This document shows, in pieces, positions 1 through 64,000 of a stretch of 64,000 nt of DNA. Every line of letters begins with the position of its first letter. Positions within the stretch are counted from its first letter, which is position 1. The notes beneath the pieces were generated by a model. The model had not been told where the DNA came from, did not search any database, and was given only the letters and a program-made list of their open reading frames with translations. A program made the translations under genes and the position numbers. Location: the NCBI RefSeq assembly GCF_014384785.1, contig NZ_JACRSU010000001.1, positions 806,001 through 870,000 of the forward strand, given 5' to 3'. The stretch comes from Congzhengia minquanensis. Lineage in GTDB: Bacteria; Bacillota; Clostridia; UBA1381; UBA9506.

Positions 1-32
1 TATTGTCTGGTTTTTTCATTTTATGCCCTTTC

Positions 33-87
33 TTGAAAAAGCATGCCAATTGTGGTATAATAGAGGTGTTTCATTACAGCAAGTAAT
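33..87 (+). promoter_or_regulatory. Promoter and possible operator of the TetR gene
   Basis: A TTGAAA (33-38) and TATAAT (56-61) pair with a 17-base spacer lies upstream of the TetR-family gene. Just after the predicted start of transcription is an inverted repeat, ATTAC-N5-GTAAT (73-77 and 83-87). TetR proteins often bind such repeats to repress themselves, so autoregulation is a reasonable inference, but the arms are only five bases long. Confidence 0.5.
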
Positions 88-101
88 TTGAAAGGGCGTG
101 A

Positions 102-668
102 ATGTTCATGGCGTCGTTTACGAAAAAGGCAATTATCGCCTCGTTTTTAAAGTTTTTAAATGAAAAGCCCCTGTCTAAAATCACCGTGAAGGATATTGTG
201 GAGGACTGCGGAATAAACCGCAATTCGTTTTACTACCATTTTGAAGACCTCCCCAGCCTGGCGGAGGCCGTTTTGATGGAAGACGCGGCAAAAATCGTTG
301 AACAGGCCAAAGACCTGACCTCGTTTGAAGACTGCCTGACCATTGCCCTGGATATGGCGCTGAAAAACAAAAGGGCCGTAATGCACCTTTACCAGTCTCA
401 AAGCCGGGAATCCTTTGAGCGGTATTTAAACAAAATTGCGGAATTTACAGCAAAAGAATATATTCACAAAATTGCCCGGGGATATGACGTTTCCTCCGCT
501 GACAAAGAGATTATCATTCATTACTACAAGTGCCAGTTAATCGGCTTTGTGTTAGACTGGCTGAACTCCGGCATGAATTATGACATTCAGCAGAACATAA
601 AGCGCCTTTGTGAGCTGTTTAGCGGCGCAACCCAAACCGCGTTTCTGCGCAGTGCGGAAAACGAATAA
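102..668 (+). CDS. TetR/AcrR-family transcriptional regulator
   Basis: A 188-residue protein with the usual TetR layout: an N-terminal helix-turn-helix at about residues 29-47 (VKDIVEDCGINRNSFYYHF resembles the DhaS-like TetR subgroup) and a helical ligand-binding C-terminal domain. The start at 102 sits five bases after AAAGGG; a second ATG six bases on is also possible. It converges on the YhgE/Pip gene and shares a bidirectional terminator with it. TetR regulators are often found beside yhgE-type exporters, so it may control that gene, but the ligand is unknown. The family call is firm; the target is inference. Confidence 0.88.
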   Translation: MFMASFTKKAIIASFLKFLNEKPLSKITVKDIVEDCGINRNSFYYHFEDLPSLAEAVLMEDAAKIVEQAKDLTSFEDCLTIALDMALKNKRAVMHLYQSQSRESFERYLNKIAEFTAKEYIHKIARGYDVSSADKEIIIHYYKCQLIGFVLDWLNSGMNYDIQQNIKRLCELFSGATQTAFLRSAENE

Positions 669-672
669 ACGA

Positions 673-700
673 AACGGCCGGCAAAATGCCGGCCGTTTTT
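673..700. terminator. Bidirectional terminator between TetR and YhgE genes
   Basis: A perfect 11-bp GC-rich stem (673-683 with 687-697) with an AAA loop, followed by a T run on the plus strand and by A/T-rich sequence on the minus side. It can end both converging transcripts. Confidence 0.85.
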
Positions 701-3530
701 AATGTCCGCAAATGTTCGACTCGCCCAACTTTTTTGACAGCGGCGCCATTTTCCTTGCAAGGAACGATTTTAAGAAAAATCCAATCAGGAAAAACGTAAT
801 GCCGTAAACCGTAAGTACACAAATGTCTTTCAGCAAATTTGCCGCCACAATGCCGCCTACGCACTCCCGCATGCCCATAATGCCATAGGTAAAGGGCATG
901 ATTTTATAAATCATTTGGAAAAATGCCGGTGTAACCTCAATGGGGAACGTGCCGCCGGTGCCGCCAATCTGGAACACCAAAAATACCACGGCCAGCGCCT
1001 TGCCCACATTGTCAAACAGCGAAACCAACGTATAAACAATGGTAGTGAACACCAGGCTGTAAAACATGGACAGCAGAACGAACAGGGCCGGGTGCTCCAT
1101 CCGCACGTTTAACAGCACCACATCTCCCAGTCCTGCAATCATGCCTTGCAGGACGCCGAAAAATGCAAAGAACATCAGCTTTCCCACATATTCCTGTCTG
1201 GGAGTCACCGGGAACGGAACATTGTGCGCTTTGGTTGAAAACAGCGCGCACATTAACACCGCGCCCACCCACAGGCACAGGGTGGTATAAAACGGCGTCA
1301 GCCCCGCGCCGTAGTTTTCCATGGGGAACAGCTTGGTAGAATCCACCTTCACCGGGGCGGAAATAAAATCACTCTCGCCGCTGCCGTCCATGTTCAAGAG
1401 CTTTGAAACGTCCGACATGCTCACCGCGTTCATCACATTTTTCAGCTTTTCGGCGGCGTCGTAAAACGGTGAAAGCCGCTCCTCTACCTTGTCTTTAAAG
1501 CTTTGCACATCATCTAATGCAATGGTGCTTTTGTCCTTCAGCTTGTCAACAAAGCTCTTTAATTCCCCAATGTCCACACTCTTTTCCAACAGAACAGATG
1601 CAATGTCCGACGCTGCAGTTTTGGTATTGTTCAGCATTTCATAAATTTTGGGCATCATTTCCGAATTGTCAATTTGACCGGTTAAGTCGTTTGCCAGGTC
1701 TGCGCCCTTGCGGGCGGTTTTCGCCGCGTCGTTTAACAGCTTTTCAACCGTGTCGCTGTCTGAAACCTTGTTCGAAACGTTAGCCAGCCCGTTTGAAACC
1801 TCTTTTAAATTGCCGATAAACCGGTTTAAATCCTTTTGAAAATTGCTGATGTCCGCATCGCCGGCGTCTTCTATAATGGCGCTGGTGTCGTTTAAGGTGC
1901 TGATCATTCCGTCAAGCGACGACTGCAGCGAGGAGATTGTGTTCCCAGGCGCGGCTCTTAAATTTTTCAACGTTTTATAAAGGGCCTTGCTGGCCCTTGC
2001 ACCGGCCCTGGCGGCGGTCTGCGCCGCACTGATGGAGGAAACCGTGCTGTTTCGGCTTGCGTCCATGCGGGTTTCCAGCCTGGTGAGCTGTGCGCTTAGT
2101 TTCAGCGAGTCAAGGGTCAGGTCTGCGTCGCTGTCAATGTGTTTTAAAATGGTTTCGCAAACGGTTTTCAGCGACGCATAAATGGGATTGTCGGAGAGCA
2201 GCGCATCAAGCTCCCGCACTTTTGCGGCAATTGCCTGCACGGGTTCTTTATTTTCAATGGCCGCAGACAGCTCATACCCCTTTTTTACCACGGCTCCGGC
2301 GTTTTGATAGGCCTTGTTTATCACACTTTCCACTTTGTCCAGCCCGTCGCTCAAGCCGTTAAACGCAGCCGACAAGTTATCAAATGCCGTCATGCCGTAA
2401 GACATTGCGCCGGACAGGGAATTTAATTCTGAAAGCGTGTCTTTCAGCCCTTCGGCGGTTTCAATGAGACCTTTGTTCATTGAAATAACCTGGTCTCTCG
2501 TCTCCTGCGACAAAATGTCGTTATTTATGGTGTCTGCCGCGTCGCCAAAGGTTTTGTTCACCGACTCTAAAGTGGAAATAAAGTCGTCTAAATGGTTCTC
2601 CGCCTTTAAAATGCCGGCCGCCGCATCTGTCTTAGTGGCGGCAGCGTCGCTGCCTGCGTCGGCCGCCGCTGTTTGAATGTCTGTAAGAATGTCCCGGGCA
2701 GAAACCAAATCGTCCCGCACATTCACCGAAACGTTTTGAAGCCGGTCAGAAAGCGCCATGGCGTTGTCCCCTACGGTTTCGGAATAATAGACACATTTGT
2801 CTAAAATTTCCGCCAGCCTGTCGGCGTCTTCCTTACAGTCATCTAGGTAGATTACGCCGTCTTTCGCGTTGGAAATCATGTTATCTAAACGGCCGCTCAC
2901 ACTTTTTAAGTCGCCCTCGGCAAAGCTGACAAAACCCTTTAACATTGCGATTTTGTCGTAGTGGCTGTCAAAATCCACGCCGAGGCTGTTGAGCACCTCA
3001 AAAACCTTGTCTACAATGGTTTTTGCAAAAGACGAGGTAATTTGATTTTGAAGTGTATTCATGCCACTGTCGGTCATTTTTGGCGCAATGGCATTGATTT
3101 TTTCATTTACATAATACCGCATAGTGGGCTTTTCCATGTCCTCGGTGAGAAAGCTGACCATTTTTTCCGAAAAATCGGAGGGAACAACCACCGCGGCATA
3201 TACCTTACCGGTTCTGCAAAGCTCCACTGCCTCGTCCTCCGTGTCGCAGAACACCCAGCCCAGCTTGTTATTTTCGTGAAGGTTCGACTCCACCTCCGCG
3301 CCAATGTCAATATTCATGTTTTCAATGGCCGTTCCTGCATCGTCGTTCACCACTGCCACCTTCACGCCGCCTGTGTTTCCGTAGGGGTCCCACGAAACCA
3401 AGATGTTCACCCATCCGTATAAAGACGGCAAAATTGCAATGCCCGCCGCAATTACCATTGCCACCCAGTTGCGCGCCAGCTTTTTTAGGTCTGACGTAAA
3501 TATTTTGCCGCACACCGTCATAAACTTCAT
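699..3530 (-). CDS. YhgE/Pip-family membrane protein (ABC-2-like)
   Basis: A 943-residue protein. One N-terminal membrane helix (about residues 22-44, rich in Ala/Ile) is followed by a very long extracytoplasmic region with extensive coiled-coil character (about 200-700), and then about five membrane helices at the C-terminus resembling an ABC-2 permease. This is the layout of YhgE and the phage infection protein Pip; members have been linked to phage adsorption and to export, and substrates are generally unknown. The ATG at 3530 follows GAAAGGGCTG at good spacing; an ATG 18 bases upstream lacks a clear site. The upstream gene on the same strand ends 20 bases away, so the two are probably co-transcribed. 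Confidence 0.85.
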   Translation of the reverse strand: MKFMTVCGKIFTSDLKKLARNWVAMVIAAGIAILPSLYGWVNILVSWDPYGNTGGVKVAVVNDDAGTAIENMNIDIGAEVESNLHENNKLGWVFCDTEDEAVELCRTGKVYAAVVVPSDFSEKMVSFLTEDMEKPTMRYYVNEKINAIAPKMTDSGMNTLQNQITSSFAKTIVDKVFEVLNSLGVDFDSHYDKIAMLKGFVSFAEGDLKSVSGRLDNMISNAKDGVIYLDDCKEDADRLAEILDKCVYYSETVGDNAMALSDRLQNVSVNVRDDLVSARDILTDIQTAAADAGSDAAATKTDAAAGILKAENHLDDFISTLESVNKTFGDAADTINNDILSQETRDQVISMNKGLIETAEGLKDTLSELNSLSGAMSYGMTAFDNLSAAFNGLSDGLDKVESVINKAYQNAGAVVKKGYELSAAIENKEPVQAIAAKVRELDALLSDNPIYASLKTVCETILKHIDSDADLTLDSLKLSAQLTRLETRMDASRNSTVSSISAAQTAARAGARASKALYKTLKNLRAAPGNTISSLQSSLDGMISTLNDTSAIIEDAGDADISNFQKDLNRFIGNLKEVSNGLANVSNKVSDSDTVEKLLNDAAKTARKGADLANDLTGQIDNSEMMPKIYEMLNNTKTAASDIASVLLEKSVDIGELKSFVDKLKDKSTIALDDVQSFKDKVEERLSPFYDAAEKLKNVMNAVSMSDVSKLLNMDGSGESDFISAPVKVDSTKLFPMENYGAGLTPFYTTLCLWVGAVLMCALFSTKAHNVPFPVTPRQEYVGKLMFFAFFGVLQGMIAGLGDVVLLNVRMEHPALFVLLSMFYSLVFTTIVYTLVSLFDNVGKALAVVFLVFQIGGTGGTFPIEVTPAFFQMIYKIMPFTYGIMGMRECVGGIVAANLLKDICVLTVYGITFFLIGFFLKSFLARKMAPLSKKLGESNICGH

Positions 3531-3550
3531 TGTTTCAGCCCTTTCCATTC

Positions 3551-4618
3551 TTATTTCATCAAAACCTCGCCGGTTCCCGCTAATTCGCCCAGCGTATATT
3601 GAAACGTAAGGCCGTGCTCCGCCGGCTCCTTGCTGCCCGCAATTGCAAACGTGTTGCCCCCGGACACGGTTTTGCTCTCGCCTGCAATTTGAAACCGGCC
3701 GCCGCTGTCTTTAAAATGAACCGAAGCAGAAAGAATGTTCAGCTGGTCGTAAACCAAATTCAGCCCGGCCTCTGCTGTTTGCTTCTTTAAGCCGACATTT
3801 CCCTTTAAAATAATTTTTCTGTCCGCCAGGGTACTGGTATAATAGACTTTTGCGTCGTTTAGCACCTGTTTTCCGCTGCCGTTTCCAAAGGTCACGCTCA
3901 TGTTCACGTCGCTTAACGCAATGCTGCGGAAAGCCGCTTTCAAGTCAATTCGGCGGATAATATTTTTATTGATATAAATAAAAATCTCCACGTTGTCCTT
4001 TAAATGTTTCGTAATGTCCTCCGGGTCAATCAGCATCTTGTCTAACACAAAATTGACGGTGTCGTAATCCAGCTTGAGGCCAAGCTCCTGTTCTAAGCGT
4101 TTCGCCGTTTCAAGCACCTCGTCTTTCGTAAATTCGTAGGTAGAAGACAGATGAAACTCGTCGAAAAACTCGGAAAGCAGCTTGTGTGAAAGCGTGGTGT
4201 GGTAAACCGTGCACCGCACGCTTTCGCTGCCTAAGACAATCGTTTTTGAGTCCTGCTTTCTCACTGTAAGCTTATCGTAAAACCTGCGGACGGCTTCGGC
4301 GTTTTTGAGTTGCTCCTGAATGGCGTCGTTTACCTTTGCGTCTGTTTGAATGTGCACTTTATCGAAATCGGTGTTGAGGTTAAAGTCCACGCCCTCTTGC
4401 TCCATGTGAAAGGAACGGAACTTTCCCTTTAGCCCAACGCTGTGCAAAAGGAAGTCTACATCGCTCTGCATTTGATCATACGTGTTGGCAAAGCACGAAA
4501 CCGTATAGACCTTGGGGGACAGCGCGGGAAATAATATTTGGGAGCAAACATGACACAACAAAAACATCAGCGCTGCGGCCGCAGCGCCTCCTGCAATAAA
4601 CTTTGTTTTTTTCCCCAC
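3551..4618 (-). CDS. Membrane-anchored protein of unknown function
   Basis: About 355 residues. The N-terminus has a basic stretch and one hydrophobic segment (AAAAALMFLLCHVCSQILF) that would act as a signal anchor, so most of the protein is probably outside the membrane. The rest is soluble, alternating beta-like and helical, without a motif I recognise. I chose GTG at 4618 because AAGGGGG lies about 12 bases upstream; the frame stays open to a TTG at 4684 without a ribosome site. It is directly upstream of the YhgE/Pip gene on the same strand and may be a partner of that exporter. Function unknown. Confidence 0.7.
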   Translation of the reverse strand: MGKKTKFIAGGAAAAALMFLLCHVCSQILFPALSPKVYTVSCFANTYDQMQSDVDFLLHSVGLKGKFRSFHMEQEGVDFNLNTDFDKVHIQTDAKVNDAIQEQLKNAEAVRRFYDKLTVRKQDSKTIVLGSESVRCTVYHTTLSHKLLSEFFDEFHLSSTYEFTKDEVLETAKRLEQELGLKLDYDTVNFVLDKMLIDPEDITKHLKDNVEIFIYINKNIIRRIDLKAAFRSIALSDVNMSVTFGNGSGKQVLNDAKVYYTSTLADRKIILKGNVGLKKQTAEAGLNLVYDQLNILSASVHFKDSGGRFQIAGESKTVSGGNTFAIAGSKEPAEHGLTFQYTLGELAGTGEVLMK

Positions 4619-4827
4619 AGTGTTTTTAAGCCCCCTTGTTGTTTTTTCATTCTTTATTTTATCAGACCGGCCCTTTTGGCACAACAGACAAATTTATGTC
4701 CCGTGTCTGTTTTTTGGTCATTTCATGCCGATTGCCCAAATTTAAGACACATTCCTTTGTATGACTATTTTCTTTTACCATTTTATGCGGTACAATAGGG
4801 ATAAAGTAAAAAAAGGAGTGAATTTTT

Positions 4828-5412
4828 ATGCGTTCTCTTTGGCCTGTGAAACTCGCAAAATCCGGTTATATTCTCTTGTCCCTGCTGTTATGCGTGCTCG
4901 GCGTGGTGTTAATTGCCTGTCCGCTGTTTTCGGCAAAGCTGCTCTGTTACATTTTGGGCGGATTGCTCATGGTTTATGGGGCAATTAAAATTGTGGGCTA
5001 TTTTTCTAAGGATTTATATCGTTTGGCGTTTCAGTTCGATTTTGCCTTCGGCATGCTTTTGTGCCTGGTTGGACTTTTAATGATTTTGTTCCCCGAGGGG
5101 GCCTTAACCGTTATCTACACGGTAATTGGCATTATTGTTCTGGCTGACGGGCTTTTTAAAATTCAAACGGCATTTGAAGCGAAAAAATTCGGCATCAATA
5201 AGTGGTGGGCCATTTTGCTGTTTGCGGTGGCTTCCGCCCTGCTGGGACTTGTGTTGGTATTAAATCCGGTGAAAACGGCAGGATTTATCATGGTTTTGCT
5301 GGGTGTTTCCCTTATTTTAGAGGGCATTTTAAACTTTCTTGTGGCGCTTCTCACGGTGCGAATTATGAAAAACCAGCTTCCCGACGGGTTCGATTTTGAA
5401 GATGAGCAATAA
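4828..5412 (+). CDS. HdeD/DUF308-family membrane protein
   Basis: A 194-residue, strongly hydrophobic protein with about six membrane helices arranged as repeated helical pairs. Gly-rich turns (LGGLLMVYG, VIGIIVLADG, LLGVSLILEG) are typical of the HdeD/DUF308 repeat. HdeD is linked to acid resistance in enterobacteria; in Firmicutes the role is unknown. The start follows AAAAGGAGTG at good spacing. The Asp/Glu-rich tail (DFEDEQ) should be cytoplasmic. No functional partner is evident: the SGNH hydrolase gene about 100 bases downstream appears to have its own -10 box. Confidence 0.8.
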   Translation: MRSLWPVKLAKSGYILLSLLLCVLGVVLIACPLFSAKLLCYILGGLLMVYGAIKIVGYFSKDLYRLAFQFDFAFGMLLCLVGLLMILFPEGALTVIYTVIGIIVLADGLFKIQTAFEAKKFGINKWWAILLFAVASALLGLVLVLNPVKTAGFIMVLLGVSLILEGILNFLVALLTVRIMKNQLPDGFDFEDEQ

Positions 5413-5514
5413 ACAGCACGCGGACGAATTTACAATTTTTTGTACACATAACTCTTTTCCTGTCAGCGGTTTTCCGCTATAATGGTGGTAAAAAGGAACG
5501 ACAGGAGGAATTCC

Positions 5515-6207
5515 ATGGCAGAGCAAATTAAACCGGGCTTTTTTAGTAAATCTGTGGCTGCGGACGACAACCGGATTTTGTTTGACATTCAAAACGAACA
5601 GCTTCTTTGCAAACAGAAAAAAATTGATTTTTTGTTTATCGGCGACTCCATTACCTGGATGTGGGACTTAAATTTGTATTTTGGTCCAGGCGCCTTTTTC
5701 GTAAACCGCGGGATTGGGGGCGACGTTTCGGCTATAGCCCTGAAACGGTTCCGGGCGGACTGTTTGCAGTTAAATCCCGGCGCCATTGTCTACATGATTG
5801 GCACCAACGACATTTTAACCACCGCACCGGACCTTTGGTGGCGCAAACCGGGGGCAGACAAAAACCGCGTTTTAGAGCAGCTCCTGGCAAACATTGAAGA
5901 AGCAATGCGCCTTTGCGCCGGCAAAAGGCTTTACCAGTGCTCCATTTTGCCAACGGACATCTGCCCGCCTTTTGACAAAGCTGGCATAAATCAAATGGTG
6001 CAAGAGGCGAACGACGGCATAAAAGTCCTTTGCAGTAAGCACGGCGTGCCTTATGTGGATTATCACAGCGCTCTCTGCCGGGAAGACAAAAAAACTATGA
6101 AAGACGGGCTCACCCACGACGGCATTCACCCCAACGGAGCCTGCTATGAAATTATGGCAAATGTGTTAAAACAGGAAATTGATTTTCAGAAGGAGATGGA
6201 AAAATGA
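5515..6207 (+). CDS. SGNH/GDSL-family hydrolase
   Basis: A 230-residue cytoplasmic esterase or deacetylase-type protein. The SGNH blocks are all present: block I GDS with nucleophile Ser45, block II Gly in NRGIGGD (64-70), block III GTND with Asn98, and block V DGIHPN with Asp202 and His205. No signal peptide is seen. The start at 5515 follows AGGAGG. A TATAAT box lies at 5478-5483. The stop overlaps the start of the sugar isomerase gene by four bases, so the two are translationally coupled and may act on the same carbohydrate, perhaps removing acyl groups from a sugar. The substrate cannot be told from sequence. Confidence 0.88.
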   Translation: MAEQIKPGFFSKSVAADDNRILFDIQNEQLLCKQKKIDFLFIGDSITWMWDLNLYFGPGAFFVNRGIGGDVSAIALKRFRADCLQLNPGAIVYMIGTNDILTTAPDLWWRKPGADKNRVLEQLLANIEEAMRLCAGKRLYQCSILPTDICPPFDKAGINQMVQEANDGIKVLCSKHGVPYVDYHSALCREDKKTMKDGLTHDGIHPNGACYEIMANVLKQEIDFQKEMEK

Positions 6208-6881
6208 AACGGTCTGAACTAAACGCCATTATGCGGGACGCGGTGGCCTTTATTGACGAAATGAACTTTAAGCTACCCCCCTTTGCCTTTTGGACGCCGG
6301 AGGACTGGAAGGACAAGGGCAAAGAATATGACGAAATCCGGGACAATATGCTGGGCTGGGACATTACCGATTTTGGATATGGAGATTATAAAAAAATCGG
6401 CCTTTTAATGTTTACCCTGCGGAACGGAAACTTCAGCGACAAAAAATATGTAAAACCCTATGCGGAAAAGCTTTTAATTGTGGAGGAGGAACAAATTACC
6501 CCATTCCATTTTCACTGGAGCAAAATGGAAGACATTATAAACCGCGGCGGGGGCAACCTGATTGTGCAGGTGTATAACTCCACAGAAGACGAGCAGTTTG
6601 CCGACACCCCCGTGGAAATTATGGTGGACGGGCGTCATTTTCAAATTGAAGCAGGCGGCACCGTGCGCATAACGCCGGGAGAAAGCATCACCCTCCCCAG
6701 CGGACAGTATCACAAGTTTTGGGGCGAAAAGGGCACGGGAAAAATCCTGCTGGGCGAGGTGTCTAAGGTGAACGACGACCGGGTGGACAACCGCTTTTTT
6801 GAAAAGACGGGCCGTTTTCCCGAAATTGAGGAAGACGTTTTGCCCCTCTACCTTTTAAGCAACGAATATCCGGCGAAATAA
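6204..6881 (+). CDS. D-lyxose/D-mannose isomerase-family cupin
   Basis: A 225-residue cupin-type sugar isomerase resembling D-lyxose ketol-isomerases, which interconvert lyxose and xylulose or mannose and fructose. The expected metal ligands are visible: His102 and His104 in FHFHW, Glu109 and His170 in SGQYHKFWGE. The length matches the family (about 225 residues). It overlaps the SGNH hydrolase gene by four bases (ATGA), showing a two-gene operon, and is followed at once by a terminator. The family assignment is good; the physiological sugar is not determined by the sequence. Confidence 0.85.
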   Translation: MKRSELNAIMRDAVAFIDEMNFKLPPFAFWTPEDWKDKGKEYDEIRDNMLGWDITDFGYGDYKKIGLLMFTLRNGNFSDKKYVKPYAEKLLIVEEEQITPFHFHWSKMEDIINRGGGNLIVQVYNSTEDEQFADTPVEIMVDGRHFQIEAGGTVRITPGESITLPSGQYHKFWGEKGTGKILLGEVSKVNDDRVDNRFFEKTGRFPEIEEDVLPLYLLSNEYPAK

Positions 6882-6882
6882 A

Positions 6883-6915
6883 AAAACCGGGAGCGGTTTC
6901 GCTCCCGTTTTTTTA
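6883..6915. terminator. Bidirectional terminator after the isomerase gene
   Basis: An 8-bp perfect stem CGGGAGCG/CGCTCCCG (6888-6895 and 6900-6907) with a GTTT loop, followed by an 8-base T run and preceded by an A run. It serves both this operon and the convergent minus-strand gene, whose stop lies at its edge. Confidence 0.9.
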
Positions 6916-8832
6916 TTCTTTCATATACGGCAAATCCATATAATCAAAATTTGAAATATATAGCTTGGGCGCGTCAAAGCAAAAGTCGTTGCACGCCATG
7001 TGCTTAATTCCCTCGCTGGCAGGGGAATATTCACAGCTCAGCTTCATGTTTTCCGATTCATACGTTACCGCTCTGATATAGGTTTGCCTCTGATGCATGC
7101 TGGTTTCCAGCCTGTCCGTAATTTTGGTTTTTTTAACGCCATCTACAAACGCGTCAAACGAGGGGCACTCCTCATTGGTTTTCACGGAGAACACAAACCC
7201 GTTTCGAATGTGCAGAAAATCCCGCTTTTTAAAGTCTTTCACTTCGCCCTCATAGTTATAGAACGAAATTATAATGTAGTGCTCTTCCTTTGTCACCGTA
7301 ACCGCCGCTTTGCGGCCCTTGTCTGTTACGAAAAGTGGCTGGAACGAAAGATAAACCCCGCCGTCTTTCACAAACACCGGCGCCAAATCGACAGACGCGC
7401 CCACGTTTCCGCTTAAAACCTTATCGCCAATGCGGATTTCGTCCGGCTCGTTTCCCTCCCGCAGGGGAAAGAAAATGGAGAGCTTTAACGAGGAAACGTC
7501 AACATTTCCTGGAATTTCCTGCTTTTTGTAGTGCTCTGTTTCCGCTTTGGAAAGCCCTAAATAGGTCGGCGGATTTCCCTTTATTTTCGGCTTATACAGC
7601 ACCATTGCGGTGCCGTCCTTTTGAAAGGCTGTATTTCTGCCCTGCTCCACAAAGGGCTTCGGCTTATCGGCAGGTGCGTCGTTAATCAGATACCGGCAGA
7701 ATACGTTCCGCACGTCTTTTGCGCTTTCCGCTGTTTCTGTCCGTTTGTAAATTAAGGTAAAGCTATTGGTTTGCACGCCGTTGTGAAAGTCCTTCGTGGC
7801 GGTGCCCACCGCGTAATCCCGCGTCATATAAGTTTCAACGTCTGTCACGCCGGCGGGATATTCATAAAAATCGTCCTCTTTGGTGTAGTCGCGGAAAGCC
7901 TCCTCCGGCGTGGAATCGGTAGAAGCGGAAAACTCCGACTTTGCCAAAAAGCGCATGGGAAACTCTTTTTTGTGCACAAAGTCGAACAGCTCTTTTGTCA
8001 GCGTAAATTCCTCTAAATTATAGTAGCCATAGCTGACAATAGACTCCATATCCTTCAGCTCGTCGGGAAAGAACTGTTTCTCTGTGTTCAGCAGGTTGGT
8101 AAACCATTTTGTTTCAAAAATTGTCGCGCCGTTGGTGTCGCCGATATAGGCCCGGGAATTGGGGCCTGCAAACCTGCCAATGAATGGGTGGTAGTGGCTG
8201 ATTAAGTCTGCCCACACGCGGATTTGCGCATTTTGGGCAATGGTTTTAAACGCCTCACAGGTGGCATATTCCGTCAGCCTTGCCAGCACGTTAATCTGCA
8301 ATGCGGAATAGACAACGCTGGTATATTCGCTTAAAACGCCCCGACGCTTTAAAAGGCATTCCAGCTGCTTTAGCCGCCTTTCTGCCTCTTTCTGCATCAC
8401 GTCATCGTCAAACATTGCCGCCATATTCATGGCCGTCAGCGTGCTCATCATGGGAAAATTGTCGTTCACGCCGATAAAATCCAAATCGTGGCCCATAAAT
8501 TCGTCCCGCACAGACAGCAAATAGTCTTTTATTTTTTCTTTTGCCTGCTGAGACATCACGGTTTCGTACTTGCGGTAAAGCAGCGACACAATGGCCGGCG
8601 TAAAGTGGCACATGCGCGGATTATAATTTGCAATAATCGTTTCAGCCACCTGAAAATTTTCTGCAATGCCCGTTGCATATAAAATGTCGCACAGCCGGTA
8701 CCAAATCCGGCTTCCCAGCTCTTCACCGTTAAATTTCAGCCCGCCTTCTGTGGTAATTTTACCCTTTTGCACAATTGCGGTAATTTCTTGAAAAACTTTC
8801 TCCCTGTCTGCGTGAAGCTTCATCAGTTCCAT
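6913..8832 (-). CDS. Unrecognised protein, putative alpha/alpha-toroid plus beta-sandwich
   Basis: A 639-residue protein without signal peptide. The first roughly 330 residues are helical with repeated helix pairs, suggesting an (alpha/alpha)-toroid as in polysaccharide lyases and heparinase-like enzymes. It contains a striking GRFAGPNSRAYIGDTNG segment near residue 225-240. The C-terminal half is beta-rich, like a lyase sandwich domain. I do not recognise a named family, and lyase activity is only a fold-based guess. The start at 8832 follows AAAGGAG. The gene begins 13 bases after the alcohol dehydrogenase gene, so it belongs to the cimA operon by position. Cytoplasmic location would suit degradation of an imported oligosaccharide. 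Confidence 0.6.
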   Translation of the reverse strand: MELMKLHADREKVFQEITAIVQKGKITTEGGLKFNGEELGSRIWYRLCDILYATGIAENFQVAETIIANYNPRMCHFTPAIVSLLYRKYETVMSQQAKEKIKDYLLSVRDEFMGHDLDFIGVNDNFPMMSTLTAMNMAAMFDDDVMQKEAERRLKQLECLLKRRGVLSEYTSVVYSALQINVLARLTEYATCEAFKTIAQNAQIRVWADLISHYHPFIGRFAGPNSRAYIGDTNGATIFETKWFTNLLNTEKQFFPDELKDMESIVSYGYYNLEEFTLTKELFDFVHKKEFPMRFLAKSEFSASTDSTPEEAFRDYTKEDDFYEYPAGVTDVETYMTRDYAVGTATKDFHNGVQTNSFTLIYKRTETAESAKDVRNVFCRYLINDAPADKPKPFVEQGRNTAFQKDGTAMVLYKPKIKGNPPTYLGLSKAETEHYKKQEIPGNVDVSSLKLSIFFPLREGNEPDEIRIGDKVLSGNVGASVDLAPVFVKDGGVYLSFQPLFVTDKGRKAAVTVTKEEHYIIISFYNYEGEVKDFKKRDFLHIRNGFVFSVKTNEECPSFDAFVDGVKKTKITDRLETSMHQRQTYIRAVTYESENMKLSCEYSPASEGIKHMACNDFCFDAPKLYISNFDYMDLPYMKE

Positions 8833-8845
8833 TTTCCGTTCTCCT

Positions 8846-10021
8846 TTATTTTGCAAGCTCAAATATGTCTACAATTTCTTTCGTGTTCAAGGGCAGCCAG
8901 CCGGGCAGCGTGCGCCCGCCGCTTTCGGTGCACTTCTCCGCCATTTCGTAAAACGCTTCGTCTCCCACGTTCAACTGAGAAAGCCGCACCGGCATGCCAA
9001 TTTCAGCAAAATAGCGTTCCGTTGCCAAAATGCCTGCCAGGGCCGTTTCCTCCGGATTTTCCTGACTTACGGGGATGTCCCACACCTTGTTTGCAAACTG
9101 CACAAAGCGCGGCACGTTGTGTTTGTAAACATATTTTGCCCAGGCGGGAAAAATCACAGAAAGGCCTGCGCCGTGGGCCACAAAATCATATTTCCCGCTG
9201 AGCTCGTGCTCTATCTGATGGCAGGCCATAAACGTTTCCCTGCCGCAGCCTGTTAAATCGTTGTGGGAAAGGCTTGAAGCCCACATCAAATCTGCCCGGG
9301 CGTCATAGTCCTCGGGGTTTTTAATGGCCCGCCGGCCGGCCGCAATGGTTTGCCTTACCACCGATTCTGCAATTGCATCGGTTAGGGGTGTATCCGGCGA
9401 TTTTGAAAAATAGCGTTCCAGGGTGTGCATTGAAATGTCCACAATGCCGCAGCCCGTTTGGAACTTATTCACGGTGAAAGTAAGCTCCGGGTTGCAAATG
9501 GAAAACAGCGGCCTGTGAAACTCTGAATTATATCCGCGCTTTAGCCCCAGCTTTTCGTTGGTAATTACCGCAGACGCGCTCATTTCGCTGCCCGATGCGG
9601 AAAGGGTTAAAATTACGCCCACAGGCAGCGCTGCCCGCGGCGTTTTTGCCTTTGTAGAAAAATCCCACGTGCTGCCGTCATAGCATGCGCCCACGGCAAT
9701 TTCCTTTGCCGAGTCAATTGCGCTTCCGCCGCCCACAGCCAAAACCAGTTCAACGCCGTGATCTTTGCAAAGCTGTGCGCCCTTTTCCACCAATTCCAGC
9801 TTGGGGTTCGGTTCTGCGCCGCCAAAGTCTAAATAGTCTATGCCCGCGTCCTTTAAAGATGCGGTAACCTGCTCATAAACGCCGTTTTTCTGAATGCTGC
9901 CGCCGCCGTAATGGAGCATAATTTTGTGAAACCCATAGCTTTTTATCACTTCTCCCACTCGCTTGTGGGTATCTTTTCCGAAAATCATTTTTGTTGGGGT
10001 GAAAAACTCAAAATTTAGCAT
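8846..10021 (-). CDS. Iron-dependent alcohol dehydrogenase (YqhD/BDH type)
   Basis: A 391-residue group III alcohol dehydrogenase that reduces aldehydes to alcohols with NAD(P)H. The nucleotide-binding GGGS is at 97-100. The metal ligands fit Asp195, His199, His268 and His283, with the family-typical HQIEHELSG stretch. The length is normal for the butanol dehydrogenase/YqhD branch. The ATG overlaps the end of the citramalate synthase gene by seven bases, indicating translational coupling. Members often detoxify aldehydes or handle fermentation aldehydes; the link to citramalate is unclear. Confidence 0.9.
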   Translation of the reverse strand: MLNFEFFTPTKMIFGKDTHKRVGEVIKSYGFHKIMLHYGGGSIQKNGVYEQVTASLKDAGIDYLDFGGAEPNPKLELVEKGAQLCKDHGVELVLAVGGGSAIDSAKEIAVGACYDGSTWDFSTKAKTPRAALPVGVILTLSASGSEMSASAVITNEKLGLKRGYNSEFHRPLFSICNPELTFTVNKFQTGCGIVDISMHTLERYFSKSPDTPLTDAIAESVVRQTIAAGRRAIKNPEDYDARADLMWASSLSHNDLTGCGRETFMACHQIEHELSGKYDFVAHGAGLSVIFPAWAKYVYKHNVPRFVQFANKVWDIPVSQENPEETALAGILATERYFAEIGMPVRLSQLNVGDEAFYEMAEKCTESGGRTLPGWLPLNTKEIVDIFELAK

Positions 10022-11619
10022 GTCGCTTTGCTCCTTTCGGTATGTTTGTTTCGTTTAATGTCCAGCATGTAGTAGTCCACCGAGTCTACCAGCGCGCGCC
10101 AGCTGGCCTCTAAAATATCCTCTGAAACGCCCACGGTGCTCCAGTTTGTCCTGCCGTCGGTCGATTCCATTAACACCCGCGTTAAAGCCGCCGTGCCGGT
10201 TTTGCTGCCATCTAACACGCGGACCTTAAAGTCAATCAGACGCGTGTTTTTCAGTTCGGGATAAAACCGGTAAAGCGCCTTTCTAAGTGCTTTATCCAGC
10301 GCGTTCACCGGGCCTTCGCCCTCCGCCGCCGTAATTTCTGCGGTGTCTCCCACACAGATTTTAATCATGGCAGTGGCGGTATATTGAGACTTTGCCGGCG
10401 CCGCGGCAATCACCTGAAACTGCTCCAATTGAAACTGGGGCTTGTAAAAACCCAGCTTTTTTAAAACCATCAGCTCAAAAGAGCTTTCCGCTCCCTCAAA
10501 CTGATACCCCTCATTTTCCAGCCGCTTTATCTCGTCTAAAATTTCCGAAATTACCGGCGCGTCTTTTTTTGTGTCCGGCTCAAACTTTCTGATAATGTCA
10601 TACACCAGCGCCCTGCCGGACATTTCAGACATTAACAGCTTGCGCTCGTTCCCCACGTTCTCCGGCGAGATGTGCTCAAACGTAACGGGATTTTTCAAAA
10701 CCGCGTCGATGTGCATGCCGCCCTTGTGGGCAAAGGCCATGCCGCCTACATAGGGCTTGCGTTCGTCAGGGACAATGTTTGCCAGCTCATAAATGTGGCG
10801 GGAAATGCTCTTCAGCTTTTTCAGCGACTCTTTCGGCACCAGGTCATATCCGCGCTTTAGCTGCAAATTGGGAATGATGGTGCAGAGGTTTGCGTTGCCG
10901 CACCGTTCGCCGAATCCGTTCATGGTGCCCTGCACCTGCTCTGCCCCGGCAAACACGCCCAAAAGGGTGTTTGAAACCGCCACGCCAACATCGTTGTGGC
11001 AGTGAATTGCAAGCTTTGTTCCGCCCAAATACGCTTTCACCTCTGCCACAATGGAAGAAATTTCGTCAGGAAACGCGGCGCCGTTGGTGTCACACAGGCA
11101 GATGATGTCCGCCCCGGCGCTTTTTGCCGCATTCAAACTTGACAGCGCATATTCCCGGTTTTGTTTATATCCGTCAAAAAAATGCTCCGCGTCGAAAATT
11201 ACTTCTTTGCCGAAGGACTTTACATAGCAAACCGTTTCGCGGATAATGTCTAAATTCTCAGACAGGCGGGCATGGAACACCTCTTTCACATGCAAGTCCC
11301 ACGCTTTGCCAAAAATGGTCACCACAGGAGCGCCTGCGTCGATTAACGCCTTCACCGCGCTGTCTTGTTCTACGGGCACGCCAATCCGGTGGGTGCTGCC
11401 AAAAGCCGCGATTTTTGCGTGCTTCAGTTTTATTTCCGCAAGGCAGGCAAACAGCTCTGCGTCTTTGGGATTTGAAGCCGGAATGCCGGCTTCAATATAA
11501 GACACGCCCAGCTCATCTAAAAGTTTCACAATTTTTATTTTGTCGGCCAGGGAAAACGAAATCCCCTCGCCCTGGGTGCCGTCCCGCAGGGTGGTATCAT
11601 ATACGTCGATTTTAGCCAT
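10015..11619 (-). CDS. cimA: (R)-citramalate synthase
   Basis: A 534-residue DRE-TIM metallolyase that condenses pyruvate with acetyl-CoA to give citramalate, the first step of the threonine-independent isoleucine route. The N-terminal TIM barrel carries the DTTLRDGTQGEG signature (8-19) and the metal-binding HCHND near residue 205. The C-terminal LeuA-dimer regulatory domain (about 395-520) is present, so feedback control by isoleucine is possible. The DGTQGEG variant is typical of CimA rather than LeuA. It leads a minus-strand run with the alcohol dehydrogenase and the toroid protein. No other isoleucine genes are in the window. Confidence 0.9.
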   Translation of the reverse strand: MAKIDVYDTTLRDGTQGEGISFSLADKIKIVKLLDELGVSYIEAGIPASNPKDAELFACLAEIKLKHAKIAAFGSTHRIGVPVEQDSAVKALIDAGAPVVTIFGKAWDLHVKEVFHARLSENLDIIRETVCYVKSFGKEVIFDAEHFFDGYKQNREYALSSLNAAKSAGADIICLCDTNGAAFPDEISSIVAEVKAYLGGTKLAIHCHNDVGVAVSNTLLGVFAGAEQVQGTMNGFGERCGNANLCTIIPNLQLKRGYDLVPKESLKKLKSISRHIYELANIVPDERKPYVGGMAFAHKGGMHIDAVLKNPVTFEHISPENVGNERKLLMSEMSGRALVYDIIRKFEPDTKKDAPVISEILDEIKRLENEGYQFEGAESSFELMVLKKLGFYKPQFQLEQFQVIAAAPAKSQYTATAMIKICVGDTAEITAAEGEGPVNALDKALRKALYRFYPELKNTRLIDFKVRVLDGSKTGTAALTRVLMESTDGRTNWSTVGVSEDILEASWRALVDSVDYYMLDIKRNKHTERSKATC

Positions 11620-11646
11620 GATAAAAACTCCGTTTCTTTCAGGAAT

Positions 11647-12465
11647 TTAAAAGCGAATAAAAATGGGTTTTCTGTTTTTATAGTAGTAATATCCCGTAAA
11701 CCCGCACTGCCGCAGCATTTCCGCCGCATCAAACAGCAGACGGGCGGCATTTTCCGGAGCGTGGGCGTCAGAACCAATGGTAACAAATTTGCCGCCCTTT
11801 TCTTTATAAAGGGAAAGAATGTCATAGCTCGGCAAACACTCCTGGGTGCAATTGGCGTAAGCCGTGTTCACCTCTAAGGCAATTCCCCGTTCAATGATTT
11901 GTTTCAGCACGGTTTCAACCTTATCCCGGTAGGGGGTTAAAAAATCAATGTCCCGGCCATATTTCCGGTTTACATAACGCAGCGGGCAGGTGATGTGCGG
12001 CAAAACGTCAAAGTCCAGCTTTTCTGTCATTTCAATCATATCGGTGTAATATTGGTCTATATATTGCTCCAGCGTCTCCCTCGGCAGTTTGCCAAAATCA
12101 ATTGTGGAAAAGGGTGCTGTCAGCCCCGGATACCGCACCGCGTGAACAGAAGAAAGAACCACATCATAGTCGAATGCGCGGCACATCTTTGCAGCGCGGG
12201 CTTCGTCCCAAATGCCCTCTCCAATTTCAATCCCTGTTAAAACTTCAACCTGGCCGGAAAAACGTTTTTGGGCGGCGAGGGCGTCTTCTACAGAATTTTG
12301 AATTCTTTCAAACACATGGTCACGCTCATAAAACTGCACGTCGCAGTGGTCGGTAACGGCAAACCCCGCCGCGCCCGCCGCAATTTGTGCCTTTGTCTGC
12401 GTGATGATATCTGCTTTCGAGTCGTGTGAATTGTTTGTGTGCGTATGCATGTCGTAAAGTTTCAA
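11647..12465 (-). CDS. PHP-domain phosphatase, histidinol-phosphatase type
   Basis: About 272 residues. The PHP metal-binding motif HTH (His7, His9) is at the very start, a second metal site is in the FAVTDHCD segment, and the GSDAHAPEN motif is near the C-terminus, as in HisK-type histidinol phosphatases. I choose TTG at 12465 because AAAGGAAG lies upstream and because the protein then begins MKLYDMHTHT; the frame stays open further upstream but would run into the SLH gene. It could hydrolyse histidinol phosphate in histidine synthesis, but no his gene is nearby. It lies downstream of a strong terminator and 27 bases upstream of cimA. Confidence 0.82.
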   Translation of the reverse strand: MKLYDMHTHTNNSHDSKADIITQTKAQIAAGAAGFAVTDHCDVQFYERDHVFERIQNSVEDALAAQKRFSGQVEVLTGIEIGEGIWDEARAAKMCRAFDYDVVLSSVHAVRYPGLTAPFSTIDFGKLPRETLEQYIDQYYTDMIEMTEKLDFDVLPHITCPLRYVNRKYGRDIDFLTPYRDKVETVLKQIIERGIALEVNTAYANCTQECLPSYDILSLYKEKGGKFVTIGSDAHAPENAARLLFDAAEMLRQCGFTGYYYYKNRKPIFIRF

Positions 12466-12487
12466 ACGAATACCGCTTCCTTTCCAT

Positions 12488-12519
12488 AAAAATAGGCCTG
12501 CCGGTAATACCGGCAGGCC
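12488..12519 (-). terminator. Terminator of the SLH protein gene
   Basis: A perfect 11-bp stem (12495-12505 with 12509-12519) with a 3-base loop, followed on the minus strand by TATTTTTA. It lies directly after the SLH gene stop and just before the PHP gene start. Confidence 0.9.
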
Positions 12520-12529
12520 GCATAATGCG

Positions 12530-14353
12530 TTACTGAAGAACCATGAGCGACGATACCTCATAAACGCCCAGCTTCTCTGTGCCGGCGGCCGTAATCACGT
12601 TGCCGACATTTAAATTTTTAATGGTTAAAAGTTTTCCGGACTTGGTATCTAAAATCTTTGTGCTGTCTTTCAAGAACAGCTGTTTTTCAAGCTCCTGGCC
12701 GTTTAATCCCTCATAGGTAATCACAACCAAGCCATAAGAGGTGTTAATGGTTTTAATGGTTCCCGTCACTGTCAGCGCTTCAGAGGCCGCCTCAGAAGCA
12801 ATTTCCGTTACGGTTTCGCTGGAAACTTCAAGCTTAACATAGGAACCCAGCTTTAAGTCGTAAATGGTGGCTTCCTTGCCCTCAATTGTAATGGTGCAGT
12901 CCCGTGCCATGGGATATTTCGATTTGTTTCCGCCTGAGGAAATGGTGATATACGAGGTGGAGCTGGAAACGGTAATTTCATCAATGGTGCCTTCAATGCT
13001 CTTTGCCTTGCCGGTTGCCATAATGTCGGAAATTTCACCGTAATCCAATGTGAGCTCGGCGTTGTCGCCAATAGCAAGCTCAGAAAAGTCTGCCTTTTTG
13101 CCGTTGCGCGTTATGGTCGCATTGTCTGCCAGCGTATATTCCACAGATTCTTCGTCGCTTGTCAGCACGGTAATCACAACACCGTTTGAGGAGGTGTCGA
13201 TATTTTCAATCTTCACGCTGGAGATTTTTCTTGTTTTTGGCTCTGCGCTTAACGACACGCCCAAGCCGCCGGACATTTTAATGGTAACATAGTCGCCGTT
13301 TTTAATGTCTGTAATGGCGCCGGAACCTCCGTTAATTTTAATTACCACATTTGACGCCAGCTTATAGCTTGTAACCGTTTCTTCCTCTTTCGTAATGTCC
13401 GCCAGCTTCACAGTGGTTCCAGCGTTCGTGGTCTGCTTGCCGCGGAACGCGCCGGAAACGGTTTCTTCGCCCTCATATGTAATTGCATCAATCTGATAAA
13501 GGCTTTCTTTCGAGAATGTGAACACACATTCCATGCCCACTTCCAGGTCGGTCAGCGTAACCTTTTCGCCGTCTAAGAAAATCGCGCTGGAGTTACCCAC
13601 GCCAAATTTCACGGTTTCGCCTTCCTCAGTTTTAATGCTCAAATTGTTCATTAAAGTATCTACGCTTGAAATCATGCCGCGGATATATTCAAAATCCATA
13701 GTGTCTAAAATTCTGCGAATCATAACGGCAATCTGTGCCCGGGTAACGGTTTCGTTCGGGCCGAACTTGTTGTCTCCCATGCCGTTCATAATGCCCAGCT
13801 CTGTGGCATAGAACACATAGCCCAAAGCCATTGCGGGAATATCGTCTTTATCGGCAAAGGTCACATCAATCTCGGGGTTTGTTTTCATCCATGCGTCTGC
13901 GCCCAGAGCTTTAGCAATTAAGGTTGCCGCCTCATAGCGCTTCAGCTCAACGTCACGCTTTTCTTTTGACAAATATTCTTTCACTTCATCGATGGTCAAA
14001 ACTTTTCTGTAAACCATGTAAGCGCCCTGCTTCACAGCATAGGAGTCTTCACAGCCCGCAAGATCTGCTTCATAAATGCCATAGGCCAAATTCACAATGG
14101 GCTCGTTCATCTTTTCGCTGGCGCCCAGGGCTTTTGAAAACAAGGTAATGGCCTCCTGCCGGGTAATGCTTTTACCAGGTTGAAACGTCCCGTCGTCATA
14201 GCCGGTGATAACACCGCTTTCTGACAGGGAATTTATTGCTTCCTGTGCCCAGGAATAATTGCTGTTTACGTCAGGAAATCCAGCCGCGAACGCGACAACC
14301 GCGGTTGACAATACCAGTACCAGTGACAAGACCAATGAAAGTACTTTTTTCAT
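12530..14353 (-). CDS. SLH-domain surface protein with tandem beta repeats
   Basis: A 607-residue secreted protein. It has a signal peptide (MKKVLSLVLSLVLVLST..AFA), then three SLH modules (about residues 27-215; hallmarks GVITGYDDGTFQPG, ITRQEA and VTRAQIAVMI) that bind pyruvylated secondary wall polymer. The rest is about five tandem repeats of 70-80 residues, each with a pattern of two beta strands, GK, then DL..G..V.L. I do not recognise this repeat by name; it resembles the beta-rich tails of other clostridial SLH proteins. The start at 14353 follows AGGAGG. Transcription ends at a strong hairpin. Likely a cell-surface structural or binding protein. Confidence 0.85.
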   Translation of the reverse strand: MKKVLSLVLSLVLVLSTAVVAFAAGFPDVNSNYSWAQEAINSLSESGVITGYDDGTFQPGKSITRQEAITLFSKALGASEKMNEPIVNLAYGIYEADLAGCEDSYAVKQGAYMVYRKVLTIDEVKEYLSKEKRDVELKRYEAATLIAKALGADAWMKTNPEIDVTFADKDDIPAMALGYVFYATELGIMNGMGDNKFGPNETVTRAQIAVMIRRILDTMDFEYIRGMISSVDTLMNNLSIKTEEGETVKFGVGNSSAIFLDGEKVTLTDLEVGMECVFTFSKESLYQIDAITYEGEETVSGAFRGKQTTNAGTTVKLADITKEEETVTSYKLASNVVIKINGGSGAITDIKNGDYVTIKMSGGLGVSLSAEPKTRKISSVKIENIDTSSNGVVITVLTSDEESVEYTLADNATITRNGKKADFSELAIGDNAELTLDYGEISDIMATGKAKSIEGTIDEITVSSSTSYITISSGGNKSKYPMARDCTITIEGKEATIYDLKLGSYVKLEVSSETVTEIASEAASEALTVTGTIKTINTSYGLVVITYEGLNGQELEKQLFLKDSTKILDTKSGKLLTIKNLNVGNVITAAGTEKLGVYEVSSLMVLQ

Positions 14354-14465
14354 ATTTTTATCCTCCTGTATCGTTTTTTCATACAAATATAAATACACGA
14401 TATTATTATACAACATTCAGAGAAAAAAAGCAATAGATGATTTTCATGTCACAAAAAAATAATAT

Positions 14466-14503
14466 AAAAAAACGGGATAGCGGTAACACGCTTTCCCGTT
14501 TAA
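14466..14503 (-). terminator. Terminator of the corrinoid adenosyltransferase gene
   Basis: A hairpin with AACGGGA/TCCCGTT outer arms and AGCG/CGCT inner arms overlaps the stop codon and is followed on the minus strand by a run of seven Ts. It closes the mgtE-yugP-cobO transcript. Confidence 0.8.
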
Positions 14504-15018
14504 AATTCAATTCCCTCCCGGGGCGCTGTGCCTGTATCAAAAGGATGTTTCACCGCCCGGATTTCAGACACATAGTCTGCCGCCGAACGCATTTCCTGCG
14601 AAAAATCCCGCCCGGTTAAAACAATTTCCAGCGTCTTTCCATAATTTTTTAAAAGCGCCAGCACGTCGTTTTCTGAAAGAATTCCATTTGCAATGCAGCC
14701 GGCAATTTCGTCTAACACCAGCATGTCGCACAGCCGGTTTGCCGCGCAGTTTGCAGCAAACGCAAAGCCCGCCTGGGTTTCGGCCTTCAGCACCTCCCGC
14801 TCCGGTTCCGTCATGTTCCAAAAAAAGCCGTTTACCGTGGTTTGAAAACACCGAATGTTCATATTGGGCACAGATTTTGCCAGCAAAACTTCACCGCTGT
14901 TTCCGTCCTTTAAAAATTCCAAAAACGCCACCCTAAGTCCCCGGCCGGCGGCCCGGAACGAAAGCCCCAAAGCGGCGGTGGTTTTTCCTTTTCCGTCCCC
15001 TGTGTAAATGTGAACCAT
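14500..15018 (-). CDS. cobO: Corrinoid adenosyltransferase (CobA/CobO/BtuR)
   Basis: A 172-residue ATP:corrinoid adenosyltransferase that transfers the 5'-deoxyadenosyl group of ATP to reduced cob(I)alamin or cobyrinic acid diamide to make the adenosylcobalamin form. The P-loop GDGKGKTTA is at residues 7-15, and the family's VLDEI (Walker-B-like) and VLTGRD segments are present. The length is normal. It lies three bases after the YugP-type protease gene, so it is part of that transcript, but no other cobalamin genes are near; it may serve salvage of imported corrinoids. Confidence 0.9.
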   Translation of the reverse strand: MVHIYTGDGKGKTTAALGLSFRAAGRGLRVAFLEFLKDGNSGEVLLAKSVPNMNIRCFQTTVNGFFWNMTEPEREVLKAETQAGFAFAANCAANRLCDMLVLDEIAGCIANGILSENDVLALLKNYGKTLEIVLTGRDFSQEMRSAADYVSEIRAVKHPFDTGTAPREGIEF

Positions 15019-15020
15019 GT

Positions 15021-15707
15021 TCAGTCCCTTCTCCTTGAAATGAGCACCAGCCGCAAAAGCTGTGCGGCAGAGGTCAGCGCCGCAGCAACATAGGTCATGG
15101 CGGCGGCTCCCAACACCTTTTTGGCTCCTGTAAGCTCTTCAGACGACAATATGCCGCCCTCATCCAGCGTTTTTATAGCGCGCCTGCTTGCGTCAAACTC
15201 CACAGGGAGCGTTACAAGCTGAAACAAAAGCACGCAGGAAAACAGCAAAATTCCAAAGGTTACCAGCGGCTGCATGGAAAACAAAAAGCCAATGAATATC
15301 AGCGGGACAGACAGCGTAGACCCAATGTTTGCCACAGGCAGCACCGCATTTCTCAATTTAATGGGGAAATAACCGGTGGCATATTGCACGGCGTGGCCCG
15401 CTTCGTGAGCCGCAACGCCGATGGACGCAACCGACACGTCGCCCCGGACAGAATCGGACAGGCGGATTACATTGGTCCGCGGGTCATAGTGGTCGGTCAG
15501 GCTTCCGCGAACGCCCTCCACCGCAACATTTAAAAGCCCGTTGCGGTCTAAAATCTGCCGGGTGATTTCCGCCGCCGTACGGTTTCTGGAAGACATCACC
15601 TGAGCATATTTCCGATAGGTGCTTTGCACCTTAAACTGCGCAAAAAGCGAAATTAAAATTGCAGGCACAACCAGCACGATATAATAATAGTCATAAAACC
15701 AAAACAT
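15021..15707 (-). CDS. yugP: YugP-type neutral zinc metallopeptidase
   Basis: A 228-residue membrane protein with an N-terminal membrane helix (about 7-23) and further helices after residue 115. The zincin motif HEAGHAVQ is at 101-108, with the metal-binding His101 and His105 and catalytic Glu102. This matches YugP (DUF/peptidase family found across Firmicutes), whose substrate is unknown. The ATG at 15707 follows AAGGAG; the frame stays open upstream into mgtE. It lies 13 bases after mgtE and 3 before the adenosyltransferase gene. Confidence 0.88.
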   Translation of the reverse strand: MFWFYDYYYIVLVVPAILISLFAQFKVQSTYRKYAQVMSSRNRTAAEITRQILDRNGLLNVAVEGVRGSLTDHYDPRTNVIRLSDSVRGDVSVASIGVAAHEAGHAVQYATGYFPIKLRNAVLPVANIGSTLSVPLIFIGFLFSMQPLVTFGILLFSCVLLFQLVTLPVEFDASRRAIKTLDEGGILSSEELTGAKKVLGAAAMTYVAAALTSAAQLLRLVLISRRRD

Positions 15708-15720
15708 AGCATTGCTCCTT

Positions 15721-17097
15721 CTACATCGGCAAAAACAGCCGCACAATTTGAAAATAGATAATCAGCGACAGCGCGTCTACAATGGTTGTGATAAACGGGC
15801 TTGCCATCACCGCCGGGTCGAACCCCACCCGCTTTGCCAAAAGCGGCATCACACAGCCCACCAATTTTGCAATTACAATGGTTAAAAATATGGTAATGCT
15901 TACAATCAGCGCCGTTACAAAGTTTACGCCGTCGGTAAACCGCGCGTCAATCACCATTGCCTTCAAAAAGCACACAACTGCCATAATCAGGCCGCACAAA
16001 AGCGCTACGCGAAGCTCTTTCCAAACAATTTTAAAAATATCTTTAAATTCCACTTCGTTCAGCGCAAGGCTTCTGATAACCGCAACAGACGCCTGGCCGC
16101 CGGCGTTGCCGCCTGTGTCCATAAACATGGGAATAAACGCCACCAGAGCCGGATAAATCGCCAGCGAAGTTTCATAAGACGAGAGGATTCCCCCCGTAAA
16201 AGTTGCAGAAATCATTAACAGCAGCAGCCAGGGGATTCGCTTTTGGAACGTTCCCAGCGCACCTGTTTCGGTATAGGGTTTGTCGGTAGGCGTGATGGCC
16301 GCCATGATTTCAATGTCCTCCGTTGCCTCCTGCTCAATAACGTCTACAATGTCGTCTATGGTGATAATTCCAACAAGCCTGTTCTCACCGTCCACCACCG
16401 GCATGGACAAAAGGTCATACTTTTTAAACCGGAAAGCGCTGGTTTCCTGGTCGTCATATGTGTATAAATATTTCACTTCAGTGGTCATCATATCAGAAAC
16501 CAGGGTTTCCGGCGCGCTTAAAATAATTTTGCGGATGGAGATTGCACCCTCCAGCTTCCGCTCTTTGTCAATTACATAGCAGGTGTTAATGGTTTCGCTG
16601 TCTACCCCGGTTATGCGGATATGACGCAGCGCCTCCCGGGCGGTCATTTCTTTCTTTAAATCCACATACTCTGTGGTCATAATAGAGCCGGCGCTGCCGT
16701 CAGGATATCGAAGAAGCTGGTTAATGGTGTGCCTCGTTTTTGCGTCGGTGGTTTTTAGCACCCGTTTCACCACATTGGCCGGCATTTCCTCCAAAAAGTC
16801 CACGGTGTCGTCCATGAACATTTCGTCCATAATATTGTTAATTTCGTTGTCGGTGATGGATTCAATGATATACTGCTGCTGGTCGCTTTTCATGTAGGCA
16901 AACGTGTCTGCCGCCAGCGTTTTGGGCAGCATGCGGAACACCCGAAGCATTTTTTCACGGGGTATTTCGTCCAGCAAAAGCTCAATGTCCACAGCGTCCA
17001 TGGTAATAATTTTTTCACGGGCCTTAATTAATTTCCCGTCCTCGATTAAATCGATGATAGTTTCCATATCATCTTTTAAAGTTTCCTTGAAGTCCAT
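15721..17097 (-). CDS. mgtE: MgtE-family magnesium transporter
   Basis: A 458-residue protein with the full MgtE layout: an N-terminal helical magnesium-sensing domain (about 10-125), two CBS domains (about 130-255), a plug helix and five membrane helices (about 285-455). The pore-region motif MDTGGNAGGQ is intact. It admits magnesium and closes when cytosolic magnesium is high. The start at 17097 follows GAAAGGGGGAAG. Upstream is a roughly 240-base leader with a short ORF instead of a recognisable M-box riboswitch. Genes for YugP and the adenosyltransferase follow in the same direction. Confidence 0.93.
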   Translation of the reverse strand: MDFKETLKDDMETIIDLIEDGKLIKAREKIITMDAVDIELLLDEIPREKMLRVFRMLPKTLAADTFAYMKSDQQQYIIESITDNEINNIMDEMFMDDTVDFLEEMPANVVKRVLKTTDAKTRHTINQLLRYPDGSAGSIMTTEYVDLKKEMTAREALRHIRITGVDSETINTCYVIDKERKLEGAISIRKIILSAPETLVSDMMTTEVKYLYTYDDQETSAFRFKKYDLLSMPVVDGENRLVGIITIDDIVDVIEQEATEDIEIMAAITPTDKPYTETGALGTFQKRIPWLLLLMISATFTGGILSSYETSLAIYPALVAFIPMFMDTGGNAGGQASVAVIRSLALNEVEFKDIFKIVWKELRVALLCGLIMAVVCFLKAMVIDARFTDGVNFVTALIVSITIFLTIVIAKLVGCVMPLLAKRVGFDPAVMASPFITTIVDALSLIIYFQIVRLFLPM

Positions 17098-17172
17098 AGT
17101 TCACTTCCCCCTTTCTAATTTTTGCGTAAAATGGGCGTGGGAAAGAAACAGGGAAGTTTCATAAACATAAGA

Positions 17173-17259
17173 CTATTGATAAAAATGAAGCACACAATAC
17201 AACTTAAGCTTATGAAAAATTCCTGTTTCGTTACTTCGGGGTTTTGGTTTGTTATCCAT
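17173..17259 (-). CDS. 28-residue small ORF in the mgtE leader
   Basis: ATG at 17259 opens a 28-codon frame ending in TAG at 17175-17173. AAAGGAG lies eight to nine bases upstream, as strong as any site in the window. The peptide begins MDNKPKPRSNETG and ends in KLKLYCVLHFYQ: a basic, Pro-rich head and a hydrophobic/aromatic tail. It lies between a good promoter and mgtE with 75 bases to spare. It could be a regulatory leader peptide for mgtE, a small membrane-active protein, or a chance frame. No conservation data are available to me. Confidence 0.42.
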   Translation of the reverse strand: MDNKPKPRSNETGIFHKLKLYCVLHFYQ

Positions 17260-17343
17260 AAGCTCATCTCCTTTTTTTGTATTTTGTGCATTTAATTGAA
17301 ATTAAACCGCGTTTCGCGGCAAGCAAAAAATTCCTGCCTTTTT

Positions 17344-17372
17344 ATTTTACTACAAATTCCCAAAAAATGCAA
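17344..17372 (-). promoter_or_regulatory. Promoter of the mgtE leader
   Basis: On the minus strand TTGCAT (17372-17367) and TAAAAT (17349-17344) are separated by 17 bases. Transcription would begin near 17336, giving a leader of about 240 bases before mgtE that includes the 28-codon ORF. Confidence 0.6.
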
Positions 17373-17473
17373 CCGCTAACCATGTGAAATCTGCATAAAA
17401 TTTTTTATTCCTTTTGTCCGAGAGGCAAAACATAAATAAGAACCGTCTTGAATAAGCTTTAAGCGGAGGTGTT

Positions 17474-18058
17474 TTGCCATTGATGAACTACATCTGGGTT
17501 TTTCTGATTCTTTTTTCTTACATATATTCCTTTTTTGCCGGCACCACTGAAGCAGTAACGGCCAGCGTATTTTCCGGCGCTGACAAAGCCACCCAAATGG
17601 TGATATCTCTCATGGGCATGATGTGTCTGTGGACGGGACTGTTGGAGGTAGCCGAGCACGCGGGGATTACCAAAAAAATTGAGCGTTTGCTTTCGCCCAT
17701 AACCAGAATTCTGTTTCCCTCCCTGCCCGACGGTTCCGAGGCAAAAAGCGCCATTGTTATGAGTATGACGGCAAACCTTTTGGGCCTTTCAAACGCGGCA
17801 ACGCCCTTAGGCCTTGCCGCCATGAACAAGCTGGAGGCCCGCAGCCTGACCCCCGGCGTTGCCACCGACGACATGTGCATGTTTGTGGTCATTAACACCG
17901 CGTCGATTACGCTGATTCCCACAACCCTGCTCACCCTGCGCACGGCTGCCGGCTCTGCCGCCCCCTTTGAAATTATGGTGCCGGTTTGGATTTGTTCCAT
18001 TTTGTCCGTTGCAAGCGGAATTATTGCCGCAAAATTACTTGCCCGGAGGTGCCCATAA
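17474..18058 (+). CDS. spmA: Spore maturation protein A
   Basis: A 194-residue integral membrane protein with the nucleoside-recognition/Gate domain of SpmA. Several membrane helices and the conserved TANLLGLSNAATPLGL segment are seen. SpmA and SpmB act together in the forming spore, and in Bacillus are needed for spore core dehydration and heat resistance. The start is uncertain: GGAGG at 17465-17469 is followed by TTG at 17474, TTG at 17480 and ATG at 17483, all in frame. The stop abuts spmB. In B. subtilis dacB precedes this pair; it is not here. Confidence 0.92.
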   Translation: MPLMNYIWVFLILFSYIYSFFAGTTEAVTASVFSGADKATQMVISLMGMMCLWTGLLEVAEHAGITKKIERLLSPITRILFPSLPDGSEAKSAIVMSMTANLLGLSNAATPLGLAAMNKLEARSLTPGVATDDMCMFVVINTASITLIPTTLLTLRTAAGSAAPFEIMVPVWICSILSVASGIIAAKLLARRCP

Positions 18059-18589
18059 ATGCTAGCCCAAAAGATTTCTATTCTTATTATGCCGTTCATT
18101 TTCATTTCTATTTTGGGCTATGCCCTTTTTAAAAAGGTGCGTGTTTTCGACGTGTTTTTAAACGGTGCTTCAAACGGTCTGCGCTCGGCGGTAAGCATTT
18201 TGCCGGCGCTGGTTGGCCTGATTTGCGCCATTTCCATGCTCCGGGCCTCCGGTGCGCTGGACTTTTTGGAAACCCTTTTGTCGCCCCTGCTTTCAAAAAT
18301 CGGCATGCCGCCGGACGTTCTTCCCTTGGCGCTTCTAAAGCCCGTGTCCGGGAGCGGTGCACTGGCCATGGTGAAGGACATTTTCGACGCAAACGGGCCG
18401 GACTCTTTTGCCGGAAAAGTTGCTTCTGTTATGCTGGGCTCCTCGGAAACCACGTTCTACACCTTAGCTGTGTACTACGGCGCGGTGAAAATTAAAGACT
18501 CCCGCTACACCGTGAGCGCCGCCGTCATTGCAGATTTGGTGGGCGTGTTCGCCGCGGTCTTCCTCTGCGGCATGATATACAGCCATTAA
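18059..18589 (+). CDS. spmB: Spore maturation protein B
   Basis: A 176-residue membrane protein paralogous to SpmA, with the conserved LKPVSGSGALAMV and MLGSSETTFYTLAVY stretches typical of SpmB. Its ATG directly follows the spmA stop (TAA then ATG), so translation is coupled and the two products probably form one complex in the spore membrane. Transcription ends at a strong hairpin right after the stop. Presence of the pair argues that the organism sporulates or descends from spore formers. Confidence 0.93.
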   Translation: MLAQKISILIMPFIFISILGYALFKKVRVFDVFLNGASNGLRSAVSILPALVGLICAISMLRASGALDFLETLLSPLLSKIGMPPDVLPLALLKPVSGSGALAMVKDIFDANGPDSFAGKVASVMLGSSETTFYTLAVYYGAVKIKDSRYTVSAAVIADLVGVFAAVFLCGMIYSH

Positions 18590-18590
18590 A

Positions 18591-18615
18591 AAAACCTCCG
18601 TTTCGGAGGTTTTAT
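18591..18615. terminator. Terminator between spmB and PAP2 gene
   Basis: A hairpin AACCTCCG-TTT-CGGAGGTT (about 18593-18611) is preceded by an A run and followed by TTATTTTT, so it can work in both directions for the convergent genes. Confidence 0.88.
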
Positions 18616-19151
18616 TTTTGTGTTTGTTTCTTTCGATAAAACAGCCTGTGCACCGCAAGGGCAATGAAAAACGCTAATACCACCGCCGCTAAAACGTCGC
18701 TGGGATAGTGCACATAGAGGTAAAGCCTTGAAAACGCCATGAGCGCAGCGAAAGGAATGGCTGCGTAACCAAATTTGTGATTGTCCATTGAAATCAGAAA
18801 CGCCGCCACAAAGGAAGACAGCGTGTGCCCCGACGGAAACGAAAAGTCTAACGGATTATCAATTAAAAGCTCCACTCCCAGGTTCACCCAGTTGGGGCGC
18901 GGGCGGGCAATTAGGGGCTTTAGCAAGAGGTTTCCCAAAACAAACCCTGCCGCAAGGCCAACCAACAGCACAACCCCCTGCTTGCGGTATTTTTCCCTAA
19001 GCAGCATTACCGCCGCAAAGAAAAGCCAAATCAGTCCGCCGTTTCCCAGGCTTGAAACAAGGGGCATAAAAAAGTCTAAAAATGCGCACCGAACGTGCGA
19101 CTGAATAAAATCAAGCACGCAAAAATCGATATTCGTGATTTGCTCAACCAT
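18612..19151 (-). CDS. PAP2-family phosphatase
   Basis: A 179-residue membrane protein with the three phosphatase motifs of the PAP2 family: KPLIARPRP (motif 1), PSGHT (motif 2) and SRLYLYVHYPSD (motif 3, containing the catalytic His). About five membrane helices place the active site outside. Likely substrates are undecaprenyl pyrophosphate or phosphatidylglycerol phosphate. I start at ATG 19151; a TTG directly before it is also possible. GGAAGGA lies upstream. The gene is 19 bases downstream of the COG2426 membrane protein gene and probably shares its transcript. Confidence 0.9.
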   Translation of the reverse strand: MVEQITNIDFCVLDFIQSHVRCAFLDFFMPLVSSLGNGGLIWLFFAAVMLLREKYRKQGVVLLVGLAAGFVLGNLLLKPLIARPRPNWVNLGVELLIDNPLDFSFPSGHTLSSFVAAFLISMDNHKFGYAAIPFAALMAFSRLYLYVHYPSDVLAAVVLAFFIALAVHRLFYRKKQTQK

Positions 19152-19170
19152 CAATAAAAAATCCTTCCAA

Positions 19171-19653
19171 TCAGGCCATAACCGTAACGCCGTAGGTTAA
19201 AAACGCAATAATTGCCCCTGCCGCTGTAACACCCAAAAAAATTGCCGGCAGCGCGCTTTTCAGGCGCATATCCATCATTGCCGCAACCAAGGCCCCGGTC
19301 CACGCGCCGGTACCAGGCAGCGGAATGGCCACCAAAATAAAAAGGCCCCAAAATTCATACTTTAAAACGGTTTTCTTATGTTTTTCCGCCTTTTGTTCGA
19401 ACCGCGTCACCAATCTGTTTAACCCGTCGCTTTTTTTGCGCATCCATTCAAAAATTTTGCGGATGAAAATGATAATAAACGGAACGGGAATCATGTTTCC
19501 AATAATAGAGATGCCGATTGCCACCCACAAATTCAGCCCGTTGGCTGTGGCAATTGGAATTGCGCCGCGCAGCTCTAAAACCGGCGTCATCGCAACAATC
19601 ATCGTCATTAAAATTTTACCGGGTAAGCTATTCCATAAAAAAGACAAAGTCAT
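19171..19653 (-). CDS. COG2426 'small multidrug export'-type membrane protein
   Basis: About 160 residues with four membrane helices. The segment MTPVLELRGAIPIA and the later IPLPGTGAWTGAL are hallmarks of the COG2426 family, related to the DedA/SNARE-associated fold. The 'small multidrug export' name is from databases and weakly supported by experiment. The start is unclear: ATG 19653 lies only two bases after AAGGAG, whereas TTG 19647 has ideal spacing, and an upstream ATG extends the frame. It sits upstream of the PAP2 gene; a link to lipid carrier recycling is conceivable but unproven. Confidence 0.8.
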   Translation of the reverse strand: MTLSFLWNSLPGKILMTMIVAMTPVLELRGAIPIATANGLNLWVAIGISIIGNMIPVPFIIIFIRKIFEWMRKKSDGLNRLVTRFEQKAEKHKKTVLKYEFWGLFILVAIPLPGTGAWTGALVAAMMDMRLKSALPAIFLGVTAAGAIIAFLTYGVTVMA

Positions 19654-19763
19654 TCTCCTTACTTTTATATATTCTCTATTCATATATTTTACCATAAAAA
19701 TTTTTCCAGTACAACCAATAAAGTGTTAATTCTGTGTAAATATATCATTTTATACCCCCCTCA

Positions 19764-19792
19764 TTGACTTTTTCCCCATTTTATTATAAAAT
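19764..19792 (+). promoter_or_regulatory. Promoter of the nnr-gerS-alr genes
   Basis: TTGACT (19764-19769) and TAAAAT (19787-19792) with a 17-base spacer. It lies 32 bases upstream of the NAD(P)HX repair gene start. Confidence 0.6.
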
Positions 19793-19823
19793 AATCTTAA
19801 ATATAACGAAAGTAGGTGCTGTT

Positions 19824-21362
19824 ATGAAAGTTGTGAGTGTGTCGCAGATGCGCGGCCTGGAGCAGGCCGCAATAGAGGACTGCGGCGTTCCCTCCCTGCT
19901 GTTAATGGAAAATGCCGCGGCAGGATTTTTAATGGCTCTTGAGCGTGAAACAGGGCCGGTTGCTGGCAAAAAAATTCACGTTTTTTGCGGCAGGGGCAAC
20001 AACGGCGGCGACGGGTTCGCCATTGCGCGCATGGCCCACAACTTGCATGCAGACGTTACCATAACCCTGCTGTTTGACGAGGCCTCGGCGGAAGGTGATG
20101 CGAAGACCAATTTAGAAATCGTAAAAAAAATGGGAATTCCCTTTTCCGCTGCCGGCGGCGGTATTTCCTGCGACATTATTGTGGACGCCATTTTCGGAAC
20201 CGGCTTTCACGGTGAAATTGAGGGAAACGCGAAATCGTGTATTGATGCAATAAACAACAGCGGCGCGTTCATCGCCTCTGTGGACATTCCCAGCGGTGTT
20301 TCGGCGGATACCGGACACGCATCGGCCTCTTCTGTTTTTGCAGACCTTTGCGTGACCTTTGCAGCTTTAAAGCCCGGGCATCTGTTATTTCCCGGCCGCG
20401 GTCACTTTCAGAAACTGATAAAAGGAAACATTTCTGTGCCAAGAGAAGTCATAAACGAACTGCGAAGCGGATATGATGTAATAGATAACTCCAAAAGAGA
20501 GCTAATTCCAAAGCGGGAAACCAATTCCCACAAGGGGAGTTTTGGCAAGGCCTTGGCGTTTGTGGGATCGGCAGGAATGAGCGGCGCGGCGGTTTTGTCA
20601 TCCTCCGCTATTTTGAAAAGCGGCGCGGGCATGGCCACCGCCGCCGTGCCGGAAACGGTTTTGGGCGCGGTTTGCGCTCATCTCACCTCGGTGATGACCG
20701 TTCCGCTTCCCTGTGAAAACGGAAGTTTAGCCGAACCTGCCGCCGATTTGCTTTTGGAAAAGCTGAAGCATCAAGACGTTTTGCTGGCCGGCTGCGGCAT
20801 TGGCACGTCTGATGCTGCGAAAAAAACCATTTGCCGTTTGGTAACAGAAAACGAAAAGCCAATGGTGTTAGACGCAGACGGGTTAAACGCCGTGTCTGGC
20901 TGTACTGAATTACTGCTTGAGAAAAAATGTGAGCTGATTCTAACGCCGCATATTGTGGAATTTTCCAGGCTCACAGGTCTTACAGTTTTAAAAATTAAAG
21001 AAAATCCCATTTTAGCCGCCCGCGAATTTGCGCAGAAATTTCAGGTAACGCTGGTTTTAAAGGATGCGGTCACGGTGGTTGCCGCAAAGGATGGAACGGT
21101 ATTCATTAGCCCCAGCTCTAACTCGGGGCTGGCCACGGCGGGCAGCGGCGACGTTTTGGCGGGAATTATCACAGGGCTTCTGTCCCAGGGGGCAAGGCCT
21201 GAGCACGCGGCAGTCGGCGGCGTTTATCTTCACCTGGCCGCGGGAAATATCGCAAGAAAAGCAAAAGGCGAATATGGCATGACGTCGGAGGATTTGCTAT
21301 CTTCCGTGCCAGCCGCCTTTATGGAGGAAATTGACATAGCACCTGACATAAAGGAGTGGTAA
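19824..21362 (+). CDS. nnr: Bifunctional NAD(P)HX epimerase/dehydratase
   Basis: A 512-residue fusion protein that repairs hydrated NADH and NADPH. The N-terminal YjeF-N epimerase domain (about 1-215) has the GRGNNGGDGFAIAR motif; the C-terminal ADP-dependent dehydratase (about 230-505) has GSAGMSGAAVL and the AGSGDVLAGIITG signature with the catalytic Asp. The fusion order is that of bacterial Nnr. ATG 19824 gives MKVVSVSQM, the usual family start; the frame extends upstream without a better site. In B. subtilis acpS sits at this place before ydcC and alr; some Clostridia have nnr instead. Confidence 0.95.
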   Translation: MKVVSVSQMRGLEQAAIEDCGVPSLLLMENAAAGFLMALERETGPVAGKKIHVFCGRGNNGGDGFAIARMAHNLHADVTITLLFDEASAEGDAKTNLEIVKKMGIPFSAAGGGISCDIIVDAIFGTGFHGEIEGNAKSCIDAINNSGAFIASVDIPSGVSADTGHASASSVFADLCVTFAALKPGHLLFPGRGHFQKLIKGNISVPREVINELRSGYDVIDNSKRELIPKRETNSHKGSFGKALAFVGSAGMSGAAVLSSSAILKSGAGMATAAVPETVLGAVCAHLTSVMTVPLPCENGSLAEPAADLLLEKLKHQDVLLAGCGIGTSDAAKKTICRLVTENEKPMVLDADGLNAVSGCTELLLEKKCELILTPHIVEFSRLTGLTVLKIKENPILAAREFAQKFQVTLVLKDAVTVVAAKDGTVFISPSSNSGLATAGSGDVLAGIITGLLSQGARPEHAAVGGVYLHLAAGNIARKAKGEYGMTSEDLLSSVPAAFMEEIDIAPDIKEW

Positions 21363-21370
21363 CAAAAAAG

Positions 21371-22009
21371 ATGTGTAAGAAACTGATTTCCGTTTTTCTT
21401 ACACTAATGATAAGCGTTTTCGCGTTATCCGCCTGCGGCGGCAACCGTTTAAGCGACAGCGATATGGACATTTATGAAAAAATCCACACGTATTACAGCA
21501 AGATGGAAAGCTACAGCGCAAACGTCACGTTTTCCTGTTTTTCAAACAAAACGGAAAACAAATATACGGCAGAGCAAAAGGCCATGGGTAACGACAAGTT
21601 TTTTATTAAAGTGTCAAATCCCGACAGCACCCTGTCTGTTACCACCATTGCCAACGGCGCAAAAACAAAAACGCTTACCGACGGAACGGACTATTCTGTC
21701 ACCGTTCCCACGGCAGACACAACAAACCTGCTGTTTGTAAACAACTTTTTTAAGACCTACTATTCCTCAGAAGAAACCTATCTTGCAGTAAACGGGGCAG
21801 GCAAAGGAAACGTAACCGTTCTGGAAACGGATATTTCGCCTAAGAGCGCAAACAGCGCAAAGGTTTCGCTTTCTGTCAGCAACAAAACCCTGGCGCCGGT
21901 AAACCTCACGGTTTACGACATGGGCGGAAAAGTTGTTCTGTCTGCTGAATTTTCGAATTTTCAATATAACGACAAATCGGTTACCGATTCAGATTTTACA
22001 ACAGATTAA
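21371..22009 (+). CDS. GerS/YdcC-like LolA-fold lipoprotein
   Basis: A 212-residue lipoprotein. The signal peptide ends in a lipobox LSAC with Cys22. The mature part is beta-rich and resembles LolA-fold lipoproteins (YdcC, GerS). In C. difficile GerS lies just before an alanine racemase gene and is needed for cortex hydrolysis during germination; in B. subtilis ydcC sits before alr. Here it lies between nnr and alr, so a sporulation or germination role is likely by synteny; sequence identity to GerS itself was not tested. AAGGAG is 14 bases before ATG 21371; a GTG at 21356 overlaps that site and is unlikely. Confidence 0.75.
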   Translation: MCKKLISVFLTLMISVFALSACGGNRLSDSDMDIYEKIHTYYSKMESYSANVTFSCFSNKTENKYTAEQKAMGNDKFFIKVSNPDSTLSVTTIANGAKTKTLTDGTDYSVTVPTADTTNLLFVNNFFKTYYSSEETYLAVNGAGKGNVTVLETDISPKSANSAKVSLSVSNKTLAPVNLTVYDMGGKVVLSAEFSNFQYNDKSVTDSDFTTD

Positions 22010-22028
22010 CGAAAGGAACGACCACAAG

Positions 22029-23195
22029 TTGAACAACCTATATACAACCAGAACATGGGCCGAGATTGACTTAGACGCCATTGCGTTTAATATGAAAAAT
22101 ATTCGCAGCATCACCAGCCCCGCGGCAAAAATTATGTGTGTGGTGAAAGCAGACGCCTATGGCCACGGATTTTTTGAAGCGGCAAAAACAATGCACGAAA
22201 ACGGTGCCGACGCCTTTGCCGTTGCCACCTTTGAAGAGGCAAAGCTATTGCGCGACAAAGGGTTTGACGAAGTGATTTTAATTTTGGGCCGTGTGGATGA
22301 AATTTTTGCAAAAGACATGATAAATTTAGGAATCAGCGCCACGGTTTGTGACGAAGAATTTGCAAAAGCTTTGTCTGACGCTGCAGTTTCCATGAATAAA
22401 AAGGCCCGTATTCACATAAAATTGGATACTGGGATGTCGAGAATCGGGTTCGACTGCGAAGCGGACGACGTGGAAAAAATTACGAAAATCTGCTCCATGC
22501 CGAACATGATTGCCGAAGGAATTTTTTCGCATTTTGCATGTGCGGACGAACCGGACAGTAAAATGTCTGAAAAACAGTTTTCAGCGTTTCAGTCTATGAT
22601 TCACGCATTAAACGTGCGAGGAATTCATTTTGAATATGCCCATATCTGCAACAGCGCAGGGATTATGGAATTTCCCGCATATCACCTTACCATGGTGCGG
22701 CCGGGCATTATTTTATACGGCTGCTACCCGTCTGAGGCGGTTCACAAGGAGCGGCTTTCCTTAAGGCCTGCCATGACAGTGAAAGCAAGAATTACAAGAA
22801 TCGACACAAAGCCCGCCGGAACCAAGGTGAGTTACGGCGCAACCTATACAACAAAGCAAGAAGAAAAAATTGCAACGGTGTCCATCGGATATGCCGACGG
22901 ATACTTCCGCAGTCTTTCAGATAACGCATATATGAGCGTTTCAGGGGTAAAAGTTCCTGTTGTGGGAAGAATTTGTATGGATCAATGTATGATAGACGTT
23001 TCCTCTGTCAATAATATTACTGTCGGCGACGAAGTAACCGTATTTGGAAACGGAGGAGATAACAGTGAAACAGCAACATCCTTAGCTGCACGTGCTGGGA
23101 CAATTAACTACGAAATCCTGTGCGCAGTCGGGAACAGAACCCCCAGAATTTATGTCAGGAACGGCGAAATTATTGACGTACTTACCTATTTGTAA
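22029..23195 (+). CDS. alr: Alanine racemase
   Basis: A 388-residue PLP enzyme that interconverts L- and D-alanine for peptidoglycan. Lys40 in VVKADAYGHG is the PLP lysine and Tyr269 in VSYGATY is the second catalytic base. The C-terminal beta domain with VGRICMDQCMIDVS is complete. TTG at 22029 is chosen because GAAAGGA lies upstream and the protein then starts LNNLYTTRTWAEIDLDAI, matching family starts; the open frame overlaps the lipoprotein gene otherwise. It lies between the GerS-like gene and ndoAI, the standard Firmicutes arrangement. Confidence 0.95.
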   Translation: MNNLYTTRTWAEIDLDAIAFNMKNIRSITSPAAKIMCVVKADAYGHGFFEAAKTMHENGADAFAVATFEEAKLLRDKGFDEVILILGRVDEIFAKDMINLGISATVCDEEFAKALSDAAVSMNKKARIHIKLDTGMSRIGFDCEADDVEKITKICSMPNMIAEGIFSHFACADEPDSKMSEKQFSAFQSMIHALNVRGIHFEYAHICNSAGIMEFPAYHLTMVRPGIILYGCYPSEAVHKERLSLRPAMTVKARITRIDTKPAGTKVSYGATYTTKQEEKIATVSIGYADGYFRSLSDNAYMSVSGVKVPVVGRICMDQCMIDVSSVNNITVGDEVTVFGNGGDNSETATSLAARAGTINYEILCAVGNRTPRIYVRNGEIIDVLTYL

Positions 23196-23217
23196 TAGAA
23201 TTGCTAATATTTGTGTA

Positions 23218-23247
23218 TTGACTTAGCTTGACCTTTCATTATATAAT
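23218..23247 (+). promoter_or_regulatory. Promoter of ndoAI-ndoA
   Basis: TTGACT (23218-23223), 18-base spacer, TATAAT (23242-23247). It gives the toxin-antitoxin pair its own promoter, separate from alr, with a leader of about 110 bases in which I see no clear operator. Confidence 0.65.
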
Positions 23248-23366
23248 ATTAGTGTGGCGTAAACGCTAAAAATCACTCTTAATTTACTTTCGCGTTCTGA
23301 CGTTTATGTTTTCAAAACACACGCTATTTACCAGCGTAATAACAAACGAATGGGGGCTTGACTATT

Positions 23367-23642
23367 TTGTCGCAACTCAAGAAGGTTCTGATAACCGTTC
23401 CCGACGCGTTGCTTGCGCAAGTTGATTCTGTTGCCAGCAGTGAAAATATCAACAGAAGTGAATTTGTCCGCGAAGCTATGAAAATGTACCTTCGTGAAAA
23501 GAAAAAGCAGTCGGTAGCAGAACAAATGAAAAAGGGTTATCAGGAAATGGCAGATATTAATTTAAATATCGCCATGATGTGTTTTGACGCGGATGAGCAG
23601 GAGCTTGCCGCGTATGAGGAAAAACTGGCGGAGTGTGAATAG
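23367..23642 (+). CDS. ndoAI: Ribbon-helix-helix antitoxin of the EndoA system
   Basis: About 91 residues. The N-terminal ribbon-helix-helix ([27 protein letters not shown]) binds DNA and represses the pair; the C-terminal acidic tail ([17 protein letters not shown]) would wrap the toxin. This matches EndoAI/NdoAI (MazE-like) of Firmicutes. TTG at 23367 has GGGGG at good spacing; an in-frame TTG at 23358 is too close to it. The stop overlaps the toxin's possible start region, so translation is coupled. Confidence 0.85.
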
Positions 23643-23643
23643 T

Positions 23644-23994
23644 GTGGTTGTAAAACGAGGAGATATTTTTTACGCTGATTTAAGCCCTGTGGTCGGTTCG
23701 GAACAAGGCGGGATAAGGCCTGTTTTAGTCGTGCAGAACGACATTGGAAACAAGTTTTCCCCAACCATTATTATTGCGGCTATTACGTCGCAGATTAATA
23801 AAGCCAAGCTTCCCACTCACATTGAAATAAGTGCAAATGATTTTGGCCTTGCCAAGGATTCCGTGATTTTATTAGAGCAGGTACGCACCATTGATAAAAA
23901 GCGCCTGCGTGAGAAAATTGGGAAATTAGATGATGAGCTTATGGACAGTGTGAACGAGGCATTGGTGATCAGTTTCGGAATAGCAGAGCTATAA
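23644..23994 (+). CDS. ndoA: EndoA/MazF endoribonuclease toxin
   Basis: A 116-residue protein almost collinear with B. subtilis NdoA (EndoA), which cleaves mRNA at UACAU-type sites. The hallmark [20 protein letters not shown] and the following [12 protein letters not shown] are intact, including the Arg and Thr residues used in catalysis. GTG at 23644 is chosen because it gives the same N-terminus and length as the B. subtilis protein and GGAG lies ten bases upstream; GTG 23635 is the alternative. A terminator follows. In B. subtilis this pair lies upstream of the rsbR/sigB stress genes, which are not here. Confidence 0.95.
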
Positions 23995-24065
23995 ATTTGA
24001 TATTTGGTCGGTAATCCGCACCATAAGCGGAAAAATGGGCTAAAACTGTGTTTTTGTCCAAAACG

Positions 24066-24100
24066 AAACTGCCTTACAGTAGTCTGTAAGGCAGTTTTTA
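24066..24100. terminator. Terminator after ndoA
   Basis: A perfect 12-bp stem (24068-24079 with 24084-24095) and 4-base loop followed by a T run. It can also serve the convergent kinase-like gene on the minus strand. Confidence 0.9.
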
Positions 24101-24111
24101 TGTAATTTTTT

Positions 24112-24618
24112 TTAAAATGTCTGCAAGAGGCGCGCCGCCTCTCTTCTGCTTTTCAAAATGATGATGTTTTTATTTTTTTCTGTTTCCAGCAGGTGATACG
24201 TTTTTTGTCTGTTGTTTTTGTTAAAATTCCAAACGTATTTTAAAAACTCCCAGTCGAACCGTTCCGGGCATCCCTCGCCCATGTCAGGCCGGGTTTTGCC
24301 ATATCCCGTAAGGATTCTTTTCAGCACTCCCATCAAACAGACGAAACGAGAATAGTCCAGAAAGATTACAGTGTCGCAGTAAGAAAGCCTTGTTTTCAGT
24401 GTTCTGCTATATTCGCCGTCAATAATCCATGCTGGCTGCATCAGTTCCTTTAAAAGCCGGTTGTCAAATTCTTCTCGTGACACATGCTGCCAGCCGGCGC
24501 GCCAGAAAAGCCTATCCAAATGCACCAGCGGAAGATTTAATTTTTTAGCCAGTTCCACGGAAAGCGTTGATTTTCCCGCTCCGCTTCCGCCGATTACCAA
24601 AATCCGCTGCATTGACAT
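24112..24618 (-). CDS. P-loop kinase-like protein (adenylate kinase/FlaR type)
   Basis: A 168-residue protein with a Walker A motif GGSGAGKST at 10-18 and the layout of the 'topology modulation'/FlaR group of adenylate-kinase-like ATPases: HLDRLFWRAGW after the first strand and EYSRTL in the middle. These proteins are poorly characterised; small-molecule phosphorylation is assumed. ATG 24618 lies nine bases after AGGAGG. The gene follows the diguanylate cyclase gene by six bases, so they form a transcript, but a functional link is not evident. Confidence 0.8.
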   Translation of the reverse strand: MSMQRILVIGGSGAGKSTLSVELAKKLNLPLVHLDRLFWRAGWQHVSREEFDNRLLKELMQPAWIIDGEYSRTLKTRLSYCDTVIFLDYSRFVCLMGVLKRILTGYGKTRPDMGEGCPERFDWEFLKYVWNFNKNNRQKTYHLLETEKNKNIIILKSRREAARLLQTF

Positions 24619-24624
24619 GGGGTC

Positions 24625-26250
24625 TTACCTCCTGCTTCCCGCTTTGTCGCGGTACATCGCCGCGTCTGCATTATGAAACACCTGCTCCGGCTGGATTGTA
24701 TCCCCCGGATTTTTACACGCCACACCGCAGGCAACTTTCAGCGGAACCCGGTGCTCCTCACCGTTATATGCCTCCGCCTGGCTGCGGAAAACTGACAGCG
24801 CGGCGTCAATGATGTTTTTCGTTTTCCCTGCTGCAACCACAGCAAATTCGTCTCCGCCAATGCGGAAACATAAGCCAATGTTTACAAACGCCTCCTGAAT
24901 GCATTTTGCACCGTTAATAATTAAAAGATCGCCCTCGCTGTGGCCGAAATGGTCGTTGGCTTCTTTCAGCCCGTTAATGTCGAACATCAAGATAGTAAAC
25001 GACTCTTCAGCAGCTTCTTGCAGACGCTTTAGCTCCTCCTCAAAGGAACGCCGGTTAAAAAGGCCCGTAAGCGCGTCGAGATAAGCATATTGCCGATACC
25101 GTTCCGCCTTTTCATTTTCCCGCAAAATATATGCCATTTGCTGAAACGTTTCCGCGCTGAACAGCAGAACAAACAGGAACAGTCCAAACCGGAAAATGGC
25201 AGAATTGCTGCCGTTGCCCTCCGACAGGTAATACTGAATTACCGATATAACCACAGACAGCCCCAAAATGCCCATTCCAGCAAGGCTCACCATTGACTCT
25301 CTGCTTCGATACAGCCAACGCTCCCGCGCCAGCGTGACTGTCATTACAACAATAGAAACAAGCATCAGCGCATGAATTTCCACAATCATATGGGTCAGCG
25401 GAACAACCTTGCATAAGTGCAGAAGCAAGCAGATTAAAAGATTTACCAAGTGAATCCAGCAAAGGATATGCAATACCTTTGTGCAGTGAAGCTTCATTTC
25501 GCCCAAAAACAAAAATATCATCGGCGGCAGCAGCATAAAGGACAAATAAGACGCAAAAAATATGGCCGTTGTCCTTCCCGTTATCCATTGCAAAATATCG
25601 GTGTCCGTTTCCATCCAAATGCCCGACAGCAGCACAAACAGGCTAAAATAAAGAAAGCTGCGGTAACCTCTGTTTCCCGTTCTGGCCAACAGAGCACAGG
25701 AGAACGCAACAAACAAAACGCATAAAATCACACAGGATATACTGTAAAGCGAAACGGACAGGTTTTCTCGAAGCAGCAATGCCGACACACTAGCCTTTGG
25801 CCCTATGTACATATCAAAAAACAGCTGTGTTTCGTTAATTGGCTCTCTCGCAGCAAAGGTGATTTCAAGTTCACTGCCCACGTCCTCCGGTGCCAGCGGC
25901 GCAAACAGAAGAACGTTCCCAAAGGGAAGTTCAAAGCCGGTTTTGTTTATATCACCATGCTCTTTTATCACACGGCCGCCCACACGCACCTGCACCGCCA
26001 TGCTATTGGCCTTTAAACTGAACACATCGCTCTCCTGCAAGGTCTGCGGCAACACGCGCCGGACGGTAATTTTGTTTGTTTGCCGCTCCGTCACCTGCCA
26101 TCCCTCGCTGAAGTCTGCAGTGACGTCCTCCACAAGTCCGGTTTTGTTCTGGTCTGCATTGTAGAAAAAATAAAACACTGTGACGGTGGAAATTAGCAGG
26201 GAAAATATTAAAAACACATTGATTCTCTTTAAGGACTTCTTCATATTCAT
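24625..26250 (-). CDS. Membrane diguanylate cyclase (7TM sensor-GGDEF)
   Basis: A 541-residue protein. One N-terminal helix (about 11-29) is followed by an extracellular beta-rich domain (about 40-175), then about seven membrane helices (about 180-370) as in 7TMR-DISM-type sensors, and a C-terminal GGDEF domain (about 385-540). The active site GGDEF is intact at 465-469 with LTGLFNRRSF at the domain start, so it should make cyclic di-GMP from two GTP. The RxxD inhibitory site expected just upstream is absent, so product feedback is unlikely. The outer domain may bind a carbohydrate-like ligand, by fold analogy only. Confidence 0.88.
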   Translation of the reverse strand: MNMKKSLKRINVFLIFSLLISTVTVFYFFYNADQNKTGLVEDVTADFSEGWQVTERQTNKITVRRVLPQTLQESDVFSLKANSMAVQVRVGGRVIKEHGDINKTGFELPFGNVLLFAPLAPEDVGSELEITFAAREPINETQLFFDMYIGPKASVSALLLRENLSVSLYSISCVILCVLFVAFSCALLARTGNRGYRSFLYFSLFVLLSGIWMETDTDILQWITGRTTAIFFASYLSFMLLPPMIFLFLGEMKLHCTKVLHILCWIHLVNLLICLLLHLCKVVPLTHMIVEIHALMLVSIVVMTVTLARERWLYRSRESMVSLAGMGILGLSVVISVIQYYLSEGNGSNSAIFRFGLFLFVLLFSAETFQQMAYILRENEKAERYRQYAYLDALTGLFNRRSFEEELKRLQEAAEESFTILMFDINGLKEANDHFGHSEGDLLIINGAKCIQEAFVNIGLCFRIGGDEFAVVAAGKTKNIIDAALSVFRSQAEAYNGEEHRVPLKVACGVACKNPGDTIQPEQVFHNADAAMYRDKAGSRR

Positions 26251-26301
26251 TCACCATCGATCCCTTTTATTATATTTATTATAACAAAAGGAAGCTCCCT
26301 T

Positions 26302-26358
26302 TGCAATCCATAACAAGAAAGTCCGGCAAATTGCCGGACTTTCTTGTTATGGATTGCA
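26302..26358. terminator. 57-base perfect palindrome containing a terminator
   Basis: Arms 26302-26329 and 26331-26358 are exact inverted copies of 28 bases around one central A. The core GTCCGGC/GCCGGAC with flanking AAGAAA/TTTCTT is a normal two-way terminator. The arms run another dozen bases and include the last three codons and stop of the MBL lipoprotein gene, so TGCAATCCATAA occurs in mirrored form beyond it. Confidence 0.85.
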
Positions 26359-27501
26359 GTTGCCGCAGGGCGTAAATCCCGCTTCAACCGCTTCACTGCG
26401 GGAGTAGAACATCACCCTGTTCTCCTCCTTGGGAAGCGACTGGCAGGAGGGCAGATGAAACCTTTTAGAATTTGTGTTGCCGATATAGACGCCCGTCAAG
26501 TTTTTTATATTTTGGCCCGAACCGTCAATTTCTGTTGAATTTGTCACCGCATCTGTGTTTTTCGCCGTTGTAAATGCAACGTCTTGCCCGTCGCTCTTGC
26601 AAATGATATCTCCCTGAACGTCTGTTCTGAATACCTTTGCACCTACGTCCCTGAGCCTGCTCAGCGCCGCCTTACCCGGGTGCCCGTAAGCGTTGTTTTT
26701 CCCAACGGAAATCACGGCATACTGGGGCTGAACCTCCCTTAAAAACACATAGGAAGAGGACGTATCGCTGCCATGGTGCCCCACTTTTAGAACGGTGGAT
26801 TTTAAGTCAAATTGTTTTGCAATGATATCGTGCTCCTCGTCAAATTCTGCATCCCCCGCAAACAAAAAGGAGGTTTGCCCATAGGTAATTTTCAGCACGA
26901 TGGAGGTATTGTTCAGGTCTTTATCATTGTCCTGAACAGGGCCAAAAATTTCAACGGTGCTGCCGCCGAGCTGAAACTGGTCCCCAGCCGCTGGATGCTC
27001 TACCGATAACCCCTGGCCGCTCACCTTTTTTAAAAAGGACTGATATGCTTTCGTATCCGCCACCGCAGCCGGTGCCAGCACCTTGCCTGCTGCTGCCACA
27101 GACAATGCACCGGAAAGGCCGCCGACATGGTCTTCGTGTGGGTGGGTGCAAATTACATAATCAATGTTTTTCACAGCAAGCTTGCTTAAATATGCGGCAA
27201 CCAGCCTGCTGTCTGCAACGTTTCCGCCGTCTATCAGCATAGATTTTTCTCCGCAGAGCACCAATGCGGAATCCGCCTGCCCCACGTCAAGAAAATGCAC
27301 CTCTAAGTCTTGAGTATGCAGGGATTCCCCGGTATTATGCTCTGCCCCATTGGAAGTCTTAGATGTCTGTGTCTGAATTTCCTGTATGCCAGTCACAGTT
27401 GGTTCGGCTTGCCCTGTCAGTCCATCCTCCGGCCCGTTGCAGCCGAGCAGCAGACATGCCGCTGCAAATATTATAAAAAAATACAGTATTCTTTTCCCCA
27501 T
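26347..27501 (-). CDS. ComEC/Rec2-like MBL-fold lipoprotein with Ada-like tail
   Basis: A 384-residue lipoprotein: signal peptide with lipobox LLGC (Cys21), a Ser/Thr-rich linker, a metallo-beta-lactamase hydrolase domain (about 68-320) with the zinc motif THPHEDHVGG and GHHGSDTS, and a C-terminal module (about 340-384) with YIGNTNSKRFHLPSC and GFTPCGNC resembling the Ada metal-binding motif. The MBL domain is closest to the nuclease-like part of ComEC, so extracellular DNA or nucleotide hydrolysis is a plausible role. Terminates in the palindrome beside it. Confidence 0.85.
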   Translation of the reverse strand: MGKRILYFFIIFAAACLLLGCNGPEDGLTGQAEPTVTGIQEIQTQTSKTSNGAEHNTGESLHTQDLEVHFLDVGQADSALVLCGEKSMLIDGGNVADSRLVAAYLSKLAVKNIDYVICTHPHEDHVGGLSGALSVAAAGKVLAPAAVADTKAYQSFLKKVSGQGLSVEHPAAGDQFQLGGSTVEIFGPVQDNDKDLNNTSIVLKITYGQTSFLFAGDAEFDEEHDIIAKQFDLKSTVLKVGHHGSDTSSSYVFLREVQPQYAVISVGKNNAYGHPGKAALSRLRDVGAKVFRTDVQGDIICKSDGQDVAFTTAKNTDAVTNSTEIDGSGQNIKNLTGVYIGNTNSKRFHLPSCQSLPKEENRVMFYSRSEAVEAGFTPCGNCNP

Positions 27502-27615
27502 AATAATTCCCCCAAAATGATTACAATGCGTATTTTTAATTATAATGCAATGCTTTGGGTAAAACCACTACAGTTCACAGTTCGTGACCTGTCTGTATAG
27601 AAAAGTGACAAAACA

Positions 27616-27645
27616 AAAAGACCCGCGCTTAAGCGCGGGTCTTTT
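27616..27645. terminator. Terminator of the surface-protein operon
   Basis: A 30-base perfect palindrome (15-bp arms 27616-27630 and 27631-27645) with a GC-rich core and AAAAGA/TCTTTT ends. It closes the four-gene minus-strand operon. Confidence 0.9.
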
Positions 27646-27658
27646 ATTGGAAAATTCT

Positions 27659-30166
27659 TTATTTTGTTACCTCAATTACATCTGCGTAAGACACCATATC
27701 CGTGTCGAATATGCCGGTACCGCCCCAAACAAAAGCTTTTGCCTTTACGATTGGTTTCAGCTCCGGATCGTCTGCCGTTGTAACAGACAATGTGATTGTA
27801 TCGCTGTTTCCTTTTGTAACGGAAATCGGTTTTGAATCGAAGCGTACAACGCCATTATCTTCATCATATAAAATGATGGCCAGGAACATATTCATGTTGG
27901 AGTCGTCTGCCTTGTTGTTTTCAACAAAAAGCGAACCTGTGATAGAGCCGCTTGCCGCATCAAACTCGCCCAGTGTCGGCGTAATGGTAAACGCTGTTTT
28001 TATCATATCGTCTGCGCTGATTTTATATACTGCGCCTGCAACGCCGCCATCTGTGAACGGCATAATTTCAAACCGTAACGTGCCACCGATTGCCGTTTCG
28101 GGAATGAGATACTCATAAACATTTGTTGCAGCAGAAAGCTGTGCTAAAGTTACGCTTGTTCCGTCAGCCAATTCCTTCATAACGCGAACAACAGAGTTCC
28201 CTTCAAACACATTTTCTAATTCTGTCTGGAATTCATACCGGAATGTGGCTGTTCCGCCCACAACATTTGTTGACTCGAGGGACAGGTCTGTTGCATAAGG
28301 AAGCGTATAACCTGTTGGCTCAGGATCGGGCTCAGGTTCTGCTGCAGCTTTTTTATTAATAGCAACATCGTCTAAATAATAGGTTAAACCGGAAGCACCT
28401 CCGTCAACTACAAAGGACATAAACGGCTGTCTTGGACCTAAGGTCGAATCTGTGCCGGTAGTGGTGAACTTCGGGCTGTAAGGAATGGTATATTTCGTCC
28501 ACGTATCTGTCAGCTTCAGGTCTGTGCCCAAAAGCTCTGTATCAGGAACGTCATACAAGTCTGTTGTATCTTTTGTTTCAACCGCACGGTCGAGCTTCAC
28601 CTGAATATTTTTGCCAACAGATGCGCCTTCACCTTTTGCCCAGAACGAAATTTCATTTTCTGTGTTGTTTGCAATGTACACACCCTGGTTTACGCCGCCA
28701 TTTGCTTCATTTACTGTAATTTTTGCGCTTCTTGTTCCGACAGATTCTGCCGGAACGTCAGAAGAGGCTTCTACTGCAGCACCACTCTGGAACCAGCTGT
28801 AAAACGTGCCATATTTTTTGCTGTCATTATTCGAATCACGATCTTCATCTGTTGTAGGAATATCTCCCTTCAACCATTCAAAATCACCGTTTGCCGGTGC
28901 GTCAAAGCTTTCAATTCTGATGTTGTCAATGGAAAAGCTTGCAGCCTGTCTGCCATTATCCGTAGCACCAAGGTCTTTAAATGCGTCATTGCAGCAACGG
29001 AAGATAAAGGCAGTATCCTTTTCTACAAACGCTTTTACCTGACGGGTCATATAAACCTCATGATGCTGCCAGTCTTTTGTCAGTTTAACAGGTGTTTTAA
29101 TAAACTGGTATTTGTAATACGGATCGTAGGGATCTATGGTTGAAGCCCTGTCTGCAACGGCTTTCATATAGCTGCCAACGGTTGCATCATCATCCGCTTT
29201 TGCATCAAACGAAATTTTATACAGTTTGTTATACCGAATAGGCAAACTGCCGGTTTGTATTTGTACATAGCTATTACCCTCAGAGTTCGGCTTTTTGATG
29301 CTTGCGTAGCCAGGCTTACCATCGCTGCCTGCACCCTCGTTCCACGTGCCAAATCCGGCAGGAACTGAGACAGCACCACCATAGTCACTTAATTGCTTAG
29401 AAAAGTCCACATCAACTAAAACATTGGGGTCTTTTTCCTCCGGTTCTTCCGGAACTTCAGGTTCTTCCGGCTCTGAACCTGCTTCGTAGGGGTCTAAAAC
29501 CGGTTCAATAATAAAGTCATCCAGATACCAGGAAAGTTCCTGCGTGGGAGTATCCTTCGCCACAGCGTTTCCGAAAACATTGGCGCCTACGTCTCCCAAA
29601 CGGGGGCTGAACTTAAACTCCCCCTGCGCATCAAGATCCAAAGTCCAACCGCTGTTCATTGCGCCGTCCCAGTCAATAATTTTTTCCACATAAACCCATT
29701 CGCCGTTGTTAAACTTTTCATTGTCAACCGTCCAGCCGGTCATCCAGCGAGTAGGATTTTTCTGACCACTTTTGTCGTATGCCGGTCCCCAGAAAGCAAA
29801 TCCAAAATTTGTTTTTGCCAGCTTTGTTTTTGCTGTATCCAGCTTTACCCATGCAGACATTTTAAACTTGCCGTTTACCATAAAATGTGCGTCAGGAACG
29901 AAAAAATAATGGTCCGACATAGCACCTTTGCCATCCGTGCCTGCTGCCTTCTGGGTAATATGCAACGCCCCTGCTGAACCGCCGGCGCCGCCTTCAACCC
30001 ACTCCATATCATTTTGAGTCGATTTCAGATCACTCAAAGATGAAGGGTCTTCAAAATCCGAGTAGATATAGGGATAAGCCTCATATGCTTTGGCCTCAGC
30101 CGGAATGATGCCCACAACTGTGAGCAACATTCCGAGGACCAACGCGAGTGATATATACTTTTTCAT
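27659..30166 (-). CDS. Secreted multi-module carbohydrate-binding-like protein
   Basis: An 835-residue secreted protein with a signal peptide (first about 25 residues). It has at least three jelly-roll-like modules of the CBM4/9 kind (about 35-225, 245-420, 425-620), recognisable by repeated endings such as SWYLDDFIIEP, FSIDNIRIESF and TYYLDDVAINK. Pro/Glu-rich linkers (PEEPEVPEEPEE; EPDPEPTG) join them. The last about 190 residues are a beta domain also seen in the 747-residue secreted protein at 55.4 kb. No catalytic domain or SLH module is seen. Last gene of the operon, 30 bases after the beta-helix gene; it may bind glycan and hand it to the anchored partner. Confidence 0.75.
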   Translation of the reverse strand: MKKYISLALVLGMLLTVVGIIPAEAKAYEAYPYIYSDFEDPSSLSDLKSTQNDMEWVEGGAGGSAGALHITQKAAGTDGKGAMSDHYFFVPDAHFMVNGKFKMSAWVKLDTAKTKLAKTNFGFAFWGPAYDKSGQKNPTRWMTGWTVDNEKFNNGEWVYVEKIIDWDGAMNSGWTLDLDAQGEFKFSPRLGDVGANVFGNAVAKDTPTQELSWYLDDFIIEPVLDPYEAGSEPEEPEVPEEPEEKDPNVLVDVDFSKQLSDYGGAVSVPAGFGTWNEGAGSDGKPGYASIKKPNSEGNSYVQIQTGSLPIRYNKLYKISFDAKADDDATVGSYMKAVADRASTIDPYDPYYKYQFIKTPVKLTKDWQHHEVYMTRQVKAFVEKDTAFIFRCCNDAFKDLGATDNGRQAASFSIDNIRIESFDAPANGDFEWLKGDIPTTDEDRDSNNDSKKYGTFYSWFQSGAAVEASSDVPAESVGTRSAKITVNEANGGVNQGVYIANNTENEISFWAKGEGASVGKNIQVKLDRAVETKDTTDLYDVPDTELLGTDLKLTDTWTKYTIPYSPKFTTTGTDSTLGPRQPFMSFVVDGGASGLTYYLDDVAINKKAAAEPEPDPEPTGYTLPYATDLSLESTNVVGGTATFRYEFQTELENVFEGNSVVRVMKELADGTSVTLAQLSAATNVYEYLIPETAIGGTLRFEIMPFTDGGVAGAVYKISADDMIKTAFTITPTLGEFDAASGSITGSLFVENNKADDSNMNMFLAIILYDEDNGVVRFDSKPISVTKGNSDTITLSVTTADDPELKPIVKAKAFVWGGTGIFDTDMVSYADVIEVTK

Positions 30167-30196
30167 ATCTTATGCATCCTCCTGTTCTTTACAAAA

Positions 30197-33100
30197 TTAA
30201 TTTGTTTTACCGCTGTAAGGCGAGAATGTGAAGTCACCCGGGTTGTAAATGCCGAAGTAACCGCTTGCAGGAAGCGCATTTTCGTCCGTATCGAGGAAGT
30301 CGAACATATTTTCACCATTAATTGTAAGAACAACTCTGGTTCCTTCTTCGGTATCGAGCGCGCCGACAATAACGCTGCAGGTTTTGCCGTATTCATATAC
30401 CGGATCATCTTCCGGGTTCGGAATACCGGGGCCGCCCACCGGGGTAAATGCCGGGTCGTTGCCGAATATCATGGTACGTTCGCCCTTATTAAACCGCTGA
30501 AGCTCAATATGATCCTTTTTAAAGCCAATCATATAGGTTGAATCTGTCTTATAGCTTCCCATGGAATCCTGCGCACAGAACGTTATGGAAGGCCACGAGT
30601 TCGGATTGTTGATTTGCATGTCGAATGCAATCAGCTTATTATCAATTTTGCTTCCGGTATAGAATGACGGACTGCCCGAAATCTTAATACTGCCGCCCGA
30701 AACAGTGCCAGTGCCTCTCCACCCTGCGGTGGTAAAGAAGTTTGACGGAGCTTTTTCATAGGGAAGTTCTAAAGAATCTTCCTGCGTATAGGTAATTACC
30801 TTTACAGGAATATCCTTTTCCAACGTTTTTTCGCCATAAGTAACCTTAATGTGAACTGTGGTTTCACCTGTGCCGACAGCGGTTACTTTGCCTCCCGCAG
30901 CAACGGTTGCAACCGATTCGTCCGCCGAGGTCATTGTAATGCTTTCGCTCGGTATGGTAACGTCTTTACCGAAAGTGGTTTTACCTGTTACCGATACGGT
31001 AGTTGTATAGTCCTTAATCATGTTCAGCGCATTGACATTTATGCCGATGGAATCAAAGTCATCGCCTGCAAATACCTGGAACTGTTTGGTCTGGAGTCTG
31101 CCGTCTACCTCTGCTACACCCATAACCCAAACAACGCCCGAACCAACAACTTTCATGTTGCCTTCATCGTCCACTGTAAGAACAGACGGGTCGCTGGAAT
31201 AGAATTTTGTGTAGAAATCAGAAAGCGGATATTCTTTCTGATGACGGCCGGTAACCTTCACGTCGAGTTTGGCAGTTTCACCCTTGCCCAGCGTATATGC
31301 CCTTTTCTTTGCAACAAACGACTGCGGACCGTCGGGGAAGTTATCTGCATATTCCGGCTCAATTCCGGCGTTATTGATGATTTCCTGTGCTTCTTCCGGC
31401 CATTCGGCATCCGGAACGGTGATGTTGTCTCTTACAATATTATCTGTTCCGTTTTCTCTGTACTTGTCGGTTGTTGCATAGTTGTTTTCAACCGTGTTGT
31501 GCTGAATGCTGCCTGTGTGAATGTGCAGCCAGGTATACTGGTCTTTGCCCCAGGGGGATTCAACAAAGTTAAACTCCCATTGATCGATGTCGCTCATGTC
31601 GGTTACGTTGTCGTAAAGGTGCCAATAGGTGGAACCTTCATCCGGATACAACGCGCCATATGGGTTTCTGGGATTCTCAATGTAGTTGCCCACCATGCGG
31701 TTGTTTAAGTTCTTCGATTCTAAAGACGAAGCGCCAAGGGTATAAATTGGTGCGCCGTCATAAACTCTGTCGTTGTTAACCTCGTGAATATAGTTGTAGC
31801 CAACCTCTAAATCATACATTGCTGTGCCGGTGTCGGCATAAGATGCCCAACCGTAACCAATGTGATAGCCGGAGTAAGGAACGCTTACGATTTCGTTGTG
31901 GTTCAGCTCCGTATATCTCGGCCAAGCCGCGGAAATTGCCGCAGCAGACATATATTCCGTTGCCACATTATGAACATAGTTGCTGTTCACCTTGTTGTAT
32001 TCATTGAATTCTTCCGGCGTTGCGGGATTTGCACCGTCTTGAATACCGCCTAAGGAAACTGCTGTTCCGGCAATATCGAAGAATTCGTTGCCAATTACGT
32101 TACAATGCTTGATGGATTTTAACAGCTGCAGGCCGGTAATACCCATTCTGGTAAACTTATTGTTTGTAAAGTCAATATACTGGCCGTTTTCAACCAACAT
32201 TGCCGTTCCGGGCATTTTGTCGCCGTTCTCACGAATGTGGTTGTTCTGCGCGTCTGCGTGACCGCCCACTTGTGTCGGGCGGAGCCAGGTTGTGTCTGCA
32301 AACTCAATGTTGTTGAATTTAATGTTGTGAACAGGCTCTTTTGCAGATTTCCCTGTTGCTTTCAGCAGAACTTCGCCCTGGGGAACGGTCAGTTCTACAT
32401 TTTTAATGTCTTCGTTTGCTTTGGGGATATAGTACATGTAACCATCGTGGCTGTTCATGTACCACTCGCCCTCCTGGTCTAAGAGCTCGTATGCGTTTTC
32501 AACATAAGACGGGAACTGCTGATCCTGGCCAAGTTTTGTGTTAACCCTGACCTGAACATATTTCCACTCGTCCTGAACCGGTGTAAATTTCACTTTTCCG
32601 TTGCCCATGTCGGTGATGCTTTCCATAATTGCGCGGGGATTACACCAGCTTACATGGAACACAAATTCCAGCTCATCCGGATATGCAAAGTCTAAAAACT
32701 CTGTATCTTCCGAGGTATAATATGTTTTGTCAATGTATTCCGGATTGGTAAGGCCGGCAACGCTTCTGGCGCGAATGCCCTTAACGTTGTTAAAGTATGC
32801 CTGTCTTGTTACCGTTCCTTTTCCTACATATACTTTATAAATATTTTTGCTTGCATCGTGAAGTTCAAAGCCTTTATATTTCTGCCCCATAGACAGAACC
32901 GGCTTTTCGTCACCCCAAGAGGTGTAAATAATGCTGTAACCGTTGTTACCGGAATCTTCTGCCGTCAGTTCAAAGGTTCTATCCAAATAATGTTCACCGC
33001 GGATTAAAACCTTAATGTCATTTGACATGGTATCGGTAATTTTACGAATCATGTCGCGGGCGGCATATATCGTCTTTAACGGTGCTTCTGCCGTTCCGTC

Positions 33101-34345
33101 GTTATTGTCGTTGCCGTTGTCTGCGTCAACATATACATTAAATTTGGTAGAAAATTCTGCAACTCTCATTAAAATCTGTGCTGCTTCTGCTCTTGTAATG
33201 TGGTTTTTCGGCTTATAGGAACCATCGTCATAGCCTTTAATGAGGCCATATTCCGCCGCATCTTTTACTGCCGTTTTCGCCCAAACAGTAATGTCTGCAT
33301 CGTCTGTGAAGCCCGAAACCTCTGCTGTTTTCTCCGCTTCTTTTGAAACTGCGGCCTTTGCGGCAATAGACGCCGCTTCTTCCCTGGTGATTGCCTGGTC
33401 GGGCTTAAAGGTGCCGCCAACGGTCAGTGCCGTATCCAAAAGGCCGAGCTTGTTAGCAATGGTCACACTGGATGCAAACCACTCATCCCCCTTAACGTCG
33501 GAGAACGCGCCGTCATATTTCGGGGCGGTAAGATGATATGTGTCTGTAATCATTTTTACAAACTGCGCTCTTGTCAGGTCGGAATTCGGCGCATACTGGT
33601 TGTTGCCGATTCCTTCAATATAACCATAGGTTGCCAATGTGTTTACCGTGTCTTTTGCCCAGTGGTTCTGCATGTCTTCAAAGTTCACTTGTGTCACAGA
33701 AACCGGCTCCTGCACAACTGGCTTGCTGGGCTGTGTGGGTTTGTTTGAACTGCCGCCCATTACGCTGCTGTAGTCCGCCGGAACATCGCCGTGGGGCACA
33801 CAGGTAAAGTTGTCAATATAATAGGTTTCCAGCTGTGTGCCGTCGCCGTAACGGATTTCAAACTGTCCCGCCCCCGACGTCTGTACATTTTGTGTGTTGA
33901 TACCTGCGTTGGTCCATGTAATTTTAAATTTGCTCCAACTTGTATTAAACTGTCCGCTGCGGGTGATGTAATACCAGCCGCCATCGCTGAACTGAAAAAT
34001 CAGGTTCATTGCAGCTGCCTTGTCTGCCTTTAAATCGAACGAAATATCATAGGTTTCGCCCACAACAAAGGGAGCAGGGATTCTAATACCGCCGTAGGTT
34101 CCCTTAACTTCAACCTTTGTGCAGCCCTTGCTGCCCCCGGCGCCTCCATCTTGAAAAGAAATTGTGGCGTTTCCGGTTTTTGTTGTTTTTGCAACTTCTT
34201 CTGCGGAATCAAATGTACCCCAGGGGTATATGTTGACCTGTTCGCCGCCGGATGCTGTTGGGTCTTTTTTTGCAGCCATTGCCGACGGAATTGCCGTCAC
34301 CACCATAGCCGCCGCTAAAAGTGCGCTCAGTAACTTCTTTTTCAT
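30197..34345 (-). CDS. SLH-anchored right-handed beta-helix protein, likely glycan-active
   Basis: A 1382-residue secreted protein: signal peptide; carbohydrate-binding-like module (about 35-195); three SLH modules in the interior (about 222-405); a long parallel beta-helix (about 410-960) that opens with YVDADNGNDNNDGTAEAPLK, the usual start of this fold in GH141-type and polysaccharide-lyase-like enzymes; a bacterial Ig-like domain (about 1020-1190); and a C-terminal LamG-like module (about 1205-1382). An internal SLH block is unusual, as these are mostly at an end. The catalytic residues cannot be assigned. It starts where the upstream SLH gene stops (TAATG), with GGAGGTGG as ribosome site. 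Confidence 0.8.
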   Translation of the reverse strand: MKKKLLSALLAAAMVVTAIPSAMAAKKDPTASGGEQVNIYPWGTFDSAEEVAKTTKTGNATISFQDGGAGGSKGCTKVEVKGTYGGIRIPAPFVVGETYDISFDLKADKAAAMNLIFQFSDGGWYYITRSGQFNTSWSKFKITWTNAGINTQNVQTSGAGQFEIRYGDGTQLETYYIDNFTCVPHGDVPADYSSVMGGSSNKPTQPSKPVVQEPVSVTQVNFEDMQNHWAKDTVNTLATYGYIEGIGNNQYAPNSDLTRAQFVKMITDTYHLTAPKYDGAFSDVKGDEWFASSVTIANKLGLLDTALTVGGTFKPDQAITREEAASIAAKAAVSKEAEKTAEVSGFTDDADITVWAKTAVKDAAEYGLIKGYDDGSYKPKNHITRAEAAQILMRVAEFSTKFNVYVDADNGNDNNDGTAEAPLKTIYAARDMIRKITDTMSNDIKVLIRGEHYLDRTFELTAEDSGNNGYSIIYTSWGDEKPVLSMGQKYKGFELHDASKNIYKVYVGKGTVTRQAYFNNVKGIRARSVAGLTNPEYIDKTYYTSEDTEFLDFAYPDELEFVFHVSWCNPRAIMESITDMGNGKVKFTPVQDEWKYVQVRVNTKLGQDQQFPSYVENAYELLDQEGEWYMNSHDGYMYYIPKANEDIKNVELTVPQGEVLLKATGKSAKEPVHNIKFNNIEFADTTWLRPTQVGGHADAQNNHIRENGDKMPGTAMLVENGQYIDFTNNKFTRMGITGLQLLKSIKHCNVIGNEFFDIAGTAVSLGGIQDGANPATPEEFNEYNKVNSNYVHNVATEYMSAAAISAAWPRYTELNHNEIVSVPYSGYHIGYGWASYADTGTAMYDLEVGYNYIHEVNNDRVYDGAPIYTLGASSLESKNLNNRMVGNYIENPRNPYGALYPDEGSTYWHLYDNVTDMSDIDQWEFNFVESPWGKDQYTWLHIHTGSIQHNTVENNYATTDKYRENGTDNIVRDNITVPDAEWPEEAQEIINNAGIEPEYADNFPDGPQSFVAKKRAYTLGKGETAKLDVKVTGRHQKEYPLSDFYTKFYSSDPSVLTVDDEGNMKVVGSGVVWVMGVAEVDGRLQTKQFQVFAGDDFDSIGINVNALNMIKDYTTTVSVTGKTTFGKDVTIPSESITMTSADESVATVAAGGKVTAVGTGETTVHIKVTYGEKTLEKDIPVKVITYTQEDSLELPYEKAPSNFFTTAGWRGTGTVSGGSIKISGSPSFYTGSKIDNKLIAFDMQINNPNSWPSITFCAQDSMGSYKTDSTYMIGFKKDHIELQRFNKGERTMIFGNDPAFTPVGGPGIPNPEDDPVYEYGKTCSVIVGALDTEEGTRVVLTINGENMFDFLDTDENALPASGYFGIYNPGDFTFSPYSGKTN

Positions 34346-36087
34346 TAATTTCCACCTCCGATTAACATGAGGAGTTCATAAACGACCTTTGAGGCCTGCG
34401 CACGTGTAACAGCGTTCTTAGGCGCAAAGGTGCCGTCTCCCATACCATTGATGATCTGTGCGCCTGTTAAAACGCCCACTGCTTCTTTGGCATAGCCAGA
34501 GATGCTGTCTGCATCTGAAAAGTCAAGCGCTTGAGCCTGGCTGTTTAAGCCGGATAAGCTATATACGCGGTGCATGATAACCGCCATATCCTCTCTGGTA
34601 ATGCTGCCGGAAGGATTGAATTCATTATTTTCATTGCCCGTGACAAGGCCAAGTCTTGCTGCAGAAGCAATGTAGCGGTAACTCCAGCCGTCTGCGCTCA
34701 CATCTGTAAATTCGCATTCTGCGCCGGCATCATAAACATCGAATGCTAAAACAATCAGTTTTACAAATTCTTCTCTTGTCATAACATCGTTGGGATAGAA
34801 CTTGCCGTCTCCCCTGCCGGATACCACACCTTTCCCAGCCAGGTACTTCACGCTGGATTCTGCCCACTGAGCAGAGTCTAAATCAGAGAAGTTTGTGTTA
34901 TAAGACGGTTTGTCGTTCGTATTGGTGTTGTTCGCATCTCCATCAACAACAACGCCGGAACCGGGATTGTTGTTCTTAGAACCCGAACCGGAGGGACGGG
35001 AACCGCTGCTACCGCCACCGCTGCCTCCGCCGCCGGTATTGCCGTCATCTTCTTCATACCCGTCAAGCAAATCTTTCATAATGTCGTCAGCATCCTTTTC
35101 CAATGCGCTGATTGATTTGCTTTCTTTGTTTTTAAGACTTTTAAACAGGTCGTTTTCTAATTTTTTATCAAAAATTTCTTTGTAATTGGACTCATTGATG
35201 CTGATAATGTCTTTTTCCAGGTAATAGTCAAATGCATCCTTAAGTGAAATGTAGTCGAGCTCCTCTTCTACAGCAAGCATACAAGCCTTATCAAAGGCAA
35301 GAGAAAGTTCCTCCTGCTCCAAGGTTGGTTTGCCTTCACTCTTAAAATAGTTCATTACAACAGCAGAAGTTAATTTATCATAATATGTTCCGTCTAATAA
35401 CTTCTTTTCAATGGCTGTTTTCACCGTTGCATCCCAATTAACCGCGTTTGCATCAGCAATTTTGGCAAGCAGCATTTCTGCGTCCATTTCTTGTGTAAAA
35501 CGGGTTTCTATTTCTTCAATATTTGCTTCTGTGGCCGCAAGGTCAATCGCCTCAATTTTTTCATCCACTAAGAGGCGAACTTCTTGAGATAGTGCCTTAT
35601 ACTCGGTAAGGTCATATGTAAGTTTGCTGTCCTCGCCCGTAATGAGATTATAAATCCCGTCGTTTTCCTTTACTGCCTGATCAAGCTTGTTATAAAAATC
35701 AATTTTGTCGAAAACGTTAATGAACAGAAACTCTTTAACGATAGTTTCAACACCACCGCCTACATGAACCCAATAAGTACCCGTTTCATGAGTAGGCTGC
35801 ATTTTAAAATGGAACTGATATTGATATTTCCCATCGTCTGTGAGGGTATATTCATGGGTCTGGTCCATACCTCCCAGCACCTTAGCGCCGGTGCTTTCCT
35901 TTGTATCTGTTATTTGTGCCGTGACCTCGCCGGTTGCAGCAGCATCTGCCGTAACCGTTACATCAACCTTGAACAGGTCCAGGCTGATGCCAATTTCCGC
36001 CGTTGCTTGTGCGGCTGAAACAGAGAGCATGGAAACAAACATGAAAAGCGCAGATAAAATAACCGATAGAAACTTTTTCATTGTCAT
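34345..36087 (-). CDS. SLH-domain surface protein with Gly/Ser-rich linker
   Basis: A 580-residue secreted protein. After a signal peptide (about 1-26) come a beta-sandwich-like domain (about 28-125), a helical acidic region (about 130-350) with repeated Glu/Leu patterns, a Gly/Ser-rich linker (about 352-385), and three C-terminal SLH modules (about 395-578; GVVSGRGDGKFYPND and INGMGDGTFAPKNAVTRAQ). The helical part has no match I know. It is translationally coupled to the beta-helix gene and follows the 914-residue protein gene by 26 bases. Likely a surface scaffold or spacer. Confidence 0.8.
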   Translation of the reverse strand: MTMKKFLSVILSALFMFVSMLSVSAAQATAEIGISLDLFKVDVTVTADAAATGEVTAQITDTKESTGAKVLGGMDQTHEYTLTDDGKYQYQFHFKMQPTHETGTYWVHVGGGVETIVKEFLFINVFDKIDFYNKLDQAVKENDGIYNLITGEDSKLTYDLTEYKALSQEVRLLVDEKIEAIDLAATEANIEEIETRFTQEMDAEMLLAKIADANAVNWDATVKTAIEKKLLDGTYYDKLTSAVVMNYFKSEGKPTLEQEELSLAFDKACMLAVEEELDYISLKDAFDYYLEKDIISINESNYKEIFDKKLENDLFKSLKNKESKSISALEKDADDIMKDLLDGYEEDDGNTGGGGSGGGSSGSRPSGSGSKNNNPGSGVVVDGDANNTNTNDKPSYNTNFSDLDSAQWAESSVKYLAGKGVVSGRGDGKFYPNDVMTREEFVKLIVLAFDVYDAGAECEFTDVSADGWSYRYIASAARLGLVTGNENNEFNPSGSITREDMAVIMHRVYSLSGLNSQAQALDFSDADSISGYAKEAVGVLTGAQIINGMGDGTFAPKNAVTRAQASKVVYELLMLIGGGN

Positions 36088-36113
36088 GTTTTCCTCCTTC
36101 CGCAGCTTTAAGC

Positions 36114-38858
36114 CTACTGTTTAAATACAATAATTTCTGCTGCATTTACATATTTTTGAAGACGTACCACAATGGTGTCACCGACAGTAATAGAATTAAT
36201 GTCGCCTGTTGTTGCTTTTTCTGTTTTAGGTCTGTAGATTACAACACTGGGTGAGTCGGTGTAGACCATATTCTCCGTACCGCTTCCGTCAATAAATGTT
36301 ATCAGGTTTTTATCCGTTGCGTTATTAGAAACCACACCCATAACTTTATTGTAACCATCTGTTCCGTCACCAATGGGGCTGCTGCTAAATAACGGCGTGA
36401 TCGCTCCCGTTTCGGCGTTATACTCTGTCATAATGTCAATGGCGTCAATATAACCGTTTTCATCTGTACCATACTGGATAACATAACCAGGTTTAATGAT
36501 ACCTGAAATTTCATCGGGTTTGATTTCTGTGTACTTTGCATCATTGCCTTTTCTGTATTCAACCTTATCAGATACAATCACTGATTCCGATTCATTCATG
36601 TAAATTTTCTTGGTTGCGTTACCTTCGGCATCAACTGCATTTGTAATCTTTGTTACCACATTAAATTTAGACGTGTTACTGCTAATGCCTTCTGAAACGC
36701 TGCATCCGCGAAGCAGGACAACATCGGCCACATTGATATCACTTGAATTCAAATCATACACAACATAATCTTCAATAACCTGCGTATAATTGCCGCTCTG
36801 TCTGTAATAATAATTCGCTTTTAAATTTCTTTGAACCTTATAGTTCTCCGTTTCGTCCAGTTTTCCTTCACCAGGCGTTAAGAAGATATATGCTTCGTTC
36901 GGAACATATCTTGCATATTTTGTTCCGGCATCATTTGTTGTAAGTCTCATGATACCATTGTCTCTTAACAAAAAGCTGGTTCCGGCTGCAAACTCACGGA
37001 GTTTTCCTTCTTCACCTGTCTTGCCGGTATCCAGATAGCTGATTTTTCCGTCTGAAATGGTGTATCTCACCACATAAGCGGAATGAATATAATAATTTCC
37101 CTCGCTGTTCTTCGAGCCGTTTGAAAGCACTTTCAATATGTTTTCAAACCCGCTTCCAGATGTTGTGTATCTGTTGCCGTCAATATTCACGGTGCTCTTC
37201 AGCGGTGCTGTAATAAAGGTACCATCCTGTGTGAACAGTTTTAATTGAATCTCTGAAACGACAGATTGTTCGTTATAATCCAAGCCGGCAACAACTGCAT
37301 AGTTTTGTGTTCCTGTAACGCCGCCGCGGTCTGAAGCAACAATCTTGCCGTTGATGTTTAAATAGAACACCGCACTCATTCCGGCTTTGATTTCGCCGCC
37401 CTGGTAGTCGTTTGATGTTTTATAATATTCGCCGCCGATTAAATAACCCAAATCGGTGGATACCTCGTCAACCATTCCGGTTACGGTCTGCCTGGAAACA
37501 TAAACCGTAATCAATTTCGGAGAACCTTTGCTTTCCATAATGGTTGCAACGTCCCACTGTTTCAAGCTGGAAAGGCCAATTCTCTTGTTTTCCGGCATCA
37601 GATAGAACTGTACCTTATCCTCCTGGAAGTCATATGCAAACTTTTCGTTTGTATACATTGCCGTAAAGGTTTCATCATAGGTGTCAATCGAATTTACCAC
37701 AATGTCTTTGTAAGCGTAAACAAAAAGGATTTCGGCCGTATTGTCGCCGGTGTTGTCCAGCGCTTCAATGTAACCTTCTTCAGGAAGCACGTTTTCAATT
37801 TTTCCGTATCCGCTGTAACATTTGCCGTTATAAATTACGTCTATGTTGTTCGCAAGACTGATATGGCGTTCTCTGTCATTTTCATCTGTGTAATAGATGC
37901 GGTTCGACGTTGTTTTGTCCGGAACCAGATCTTTGCTGTCAACTTTAGTGAGGTTATTTACTTTTGTGTTTTCTTCCACAAAAGCAATTTCAAAGTCACT
38001 GTCAGCCGTCTTCCTTAAATAATATGTAACGGAACGGCCTAAGGATGTGGCATATACATATCCTGGTGTGTCGTAAACCACGTTATCGATTTCAATCTGC
38101 TCGTCCGTTAAGTTGGAAAGCGTAGACGTAAGACGTGTGTTTTCATTCCCCGTTACGATACCTTTATATTCGGTGATGTCGTAAGTGTCGCTTAAAAATG
38201 TCTCTGTTTCAGACACCCTGTAGTCAACGGAGCCATCTGTAAAGTTCATTGGTATTACAGCGCCGGCCTCCATTGCGGATTCAAGCAGCTTATACACATC
38301 GCAAAGGGGAATTTGTTCTCTGCCCGACTGGAACTTGAGGTTTGAGAGCATGCCCAGTTTAATTGCGATTCTGTGATACCCCGTGGGGAATCCGCCCTCT
38401 CTGGCCGCAAACAGCTTGTGGCCTACGGCATTTACAACGAAAACAATCGCTTCGTCGTATGTAAGATTGTCGTCCGGGTGAAATTTCAACGCTTCATCAC
38501 CGGTTATGATTCCCGCATTGTAAAGTGCGGTAATTTTATCGATAGATGCGTCTTTCACTGACACGTCTATGAAAGGTGACTGCGTTGGATTTGTGCCGGA
38601 AACCTGAAGGCGCAAATATTTGGTGATAATATCCACCATCTGCCTTCTGGTCACATACATTCCAATGTCATCATACTCGTTGGTAATTGCTCCGAAAGCT
38701 TCTAACTTTTCAACAATCACTCTGTCTGCATCTGTCAGTTCTACAACAGGAAGTTCTTCCTGTGCGTCTTCCGCATATACAGAAGATGAAAACGCCGCGC
38801 TAGCTGCTAACGTTGCCAAAACAACAAGTAATGACACAAAACGTTTCATTTCCTTCAT
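36114..38858 (-). CDS. Large secreted protein with degenerate N-terminal SLH modules
   Basis: A 914-residue secreted protein. Signal peptide about 1-30, then three SLH-like modules (about 40-205) that are degenerate but keep the YNAGIITGDEALKFHPDD pattern. The remaining about 700 residues are beta-rich with several repeats of the kind 'G.V......Y.L..' and no known catalytic motif. The same overall plan (N-terminal SLH then long beta tail) occurs in the 607-residue SLH protein at 12.5 kb. ATG 38858 follows GGAGG. First gene of the four-gene surface operon. Confidence 0.78.
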   Translation of the reverse strand: MKEMKRFVSLLVVLATLAASAAFSSSVYAEDAQEELPVVELTDADRVIVEKLEAFGAITNEYDDIGMYVTRRQMVDIITKYLRLQVSGTNPTQSPFIDVSVKDASIDKITALYNAGIITGDEALKFHPDDNLTYDEAIVFVVNAVGHKLFAAREGGFPTGYHRIAIKLGMLSNLKFQSGREQIPLCDVYKLLESAMEAGAVIPMNFTDGSVDYRVSETETFLSDTYDITEYKGIVTGNENTRLTSTLSNLTDEQIEIDNVVYDTPGYVYATSLGRSVTYYLRKTADSDFEIAFVEENTKVNNLTKVDSKDLVPDKTTSNRIYYTDENDRERHISLANNIDVIYNGKCYSGYGKIENVLPEEGYIEALDNTGDNTAEILFVYAYKDIVVNSIDTYDETFTAMYTNEKFAYDFQEDKVQFYLMPENKRIGLSSLKQWDVATIMESKGSPKLITVYVSRQTVTGMVDEVSTDLGYLIGGEYYKTSNDYQGGEIKAGMSAVFYLNINGKIVASDRGGVTGTQNYAVVAGLDYNEQSVVSEIQLKLFTQDGTFITAPLKSTVNIDGNRYTTSGSGFENILKVLSNGSKNSEGNYYIHSAYVVRYTISDGKISYLDTGKTGEEGKLREFAAGTSFLLRDNGIMRLTTNDAGTKYARYVPNEAYIFLTPGEGKLDETENYKVQRNLKANYYYRQSGNYTQVIEDYVVYDLNSSDINVADVVLLRGCSVSEGISSNTSKFNVVTKITNAVDAEGNATKKIYMNESESVIVSDKVEYRKGNDAKYTEIKPDEISGIIKPGYVIQYGTDENGYIDAIDIMTEYNAETGAITPLFSSSPIGDGTDGYNKVMGVVSNNATDKNLITFIDGSGTENMVYTDSPSVVIYRPKTEKATTGDINSITVGDTIVVRLQKYVNAAEIIVFKQ

Positions 38859-38900
38859 TTTTGTTCCTCCATCCATTTTACAATATAATATGCTAACTAT

Positions 38901-38929
38901 ATTTTATACTAATTTCCCCGTTTTTGCAA
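38901..38929 (-). promoter_or_regulatory. Promoter of the surface-protein operon
   Basis: On the minus strand TTGCAA (38929-38924), 17-base spacer, TAAAAT (38906-38901), about 42 bases before the first start codon. The rest of the 236-base gap is A/T-rich with no clear operator. Confidence 0.55.
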
Positions 38930-39076
38930 CACATATCTTGCTGTTATATCCTATATTTTTTGATAAATATTGCACAAAAGACAACTCCCCGCCGAGATAT
39001 ACTTGTATAAATACAATAATTATTGTTATTTGTCATTGTCATAAATTAGATGACTAAACAAATATTGTAAAAAAAG

Positions 39077-39112
39077 CGTACCGTGGCAAATTTGTCACGA
39101 TACGCTTGCTCT
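39077..39112 (-). terminator. Terminator of the NlpC/P60 gene
   Basis: An imperfect hairpin with AAGCGTA/TACGCTT and inner CGTG/CACG arms lies at the end of the gene and is followed on the minus strand by a run of seven Ts. Confidence 0.75.
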
Positions 39113-39640
39113 GCGGACACTTAAGACTGCGCTGTACAGCGGCCTGTCGTCTCCTTTGTAAAAATTTCCGGAAAGCGGCGTGGTGCAGACGCCGCCATTC
39201 CAGCAGTGCCGGATTTTCCCGTCCCCGATATACAGCCCCACATGGTTCGGCGCGCCGTCGGGCTCATAGTCAAAAAAAATTAAGTCTCCAGGCTTAAGGC
39301 CTGCGACATCGTTGTGGTCTTTCAGCGCCTCAAAATCAACCGGCTCGCCCCACGATAGCTGCGTTTGTGTGTTACCCTGGGGCACGTCCGCCCCGAAATG
39401 GTTCATTACATAATACACAAATCCGGAACAGTCAAACGATTTCGGGCCGGTTCTGTCCTCGGTGGAGTAACCGCCCGATATGGAAACGGCAAACGCCGCG
39501 ATTTCCTCTCCCTTTGTTTTTTTTAGCCCCTGCGGCTCTGCGTCCGCGCCAGAGGGCTCCGCCGAACAAAAAAAGAGGACGGCTGCAGACAAAATCACAA
39601 AAATTGGTAAAAAAAAGCTTTTATATGTTCTGATATTCAT
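39095..39640 (-). CDS. NlpC/P60-family cell-wall endopeptidase
   Basis: A 181-residue secreted cysteine peptidase. An N-terminal hydrophobic signal (about 8-25) precedes a single NlpC/P60 domain with catalytic Cys71 in DCSGFVYY, His133 in NHVGLYIG and His145 in IRHCWN. These enzymes cut D-gamma-Glu-diaminopimelate bonds in peptidoglycan stem peptides. There is no separate binding domain (no SH3 or LysM). GGGGGCG precedes ATG 39640. A Cys at position 25 near the signal end does not fit a lipobox well. Role: cell-wall remodelling or amidase activity on muropeptides. Confidence 0.88.
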   Translation of the reverse strand: MNIRTYKSFFLPIFVILSAAVLFFCSAEPSGADAEPQGLKKTKGEEIAAFAVSISGGYSTEDRTGPKSFDCSGFVYYVMNHFGADVPQGNTQTQLSWGEPVDFEALKDHNDVAGLKPGDLIFFDYEPDGAPNHVGLYIGDGKIRHCWNGGVCTTPLSGNFYKGDDRPLYSAVLSVRRASVS

Positions 39641-39709
39641 AAGCGCCCCCGAATCGGCTGCACAAAATTTATATCATTATAATAGAAAAGCTTTTCATTT
39701 ATTCCTTTT

Positions 39710-40330
39710 TTATGTATTTTTCATAATTACGCTTTCAATAATATCCGCCACGTCTTCACAGGCGTCGAGACATTCCTCTAAATGCTCATATATATCTGTC
39801 CATATATAAAATTCCCGGTCGGGAACCGCGGACGCAGACAGCATTCGGATATTCTCCACCAAAAGAGCGTCGCCGTCGCTTTCATAATGATTCACAGCAA
39901 CAATGCCGTCGCGGATTGTAGCGGAGTTTTTAAAATTTTTAAATTCCGCCATAACTTTGTCTAATTCCCCGGAGCACTTAACAATAACGCCTGAAAAAGC
40001 AACAGCTTCCTCTCGAATGGCTTTCACGCCGAACATGTAAATGCGCAGCAAAACGTCCTCCAGCTTATCCACCACGTTGTCCAGCTCCTGGGCTAGGGCC
40101 ACAATGTCTTCCCGCTCAATGGGCGTTATAAATTCGTGAGCAAGAAGCTGTGTCATCTCATGCTTTGCGCAGTCGGCCCTGTGCTCTATTTCGTGCATGT
40201 AGTCAATGCTCTTCTGCAAGGCATTGCTGTCAAAATCCCGCAGAACGCGATGTAAAAATTCCGCCGCCTCGCAAATAATTTCAGAAATCTGTTTAAAATA
40301 ATGAAAATAGTCAAACTTTTTTTTGGCCAT
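39710..40330 (-). CDS. DUF47/PhoU-like accessory protein
   Basis: A 206-residue, wholly helical cytoplasmic protein of the DUF47 family, related in fold to PhoU. Features include the conserved EHRAD, acidic ELDNVVDKLEDV and ACEDVADIIESV stretches, where such proteins bind metal. DUF47 proteins pair with Pit transporters and are thought to control phosphate uptake. ATG 40330 lies after GAGGAG. The gene follows pit by 32 bases on the same strand, as is usual. Confidence 0.88.
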   Translation of the reverse strand: MAKKKFDYFHYFKQISEIICEAAEFLHRVLRDFDSNALQKSIDYMHEIEHRADCAKHEMTQLLAHEFITPIEREDIVALAQELDNVVDKLEDVLLRIYMFGVKAIREEAVAFSGVIVKCSGELDKVMAEFKNFKNSATIRDGIVAVNHYESDGDALLVENIRMLSASAVPDREFYIWTDIYEHLEECLDACEDVADIIESVIMKNT

Positions 40331-40362
40331 AATTTTGCTCTCCTCTGCAAATCAAATCTGTA

Positions 40363-41415
40363 TTAAAAAATTCGTATAAATAATTTCACCATGAAAAACG
40401 CCAGAATTCCGCACCCCGGAAACGTCAAAACCCATGTGAGCACCATTTCCTTTACGATTTTCCAATTCACTGCAGATGCGCGCTTTGAGAAGCCCACGCC
40501 CATAATGGAAGAAGTTTTCGTGTGGGTCGTGCTGACTGGAATTCCTGTTAAAGACGCAGTGAGCAAACACAGGGCTGCACCGGTGTCTGCCGCAAAGCCC
40601 TGATAGGTCTGCAGCTTCACCATGTCCATTCCCACGGATTTAATAATTCGGTATCCGCCCATGGAGGTTCCCAGCGCCATAATGAGCGAGCACATTACCA
40701 TGAGCCAGATGGGAATTTCGAACTCGTTTACGCCACCCTGCCCTGCGCTTAACGCAGAGCCCAGCAAAAACACGCCCATGAACTTCTGCCCGTCCTGGGC
40801 GCCGTGCATAAATGCCATAAACGCGCCGCCGCAATTCTGGGCTGCCCGAAAAGCCCTGTTGGTTTTTACCCGGTCGCAGCCGGCGCACAGCTTTTCAACA
40901 ATCCGAACCGTGACAAACCCAAACACAAACCCCAGCCCGGTGGATAGCACCAGCCCGTAAATTACCTTAATCCACTCGTGCCCGTTAATGCCGGAAAAGT
41001 TGCCGTGAATTGCAATTGCCGCCCCAGAAAGTCCGGCAATCAGCGCATGGCTTTCGCTGGTGGGAATGCCAAACACCCAAGCTGCCGTTGCCCAAACCAC
41101 AATTGCAAACAGCGCGGCGCAAAGGGCCGTTGCCGCGTCAATGGTATTTGTTCCGAAATCTACCATATTATAAATGGTAGAGGCGACCTTTGCGTTAATC
41201 ACCGTCATTACGAGCACGCCCAGAAAATTAAACACCGCCGCCATGACAATGGCTGCCCTGGGCTTAATGGAGCGTGTGGAAACGCAGGTTGCAATGGCGT
41301 TGGGCGCGTCTGTCCAGCCGTTGACCAAAATCACGCCCAGGGTTAAAACCGCCGTTACCGCGGCAAGCGGGTTGCCCGCAAGATAGTCAAAATAATGAAA
41401 GATATCCGTTGTCAT
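40363..41415 (-). CDS. pit: Pit-family inorganic phosphate transporter
   Basis: A 350-residue membrane transporter with two homologous halves, each with the PiT signature: GWTDAPNAIATCVSTRSI near residue 32 and IPVSTTHTKTSSIMGVG near 305. About ten membrane helices. It moves phosphate with a divalent metal or proton. An AGGAG site precedes ATG 41415. The DUF47 gene follows in the same direction. It diverges from the ktrB gene across 243 bases in which I saw no c-di-AMP (ydaO) riboswitch. Confidence 0.92.
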   Translation of the reverse strand: MTTDIFHYFDYLAGNPLAAVTAVLTLGVILVNGWTDAPNAIATCVSTRSIKPRAAIVMAAVFNFLGVLVMTVINAKVASTIYNMVDFGTNTIDAATALCAALFAIVVWATAAWVFGIPTSESHALIAGLSGAAIAIHGNFSGINGHEWIKVIYGLVLSTGLGFVFGFVTVRIVEKLCAGCDRVKTNRAFRAAQNCGGAFMAFMHGAQDGQKFMGVFLLGSALSAGQGGVNEFEIPIWLMVMCSLIMALGTSMGGYRIIKSVGMDMVKLQTYQGFAADTGAALCLLTASLTGIPVSTTHTKTSSIMGVGFSKRASAVNWKIVKEMVLTWVLTFPGCGILAFFMVKLFIRIF

Positions 41416-41658
41416 TTCGTTCTCCTAACTTTTTTGTTTTAAAAAGTCACAAGCAAATTGTATCACACTCTGTGTGTTTTGGCAAATCATTTGGCCGCTA
41501 AATTTTCAAAAAAAATGTAAAGAAACTGTTAATTGTTCTGTTTATTTTTTCTTTTGTTGCAAGTTATTGTTAATACTGCGTTAAAAATCGAATCTGCATA
41601 TTGCAAGGCGCTTTCAGGGGTGCTAAAATAAGTTCATTCGCCAATTGGAGGTTTAACT

Positions 41659-42957
41659 ATGTTTCAAGTGCTTAAAAATCAATCCCCTGCACGTATTTTT
41701 TCATTGGGGTTTGCACTCATTATCCTGCTGGGCTCTGCTTTGCTCATGCTGCCCATCAGCGTGAACGAGGGGGTTGATTTAAACTATATGGACGCGCTTT
41801 ATACGTCAACCAGCGCGGTTTGCGTAACCGGACTCATTGCGGTAGACACCGCCGACACCTTCACCGTGTTTGGCCGGACTGTTGTGGCGCTTTTAATTCA
41901 GATAGGCGGTTTGGGCGTCACGGTCGTTGGCGCCGGCATTATTCTGGCCATCGGCAAAAAAATAAACCTAAAAGGCCGCCGCCTGATTAAGGAGGCCATG
42001 AATTTAGATTCCGGGAAAGGCATGATTCGGTTTATAAAGGGCGTTTTGCTCACTACCTTTGTGTTCGAGCTTTTGGGAGCAGTGCTCAGTTTTGTTGTAT
42101 TCGTTCAGGATTATCCGGCATGGCAAGCGCTGGGCATCAGCGTGTTTCACGCCGTGGCGGCGTTTAACAACTCCGGCTTCGACATTTTAGGCGGTCTTCA
42201 AAATCTCATTCCTTATCAGGACAACATTTTGTTAAACCTTGTAACCTGCGGACTGATTATATTTGGCGGCATTGGCTTTTTGGTCATCAAAGACATTTGG
42301 GACTGCAAATTTCGTTTTAAAAAGCTGCATATGCACGCGAAAGTCGTTATTACCGTCAGTCTGTTTTTAATCGCTGCCGGCACAATTTTAATAAAGCTCA
42401 CCGAAAACATTACCTGGCTCGGCGCTTTTTTTAACAGTGTTTCCGCAAGAACGGCCGGGTTCTCCACATTTCCGCTGGGCAAGTTTTCCAACGCGGGGCT
42501 GATTGTGCTGACGGTTTTAATGTTTATCGGCGCTTCCCCCGGTTCCACCGGCGGCGGCATAAAAACCAGCACGCTATTTGTTCTGATGCAGGGAGTAAAG
42601 TCTGCTGCCACCAACAAAAGCAGCGCGGCTTTTCACTACAGCGTTCCGGCAGACAGCTTGAAAAAGGCCACAGTCATTACCATTTTGGCCGCAGGAACTG
42701 TTTGTCTTGGTACATATTTAATGTCGGTGTTTGAGCCGCAGCTCAATTTGATGGACATTTTGTTTGAAGTCACCAGCGCCTTTGGCACGGTGGGGCTTTC
42801 CACAGGAATTACGCCGGGTCTTTCGGTTCCCAGCAAACTGCTTTCTGTGTTGATTATGTTCATCGGGCGCTTAGGGCCGCTGACAATTGCTTCTGTGTGG
42901 TATTTTGCTGATGAACAGCAGGTGCGTTATCCGGAAGGCAACATTGCAATTGGTTAA
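41659..42957 (+). CDS. ktrB: Potassium uptake channel subunit KtrB (TrkH family)
   Basis: A 432-residue potassium channel-like transporter with four repeated M1-P-M2 units. Pore-loop segments are TSTSAVCVTGL, NNSGFDI, SARTAGFST and TSAFGTVGLSTG, each with the central Gly that forms the filter. The GGIKTST stretch marks the intramembrane gate loop. GGAGG precedes ATG 41659. It forms a complex with KtrA encoded 25 bases downstream; the pair imports potassium, usually with sodium, and is gated by ATP/ADP and c-di-AMP. Confidence 0.93.
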   Translation: MFQVLKNQSPARIFSLGFALIILLGSALLMLPISVNEGVDLNYMDALYTSTSAVCVTGLIAVDTADTFTVFGRTVVALLIQIGGLGVTVVGAGIILAIGKKINLKGRRLIKEAMNLDSGKGMIRFIKGVLLTTFVFELLGAVLSFVVFVQDYPAWQALGISVFHAVAAFNNSGFDILGGLQNLIPYQDNILLNLVTCGLIIFGGIGFLVIKDIWDCKFRFKKLHMHAKVVITVSLFLIAAGTILIKLTENITWLGAFFNSVSARTAGFSTFPLGKFSNAGLIVLTVLMFIGASPGSTGGGIKTSTLFVLMQGVKSAATNKSSAAFHYSVPADSLKKATVITILAAGTVCLGTYLMSVFEPQLNLMDILFEVTSAFGTVGLSTGITPGLSVPSKLLSVLIMFIGRLGPLTIASVWYFADEQQVRYPEGNIAIG

Positions 42958-42982
42958 TATTGAATTTTATTGGAGGAAAACC

Positions 42983-43660
42983 ATGAATTTTATGAGAAAA
43001 GCAGAACAAAGCCACTCCTATGGCGTTATTGGGCTGGGACGGTTTGGAAAAGCCCTGTCCCTTGCGCTGGCAGCCAGCGGACACGAACTTTTGGTAATTG
43101 ACGCAGACGAAGATAAAATCCGTCAGCTCAGAGAATATACGGAAAATGCCTTTGTAGTTAAGACGCTGGACAAAGAATCCCTTTCCGACACCGGCATTCA
43201 AAACTGCGACACGGTGGTGGTGTGTATTGGAGAAAAAATGGACGTTTGCATTTTAACTGTGCTCTATTTAAACGCCCTGGGAATTCAACGCGTAATCGCA
43301 AAAGCCAACAGCGAAGAACACGGCGAAATTTTAAAAAAGCTGGGCGCCGAGGTGGTTTTCCCCGAGCACGATATGGCTGTGCGTCTTGCAAGGCGGCTTG
43401 AAACCTCTAAAATGATTAATTATATCGAGCTGAGCGAGAAAGTCGACATCTCTACCCTCCGTATTCCAGAGGCATTTATCGGCGAAACAATCGGTTCTGT
43501 TGATGTGAGAAAAAGGTTTGGCTTAAACATCATTGCGGTGGAGAATCCTGCCGGAGTAATGACGGAGCTGACTTCAGACTACCGCTTTACTGAGGAGGAC
43601 TCCATTGTCGTTATTGGCGACAGGGAGAAAATTAATGCATTGGAAGCGAAATGTTATTGA
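42983..43660 (+). CDS. ktrA: Potassium uptake regulator KtrA (RCK protein)
   Basis: A 225-residue cytoplasmic gating ring protein. The N-terminal RCK Rossmann domain (about 10-135) begins YGVIGLGRFGKALS, the nucleotide site, with VIDADED after the second strand. The C-terminal RCK-C domain (about 140-225) is where c-di-AMP binds in relatives. ATG 42983 follows TGGAGG; the open frame extends into ktrB but without a better start. A terminator follows. It gates KtrB. Confidence 0.93.
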   Translation: MNFMRKAEQSHSYGVIGLGRFGKALSLALAASGHELLVIDADEDKIRQLREYTENAFVVKTLDKESLSDTGIQNCDTVVVCIGEKMDVCILTVLYLNALGIQRVIAKANSEEHGEILKKLGAEVVFPEHDMAVRLARRLETSKMINYIELSEKVDISTLRIPEAFIGETIGSVDVRKRFGLNIIAVENPAGVMTELTSDYRFTEEDSIVVIGDREKINALEAKCY

Positions 43661-43663
43661 TAG

Positions 43664-43690
43664 AAAAAAGACCGGTATCGGTCTTTTTTT
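43664..43690 (+). terminator. Terminator of ktrBA
   Basis: An 11-bp stem AAAAAAGACCG/CGGTCTTTTTT (43664-43674 and 43679-43689) with GTAT loop, ending in a T run, directly after the ktrA stop. Confidence 0.9.
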
Positions 43691-43705
43691 ATGTCTAATT
43701 TCGGA

Positions 43706-43738
43706 CAAAAAAATCGGAACAAGCAAAGCTTGTTCCGA
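43706..43738 (-). terminator. Terminator of the tRNA operon
   Basis: On the minus strand a perfect 11-bp stem TCGGAACAAGC/GCTTGTTCCGA (43738-43728 and 43724-43714) is followed by a run of seven Ts. It lies just after the tRNA-Gly gene. Confidence 0.9.
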
Positions 43739-43740
43739 AA

Positions 43741-43815
43741 TGGAGCGGAAGACGAGATTCGAACTCGCGACGTTCACCTTGGCAAGGTGACGCTCTACCA
43801 CTGAGCCACTCCCGC
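43741..43815 (-). tRNA. tRNA-Gly (anticodon GCC)
   Basis: 75 bases including encoded CCA. The acceptor stem GCGGGAG/CTTCCGC has one G-T pair; the anticodon stem CACCT/AGGTG holds loop TTGCCAA with anticodon GCC; the T arm GCGAG-TTCGAAT-CTCGT is standard. Last of four tRNAs transcribed together. Confidence 0.97.
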
Positions 43816-43834
43816 ATCATATATAAAACTTTGG

Positions 43835-43910
43835 TGGTGCCTCCGGGCGGAATCGAACCACCGACACAGGGATTTTCAGTCCCTTGCTCTACCGACTGAG
43901 CTACAGAGGC
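43835..43910 (-). tRNA. tRNA-Phe (anticodon GAA)
   Basis: 76 bases including encoded CCA. The acceptor stem begins GCCTCTG and ends CGGAGGC; the anticodon stem GGGA/TCCC carries loop CTGAAAA with anticodon GAA; the T arm has GGTTCGATTCC. Third in the tRNA operon. Confidence 0.97.
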
Positions 43911-43916
43911 ATGGGT

Positions 43917-43993
43917 TGGCGACTCGGATGGGGTTCGAACCCACGACCTCCAGCGTGACAGGCTGGCATTCTAACCAACTGAACTACCGAGCC
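43917..43993 (-). tRNA. tRNA-Asp (anticodon GTC)
   Basis: 77 bases including encoded CCA. The acceptor GGCTCGG/CCGAGTC has one G-T wobble; the anticodon loop CTGTCAC gives anticodon GTC between stems CCAGC and GCTGG; the T arm GGGTTCGAACCC is perfect. The discriminator is G as expected for tRNA-Asp. Confidence 0.97.
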
Positions 43994-44005
43994 ATAAAGA
44001 CAAAT

Positions 44006-44081
44006 TGGTGGGCGCTACAGGGCTCGAACCTGTGACCCTCTGCTTGTAAGGCAGATGCTCTCCCAGCTGAGCTAAGCGCCC
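44006..44081 (-). tRNA. tRNA-Val (anticodon TAC)
   Basis: 76 bases including encoded CCA. The acceptor is GGGCGCT/AGCGCCC; the anticodon stem CTGCC/AGCAG region holds loop CTTACAA with anticodon TAC; the T arm is CAGGTTCGAGCCCTG. First gene of the tRNA operon, right after its promoter. Confidence 0.97.
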
Positions 44082-44111
44082 AATTTTGTCCGTCGTCTCA
44101 GCGACAAAAAT

Positions 44112-44140
44112 ATTATACTATAAAATAATCGGTTTGTCAA
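44112..44140 (-). promoter_or_regulatory. Consensus promoter of the tRNA operon
   Basis: On the minus strand TTGACA (44140-44135), 17-base spacer, TATAAT (44117-44112): an exact consensus sigma-A promoter about 30 bases before tRNA-Val, as expected for stable RNA genes. Confidence 0.9.
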
Positions 44141-44207
44141 GTAAAATTTTTTTATTTTTACTTTTTATAAAAATACAAGCAATAACGCAACTTTTTTGTT
44201 CTATTCC

Positions 44208-44252
44208 TTGACTTTTTTTCAAAACCGGGGTATAATATGAGAGTAATTCTCA
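44208..44252 (+). promoter_or_regulatory. Promoter with Zur-like box of the zinc operon
   Basis: TTGACT (44208-44213), 17-base spacer, TATAAT (44231-44236). Immediately downstream, covering the start of transcription, is a 7-1-7 inverted repeat TGAGAGT-A-ATTCTCA (44238-44252) with six of seven pairs matching. This is the form of Fur/Zur/PerR boxes, and the gene order zur-znuACB points to zinc-dependent repression by the first gene's product. Confidence 0.8.
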
Positions 44253-44268
44253 AATTCAGGAGGATACA

Positions 44269-44706
44269 ATGAACGACAGAAACAGCTATAACACGAAACA
44301 AAAACAATTGATTTATGACTTTTTTGCGGCAAATCCAGACCGGCAGTTTTCCGCCAAGGAAGTTTCAAACAGCGTGAAGCAGCAGGCAAAAATTGGGGAA
44401 AGCACCGTTTACCGCTTGATAAAAAAGCTGACGGAGGACGGTGAAATCCGCCGATTCAGCGGAAAAGACGTGAAAGCGGTGGTTTATCAGTTTGCCAACC
44501 AAAGCGAGCACTGCCATGAGCATTTTCACTTAAAATGTACCGGCTGCGGGGAGCTGATTCATTTAGACTGCGGACTGGTGAAGGAGTTTGAGGCGCACAT
44601 GACCAGCCACCACGGCTTTTCCATTGACCATTTAAAGACCATTATATATGGCACCTGCGCCAACTGCGCAAACAAAAAGGAGATAAAACATGAAACAACC
44701 ATATAA
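44269..44706 (+). CDS. zur: Fur-family zinc regulator (Zur)
   Basis: A 145-residue Fur-family repressor. The N-terminal winged helix (about 1-78) precedes a metal-rich dimer domain: HCHEHFH (His81, His83, His85, His87), two CxxC structural zinc motifs (Cys90/Cys93 and Cys130/Cys133) and further ligands His110, His114/115 and His121. I call it Zur rather than PerR or Fur because it heads an operon with a zinc ABC transporter. It overlaps the binding-protein gene by 17 bases and lies behind a Fur-type operator, so it should repress its own operon when zinc is plentiful. Confidence 0.87.
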   Translation: MNDRNSYNTKQKQLIYDFFAANPDRQFSAKEVSNSVKQQAKIGESTVYRLIKKLTEDGEIRRFSGKDVKAVVYQFANQSEHCHEHFHLKCTGCGELIHLDCGLVKEFEAHMTSHHGFSIDHLKTIIYGTCANCANKKEIKHETTI

Positions 44707-45664
44707 AAAATTAATGGCCCTGGCGCTGATATTTTCTGCGGTTCTCTCCCTGTTTGGGTGCGGTCCGGCGGAAACCCTTTCCGGCGTCGGGGATAAAAAA
44801 CTAAAAATTGTCGCCACAAACTTTCCGCCCTTTGACTTTGCGCGGCAGCTTGCCGGCGAATTGGCAGACGTTACCATGCTGCTCTCTCCCGGCCAAGAGA
44901 GCCACACCTTTGAACCAACGCCCCAAGATATTATTAAAATTCAGCAGGCAGACATTTTTATCATGGGCGGCGGCGAATCTGACCAATGGGCAAAAAAACT
45001 GATTTCCTCCTCCCAGCTTGACGAGGGGAAAACACTTTTCATGATGGACTGCGTGGAAACCGTTCCCGAAGAACTTACCGAGGGAATGAACCACAATCAC
45101 GAAGAACACGCAGACGAAGACCACAGCGGATTTTATGAATATGATGAGCATGTGTGGACGTCGCCTGTAAACGCCATGGAAATTTGCAGTAAACTGACAG
45201 AAAAGCTGATTGCCGCGGACAAAGCCCACGAACAGGCTTACACAGAGAATTTAAACCGCTATCTTGCCCAGCTTGAAGAGCTTGACGAAAGTTTCGCCGC
45301 GGCGGTGGAACGCGGCGTACGGAAAACGCTGGTTTTCGGCGACCGGTTCCCCTTTCGCTATTTTGCGGACCGCTATGGCCTGACGTACTTTGCGGCGTTT
45401 CCGGGCTGCTCCGGCGAAACCGAGCCTGATGCCGCCACCATGAAATTTTTGATTGATAAAGTAAGCGAAGAAAACATTCCTGTTGTGCTGCATGTTGAGC
45501 TTTCCAACCAGAAAATTGCAGACGCCATTTGTGAGGCAACAGGAGCGAAAAAAGCACTGCTTCACTCCTGTCACGGCGTGACAAAAGACGAGTTCGACCG
45601 GGGAGAAACCTATGTGTCCCTGATGAAAAACAACGTAGATGTGTTGAAGGAGGCGCTTTCGTAA
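44690..45664 (+). CDS. znuA: Zinc ABC transporter substrate-binding lipoprotein
   Basis: A 324-residue cluster A-I binding protein. The signal peptide ends in LFGC (lipoprotein, Cys about 22). Metal ligands are the His in GQESHTFEP, the His in DEHVWTSP and His/Asp residues in the C-lobe, together with a His/Asp/Glu-rich loop (NHNHEEHADEDH, about 125-136) that is typical of zinc rather than manganese carriers. AAGGAG precedes ATG 44690, inside the zur gene. It delivers zinc to the ZnuB/ZnuC permease encoded downstream; the stop overlaps the znuC start. Confidence 0.9.
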   Translation: MKQPYKKLMALALIFSAVLSLFGCGPAETLSGVGDKKLKIVATNFPPFDFARQLAGELADVTMLLSPGQESHTFEPTPQDIIKIQQADIFIMGGGESDQWAKKLISSSQLDEGKTLFMMDCVETVPEELTEGMNHNHEEHADEDHSGFYEYDEHVWTSPVNAMEICSKLTEKLIAADKAHEQAYTENLNRYLAQLEELDESFAAAVERGVRKTLVFGDRFPFRYFADRYGLTYFAAFPGCSGETEPDAATMKFLIDKVSEENIPVVLHVELSNQKIADAICEATGAKKALLHSCHGVTKDEFDRGETYVSLMKNNVDVLKEALS

Positions 45665-46368
45665 TGCGCATTTTAACCTGCGACAATTTAAGCGTGTCTT
45701 ACGGCGCGAATCAGGTGTTGTCCGACCTGTCCTTTTTTGCGGAGAGCGGCGCGTGTTTAAGCATTTTGGGCGAAAACGGCGCCGGCAAGTCCACCCTTTT
45801 AAAATGTCTGCTGGGGCTTAAAAAGCCCGACGCAGGGGTGATTAAAACCGAAGGGTTTCCCCTTTCTCAGGTGGGGTATTTGCCCCAGCAGGCGGAGGTT
45901 AAGCGGGACTTTCCCGCTTCTGTGTTTGAGGTGGTGCTGTCGGGCTGTTTGAACATGCGCGGCGCAAAACCCTTTTATTCCCGCCGGGAAAAAGATGTTG
46001 CAATTCGGAACCTGAATAAAATGGAAGCGGCAGACTTAAAAAAAAGGAGTTTTTCAGAGCTTTCCGGCGGACAGCAGCAGCGCGTGCTTTTGGCCCGTGC
46101 TCTGTGCTGCGCGCAAAGGCTTTTAATTTTGGACGAGCCCGCATCTGGTCTTGATCCCGCCGCGGCCCGGGAGATGTATGCTCTGATAACGAAGCTGAAA
46201 TCAGAAGACGGCATGGGAATTATCATGGTTTCTCACGACACGGCGGGGGCGCTGTCCGTCAGTGAGCGGGTACTGCACATTACCCGCGGGAACAGCCACT
46301 GTTTTTTCGGCACAAAACAGGATTATGTAAACAGCGGCTATGCAAATATATATTCGGAGGCAAGATAG
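45664..46368 (+). CDS. znuC: Zinc ABC transporter ATP-binding protein
   Basis: A 234-residue ATPase with all ABC motifs: Walker A GENGAGKST, signature LSGGQQQR, Walker B LLILDEP and switch His in MVSHD. It starts one base into the znuA stop (TAATG), so translation is coupled, and znuB follows after two bases. It powers the ZnuB channel. Confidence 0.93.
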   Translation: MRILTCDNLSVSYGANQVLSDLSFFAESGACLSILGENGAGKSTLLKCLLGLKKPDAGVIKTEGFPLSQVGYLPQQAEVKRDFPASVFEVVLSGCLNMRGAKPFYSRREKDVAIRNLNKMEAADLKKRSFSELSGGQQQRVLLARALCCAQRLLILDEPASGLDPAAAREMYALITKLKSEDGMGIIMVSHDTAGALSVSERVLHITRGNSHCFFGTKQDYVNSGYANIYSEAR

Positions 46369-46370
46369 CA

Positions 46371-47201
46371 ATGCTTGAACAACTGATGGAACTGTTTCAA
46401 TATCCGTTTATTACCCGCGCTCTGATTGTGGGCACACTGGTTTCCCTCTGCGCGGCGCTGCTTGGCGTGAGCCTGGTTTTAAAGCGCTATTCCATGATTG
46501 GCGACGGACTCTCCCATGTGGGGTTTGGCGCTTTGGCCTGCGCGCAGGTGGCCGGGGTTGCGCCGCTTACGCTTGCCATTCCCATTGTGGTGGCCGCGGC
46601 AATTTTATTGCTGCGCTTAAGCGAATCCGGCAAAATAAAAGGAGATGCCGCAATCGCGTTCATCTCCACCGGTGCACTGGCCGCCGGCGTGCTGATTATT
46701 TCACTTAGCCGCGGCGCCAATACCGATTTATTAAATTATATGTTCGGAAGCATTTTAGCCATGAGCACCGGCGACGTGGTGCTGAGCATTTGTTTAAGCC
46801 TTGCCGTGCTGGCGCTTTACTTATTTTTCTACAACAAAATTTTTGCCGTTACCTTTGATGAAACCTTTGCAAAGGCAACGGGCAAAAAAACGTCCCTCTA
46901 TAACACGGTGATTGCCGCCCTAACCGCGGTGACCATTGTGCTGGGTATGCGCATGATGGGCGCTTTGCTCATTTCCGCTTTGGTGATTTTCCCCGCCCTT
47001 TCCGCCATGCGGGTGTTCAAGTCCTTTGCAGGGGTTACGGTGTGCTCTGTCATTCTCTCCGTCATATGCTTTTTTATCGGAATTTTGGCGTCTTACTTTT
47101 ACGCGGCGCCAACAGGCGCCAGCGTGGTTATGGTGCACATGGCCGCCTTTTTGCTGTTTTCTGTTGCCGGAGCCGTGTTAAACCGCTTCAGCCCACGCTG
47201 A
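46371..47201 (+). CDS. znuB: Zinc ABC transporter permease
   Basis: A 276-residue ABC-3-family permease with about eight membrane helices. The MIGDGLSHVGFGALA motif (residues about 42-56) and MRMMGALLISALVIFPALSA are hallmarks of zinc/manganese permeases. It is the last gene of the zur-znuACB operon. The final 14 bases overlap the end of the convergent amidohydrolase gene, so no terminator space exists between them. Confidence 0.93.
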   Translation: MLEQLMELFQYPFITRALIVGTLVSLCAALLGVSLVLKRYSMIGDGLSHVGFGALACAQVAGVAPLTLAIPIVVAAAILLLRLSESGKIKGDAAIAFISTGALAAGVLIISLSRGANTDLLNYMFGSILAMSTGDVVLSICLSLAVLALYLFFYNKIFAVTFDETFAKATGKKTSLYNTVIAALTAVTIVLGMRMMGALLISALVIFPALSAMRVFKSFAGVTVCSVILSVICFFIGILASYFYAAPTGASVVMVHMAAFLLFSVAGAVLNRFSPR

Positions 47202-48360
47202 CAGCATAGGCCGTCATGGCTGCGACGCCGGTTTTTAAACAATCTTCGTCAATATCAAAGTTTGAGCTGTGAAGAGGCATTGTAATGCCTCTTTTTTTGT
47301 TTCCCGAGCCCAGGTAAAAATAAACCGAGGGCACAGCTTGTGCAAAATAAGAAAAGTCGTCCCCCGCCATGGAGGGCTCGCTGCCATGCACCACACTATC
47401 TTTTCCAAGAACACCGGTGACGGCCTGCTCGAATCGGTCTGCTGCCGCATCATTGTTGATTAAAGGCGGGTAACGGAAGTTATATTGAAAATCATAGCTT
47501 GCCCCGGCAATATTGCAAATTCCGTCCACAGCTTTTTCCATCAGCTCCGGTATCTTTTTGCGGACAGTCTCCTCATACGACCGTACCGTGCCCCGCATGT
47601 GCACCGTGTCGGGAATGATATTGTAAAAGGTGCCGCCGTTGATTGCACAGACGGAAATCACCTTTTGTGCAAAGGGCGAAATAAAACGCGCGCCAATCAT
47701 GTCGAACGCTGCAATGATCCGCGCCGACAGCGCAATGGGGTCAATGCACTCATGGGGATATGCCCCGTGGCCGCCCCGGCCGTGGATATATAAATCAAAA
47801 TCGTCCGGCGAGGCCATTAACGCCCCCTTTTTCAGCAAAATTTTTCCGGTCTCCACGTCGTTCATCACATGAAGCCCCACCGCGTTTGTTACGTGGTATT
47901 CTTCTAAAATTCCCGTCTTTATCATGGGTTCTGCGCCGCCCTCGGTTTCCTCCCCGGGCTGGAACACAAACAAAACGTTAACAGAAAGCTCCTCTTTCAG
48001 CTGCGCTAAAAGTTTTGCACTGCACAGCGCCACCGCCATATGTGCATCGTGCCCGCAGGCGTGCATAACGCCGGGGGTTGCCGACTTATAGTCAAAATCA
48101 TGGGGTTCGTCAAGGGGAAGCGCGTCCATGTCTGCCCGAATCAGCAGCGTGTTTTTCTTGCCCGCGTTTAAAAAGCCGGTAACGCCCGTTCCCGCTATGC
48201 CGGATTTTACCGATAGCCCTAAGTTCTCCAAATATTTTTTTATAAACGCCGCGGTTTTTTCTTCGCAAAACGAAAGCTCCGCCATTTGGTGCAGCCTGCG
48301 GCGAAGCATAATCGCCTCGGCGCTGATTTCCTCTGACAGTTGTTTGATTGAAAGTTCCAT
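47188..48360 (-). CDS. M20-family amidohydrolase
   Basis: A 390-residue metal-dependent amidohydrolase of the N-acyl-amino-acid/hippurate hydrolase branch. Metal and catalytic residues are in MHACGHDAHMA, QPGEETEGGAEPM, GLHVMND and the C-terminal LHSSNFDIDED. It releases amino acids from N-acyl forms; related members act on N-acetyl-diaminopimelate or auxin conjugates. GGGGGCG precedes the ATG. It lies 14 bases after lexA on the same strand and is probably co-transcribed with it, although SOS control of such an enzyme would be unexpected. Confidence 0.88.
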   Translation of the reverse strand: MELSIKQLSEEISAEAIMLRRRLHQMAELSFCEEKTAAFIKKYLENLGLSVKSGIAGTGVTGFLNAGKKNTLLIRADMDALPLDEPHDFDYKSATPGVMHACGHDAHMAVALCSAKLLAQLKEELSVNVLFVFQPGEETEGGAEPMIKTGILEEYHVTNAVGLHVMNDVETGKILLKKGALMASPDDFDLYIHGRGGHGAYPHECIDPIALSARIIAAFDMIGARFISPFAQKVISVCAINGGTFYNIIPDTVHMRGTVRSYEETVRKKIPELMEKAVDGICNIAGASYDFQYNFRYPPLINNDAAADRFEQAVTGVLGKDSVVHGSEPSMAGDDFSYFAQAVPSVYFYLGSGNKKRGITMPLHSSNFDIDEDCLKTGVAAMTAYAVSVG

Positions 48361-48374
48361 TTTAAAACGCCCCC

Positions 48375-48971
48375 TTAATATTTTCTAAAAACACCGGAAA
48401 CAACGCCCAAAATGACAGCGTCGTTTGTAATGATGGGTGACAGCGCGTCGTTCTCCGGCTGGAGGCGGATATGCCCGTTTTCCCGGTAAAAGGTTTTCAC
48501 CGTGGCGCTGTCGGCAAGCAGCGCCACCACCATCTGCCCGTTTTCGGCGGTTGCCTGCCGTTTTACAATGACAAAATCGCCGTCTAAAATTCCGGCGTTT
48601 ATCATGCTGTCTCCTTTCACCTTTAGCATAAACAGCTCGCCGCCGCTAAATAACGCTTCCGGCACGGGGAGCACATCCGTTATGTTCTGGGTGGCCAAAA
48701 TAGGCGTGCCCGCCGCTACCGTGCCCACAACGGGCACAGACAACACTCCGCCTGTTTCCTTGCGTTCCGGCAGGCTGATGGCGCGCTTTTTAGAGCCGTT
48801 TTGCAAAATCAGGCCCTTGTCCGCCAGCCGTTTGATATATCCGTGCACCGTAGACGGCGAAGACAGCCCCACCGCGGCACAAATTTCCCGAATGGAGGGC
48901 GGATAGCCCATCTGCTCAATTTGGGTGCGGATGTATTCATAAACAAGCTGTTCTTTGTTCTCTTTTGGCAT
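48375..48971 (-). CDS. lexA: LexA repressor
   Basis: A 198-residue SOS repressor. The N-terminal winged helix (about 1-65; YPPSIREI and SSPSTVHGYIKRL) binds the SOS box; the C-terminal S24 domain has the Ala87-Gly88 self-cleavage site in TVAAGTP, Ser122 in GDSMINAG and Lys159 in SATVKTF. ATG 48971 follows GAGGTG at good spacing; a GTG nine bases upstream is the alternative. It is divergent from the GH78-like gene, and its own promoter carries an SOS box, giving autoregulation. Confidence 0.95.
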   Translation of the reverse strand: MPKENKEQLVYEYIRTQIEQMGYPPSIREICAAVGLSSPSTVHGYIKRLADKGLILQNGSKKRAISLPERKETGGVLSVPVVGTVAAGTPILATQNITDVLPVPEALFSGGELFMLKVKGDSMINAGILDGDFVIVKRQATAENGQMVVALLADSATVKTFYRENGHIRLQPENDALSPIITNDAVILGVVSGVFRKY

Positions 48972-48991
48972 GGCAATCACCTCTTTTTTTC

Positions 48992-49031
48992 AGTATAGCA
49001 CATTTCTTCCAAAAAATCAAACATTTGTTCT
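48992..49031 (-). promoter_or_regulatory. lexA promoter with SOS box
   Basis: On the minus strand TTGATT (49020-49015), 17-base spacer, TATACT (48997-48992). An SOS box GAAC-AAAT-GTTTG (within 49018-49031) fits the Gram-positive consensus GAAC-RNRY-GTTYG and overlaps the -35 box, so LexA would block its own transcription. Confidence 0.82.
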
Positions 49032-49033
49032 CA

Positions 49034-49063
49034 TTGACTTTTCTACACAAATTATGGTAGAAT
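49034..49063 (+). promoter_or_regulatory. Promoter of the GH78-like gene
   Basis: TTGACT (49034-49039), 18-base spacer, TAGAAT (49058-49063). It begins three bases from the lexA SOS box, so LexA bound there might also affect this divergent promoter. Confidence 0.6.
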
Positions 49064-49087
49064 ATTCTCCATCAGGGAGGGGAAAAT

Positions 49088-51202
49088 ATGGCAAAATGGA
49101 TTTGGCTCAATCAACAGGATTACCCGGAAATTCAAACGACTTTCTGCACACAATTTTGTGATAAAGACGGCTATTCATACGCAGTGGCGGATTTTTTCCG
49201 CACATATACCTTTCAAAAGCGCGTGATAAAAGCCAATATTACGGTAAGCGGGGACACAAAATTCCGTTTGTGGGTAAACGGCGATTTCGCCGTAACCGGG
49301 CCGGTGTGCCCCGGCGGGGACTATGGCTATGAAAAGCCTATGGCAAACTACTATGCAAATGTTTTGTGTTTCTATCCTGAAAGCAACACGCTGGACTTTT
49401 TTGCCCAGGTGCAGCTTTCCCCCGTTGTGCAGACAGACGTGTCCGCCGGCCGCGGCGGTTTTTACTTAGAGTGTATTGTTACGTTTTCAGACGGCTCGAA
49501 AACCGTTATTGGAACAGATAAAAGCTGGCTCTGCACGAAAAATACAGCATACCTTTCACCGAATAAGCTGAATTTTACCCTGCCGTCGGACAAAAAAAGC
49601 AATGCAGAAGAAATTGAATCTGTATGGAATTTAAAAAAATCGGAAATACCAAATTTACAGGAAGAAAAAGTTCTGCCCAAAAACCACCGCGCACTGGTTA
49701 CTGCACCGCACACGTCGCAAACCTTTTATCTTGATTTCGACCGCATATATTCCGGCTACGCCGCATTTACTGTAACAGCGGAGGGCGATTGCCGGATTTC
49801 TATAAAAACCTTTGAGGCGCCGGAGAAGGTGCTTTGGGAAGAGGAGCTTCATATAAACGGCAGCATGCCGTATCGCTCGTTCCGCTTAAACTCCATTGGC
49901 GGCATGGAACTTACCGTGGAGAACAACAGCGAAACAAACGTTTCTATTTCTGACGCAGGGCTTATTTTCACCTGCTACCCCGTTGATACCGAGGGTACCT
50001 TTTCGTGTTCCGACGAATTGCTCAACAAAATTTATGATGTGGGCAAATGGACAACGAAAATCTGCCGTCAGACCATTCATTTAGACAGTCCCAAGCATCA
50101 GGAAAACTTAGGCTGCACGGGGGACTATTATGTGGAAAGCTTAATTTCATATTATTGCTTCGGCGACCCGCGCCTTACGCGGTTTGATATTCTGCGGACA
50201 GCGGATTTGCTGAAACAGCGGGGTGGGTTTATGTTTCACACCTCTTACAGCCTGATTTGGGTGCAGATGTTATATGACTATTATCTGTTTTCCGGCGACA
50301 GCGCCGTTTTCGGCCAAACGAAAGACGCGCTCCACCTGCTGATGGACCGGTTTTTCGGATATGAAGAGAAAGACACGGGTCTGATTGATACTCCGCCCAG
50401 CTTTATGTTTATCGACTGGATTCCGGTTGACGCGTATAATCTGCACCATCCGCCGAAAGCGCTGGGGCAAACGGCCCTTTGTGCCTTTTACTACCGCGCC
50501 TTATGTTTGGCGGCAAAAATTTCGGACAGTTTACTCGACTCGGAGCACGCCCGAATGTACAGTGACCGGGCAAAGCGGTTAAAAGCGTCTTTCCACAAGG
50601 CGTTTTTTGTGCCGGAAAAGGGGCTTTACAAAAGCGGGCTGAACACCCCCACGCCGGAGGCGCTGGTGAACCAGTTCATGCCGCAGAATACGGATAAGGT
50701 TTATTTTGGAAAGCATGAAAATTCCCTTGCGGTTTTATATGGCCTGTGTCCGGAAAACCTTTCCGCTCCCATTATGGAAACGGTGGTCAACAGCTCTTCT
50801 CTTACAGACGTTCAGCCCTATTTTATGCATTTTGTGTTAGATGCGGTGTATAAAGCGGGACTGTTCGCAAACTATGGCCTTTCGCTGATTCGGCAATGGA
50901 AAAAACAGGTTGACGAATGCAGCAAGGGCATGAAAGAGATGTGGGGCGACTTTCCCGGATATGGCTACGACTACAGCCACGCCTGGGGCGCAACGCCCTC
51001 ATACCAGCTTCCCGCAAAGCTTTCGGGGCTGACGATTTTAGAACCGGGGTTTAAAAAAATTACCCTTGCGCCCAACCTGTTTGAGCTTAATTGGGCTGAG
51101 ATTGACATTCCTACGCCCTTTGGCAGCATTCATATGAAGCTAAAGAAAAATGAAACGCCCGTCATTTCTGTGCCGGACGAAATTGAATATCAAGTGATTT
51201 AG
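49088..51202 (+). CDS. GH78-like alpha-L-rhamnosidase
   Basis: A 704-residue cytoplasmic enzyme with the layout of GH78 rhamnosidases: N-terminal beta domains (about 1-295), an (alpha/alpha)6 six-hairpin catalytic domain (about 300-620) and a C-terminal beta domain. The GH78 hallmarks DSPKHQENLGCTGD (about 331-344; usual form D.P.R.ER.GW.GD) and YSHAWGATPSY are present, but the first is altered: Arg to His, Arg to Asn and Trp to Cys. It may act on rhamnose-like or other deoxysugars of plant pectin. GGGAGGGG precedes ATG 49088. A MATE transporter gene follows after 15 bases. Confidence 0.82.
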   Translation: MAKWIWLNQQDYPEIQTTFCTQFCDKDGYSYAVADFFRTYTFQKRVIKANITVSGDTKFRLWVNGDFAVTGPVCPGGDYGYEKPMANYYANVLCFYPESNTLDFFAQVQLSPVVQTDVSAGRGGFYLECIVTFSDGSKTVIGTDKSWLCTKNTAYLSPNKLNFTLPSDKKSNAEEIESVWNLKKSEIPNLQEEKVLPKNHRALVTAPHTSQTFYLDFDRIYSGYAAFTVTAEGDCRISIKTFEAPEKVLWEEELHINGSMPYRSFRLNSIGGMELTVENNSETNVSISDAGLIFTCYPVDTEGTFSCSDELLNKIYDVGKWTTKICRQTIHLDSPKHQENLGCTGDYYVESLISYYCFGDPRLTRFDILRTADLLKQRGGFMFHTSYSLIWVQMLYDYYLFSGDSAVFGQTKDALHLLMDRFFGYEEKDTGLIDTPPSFMFIDWIPVDAYNLHHPPKALGQTALCAFYYRALCLAAKISDSLLDSEHARMYSDRAKRLKASFHKAFFVPEKGLYKSGLNTPTPEALVNQFMPQNTDKVYFGKHENSLAVLYGLCPENLSAPIMETVVNSSSLTDVQPYFMHFVLDAVYKAGLFANYGLSLIRQWKKQVDECSKGMKEMWGDFPGYGYDYSHAWGATPSYQLPAKLSGLTILEPGFKKITLAPNLFELNWAEIDIPTPFGSIHMKLKKNETPVISVPDEIEYQVI

Positions 51203-51217
51203 AAAGGCATTGTGTTT

Positions 51218-52570
51218 ATGAACAATTCTGACAGCCAATATAAGCAAATGATTGAAACGCCCATACCGAAGCTTGTGGGAAGCCTGGCGGTTCCAACGGT
51301 TATCAGCATGCTTGTCACCAATATTTATAACATGGCCGACACCTTTTTTGTGAGCCGGTTAGGCACCAGCGCCAGCGGCGCCATTGGCATTACCGCCACG
51401 CTGACGTTAATGCTGCAGGCTATTGGCCTCATGTTCGGCCACGGCTCGGGCAGCATAATCAGCCGGGCGTTGGGCAGCCGGGACGAAAACCGGGCCGACA
51501 GGCTTGCCTCCACGGCGTTTTTCGCGTCTGTCATTGCCGGGGGCGTAATCGGTTTGGGGGGACTGCTTTTTTTAAGCCCGCTTTTGCGGCTTTTGGGCAG
51601 CACGGAAACAGTTCTTCCCTATGCCCGCGCCTATGGGTTTTACATTTTAATGGCCGCGCCGTTTATGGTTTCGAGCTTTGTTTTAAACAACATTATGCGC
51701 TACGAGGGCAAGGCGCACCTTGCCATGGTGGGGCTGACCACCGGCGCGGTGTTAAACATGGTGTTAGATCCCATTTTTATTTTTGGCCTTAAAATGGGCG
51801 TTTATGGCGCCGGCTTAAGCACAGCGCTCAGCCAGGTCATCAGTTTTGCCATTTTGCTCTACATGTATCTCTCCGGCAAAACCCGGTGCCGCATTGCCTG
51901 GCGCATGACGGCTGTTTATGAAATCCCGCTGATTTTGAAAAACGGTCTTCCCACTCTGGCGCGGCAGGGCATGAACTGCATCTCCTCCATGCTCTTAAAC
52001 CAGGCCGCCGCGGTGTATGGCGACACTGCCCTTTCTGCTATCAGCATTGTGAACCAGATTTGTAATTTCATTGCCTCGATTATGATTGGAATCGGCCAGG
52101 GATTTCAGCCTGTGGCAGGCTATAACTTTGGGGCGGGGCGCACCGACCGTTTGCGCCGCGGTTTTTATTTCACGTTTCTTTTGGGGGAATGTGTGCTCAC
52201 GGCGCTTTCCATTCTCTTTTTCTTTGCCGCAAGAAACATTGTTGCAGCGTTCCGCGACGACCCTGAGGTTGTGCGCATTGGCATTTCCATGCTGCGCCTG
52301 CAGTGTATTTCCCTCATTGCACAGCCCTATGCCACCTGCGCCAACATGATGTTTCAGAGCATTGGCGAAACCGGCCGGGCAACGCTTTTGGCCACCACGA
52401 GAAACGGACTTTACATGATTCCCGCGCTGTTAATTCTGCCCCGGCTGCTGGGCCTTTTCGGAATTCAGATTGCCCAGCCTGCGGCGGACGTTGCGTCTTT
52501 GCTTACCGCCGTTCCCCTTGTCACCGGATTTTTCATTCGGTGCAAACGGTCAGAAACAGCAGAACCGTGA
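51218..52570 (+). CDS. MATE-family efflux transporter
   Basis: A 450-residue membrane transporter with twelve helices in two homologous halves. It begins with the family pattern IPKLVGSLAVPTVISMLVTNIYNMADTFFV and has GQGFQPVAGYNFGAG in the second half. MATE proteins export cationic drugs or metabolites with sodium or proton. ATG 51218 is preferred over GTG 51212, with AAAGG upstream. It is coupled to the rhamnosidase-like gene by position, and its last 21 bases overlap the convergent LacI gene. Confidence 0.9.
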   Translation: MNNSDSQYKQMIETPIPKLVGSLAVPTVISMLVTNIYNMADTFFVSRLGTSASGAIGITATLTLMLQAIGLMFGHGSGSIISRALGSRDENRADRLASTAFFASVIAGGVIGLGGLLFLSPLLRLLGSTETVLPYARAYGFYILMAAPFMVSSFVLNNIMRYEGKAHLAMVGLTTGAVLNMVLDPIFIFGLKMGVYGAGLSTALSQVISFAILLYMYLSGKTRCRIAWRMTAVYEIPLILKNGLPTLARQGMNCISSMLLNQAAAVYGDTALSAISIVNQICNFIASIMIGIGQGFQPVAGYNFGAGRTDRLRRGFYFTFLLGECVLTALSILFFFAARNIVAAFRDDPEVVRIGISMLRLQCISLIAQPYATCANMMFQSIGETGRATLLATTRNGLYMIPALLILPRLLGLFGIQIAQPAADVASLLTAVPLVTGFFIRCKRSETAEP

Positions 52571-53554
52571 AGGTTCTGACGAACCGGTTAAGTTTGCAAC
52601 GCTGTCGCGGACAATCAACCGGCTTTTTAACGTGATATCCTGCCGGGCAAAATAAAACTGGTTGTCCATTTTTTTAAAGATTAAATCCACCGCTGTTTCA
52701 CACAGTTCTTCGGGGTGCGAAACAATGGTGGTGAGCGGAACATCTAAATAGGCCGCGGCGGAAACGTTGTTCATGCCGATAACGGACACGTCCTTTGGAA
52801 TGCTTAGCCCCGCCTCTTGGGTGTAACGGAGCGCGCCCATTGCCATATAGTCATACGCCGCGATCACCGCGGTGGGGCGGTCTTTTTGTTCCATCAACTG
52901 TTTCATGGCGTCAAATCCTGCCATCTGAAACCGCATTTTGCTGTTCACCATATATGCCTCCTCCAGCCGCAGTGCATTCTTTCGCATTGCTTCACAAAAC
53001 AGGCGGTGTTTCGACGCGGTGAGCGTTTCTCCGATGTATCCGATTTTTCTGTGGCCGTTTGCTTTCAAATATTCCACAGCCTGGTCAATGCCTGAGGCAA
53101 TGTCGATATCAATATAATCTGCCTTTTCTGTTTTATATTTGCCTCCGATTTGCACAACCGGTATGTTCGGTTCCGTTTTCAGGCGCAGCGAGCCTGATAC
53201 GAAAATGATGCCGTCGGCGTGTCCGAAAGAGCCGTAATAACGAATTAGGTCTTCTTCCCGTTCGGCGGAAAATCCGCTGACTGACAGCATCATCATGCCG
53301 CCTCTTTCTTCAATTTTGTCATTTAGGTCCGCGGCAAAGTCCGCGTAAAATTCCCCCCGAATTTCAGGACAAATTACCGCCACCAGTTGTTTTCCGAACT
53401 TCCCTTTATAATATTTTTCAAAGCATCCATGCCTTTTTGCAAGCGACAGGATTTGCTCTTTCGTTTCAACGCTGATTTCCCTGCTGTCTGAAAATGCTTT
53501 TGAAACGGTGGAAACCGAAACCCCTGCCAGCTTCGCCAGCTTTTGCAGTGTCAT
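52550..53554 (-). CDS. LacI-family transcriptional regulator
   Basis: A 334-residue repressor with a LacI helix-turn-helix at the very N-terminus (MTLQKLAKLAGVSVSTVSKAF), hinge, and a periplasmic-binding-protein-like sugar domain (about 60-330). ATG 53554 follows GGGGCG; the frame is open upstream but without a ribosome site. It is divergent from a DMT transporter gene; two matching operator-like repeats lie between the promoters. The ligand is not known; the nearby rhamnosidase suggests a sugar. Confidence 0.9.
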   Translation of the reverse strand: MTLQKLAKLAGVSVSTVSKAFSDSREISVETKEQILSLAKRHGCFEKYYKGKFGKQLVAVICPEIRGEFYADFAADLNDKIEERGGMMMLSVSGFSAEREEDLIRYYGSFGHADGIIFVSGSLRLKTEPNIPVVQIGGKYKTEKADYIDIDIASGIDQAVEYLKANGHRKIGYIGETLTASKHRLFCEAMRKNALRLEEAYMVNSKMRFQMAGFDAMKQLMEQKDRPTAVIAAYDYMAMGALRYTQEAGLSIPKDVSVIGMNNVSAAAYLDVPLTTIVSHPEELCETAVDLIFKKMDNQFYFARQDITLKSRLIVRDSVANLTGSSEPSRFCCF

Positions 53555-53585
53555 TTTTTCGCCCCTTCGCATTTTTGTTTGTTTC

Positions 53586-53614
53586 ATTGTAGCACAAAGT
53601 GCTTTTTTCTGCAA
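53586..53614 (-). promoter_or_regulatory. Promoter of the LacI-family gene
   Basis: On the minus strand TTGCAG (53614-53609), 17-base spacer, TACAAT (53591-53586). The spacer holds a small inverted repeat AGCAC-AAA-GTGCT (53591-53603) that could be an extra operator. Confidence 0.6.
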
Positions 53615-53620
53615 TGGGTT

Positions 53621-53710
53621 ACGAAAATTTTTCGTCTTTAAATTCATTGACAGTATGATAATTTATGCTAAAATAGCATTAGTGATTTTAAAAACTACGA
53701 AAAATTTCGT
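53621..53710. promoter_or_regulatory. Paired operators and promoter between lacI-type and DMT genes
   Basis: Two near-identical palindromes, ACGAAAA-T-TTTTCGT-like (53621-53635) and ACGAAA-AA-TTTCGT (53697-53710), lie about 75 bases apart. Between them is the plus-strand promoter TTGACA (53647-53652), 16-base spacer, TAAAAT (53669-53674). The first sits between the two divergent -35 boxes; the second covers the early transcribed region of the DMT gene. This is how LacI-family repressors commonly act, perhaps through a DNA loop. Confidence 0.75.
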
Positions 53711-53735
53711 TTTTATTCAGGAGGATTCAAAAAAA

Positions 53736-54617
53736 GTGGCAAGCCTTTATATCGGAATTATTTTACTCACACGTGTTGCACAGCAGATATGCAGTAAATA
53801 CAAAAGCATGTTGTTTCCAAAATCAATATACGGCGTGGCAAAGCTTATGGCGTTTACCAATTTACTTTCGGCAATTCCCGCGGTCATTCTCATGCTGCTG
53901 GGCGGAAGCATGGCTATAAATCTGAATACCGTAATCACTTCGGCACTTTCCGGAATCAGCATTGTGGTAAGTTCCATCTGCGGGCTGGTATCTATGAAAA
54001 GCGGTACCATGGTGTTAAGCTCTATGTTCGGCGCCGCCGGGCTGATTGTGCCGTGCATTGCAGGAGTTTTCCTTTTTGCAGAGCCGATGTCGCGGCTTCA
54101 GTGGCTTGGAATTGTGGTGCTCATTGCTTCGTCCCTGCTTTTAATTTCGTCTGCTAAACAAATCAATCCCCAATTTTCATTCAAAACCGTTTTTTGTTTA
54201 CTCGGCTCGTTTTTGGCCAACGGTCTCACCATGCTAATGCAAATGATTTTTTCCCGCAGTTCGGAAGGCGGCAACGTGTCAATGTTTTCGTTTTTTACAT
54301 TTGCCATTCCCTGTCTGGCCATGGTTTTGCTTTCCGTGGTTTTGCACCGGCAGCCCCCGGCAGATAATGAAAAGCTGCCGAAAAAGCTGCTTCTCTTTGC
54401 GGCAGGGGCAGGAGTTGCGGTGTTCATTGTGAACCAGCTTGCAACGCTGGCCTCGGGTTTTGTGCCCCCCGCCATTCTGTTTGCCTTTATCAATGGGGGA
54501 AACACCTTCATTGCCGCTTTGGTCGCGGCCATTTTGTTCGGCGAAAAGCTAACGGTGAAAAGCGTTACCGGGCTTTTGCTGGGCGCTGCGTCGCTGATTA
54601 TTATTAAAGCGTTTTAA
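53736..54617 (+). CDS. DMT/EamA-type transporter
   Basis: About 293 residues with ten membrane helices in two EamA-like halves, ending in the typical LFGEKLTVKSVTGLLLGAASLIII. GTG at 53736 is chosen because AGGAGGA lies ten bases upstream; the open frame runs far upstream over the promoter and LacI gene and is not coding there. The substrate (sugar, nucleotide-sugar or other metabolite) is unknown. Its promoter and leader carry operators that probably bind the divergent LacI regulator. Confidence 0.82.
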   Translation: MASLYIGIILLTRVAQQICSKYKSMLFPKSIYGVAKLMAFTNLLSAIPAVILMLLGGSMAINLNTVITSALSGISIVVSSICGLVSMKSGTMVLSSMFGAAGLIVPCIAGVFLFAEPMSRLQWLGIVVLIASSLLLISSAKQINPQFSFKTVFCLLGSFLANGLTMLMQMIFSRSSEGGNVSMFSFFTFAIPCLAMVLLSVVLHRQPPADNEKLPKKLLLFAAGAGVAVFIVNQLATLASGFVPPAILFAFINGGNTFIAALVAAILFGEKLTVKSVTGLLLGAASLIIIKAF

Positions 54618-54624
54618 AGAAATG

Positions 54625-54660
54625 GCCCCTCCCATTAAATCGGGAGAGGCTTAGTTTTTA
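54625..54660. terminator. Terminator between DMT transporter and bioY
   Basis: A hairpin GCCCCTCCC/GGGAGAGGC (54625-54633 and 54642-54650; one mismatch) followed by TTAGTTTTTA on the plus strand. It lies between convergent genes and may serve both. Confidence 0.75.
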
Positions 54661-55221
54661 CTGAACATATTTCCTTGTTATTGGGTTCAGCCGCTTTCCA
54701 ATTACTGCGGCAACAAGACACGAGATAACATCGCCGGGGATTGTTGCCAAAAAGCAATATAAAAACAAATTCCGAATGGTGATGTTTGTGCCAAGATACA
54801 GATGGCTGATTAGAAAATAATAAACCATGCCAAACAGATAGATAATCGCAAGGCCGGCCAAGTTTGCGCCTACCAGCCGCCGAAACGTGGGCGCCGCTGT
54901 TTTGTTTGCAATGGCGCCTGTAACATAAGTGCCCACTGCAAAGCCAATTAAGTAGCCAAAGGTGGGTTTTAGCACATACGTTATGCCGCCGCCCTGGGTG
55001 AACACCGGCAATCCTGCAAGTCCAATGGCAACATATACGCATACGCTTATCGCGCCGAGCCTGCCGCCCAGCATAAGCCCTGCCAGCATGGTAAACAGCG
55101 TTTGCAGAGTCAGCGGAATGTATGGAATTGGAATTTTAATAAACGCCCCAACTGCAATCAGCGCCGCAAACAGCGCACATAAAACCAGTCGCACGGTTTT
55201 CTTAGAATTATTTTTTTCCAT
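54658..55221 (-). CDS. bioY: Biotin ECF transporter S component BioY
   Basis: A 187-residue membrane protein of the BioY family with six helices. The conserved IPYIPLTLQTLFTMLAG near the N-terminus and GLAGLPVFTQGGGITYVLKPTFGYLIGF motif are the biotin-binding signature. It captures biotin for the shared ECF energy module, not encoded here. ATG 55221 follows AAAGGAGGGG. A BirA-type operator over its promoter shows control by biotin. No biotin synthesis gene is in the window. Confidence 0.93.
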   Translation of the reverse strand: MEKNNSKKTVRLVLCALFAALIAVGAFIKIPIPYIPLTLQTLFTMLAGLMLGGRLGAISVCVYVAIGLAGLPVFTQGGGITYVLKPTFGYLIGFAVGTYVTGAIANKTAAPTFRRLVGANLAGLAIIYLFGMVYYFLISHLYLGTNITIRNLFLYCFLATIPGDVISCLVAAVIGKRLNPITRKYVQ

Positions 55222-55247
55222 TTTTACCCCTCCTTTTATTTGACAAT

Positions 55248-55301
55248 ATTTTATCAAATATCGCCCACATTGTCAACCTAATTTAATCAAAAAGTTTACA
55301 A
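55248..55301 (-). promoter_or_regulatory. bioY promoter with BirA operator
   Basis: On the minus strand TTGACA (55276-55271), 17-base spacer, TAAAAT (55253-55248). On the plus strand TTGTCAACC-N14-AGTTTACAA (55270-55278 and 55293-55301) closely fits the Firmicutes BirA box TTGTTAACC-N14/15-GGTTAACAA and overlaps the -35 box, so biotin-bound BirA should repress bioY. Confidence 0.85.
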
Positions 55302-55372
55302 TATTGTGATTATTAACAAAATTACTTCATTAAAATCAGTAAATCGTAACAAATTCAATTATTTCAAAACGC

Positions 55373-55401
55373 TTGTATCGAATCATATTTTATGATAAAA
55401 T
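55373..55401 (+). promoter_or_regulatory. Promoter of the 747-residue secreted protein gene
   Basis: TTGTAT (55373-55378), 17-base spacer, TAAAAT (55396-55401). AAAACGCTTG across the upstream edge faintly resembles half of a catabolite (cre) site, too weak to call. Confidence 0.5.
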
Positions 55402-55433
55402 AAGTTTATCCTAAAGTAAAGGAGAGGAAGAAT

Positions 55434-57677
55434 ATGATGAAATTTAAATTGTCCGCGGTTTTTCTTGCGGTAATCATGGCCTTATCCTTGTGTGGCTCTG
55501 TTATGGTCTTTGCCGAAGATGGCTGCGTTCAGAAAAAAATTGACAACACTGCCATTCGTTTGGAGATGACGGGGGCCGCTTATACGGATTTTGAGGCAGG
55601 CGAAACAAAGACCTTCACCTTCACCGTTCCCACCACCGGAACCTATGGCATGTGGTTTGACAATGCAAACTATACAGCGTCAAAACTGACTGCGGTAGTT
55701 CAAAACGGCGATGAAACTGTTTTTAACCAGTCGTACACCTCTGAAACAAAAGAACCGGTATATTCCACCCGTGGTCATGAACGGTTCGGTGATGAAAACA
55801 ACTTAAATATGAAGCTCACCGCAGGCGTTAGCTATACCCTGTCCCTAACTTCGGAATCGGCATTTTCCGGCATGAATTATATTGATTTCAGGTGTTTAGA
55901 GCTTCCGGTACTGTCAGACCTTGGCGCGAAAACTGCCATTCACCCGGCTGATTTTTATACCGGCAGCACACTTTTAAATGTTCACAACCACCAGCAGTAT
56001 CAAACAGGCTCAGGCTTTGTCAGCGGCACATCGCTTGTCGGAGATTATACCAAAGCGGAAGACGCTTTAAGAACACCCCTGTTTACGGAAAATTCCCTGG
56101 CTTCAAAATATTTTGGAATTGTTTTAAACGGGGGACGCACAGCTGTATATCATTTAGTGGCGCCGCAGGCGGGCTGGTATAGCCTCTCTTTTAAGGCAAA
56201 TGCATATCCCAGCGGAAGGCCCATAGATATCCGCCTTTATGTTGGCGGTGCACGGGCTGCCCTACTCCACTATTCGGGAAACGGCGATGCCGACGTTCAA
56301 TCTCCTGCGTTTTGGCTGGATGCGGGCGAAAACGAAATTAAACTGCATGCAATTACCAGCGATTTATATGTAAAAAATCTGATTATCACAAGCCTTGGCT
56401 CTGTGTATTCCGACACTTCCACAGCCATTGCTCCGGTGGGCGAAACCAATGTAGAGTTAATCAATGCGCACAGTGTCTCCGCCGTTTCTAATTTTGCAGG
56501 CGGCTTTAAAGCACAGGCCGGGCACTACAGCGAGCAAGATATTACAATTGCTGAAACAGGCTATTATAATATTTACACTTACATGAAAGCGCACCAAGCG
56601 TCGTTTAATGTTTTGATAGGCGAGGTTGGACAAGACGGAGCCGTTGCAGACTATGAAAATGTTACCAGCAGCTTCTATACTGACCGGTCGTCTGCAAACT
56701 TAAACTCTACCGGCCGCGGCTGGAGCAGCGACGGTTTTCTGCGGCTTTTAATGTATAACGCCCATCTTTTTGAAGCTGGAAAAACCTATCGAATCCGCAT
56801 TGAGTTTATCGACGTTGACCCCAGCAAATATACAATTGATTTGGATAAATATCCCGGATATGAAGTTACCACCGATTATGAGGCTTTTGTCAGCGCGCCA
56901 CTGACTGTGAAGCGTACAGACGGCGTTCTGTCAGACACGGAAACCACCTATTTAAGCGGCTGGGACATCATTCCGGAAAGTAACTGGGGCTATGTTACCT
57001 GGTCTCCCGCAGAGCAGGCATATCAGGGCTACAATTCCACCACGCAGCCGGTTTATGACAGTGTGCTTTTTGCGGGCGAAACAGGCAGACTCCGCAATGT
57101 ATTGTTTAATAAAGGCGGCAATAATACATATAAATTCCGCCTTTTGGCTAAAACCGCCGGCCGTTACAACATCAATGCATTTGTTAATTCCGGAACGACA
57201 AACTCCGCAATTTACACCTATCAGATCGACGGAGAGGCCGCCCAGGAAAAAAGCATCACCGACGACGGCAATGTAATGAACAATCCATTTTATGTTGATT
57301 CTGTTTATCTGACAGAAGGCGAGCACACCATAACAGTTACACCTGTTTCCAACACCGGCGGCAAATGGAGATTTTACGGTTTTGGTGTTGACTATGTAAA
57401 CGAAACTTTCGTGGCGCTGAACGAAGCAAACAGCCAGTGCACCTACAACGCGGCGCTTTCAGAAACCGACGGCACCGTGATTGTTGCGCTCTATTCCGGC
57501 AGCGAGCTTGTGGGAATTGACACGCAGACTGTTACATCTGCGCAAAACAAGGTGAGCGGCACTGTTGCCTATTCCGGCGAAAAACCTGAATATGCAAAAA
57601 TATTTGTGTGGTCTGATTTGAAAAACGTGACGCCTCTGTTAAAACCTGTTACAATTGACAGCGGTAGCTGGCACTAA
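55434..57677 (+). CDS. Secreted carbohydrate-binding-like protein
   Basis: A 747-residue secreted protein with a signal peptide (first about 27 residues). It contains several beta-sandwich modules (about 30-165, 170-325, 335-480, 500-655) with CBM6/35-like traits such as GTYGMWFDNANY, GWYSLSFKAN and GRYNINAFVNSG. The last about 90 residues form a beta domain that resembles the end of the 835-residue protein in the surface operon (both close with ..K.FVW.. near the C-terminus). No SLH or LPxTG anchor and no catalytic motif is seen. GGAGAGGAAG precedes ATG 55434. Single-gene transcript. Confidence 0.75.
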   Translation: MMKFKLSAVFLAVIMALSLCGSVMVFAEDGCVQKKIDNTAIRLEMTGAAYTDFEAGETKTFTFTVPTTGTYGMWFDNANYTASKLTAVVQNGDETVFNQSYTSETKEPVYSTRGHERFGDENNLNMKLTAGVSYTLSLTSESAFSGMNYIDFRCLELPVLSDLGAKTAIHPADFYTGSTLLNVHNHQQYQTGSGFVSGTSLVGDYTKAEDALRTPLFTENSLASKYFGIVLNGGRTAVYHLVAPQAGWYSLSFKANAYPSGRPIDIRLYVGGARAALLHYSGNGDADVQSPAFWLDAGENEIKLHAITSDLYVKNLIITSLGSVYSDTSTAIAPVGETNVELINAHSVSAVSNFAGGFKAQAGHYSEQDITIAETGYYNIYTYMKAHQASFNVLIGEVGQDGAVADYENVTSSFYTDRSSANLNSTGRGWSSDGFLRLLMYNAHLFEAGKTYRIRIEFIDVDPSKYTIDLDKYPGYEVTTDYEAFVSAPLTVKRTDGVLSDTETTYLSGWDIIPESNWGYVTWSPAEQAYQGYNSTTQPVYDSVLFAGETGRLRNVLFNKGGNNTYKFRLLAKTAGRYNINAFVNSGTTNSAIYTYQIDGEAAQEKSITDDGNVMNNPFYVDSVYLTEGEHTITVTPVSNTGGKWRFYGFGVDYVNETFVALNEANSQCTYNAALSETDGTVIVALYSGSELVGIDTQTVTSAQNKVSGTVAYSGEKPEYAKIFVWSDLKNVTPLLKPVTIDSGSWH

Positions 57678-57690
57678 AAATTTAAACAAT

Positions 57691-57726
57691 AAAGCGGCAC
57701 AGCAAATTTGCTGTGCCGCTTTTATT
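57691..57726. terminator. Terminator after the secreted protein gene
   Basis: A 32-base perfect palindrome (arms 57691-57706 and 57707-57722) with GC-rich middle and A/T ends, followed by TATTTT. It serves both this gene and the convergent kinase-like gene. Confidence 0.9.
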
Positions 57727-58329
57727 TTACTTGTTCAGGTTCATTTTTCGCCTGATATAATCTTCAATGATATCTGCTGTTGCAATTAGCCCTAAACGGC
57801 TGCTGTTAATGGAAAGCTCGTAGTTTCTTGAGTCGCCCCATTGTTTCGTGCAGTAATAATTGTGGTAATTTTTTCTCTTTTTGTTTGTAGAAACCACAAT
57901 GTTTTCCGCCTTTTGTTCCGAAACCTGATAAAGTTCCATAATGCGGGCGACTTTTGCTTCCATGTCTCCCAGAACAAAAATGGTGGTTAGGGCCGGGTTT
58001 CCCTTTAACACTTCCTCTGCACAACGGCCGACAATGATAAACGACGCGCCGCTGTCTGCCTTTTGGCGCAGATAGTCGAACTGCAGATTGGCAATTGCCT
58101 CCTCCGGCGAGTTGGAATAACCCATTACGTTTCTTGAAAACAAGCGGTTTTTGGGAATTTCGTCATACTTTTCCAAATGCTTTACATTTAAGCTTTTGCG
58201 CTCTGCGATTTCCTCCAGCAGATTACTGTCGTAAAGCGGAAGGTCAAAACGCTTTGCCAGCAGTTCCGCTATGGCGTGTCCGCCGCTGCCAAACTCACGG
58301 CCGACAGAAATGATCAACTGTTTTTCCAT
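57727..58329 (-). CDS. Cytidylate-kinase-like family protein
   Basis: A 200-residue protein of the cytidylate-kinase-like (AAA_26/Cytidylate_kin2) family. The P-loop-like GREFGSGGHAIAELLAKRF (about 9-27) lacks the usual GKS, as in the whole family, and YDSNLLEEIAE follows. The family is common in gut Firmicutes, often beside transporters, and its substrate is unknown. GGGGAGG precedes the ATG. It lies 21 bases downstream of the ArsB/NhaD permease gene. Confidence 0.82.
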   Translation of the reverse strand: MEKQLIISVGREFGSGGHAIAELLAKRFDLPLYDSNLLEEIAERKSLNVKHLEKYDEIPKNRLFSRNVMGYSNSPEEAIANLQFDYLRQKADSGASFIIVGRCAEEVLKGNPALTTIFVLGDMEAKVARIMELYQVSEQKAENIVVSTNKKRKNYHNYYCTKQWGDSRNYELSINSSRLGLIATADIIEDYIRRKMNLNK

Positions 58330-58350
58330 AAAAATACCTCCCCGTTAAAT

Positions 58351-59700
58351 TTAAATATGAATCAGCCAAATTGCTCCCATTGAAATTGTCAGCACAATCA
58401 GCGTGGCTGGCACCATTGCTTTGCAGTATCTGCCCCAGCCAACGGGATATCCTTCCTTTGCGGCAACCGAAGTTCCCACAACGTTGGCCGACGCACCGAT
58501 CGGTGTGGCACTGCCGCCGATATCCGTTCCCATAGACAGCGACCAGGCCAGAACAGAAAGATCTGCGCCCTGCGTTGCCGCCAGCGATTTGATAATCGGA
58601 ATCATGGTAGCGGCAAAGGGGATGTTGTCCACAAATGCGCTGGCAATGCCGGACACCCAAACGATAATTGCCACCATTAGATAAAGGTTGCCGCCGCACG
58701 CCCTGCCGATAAGGCCTGCCATAAGCTCTAAAACTCCGGTCTGCTCCAGTCCGCCGACAACAACAAACAGGCCGATGAAGAACAGCAATGTTTTATAGTC
58801 CAGTTTTTTCAGCAGCGCAAGGGCCGATCTGCCCGCAGTAATCAGTGTTAACAGTGCGATAAACAAACCGATAAACGCCACCGTAAGCCCCGTGGACCCG
58901 TGGGTGATTAACAGCACCACCGCAATGGCAAAAATGATGCAGGACATAACGAAGCTTTTCTTATCCGCAATCATTTCCTTTGGATCCGGATAAGCGTTTT
59001 GCTGCGCCTGGGCGGAACGGGGAAAGGATTTGCGGAAAATAAGAAAAAAGTAAAGAACAACCACAATTAGCGAAATTCCCGCAATTACGCCTGTGTTGGT
59101 CAGAAAATCGCCGAATGTGTACCCCAAAGACGTTCCGATGATAATGTTCGGAGGGTCTCCGCACATGGTGGCGGAGCCGCCTAAATTCGCACAAAACACC
59201 TCAGACAATATCATTGGAATCGGGTCAAACTTTAACAGCTGCGCAAGCTCCACCGTAACCGCCGCCAAAAACAAAATGACGGTAATAGAGTCGATAAACA
59301 TGGACAAAACCGCAGACATCACCATAAACGTAATGAAAATGGCCGTGGTTTTATAGCGCACCAATTTTGCAATGGCAATGCACAGCCAGCGGAAAAAGCC
59401 CGCTTTTGCCATGCCCTCTACCATAACCATCATACCCGCAATAAAAATTATGGTAGCCCAGTTAATTCCGCTGGAGCTTTCCTCGGCCTGTCCTGCCGTG
59501 TGCCAGAACGATGACGTAAAAATGCTTTTTAAATTTAATGTTTGTGTAATGGCCGAAAAGCTATGCATGCACACTCCAAAAACAATGACAAGCGTAGCCA
59601 GGGCGCAAAGCAGCGTTACAACATGGCGCTCCAGTTTTTCTGAGATAATCAGGCCAAACATGAGCACAAATATTGTTACTGCTAAAATTTGAGACAGCAA
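58351..59700 (-). CDS. ArsB/NhaD-type SLC13 permease
   Basis: A 449-residue membrane protein with about eleven helices of the ion transporter superfamily. GGSATMCGDPPNIIIGTSLG and the second-half SMGTDIGGSATPIGASANVVGTSVA are the repeated signature of this group (NhaD, ArsB, YbiR). Substrate could be sodium/proton, arsenite or a dicarboxylate. TTG 59700 follows GGGGG at nine bases. The kinase-like gene follows on the same transcript. Confidence 0.87.
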   Translation of the reverse strand: MLSQILAVTIFVLMFGLIISEKLERHVVTLLCALATLVIVFGVCMHSFSAITQTLNLKSIFTSSFWHTAGQAEESSSGINWATIIFIAGMMVMVEGMAKAGFFRWLCIAIAKLVRYKTTAIFITFMVMSAVLSMFIDSITVILFLAAVTVELAQLLKFDPIPMILSEVFCANLGGSATMCGDPPNIIIGTSLGYTFGDFLTNTGVIAGISLIVVVLYFFLIFRKSFPRSAQAQQNAYPDPKEMIADKKSFVMSCIIFAIAVVLLITHGSTGLTVAFIGLFIALLTLITAGRSALALLKKLDYKTLLFFIGLFVVVGGLEQTGVLELMAGLIGRACGGNLYLMVAIIVWVSGIASAFVDNIPFAATMIPIIKSLAATQGADLSVLAWSLSMGTDIGGSATPIGASANVVGTSVAAKEGYPVGWGRYCKAMVPATLIVLTISMGAIWLIHI

Positions 59701-59840
59701 TGTTGTTTCCCCCTATGGATTTTATTTTAGCTCCATTATTCTATCACAAATCGTGACAAAAATCATGTTCAAAAGTAACTAAAAATTATGTCAAATCCAG
59801 GAAATTTTTAGGGGCTTTTTATACACTGTGTCACTTTAAG

Positions 59841-59890
59841 ACAAGCGTGCATATAATGGTATATATCCTATTAGATGCAAGGTGATTCAT
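59841..59890 (+). promoter_or_regulatory. Possible sporulation-type promoter of the CnaB-domain gene
   Basis: CATATAATG at 59850-59858 resembles the -10 box of SigE/SigK promoters (CATA followed by TA-rich bases), with AC at 59833-59834 about 15 bases upstream. It also reads as TATAAT without a good -35. AAGGTG at 59879-59884 is the ribosome site. The sporulation assignment is tentative. Confidence 0.3.
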
Positions 59891-60847
59891 ATGGAAGCTA
59901 TGAATGATAAAAACAATCCATTCAATCAGAAATGTCAAAGGTGCTGTTGCTGCTGTTGCTGTCCGCACCCTTATCCGCCGCCTCCCCCGCCTTCGGGTCT
60001 GGGTTCGTTTACGGCTGTAAAGCGTGACGGCGACACCAACCTGCCGCTTGCAGGCGCGGTATATTCTCTCTACCGCCTAAACAATGCAGAGCCGGCTGCC
60101 ACAGCTGCCTCTGACATAACCGGCGCACTGCGCTTTACCGATTTAGAGCCGGGGGAATATATCCTTTCTGAAACCACCGCGCCGGAAGGGTATCAGTCGA
60201 ACCCGGAAACGTTTATGGTCGTTGTTGATGAACAGGGAAATGTTACCATAAACGGTGAAATTGCCGAAGGGTTTTCTATTTACGACACCCTTGCGCCGCA
60301 GCCGGCCCGGTTTTTGTTTTTAAAAACTGACGGCCAAACCGGGCAGCCCCTTTCCGGTGCGGTTTTCAGGCTGTTAAGCGGCGAAACTGCCGCATCAGAC
60401 GACGACGGGGTTGTAGATTTCGGATTTCTTTTGCCGGGAACGTATACTATGACGGAGGTTTCGCCCCCGGATGGGTATGACCCAAACACGGAAGAATATG
60501 CCGTAACGGTGAACCCGGACGGAAGCATTTATGTAAACGGCGTGCCTCTTGCTGACTTCACCGTTGCCAACACACCATCTCTGCCTTTAAGCCCCACACC
60601 GGTTATATATTCTATTACCGAGGGGGATATGTTCATTCTTGGCGAGGGCGTGCCCGGCGCAGAGCTTGTCGTTTTATTGCCCGACGGCACAAAAGTTACT
60701 ACCACAGTAAACGAAAACGGCATTTGGCTTGTTCCCATTCCTTCCGGCATTGTGCTTTTTGCCGGCCAAACAGTTTATGCCTATCAAACTGTGCCCGGCT
60801 ATGCCCCCAGTGAAAATGCTTCTTTCGTTGTTCAGCCAAGAAACTAA
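59891..60847 (+). CDS. Cys-cluster/Pro-rich protein with two CnaB domains
   Basis: A 318-residue protein without signal peptide, membrane helix or LPxTG. The N-terminus has Cys15 and seven Cys in a row (18-24), then PHPYPPPPPP. Two SpaA/CnaB domains follow (about 38-135 and 139-230). Each has the intramolecular isopeptide set: Lys44 with Glu94 (and Asp132), Lys145 with Glu189 (and Asn227). A Big_6-like Ig domain forms the end (about 238-318). Lack of a secretion signal and the Cys cluster suggest a spore coat/exosporium or other cross-linked protein rather than a pilin. ATG 59891 follows AAGGTG. Confidence 0.8.
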   Translation: MEAMNDKNNPFNQKCQRCCCCCCCPHPYPPPPPPSGLGSFTAVKRDGDTNLPLAGAVYSLYRLNNAEPAATAASDITGALRFTDLEPGEYILSETTAPEGYQSNPETFMVVVDEQGNVTINGEIAEGFSIYDTLAPQPARFLFLKTDGQTGQPLSGAVFRLLSGETAASDDDGVVDFGFLLPGTYTMTEVSPPDGYDPNTEEYAVTVNPDGSIYVNGVPLADFTVANTPSLPLSPTPVIYSITEGDMFILGEGVPGAELVVLLPDGTKVTTTVNENGIWLVPIPSGIVLFAGQTVYAYQTVPGYAPSENASFVVQPRN

Positions 60848-60860
60848 AAAATGAAAAACA

Positions 60861-60892
60861 AAAAGCTCCTGTGTCATTCAGGAGCTTTTTTT
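60861..60892. terminator. Terminator between CnaB and GH18 genes
   Basis: An 11-bp stem AAAAGCTCCTG/CAGGAGCTTTT (60861-60871 and 60879-60889) with 7-base loop, T run on the plus side and A run on the minus side. It serves both convergent genes. Confidence 0.9.
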
Positions 60893-60894
60893 GT

Positions 60895-62598
60895 TTATTG
60901 CTCGGGCAAACGCGCCAAAAGCGCAGCCATTTCTCCCCGCGTCAGCGCTCTTTCCGGCCGGAAGGTGTCGTCTTCATATCCGTTTAAAATTCCCGCCTGG
61001 GCCAAAGCGGTGATTTCCTGATAAGACCAGCGTTCTTCTAACACGTCGGAAAAGACCGGCCCGGCGCCCTGCACGTCGGTTTGAATCATGCGAAACAGCA
61101 GGCTTGCCATCTCCTCCCGGGACATCACCCGCTCCGGCTGGAACGAGCCGTCGGGATAGCCCATGAAAAATCCCGCCTCGGCCGCCGCCGCAATTTCCCT
61201 TTCCGCCCAATGGCCCTTTGTGTCTGAAAAGGCCATGTTGGAAGAGGGCGAAAGCTTTAAAACACGAGAGGCAATTGTCGCCGCCTGTGCCCGCGTTAGG
61301 CTGTCATCCGGCGAAAAATGTGTGTTGGAGGTTCCAATCATGTGCCCTTCTTTCACCGCCTGGATAATATCGTCCTTGGCAAAATGATGAAAAATGTCTT
61401 CAAAATATTTGCTGTTCAGCCACAAATCATAATAGTCCCACACGTCCCGGGTTTCCTGCCCGCTGCTCCAGTTACCTGCGCCTTTTAAGTCATATTTGTC
61501 CACCAGCGCCAGCTTTTCTTTGATGGAATTGCTGTTTTCATACCAAATTTCATAGTCACCCGGGCCCAGCTTCGTGCCGGTAACGGTTAAACTGTCTGAA
61601 GTTGTCAGCGTAAATTCTGCTTTGGGGCTTCTCGCCGTTTCGCTGTATGTTACCTCCCCGCCATATTTGGCAATGATGTCCTCCACTCTGTTAATGGAAA
61701 CACCAAGCCCTTTTACGCTGCCGTCGGCGGCCCACAGCCTTCCGAAAAACGGAATTCCCAAAACGATTTTTGACGCGGGAACCTGATTGTTCAGAGCATA
61801 CTGCACAGACCGTTCCACAAAATTTAAGGAGGCAACCGGCCCGGCGGTTCCGCCCTGGTAATGTTCGTCGTAAGACATTATAAACAAATGGTCGGCATAT
61901 TCCGCCAGGCGGCGGTAGTCGTAGGAGCCGTGCCACCCGGTGTTCCACCCGTTGGGGTTAGCCGCAACGGCCACAGAAACTTCTTTTCCGTTCGGAATTT
62001 TTTCGCGCAGCAGCCGCACCAGCTCCGTATATTTATCGCGCTCTGTGTGGGTAACATTTTCAATGTCTACATTTACGCCGTCTAATTGATAGCGTTCAAC
62101 AGCCAAAGCGATTTCGTCTGTGAGCTGGTCTAACCGGTTTAATGCATTTACGCCGGAAGCGCGGTCCCAATGGTTAGACAGAAACGGAACAACGCGAATT
62201 CCCTTGTCGTGAACGGCGTTTACGAAGCTTTCTGAAATATAATTTTGCTTCAAGCTTCCGTCTGCATTTAAGTCGAAGTAGCTGGGGGAGATTACCGCCA
62301 GGGTATCCTGTGCCAATGAAATGTATTCCAGCTGCGAGGCGTTTGAGCCAAAGTAGATATATGACATGGCATAACGGGGACCCTTTGCCGCGATTTGGGA
62401 AAATGGGATGCTGAAAATCAGCGTGCCGGCTAACACTATTTTAATAAACCGCAGTTTTTTATTGTTTAGCCAGCCTTTCTTAAAAACAGAAAGCTCTTTT
62501 GCAAATTCAAGCTTAAAATCTTCTGCTTGGTCGATGTATATGACAAGGTCAAACGAACCATCGCTGTTTTGCTGCATAAGGGTTCCATAACGAAGCAT
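60895..62598 (-). CDS. SLH-anchored GH18 glycosidase with membrane anchor
   Basis: A 567-residue protein. A short polar N-terminal region (about 1-48), then one membrane helix (51-69), a GH18 barrel (about 72-380), and three C-terminal SLH modules (about 390-567). The GH18 acid Glu180 is in DGVNVDIE (173-180), and IMSYDEHYQGG is the matching conserved strand. The barrel resembles YaaH/SleL-type N-acetylglucosaminidases and chitinase-like hydrolases acting on peptidoglycan or chitin-like chains. The N-terminal polar part looks cytoplasmic, which is unusual with SLH. ATG 62598 follows AAGGGTGG. Confidence 0.87.
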   Translation of the reverse strand: MLRYGTLMQQNSDGSFDLVIYIDQAEDFKLEFAKELSVFKKGWLNNKKLRFIKIVLAGTLIFSIPFSQIAAKGPRYAMSYIYFGSNASQLEYISLAQDTLAVISPSYFDLNADGSLKQNYISESFVNAVHDKGIRVVPFLSNHWDRASGVNALNRLDQLTDEIALAVERYQLDGVNVDIENVTHTERDKYTELVRLLREKIPNGKEVSVAVAANPNGWNTGWHGSYDYRRLAEYADHLFIMSYDEHYQGGTAGPVASLNFVERSVQYALNNQVPASKIVLGIPFFGRLWAADGSVKGLGVSINRVEDIIAKYGGEVTYSETARSPKAEFTLTTSDSLTVTGTKLGPGDYEIWYENSNSIKEKLALVDKYDLKGAGNWSSGQETRDVWDYYDLWLNSKYFEDIFHHFAKDDIIQAVKEGHMIGTSNTHFSPDDSLTRAQAATIASRVLKLSPSSNMAFSDTKGHWAEREIAAAAEAGFFMGYPDGSFQPERVMSREEMASLLFRMIQTDVQGAGPVFSDVLEERWSYQEITALAQAGILNGYEDDTFRPERALTRGEMAALLARLPEQ

Positions 62599-62677
62599 TT
62601 TGAATCCACCCTTTCTTAAATTTGGCTTCATAGCAATAGCATACCCAAAATTATGCAGTCAATACCGGCTGCCGCAG

Positions 62678-62706
62678 TTGTATTTACGGGGTATTTTTGA
62701 TATAAT
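62678..62706 (+). promoter_or_regulatory. Promoter of the second MATE gene
   Basis: TTGTAT (62678-62683), 17-base spacer, TATAAT (62701-62706), about 34 bases before the start codon. Confidence 0.6.
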
Positions 62707-62739
62707 GAAGTTGTAAAAATAAAAAATATGGAGAGAACC

Positions 62740-64000
62740 ATGCAAAATAGATTAACAACAGGAAAAATTGGGCGTTCGCTGATTTCGTTCAGCCTCCCCA
62801 TGATTTTTGGAAACCTGCTCCAGCAGTTATACAACGTGGCAGACACCTTAATTGTCGGCAAGACCATCGGCCCTGCCGCGCTGTCTGCTGTTGGTTCTTC
62901 TTATGCGCTGATGGTTTTGCTGACCTCCATTGTGTTAGGCCTGTGCATGGGAAGCAGCGTTGTGTTTTCACACCTTTTTGGCGCGGACAAAATCGACGAA
63001 ATGAAAATCAGCATTTTTAATTCCGGGATTTTTATTTTCATTTTGTCAGCCGCAATTAACATTGGGGCTTTTTTGTGTTTGGATAACATCATTCTTTGGC
63101 TGAACATTCCCAAAGAGGCCGTAACGCTCACCCGGGAATATTTAAAAATTATTTTTTCCGGCATGATTTTTGTGACTGTTTATAACTTTTTTGCCTCTGT
63201 TTTAAGAAGTGTGGGAAACACAGTTATTCCTCTAATTTTTCTTGCGGCGGCGGCAATTACAAATATTGTATTAGACCTTCTTTTCATTTTAGTTTTCCAT
63301 ATGGGTGTTGCCGGGGCGGCTTATGCCACAGTAACTGCACAGGCGCTGTCTGCCATATGCATTACGGTTTACTTTTTTGTAAAAGAAAAACAGCTCTGTC
63401 CTGCAAAACAGCATATCTGCTTTGACAAGGGACTGCTGAAACGAATTGTTGGCAATTCCGTTTTAACCTCTGTGCAGCAGTCAATTATGAATTTTGGAAT
63501 TTTAATGGTCCAGGGCCTGGTAAACAGTTTTGGATTTGCCGTTAGCGCCGCGTTTGCCGCTGTGGTAAAAATTGATGCGTTTGCCTACATGCCCGCGCAG
63601 GACTTTGGCAACGCATTTGCAACGTTTATTGCCCAAAATCACGGAGCCGGGCAAAAAGAACGAATTCACAAAGGCATTTTAACAGCACTGAAACTCTCCT
63701 GTGTGTTTTGCCTTTTTGCCTCGGCCTGCGTTTATGTTTTTGCAAAACCTCTCATGCTTCTGTTTGTCAATTCGGGCGAAACACAAATTATCAACATTGG
63801 CATTGAATATCTGCACATTGAGGGCGCTTTTTATGTGGGAATTGGGATTTTGTTCCTGCTGTATGGTTTGTTTCGCGGTCTTGGCAAGTCGTCCATTTCC
63901 ATTTTTCTGACCGTTGTTTCCCTGGGCAGCCGTGTTGCGCTGGCATATGCTCTGTCGTCGCTTCCATCAGTGGGCGTAGCGGGAATTTGGTGGTCTGTTC
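62740..64000 (+). CDS. MATE-family efflux transporter, cut by window end
   Basis: The frame from ATG 62740 stays open for 420 codons to the end of the window and has no stop, so the gene is partial here. The protein begins MQNRLTTGKIGRSL and continues with FSLPMIFGNLLQQLYNVAD, the usual first helix of MATE transporters, and later has GLCMGSSVVFSHLFGADK. It is a different subgroup from the MATE gene at 51.2 kb (NorM/DinF-like start). GGAGAG precedes the ATG. The substrate is unknown. Confidence 0.88.
   Translation, partial: MQNRLTTGKIGRSLISFSLPMIFGNLLQQLYNVADTLIVGKTIGPAALSAVGSSYALMVLLTSIVLGLCMGSSVVFSHLFGADKIDEMKISIFNSGIFIFILSAAINIGAFLCLDNIILWLNIPKEAVTLTREYLKIIFSGMIFVTVYNFFASVLRSVGNTVIPLIFLAAAAITNIVLDLLFILVFHMGVAGAAYATVTAQALSAICITVYFFVKEKQLCPAKQHICFDKGLLKRIVGNSVLTSVQQSIMNFGILMVQGLVNSFGFAVSAAFAAVVKIDAFAYMPAQDFGNAFATFIAQNHGAGQKERIHKGILTALKLSCVFCLFASACVYVFAKPLMLLFVNSGETQIINIGIEYLHIEGAFYVGIGILFLLYGLFRGLGKSSISIFLTVVSLGSRVALAYALSSLPSVGVAGIWWSV

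Follow-up and report, generated by a model that had tools for sequence, protein, structure and literature searches.

A GH141 operon of Congzhengia minquanensis that probably encodes an SLH-tethered glycan-degrading cassette on a recurring pair of surface proteins

Four adjacent genes of Congzhengia minquanensis, here called A, B, C and D, probably build a single SLH-tethered cassette for glycan degradation on a surface chassis formed by the proteins A and B. The genes were identified in a stretch of 64,000 nucleotides (hereafter the window; contig NZ_JACRSU010000001.1, positions 806,001 to 870,000), where they lie on the minus strand in the order A-B-C-D (Table 1). The operon and the domains of its proteins are genuine and conserved. 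Its enzyme, C, comes from a known family (GH141) in a new setting, whereas the A+B pair is apparently new, recurring and undescribed, and a C-terminal module of D, here called DC, is more tentatively regarded as new. Judged from their sequences, A and B both bear SLH and have been inherited together, and their paralogs in an order of Clostridia are often located beside genes for ABC transporters and CAZymes. Two of these results go beyond a first-pass annotation made from the DNA letters alone, namely that A and B form a pair that recurs far outside this operon and that D appears to end in a module common to other secreted proteins that lack SLH domains.

The spacing between the genes is tight, with 26 bases between A and B, a TAATG with one shared base at the junction of B and C, and 30 bases between C and D. 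The first-pass annotation had described four adjacent large genes with tight spacing before a strong terminator, which the coordinates and gaps confirm. The most likely start of A is the ATG at position 38858, since a GGAGG is located 6 bases upstream. The candidate promoter is a consensus match only, and such sites outnumber chance expectation. The SLH modules that had been noticed in three of the proteins at three different positions were recovered with Pfam and in the structure models, at the N-terminus of A, at the C-terminus of B and in the interior of C, and the presence of SLH trimers in all three agrees with the surface tethering proposed at the outset.

Table 1. Coordinates of the genes, signals and protein segments of the operon, as positions in the window.
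Feature	Position	Strand	Description
Possible promoter TTGCAA-17-TAAAAT	38901..38929	-	9/12 consensus positions; weak
Gene A	36114..38876	-	914 aa (start 38858) or 920 aa; N-terminal SLH trimer and long chain of small beta domains
A residues 42-200	38259..38735	-	SLH trimer, mostly degenerate sequence; one TR motif left, Arg71
A residues 201-914	36117..38258	-	Tandem beta domains, no Pfam family
Gene B	34345..36087	-	580 aa; C-terminal SLH trimer
B residues 26-123	35719..36012	-	Ig-like beta sandwich
B residues 125-343	35059..35715	-	Helical domain (model)
B residues 386-575	34363..34932	-	SLH trimer, three TR motifs
Gene C	30197..34345	-	1382 aa; GH141 enzyme, internal SLH trimer
C residues 26-205	33731..34270	-	N-terminal module, CBM-like by weak matches
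C residues 219-398	33152..33691	-	SLH trimer
C residues 409-916	31598..33121	-	GH141 catalytic beta-helix with insertion domain; PF21231 E 3e-10
Asp863 codon	31757..31759	-	Equivalent of BT1002 D523
Asp902 codon	31640..31642	-	Equivalent of BT1002 D564
C residues 1006-1190	30776..31330	-	Big_2 Ig-like domains; PF02368, two stretches
C residues 1196-1382	30200..30760	-	C-terminal module, matched in relatives
Gene D	27659..30166	-	835 aa; without SLH
D residues 453-569	28460..28810	-	CBM_4_9; PF02018 E 8e-7, two stretches
D residues 745-835	27662..27934	-	DC module, unnamed; recurs C-terminally in SLH-less secreted proteins
Intrinsic terminator	27616..27645	-	Strong, downstream of D

Protein C is classified by its domains as a GH141 enzyme located behind an SLH trimer, with a predicted glycosidase activity. 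Its catalytic region aligns with BT_1002 (5mqp) at an E-value of 7e-41, and the Pfam domain GH141_M was identified with 40.6 bits against a cut-off of 27. The beta-helix of glycan-enzyme type recognized at first reading thus turned out to be a GH141 domain in which the catalytic pair of aspartates is kept. These two residues, D523 and D564 in BT1002, are reported as critical (PMC10154630), and both were present in 19 of 21 aligned GH141 domains; the two exceptions (L074_0 and L130_8) lack a residue at both positions and are situated at an end of the available stretch. The family is reported to include an alpha-L-fucosidase acting on RG-II (BT1002; PMC10154630), a cellulosomal xylanase (Xyn141E; PMC5593877) and endo-fucanases (Wf141; PMC12786026), and the substrate of C can therefore not be read off from its family. 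The N-terminal module of C also matched the N-termini of D-type proteins in two other loci (L064 and L066), with 18-21 bits in searches with local profiles. According to PMC10154630, the GH141 genes reported so far do not exceed two per genome; the 2-Mb genome G001, which is a MAG from goat caecum, has 15 GH141_M matches, 14 of which are above the cut-off. Expansions of GH141_M were also seen in G056 (28 matches) and G057 (16 matches), many of these being short and below the cut-off.

Little of A and B outside their SLH trimers could be assigned to known families. For A, to which 104 homologs were found, Pfam names one SLH repeat only and NCBIfam nothing, and no match was obtained in the PDB by sequence. 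The structure model of A (pLDDT 82) contains, in our own reading of its secondary structure, numerous short strands that make up a row of small domains, the last of which has a weak likeness in structure searches to CusF/OB folds and to the S-layer self-assembly domain 9fs9. Whole-length matches of A to propeller and Rhs structures outside the SLH part were discarded (TM 0.05-0.1). The helical domain of B had no convincing structure match among the matches listed. SLH trimers are reported to bind pyruvylated wall polymer, and the TRAE-type arginine of the SLH repeats is described in the same source (PMC6081394); the TR motif is kept in three repeats of B and of C, but in A only as Arg71. A PS_pyruv_trans gene was identified in 92 of 95 related genomes, yet the controls have it as well (8 of 14 genomes, E. 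coli being one of the eight). The family is hence not specific for CsaB, and its presence only allows, without demonstrating, a pyruvylated wall polymer for the anchoring of the SLH domains.

The first-pass annotation had pointed to gene order in relatives as a check on its reading. The order A-B-C-D is kept in G001, in which three complete copies were identified (L058, L059 and L062), and the genes were not scattered in close relatives wherever the order could be checked. Another locus in G001 (L064) has all four genes, with A and D ended by the contig, and two more (L060 and L061) have A and a cut B. A weaker case is a locus in G074 (L065) in which the gene order is kept, but B is split between two ORFs and D is short; the protein at the D position has 449 amino acids and a weak match, and was not found at an E-value of 1e-15. 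The B gene of this cassette (L065:7021-8895) is represented by ORFs of 368 and 247 amino acids, due to a pseudogene or an assembly error. The proteins of L058 are identical to those in the window at 53% of the sites for A, 48% for B, 50% for C and 38% for D. In L059, the similarity to the D protein of the window is limited to the ~220 residues at the C-terminal end of D, which suggests that the binding modules of D may have been swapped while the C-terminus was kept. An arrangement with A, B and two genes for GH141 plus SLH in a row was observed in G438 (L180), a genome apparently outside the order of G001, and the GH141 cassette would thus not be restricted to one order.

Of the 95 genomes in the order to which G001 belongs, 93 have relatives of A (E <= 1e-20, with at most 9 or 10 matches counted per genome). 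In a sample of 391 genomes from the class, 110 have them, including at least 19 members of the order. Relatives of B were found in 92 of the 95 genomes, with many of the matches spanning the SLH part only. We examined 80 A loci, taken from a list ranked by likeness to an alignment led by the window, and hence not random and favoring GH141 loci, the first 40 of them partly chosen to give several loci per genome. In 40 of the 80, a B-like gene with a C-terminal SLH was located within two genes of A in the same directon, while the others comprise 31 loci with A alone and 9 with other neighbors; the ORF caller was crude, and contig ends interrupt many of the gene runs. A and B are directly adjacent in 38 loci, with A before B in 16 and B before A in 22, and the gaps are short (median 19 bases; 37 of 38 at most 50 bases). 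A B-like neighbor was also present in 5 of 20 regions taken from 19 genomes in the class listing that apparently fall outside the order. In several paired loci (L067, L078, L083, L088, L090, L092, L096 and L134), the C-terminal SLH region typical of B is found within a much larger protein (1000-2495 amino acids). Proteins of 570-600 amino acids are encoded directly upstream of A in L066, L070, L076 and L077, in three of these beside GH88, and no Pfam match was obtained for the two members checked.

A tree was built from the A proteins of 79 loci and of the window, 80 in all (L064, with its cut A, was omitted). One clade with an SH-aLRT value of 100 holds 30 solo loci and 8 loci with other neighbors, each of the 38 from a different genome, and the sole solo locus outside this clade (L108) is located at a contig end. 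The paired A proteins represent many deep lineages, several of them on long branches of unsure placement. No conserved neighbor was found for the solo clade, and since the commonest neighbor cluster occurs in just 10 of 38 regions, the context of the solo A genes gives no function. The mean identity of the paired A proteins is 0.28 in the SLH part, 0.26 in residues 200-480 and 0.20 in the distal residues 481-914, which are the most divergent, whereas the two latter segments are equally conserved in the solo clade (0.48 each).

The distances among the A proteins were correlated with those among their B partners (rho 0.26 over 37 loci), and none of 2000 permutations gave a value as high. When the partners were shuffled within genomes only, the mean rho was 0.14 and the observed value was reached in 2 of 2000 cases. 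The 38 pairs from within genomes are not independent of one another and gave a rho of 0.69; without the cassettes of the window, G001 and G074, rho was 0.27, with 5 of 2000 permutations as high. The correlations are based on the window and 36 of the 40 paired loci, and on gapped p-distances near saturation, with B including its SLH domain. The correlation argues for the inheritance of A and B as pairs, and does not imply contact between them.

Genes for ABC transporters were identified in 22 of the 40 paired regions, as compared to none of the 40 solo and other regions (p 8e-9) and 3 of 20 controls (p 0.005), with profiles built from protein clusters of these very regions, which favors hits there over the controls. 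One representative of each transporter cluster was identified by Pfam as BPD_transp_1, SBP_bac_1 or DUF3502. The controls were hand-chosen places on long contigs of the same genomes, and the 3 among the 20 that contain an A or B gene were retained. There is no ABC gene in 18 of the 40 paired regions; ABC genes are part of the directon of A itself in 18 of 40 paired loci, with permeases in 11. GH141 is encoded in the directon of A in 16 of 40 paired loci, a share raised by the choice of loci. A Pfam scan of 96 out of 121 operon proteins, from which the GH141-typed proteins and four genes after D in L058 were omitted, identified, among the families listed, GH28, GH29, GH30, GH43, GH59, GH94 and GH130, as well as F5/8-type and CBM_4_9 modules, GDSL esterases, AraC/response regulators and L-fucose isomerase, most of the enzyme families being represented by one or two proteins each. 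In three loci, a GH88 gene precedes A within the directon. Because of these ABC-transporter, CAZyme and GH88 genes, many of the paired regions look like polysaccharide loci.

Protein D is of the glycan-binding type as far as its domains indicate, with CBM_4_9-type modules and no SLH, much as the first reading had it, which saw binding modules in the fourth protein and no anchor. A DC profile iterated from the last residues of D matched 44 proteins in 100 regions; drift of the profile is possible, as the beta domains taken up in its four rounds resemble one another loosely, and the D protein of the window finally scored 28 bits. The match was C-terminal in 29 of the 44 proteins and elsewhere in 15. 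C-terminal DC modules numbered 22 in the paired regions (3.1 per 100 kb), 2 in the solo and other regions (0.33 per 100 kb) and 5 in the controls (1.25 per 100 kb). Secreted-type proteins in the paired regions, defined as those of at least 350 amino acids with a signal-like N-terminus by a crude test of our own, and excluding A, B, solute-binding proteins and kinases, carried SLH only in 20 cases, a C-terminal DC only in 17, both in none and neither in 52 (p 0.008). However, DC-like matches were also found internally in four SLH-bearing B-type proteins (L083_6, L085_5, L088_4 and L096_4), so the exclusion of SLH is valid for C-terminal DC alone, and the 52 proteins with neither module imply that DC is not the sole alternative state. 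No Pfam family was found for DC (best E 0.017, in 1 of 13 members), and no credible relative in the PDB by sequence. A fair guess is that DC serves as an alternative module for attachment or docking. Proteins similar to D were identified in 5 of the 95 genomes of the order at an E-value of 1e-15, G074 not being among them.

No sugar-type ABC transporter, no AraC or two-component regulator and no further CAZyme were identified among the ten flanking genes scanned around the operon, and a SusC/SusD domain was found neither in these genes nor, with Pfam, in A-D. The operon thus falls short of a complete Sus-like system: of the Sus-like machine first envisaged, the SLH tethering, the enzyme and the binding modules hold, but not its completeness, there being no sugar-type transporter in the flanks. 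Two genes downstream of the operon, a GGDEF signaling protein is encoded. The window contains, further out, a zinc-uptake ABC gene (44690-45664), an ABC-2 membrane protein (699-3548) and a GH78-type alpha-L-rhamnosidase (PF17389; 49088-51202) about 10 kb from the operon. It also encodes another SLH-bearing enzyme, with a GH18 domain and C-terminal SLH repeats (60895-62631), and a protein of 628 amino acids with N-terminal SLH repeats, the remainder of which has no Pfam assignment (12530-14416). Four tRNA genes are clustered on the minus strand at 43744-44081, and these were the only Rfam matches over the window at the gathering threshold.

In the scenario that we favor, A and B would form a surface chassis, specific to each locus, that lines or spans the wall, a branched plant glycan would be held by D together with the N-terminal module of C, and C would cut fucosyl- or xylosyl-type linkages in a glycan resembling RG-II or hemicellulose. 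The products would enter through a transporter encoded elsewhere, and D, which has no SLH, may be held via its DC module. It is doubtful whether A and B can be taken as a wall-anchored counterpart of SusC/SusD, in which locus-matched paralogous pairs would mark polysaccharide loci throughout an order of gut Clostridia, and DC, at the same time, as a tag that docks SLH-less enzymes and binding proteins to the pair independently of cohesins and dockerins, a combination to which we gave less credence because of the internal DC matches. We also considered that A and B could be general structural proteins of the S-layer or envelope, placed in glycan loci through co-regulation of the surface coat and with no role in glycan handling. 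This seems unlikely to us, as the paired A lineages are many and deep, track their B partners and lie in transporter-bearing regions, and as their distal half is the most divergent part, as opposed to the equal halves of the solo clade. That the four are independent surface proteins made together, with no assembly and with D simply secreted, would fit with the SLH trimers of their own in A, B and C and with the absence of reported cohesins or dockerins in the Pfam results, but it is an improbable account of the kept order and spacing, the correlation between A and B and the enrichment of C-terminal DC, although these do not imply contact.

The target of the GH141 domain of C might be not a plant polysaccharide but a glycan of host or microbial origin, such as mucin fucose or a polymer of the bacterial wall or capsule, given that the family includes an alpha-L-fucosidase (PMC10154630) and that GH29 and L-fucose isomerase were identified in other A+B loci. 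These are one protein each among the 96, for which reason we lowered our estimate, and the indirect evidence points the other way: GH88 (three loci), GH28 (two proteins), GH43 (one) and GH30-type enzymes (two) in other A+B loci, the GH78-type gene in the window and the goat-caecum origin of G001 make such a target quite improbable. The layout of OmpM consists of SLH and a barrel, and A likewise has an N-terminal SLH followed by a large beta-rich region. OmpM is reported as tether and uptake channel in diderm Firmicutes (PMC10628300), but we dropped as extremely unlikely the reading that the organism is a diderm and A its SLH-tethered outer-membrane porin of the OmpM type, since the model of A appears as consecutive small domains of short strands and no porin was present among the best 50 matches listed in either structure search.

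A tethered glycan-degrading cassette on an A+B chassis would resemble several known systems in part. With the GH141 enzymes BT1002, Xyn141E and Wf141, C shares the catalytic beta-helix, the insertion domain and both catalytic aspartates, and it differs by its internal SLH trimer and its place in a repeated operon. Sus systems consist of paired surface proteins with many paralogs per genome and locus-specific enzymes. A and B are similar to the SusC/SusD loci of the Bacteroidota in being a paired surface family with many paralogs per genome and locus-specific enzyme partners, but have no SusC/SusD domain, are anchored by SLH and would rely for uptake in relatives, where present, on ABC-transporter genes. 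Like the cellulosome, A-D represent multi-module surface enzymes with binding modules; however, A, B and C carry SLH themselves, neither dockerin nor cohesin was found in A-D (Pfam, E <= 1), in line with the lack of dockerins noted at first reading, and DC is just a candidate docking module. The operon is thus a member of neither the cellulosome nor the SusCD systems, and a Sus-like working is possible. ABC transporters are part of Gram-positive PULs, as they are of 22 of the 40 A+B regions, whereas the operon in the window differs in that no sugar-type ABC genes adjoin it and in the SLH pair as an extra element.

SLH CAZymes are reportedly described in the Monoglobus genome paper, and an overlap with A+B or the operon is possible. 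To our knowledge, no A+B pair occurs among the SLH-anchored glycoside hydrolases of Caldicellulosiruptor. These are similar in being surface-layer-associated and multi-domain, as the title of PMC4807261 has it. GH141 and S-layer homology both occur in PMC5604425, PMC12871809 and PMC7480376. In the titles and abstract starts of the open-licence PMC literature, we found no description of the A+B pair or of this operon.

The capture of glycans at the wall is much less clear in Gram-positive gut bacteria than SusCD is in the Bacteroidota. Our findings open concrete questions about which glycan each pair handles, whether A and B bind to each other and whether DC is a docking tag. The expansion of GH141, with 15 matches in one 2-Mb genome, is a potential source of new specificities. 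As a marker that is near-universal in one order and present in multiple copies in many genomes, the A+B pair would make polysaccharide loci findable by synteny in uncultured Clostridia.
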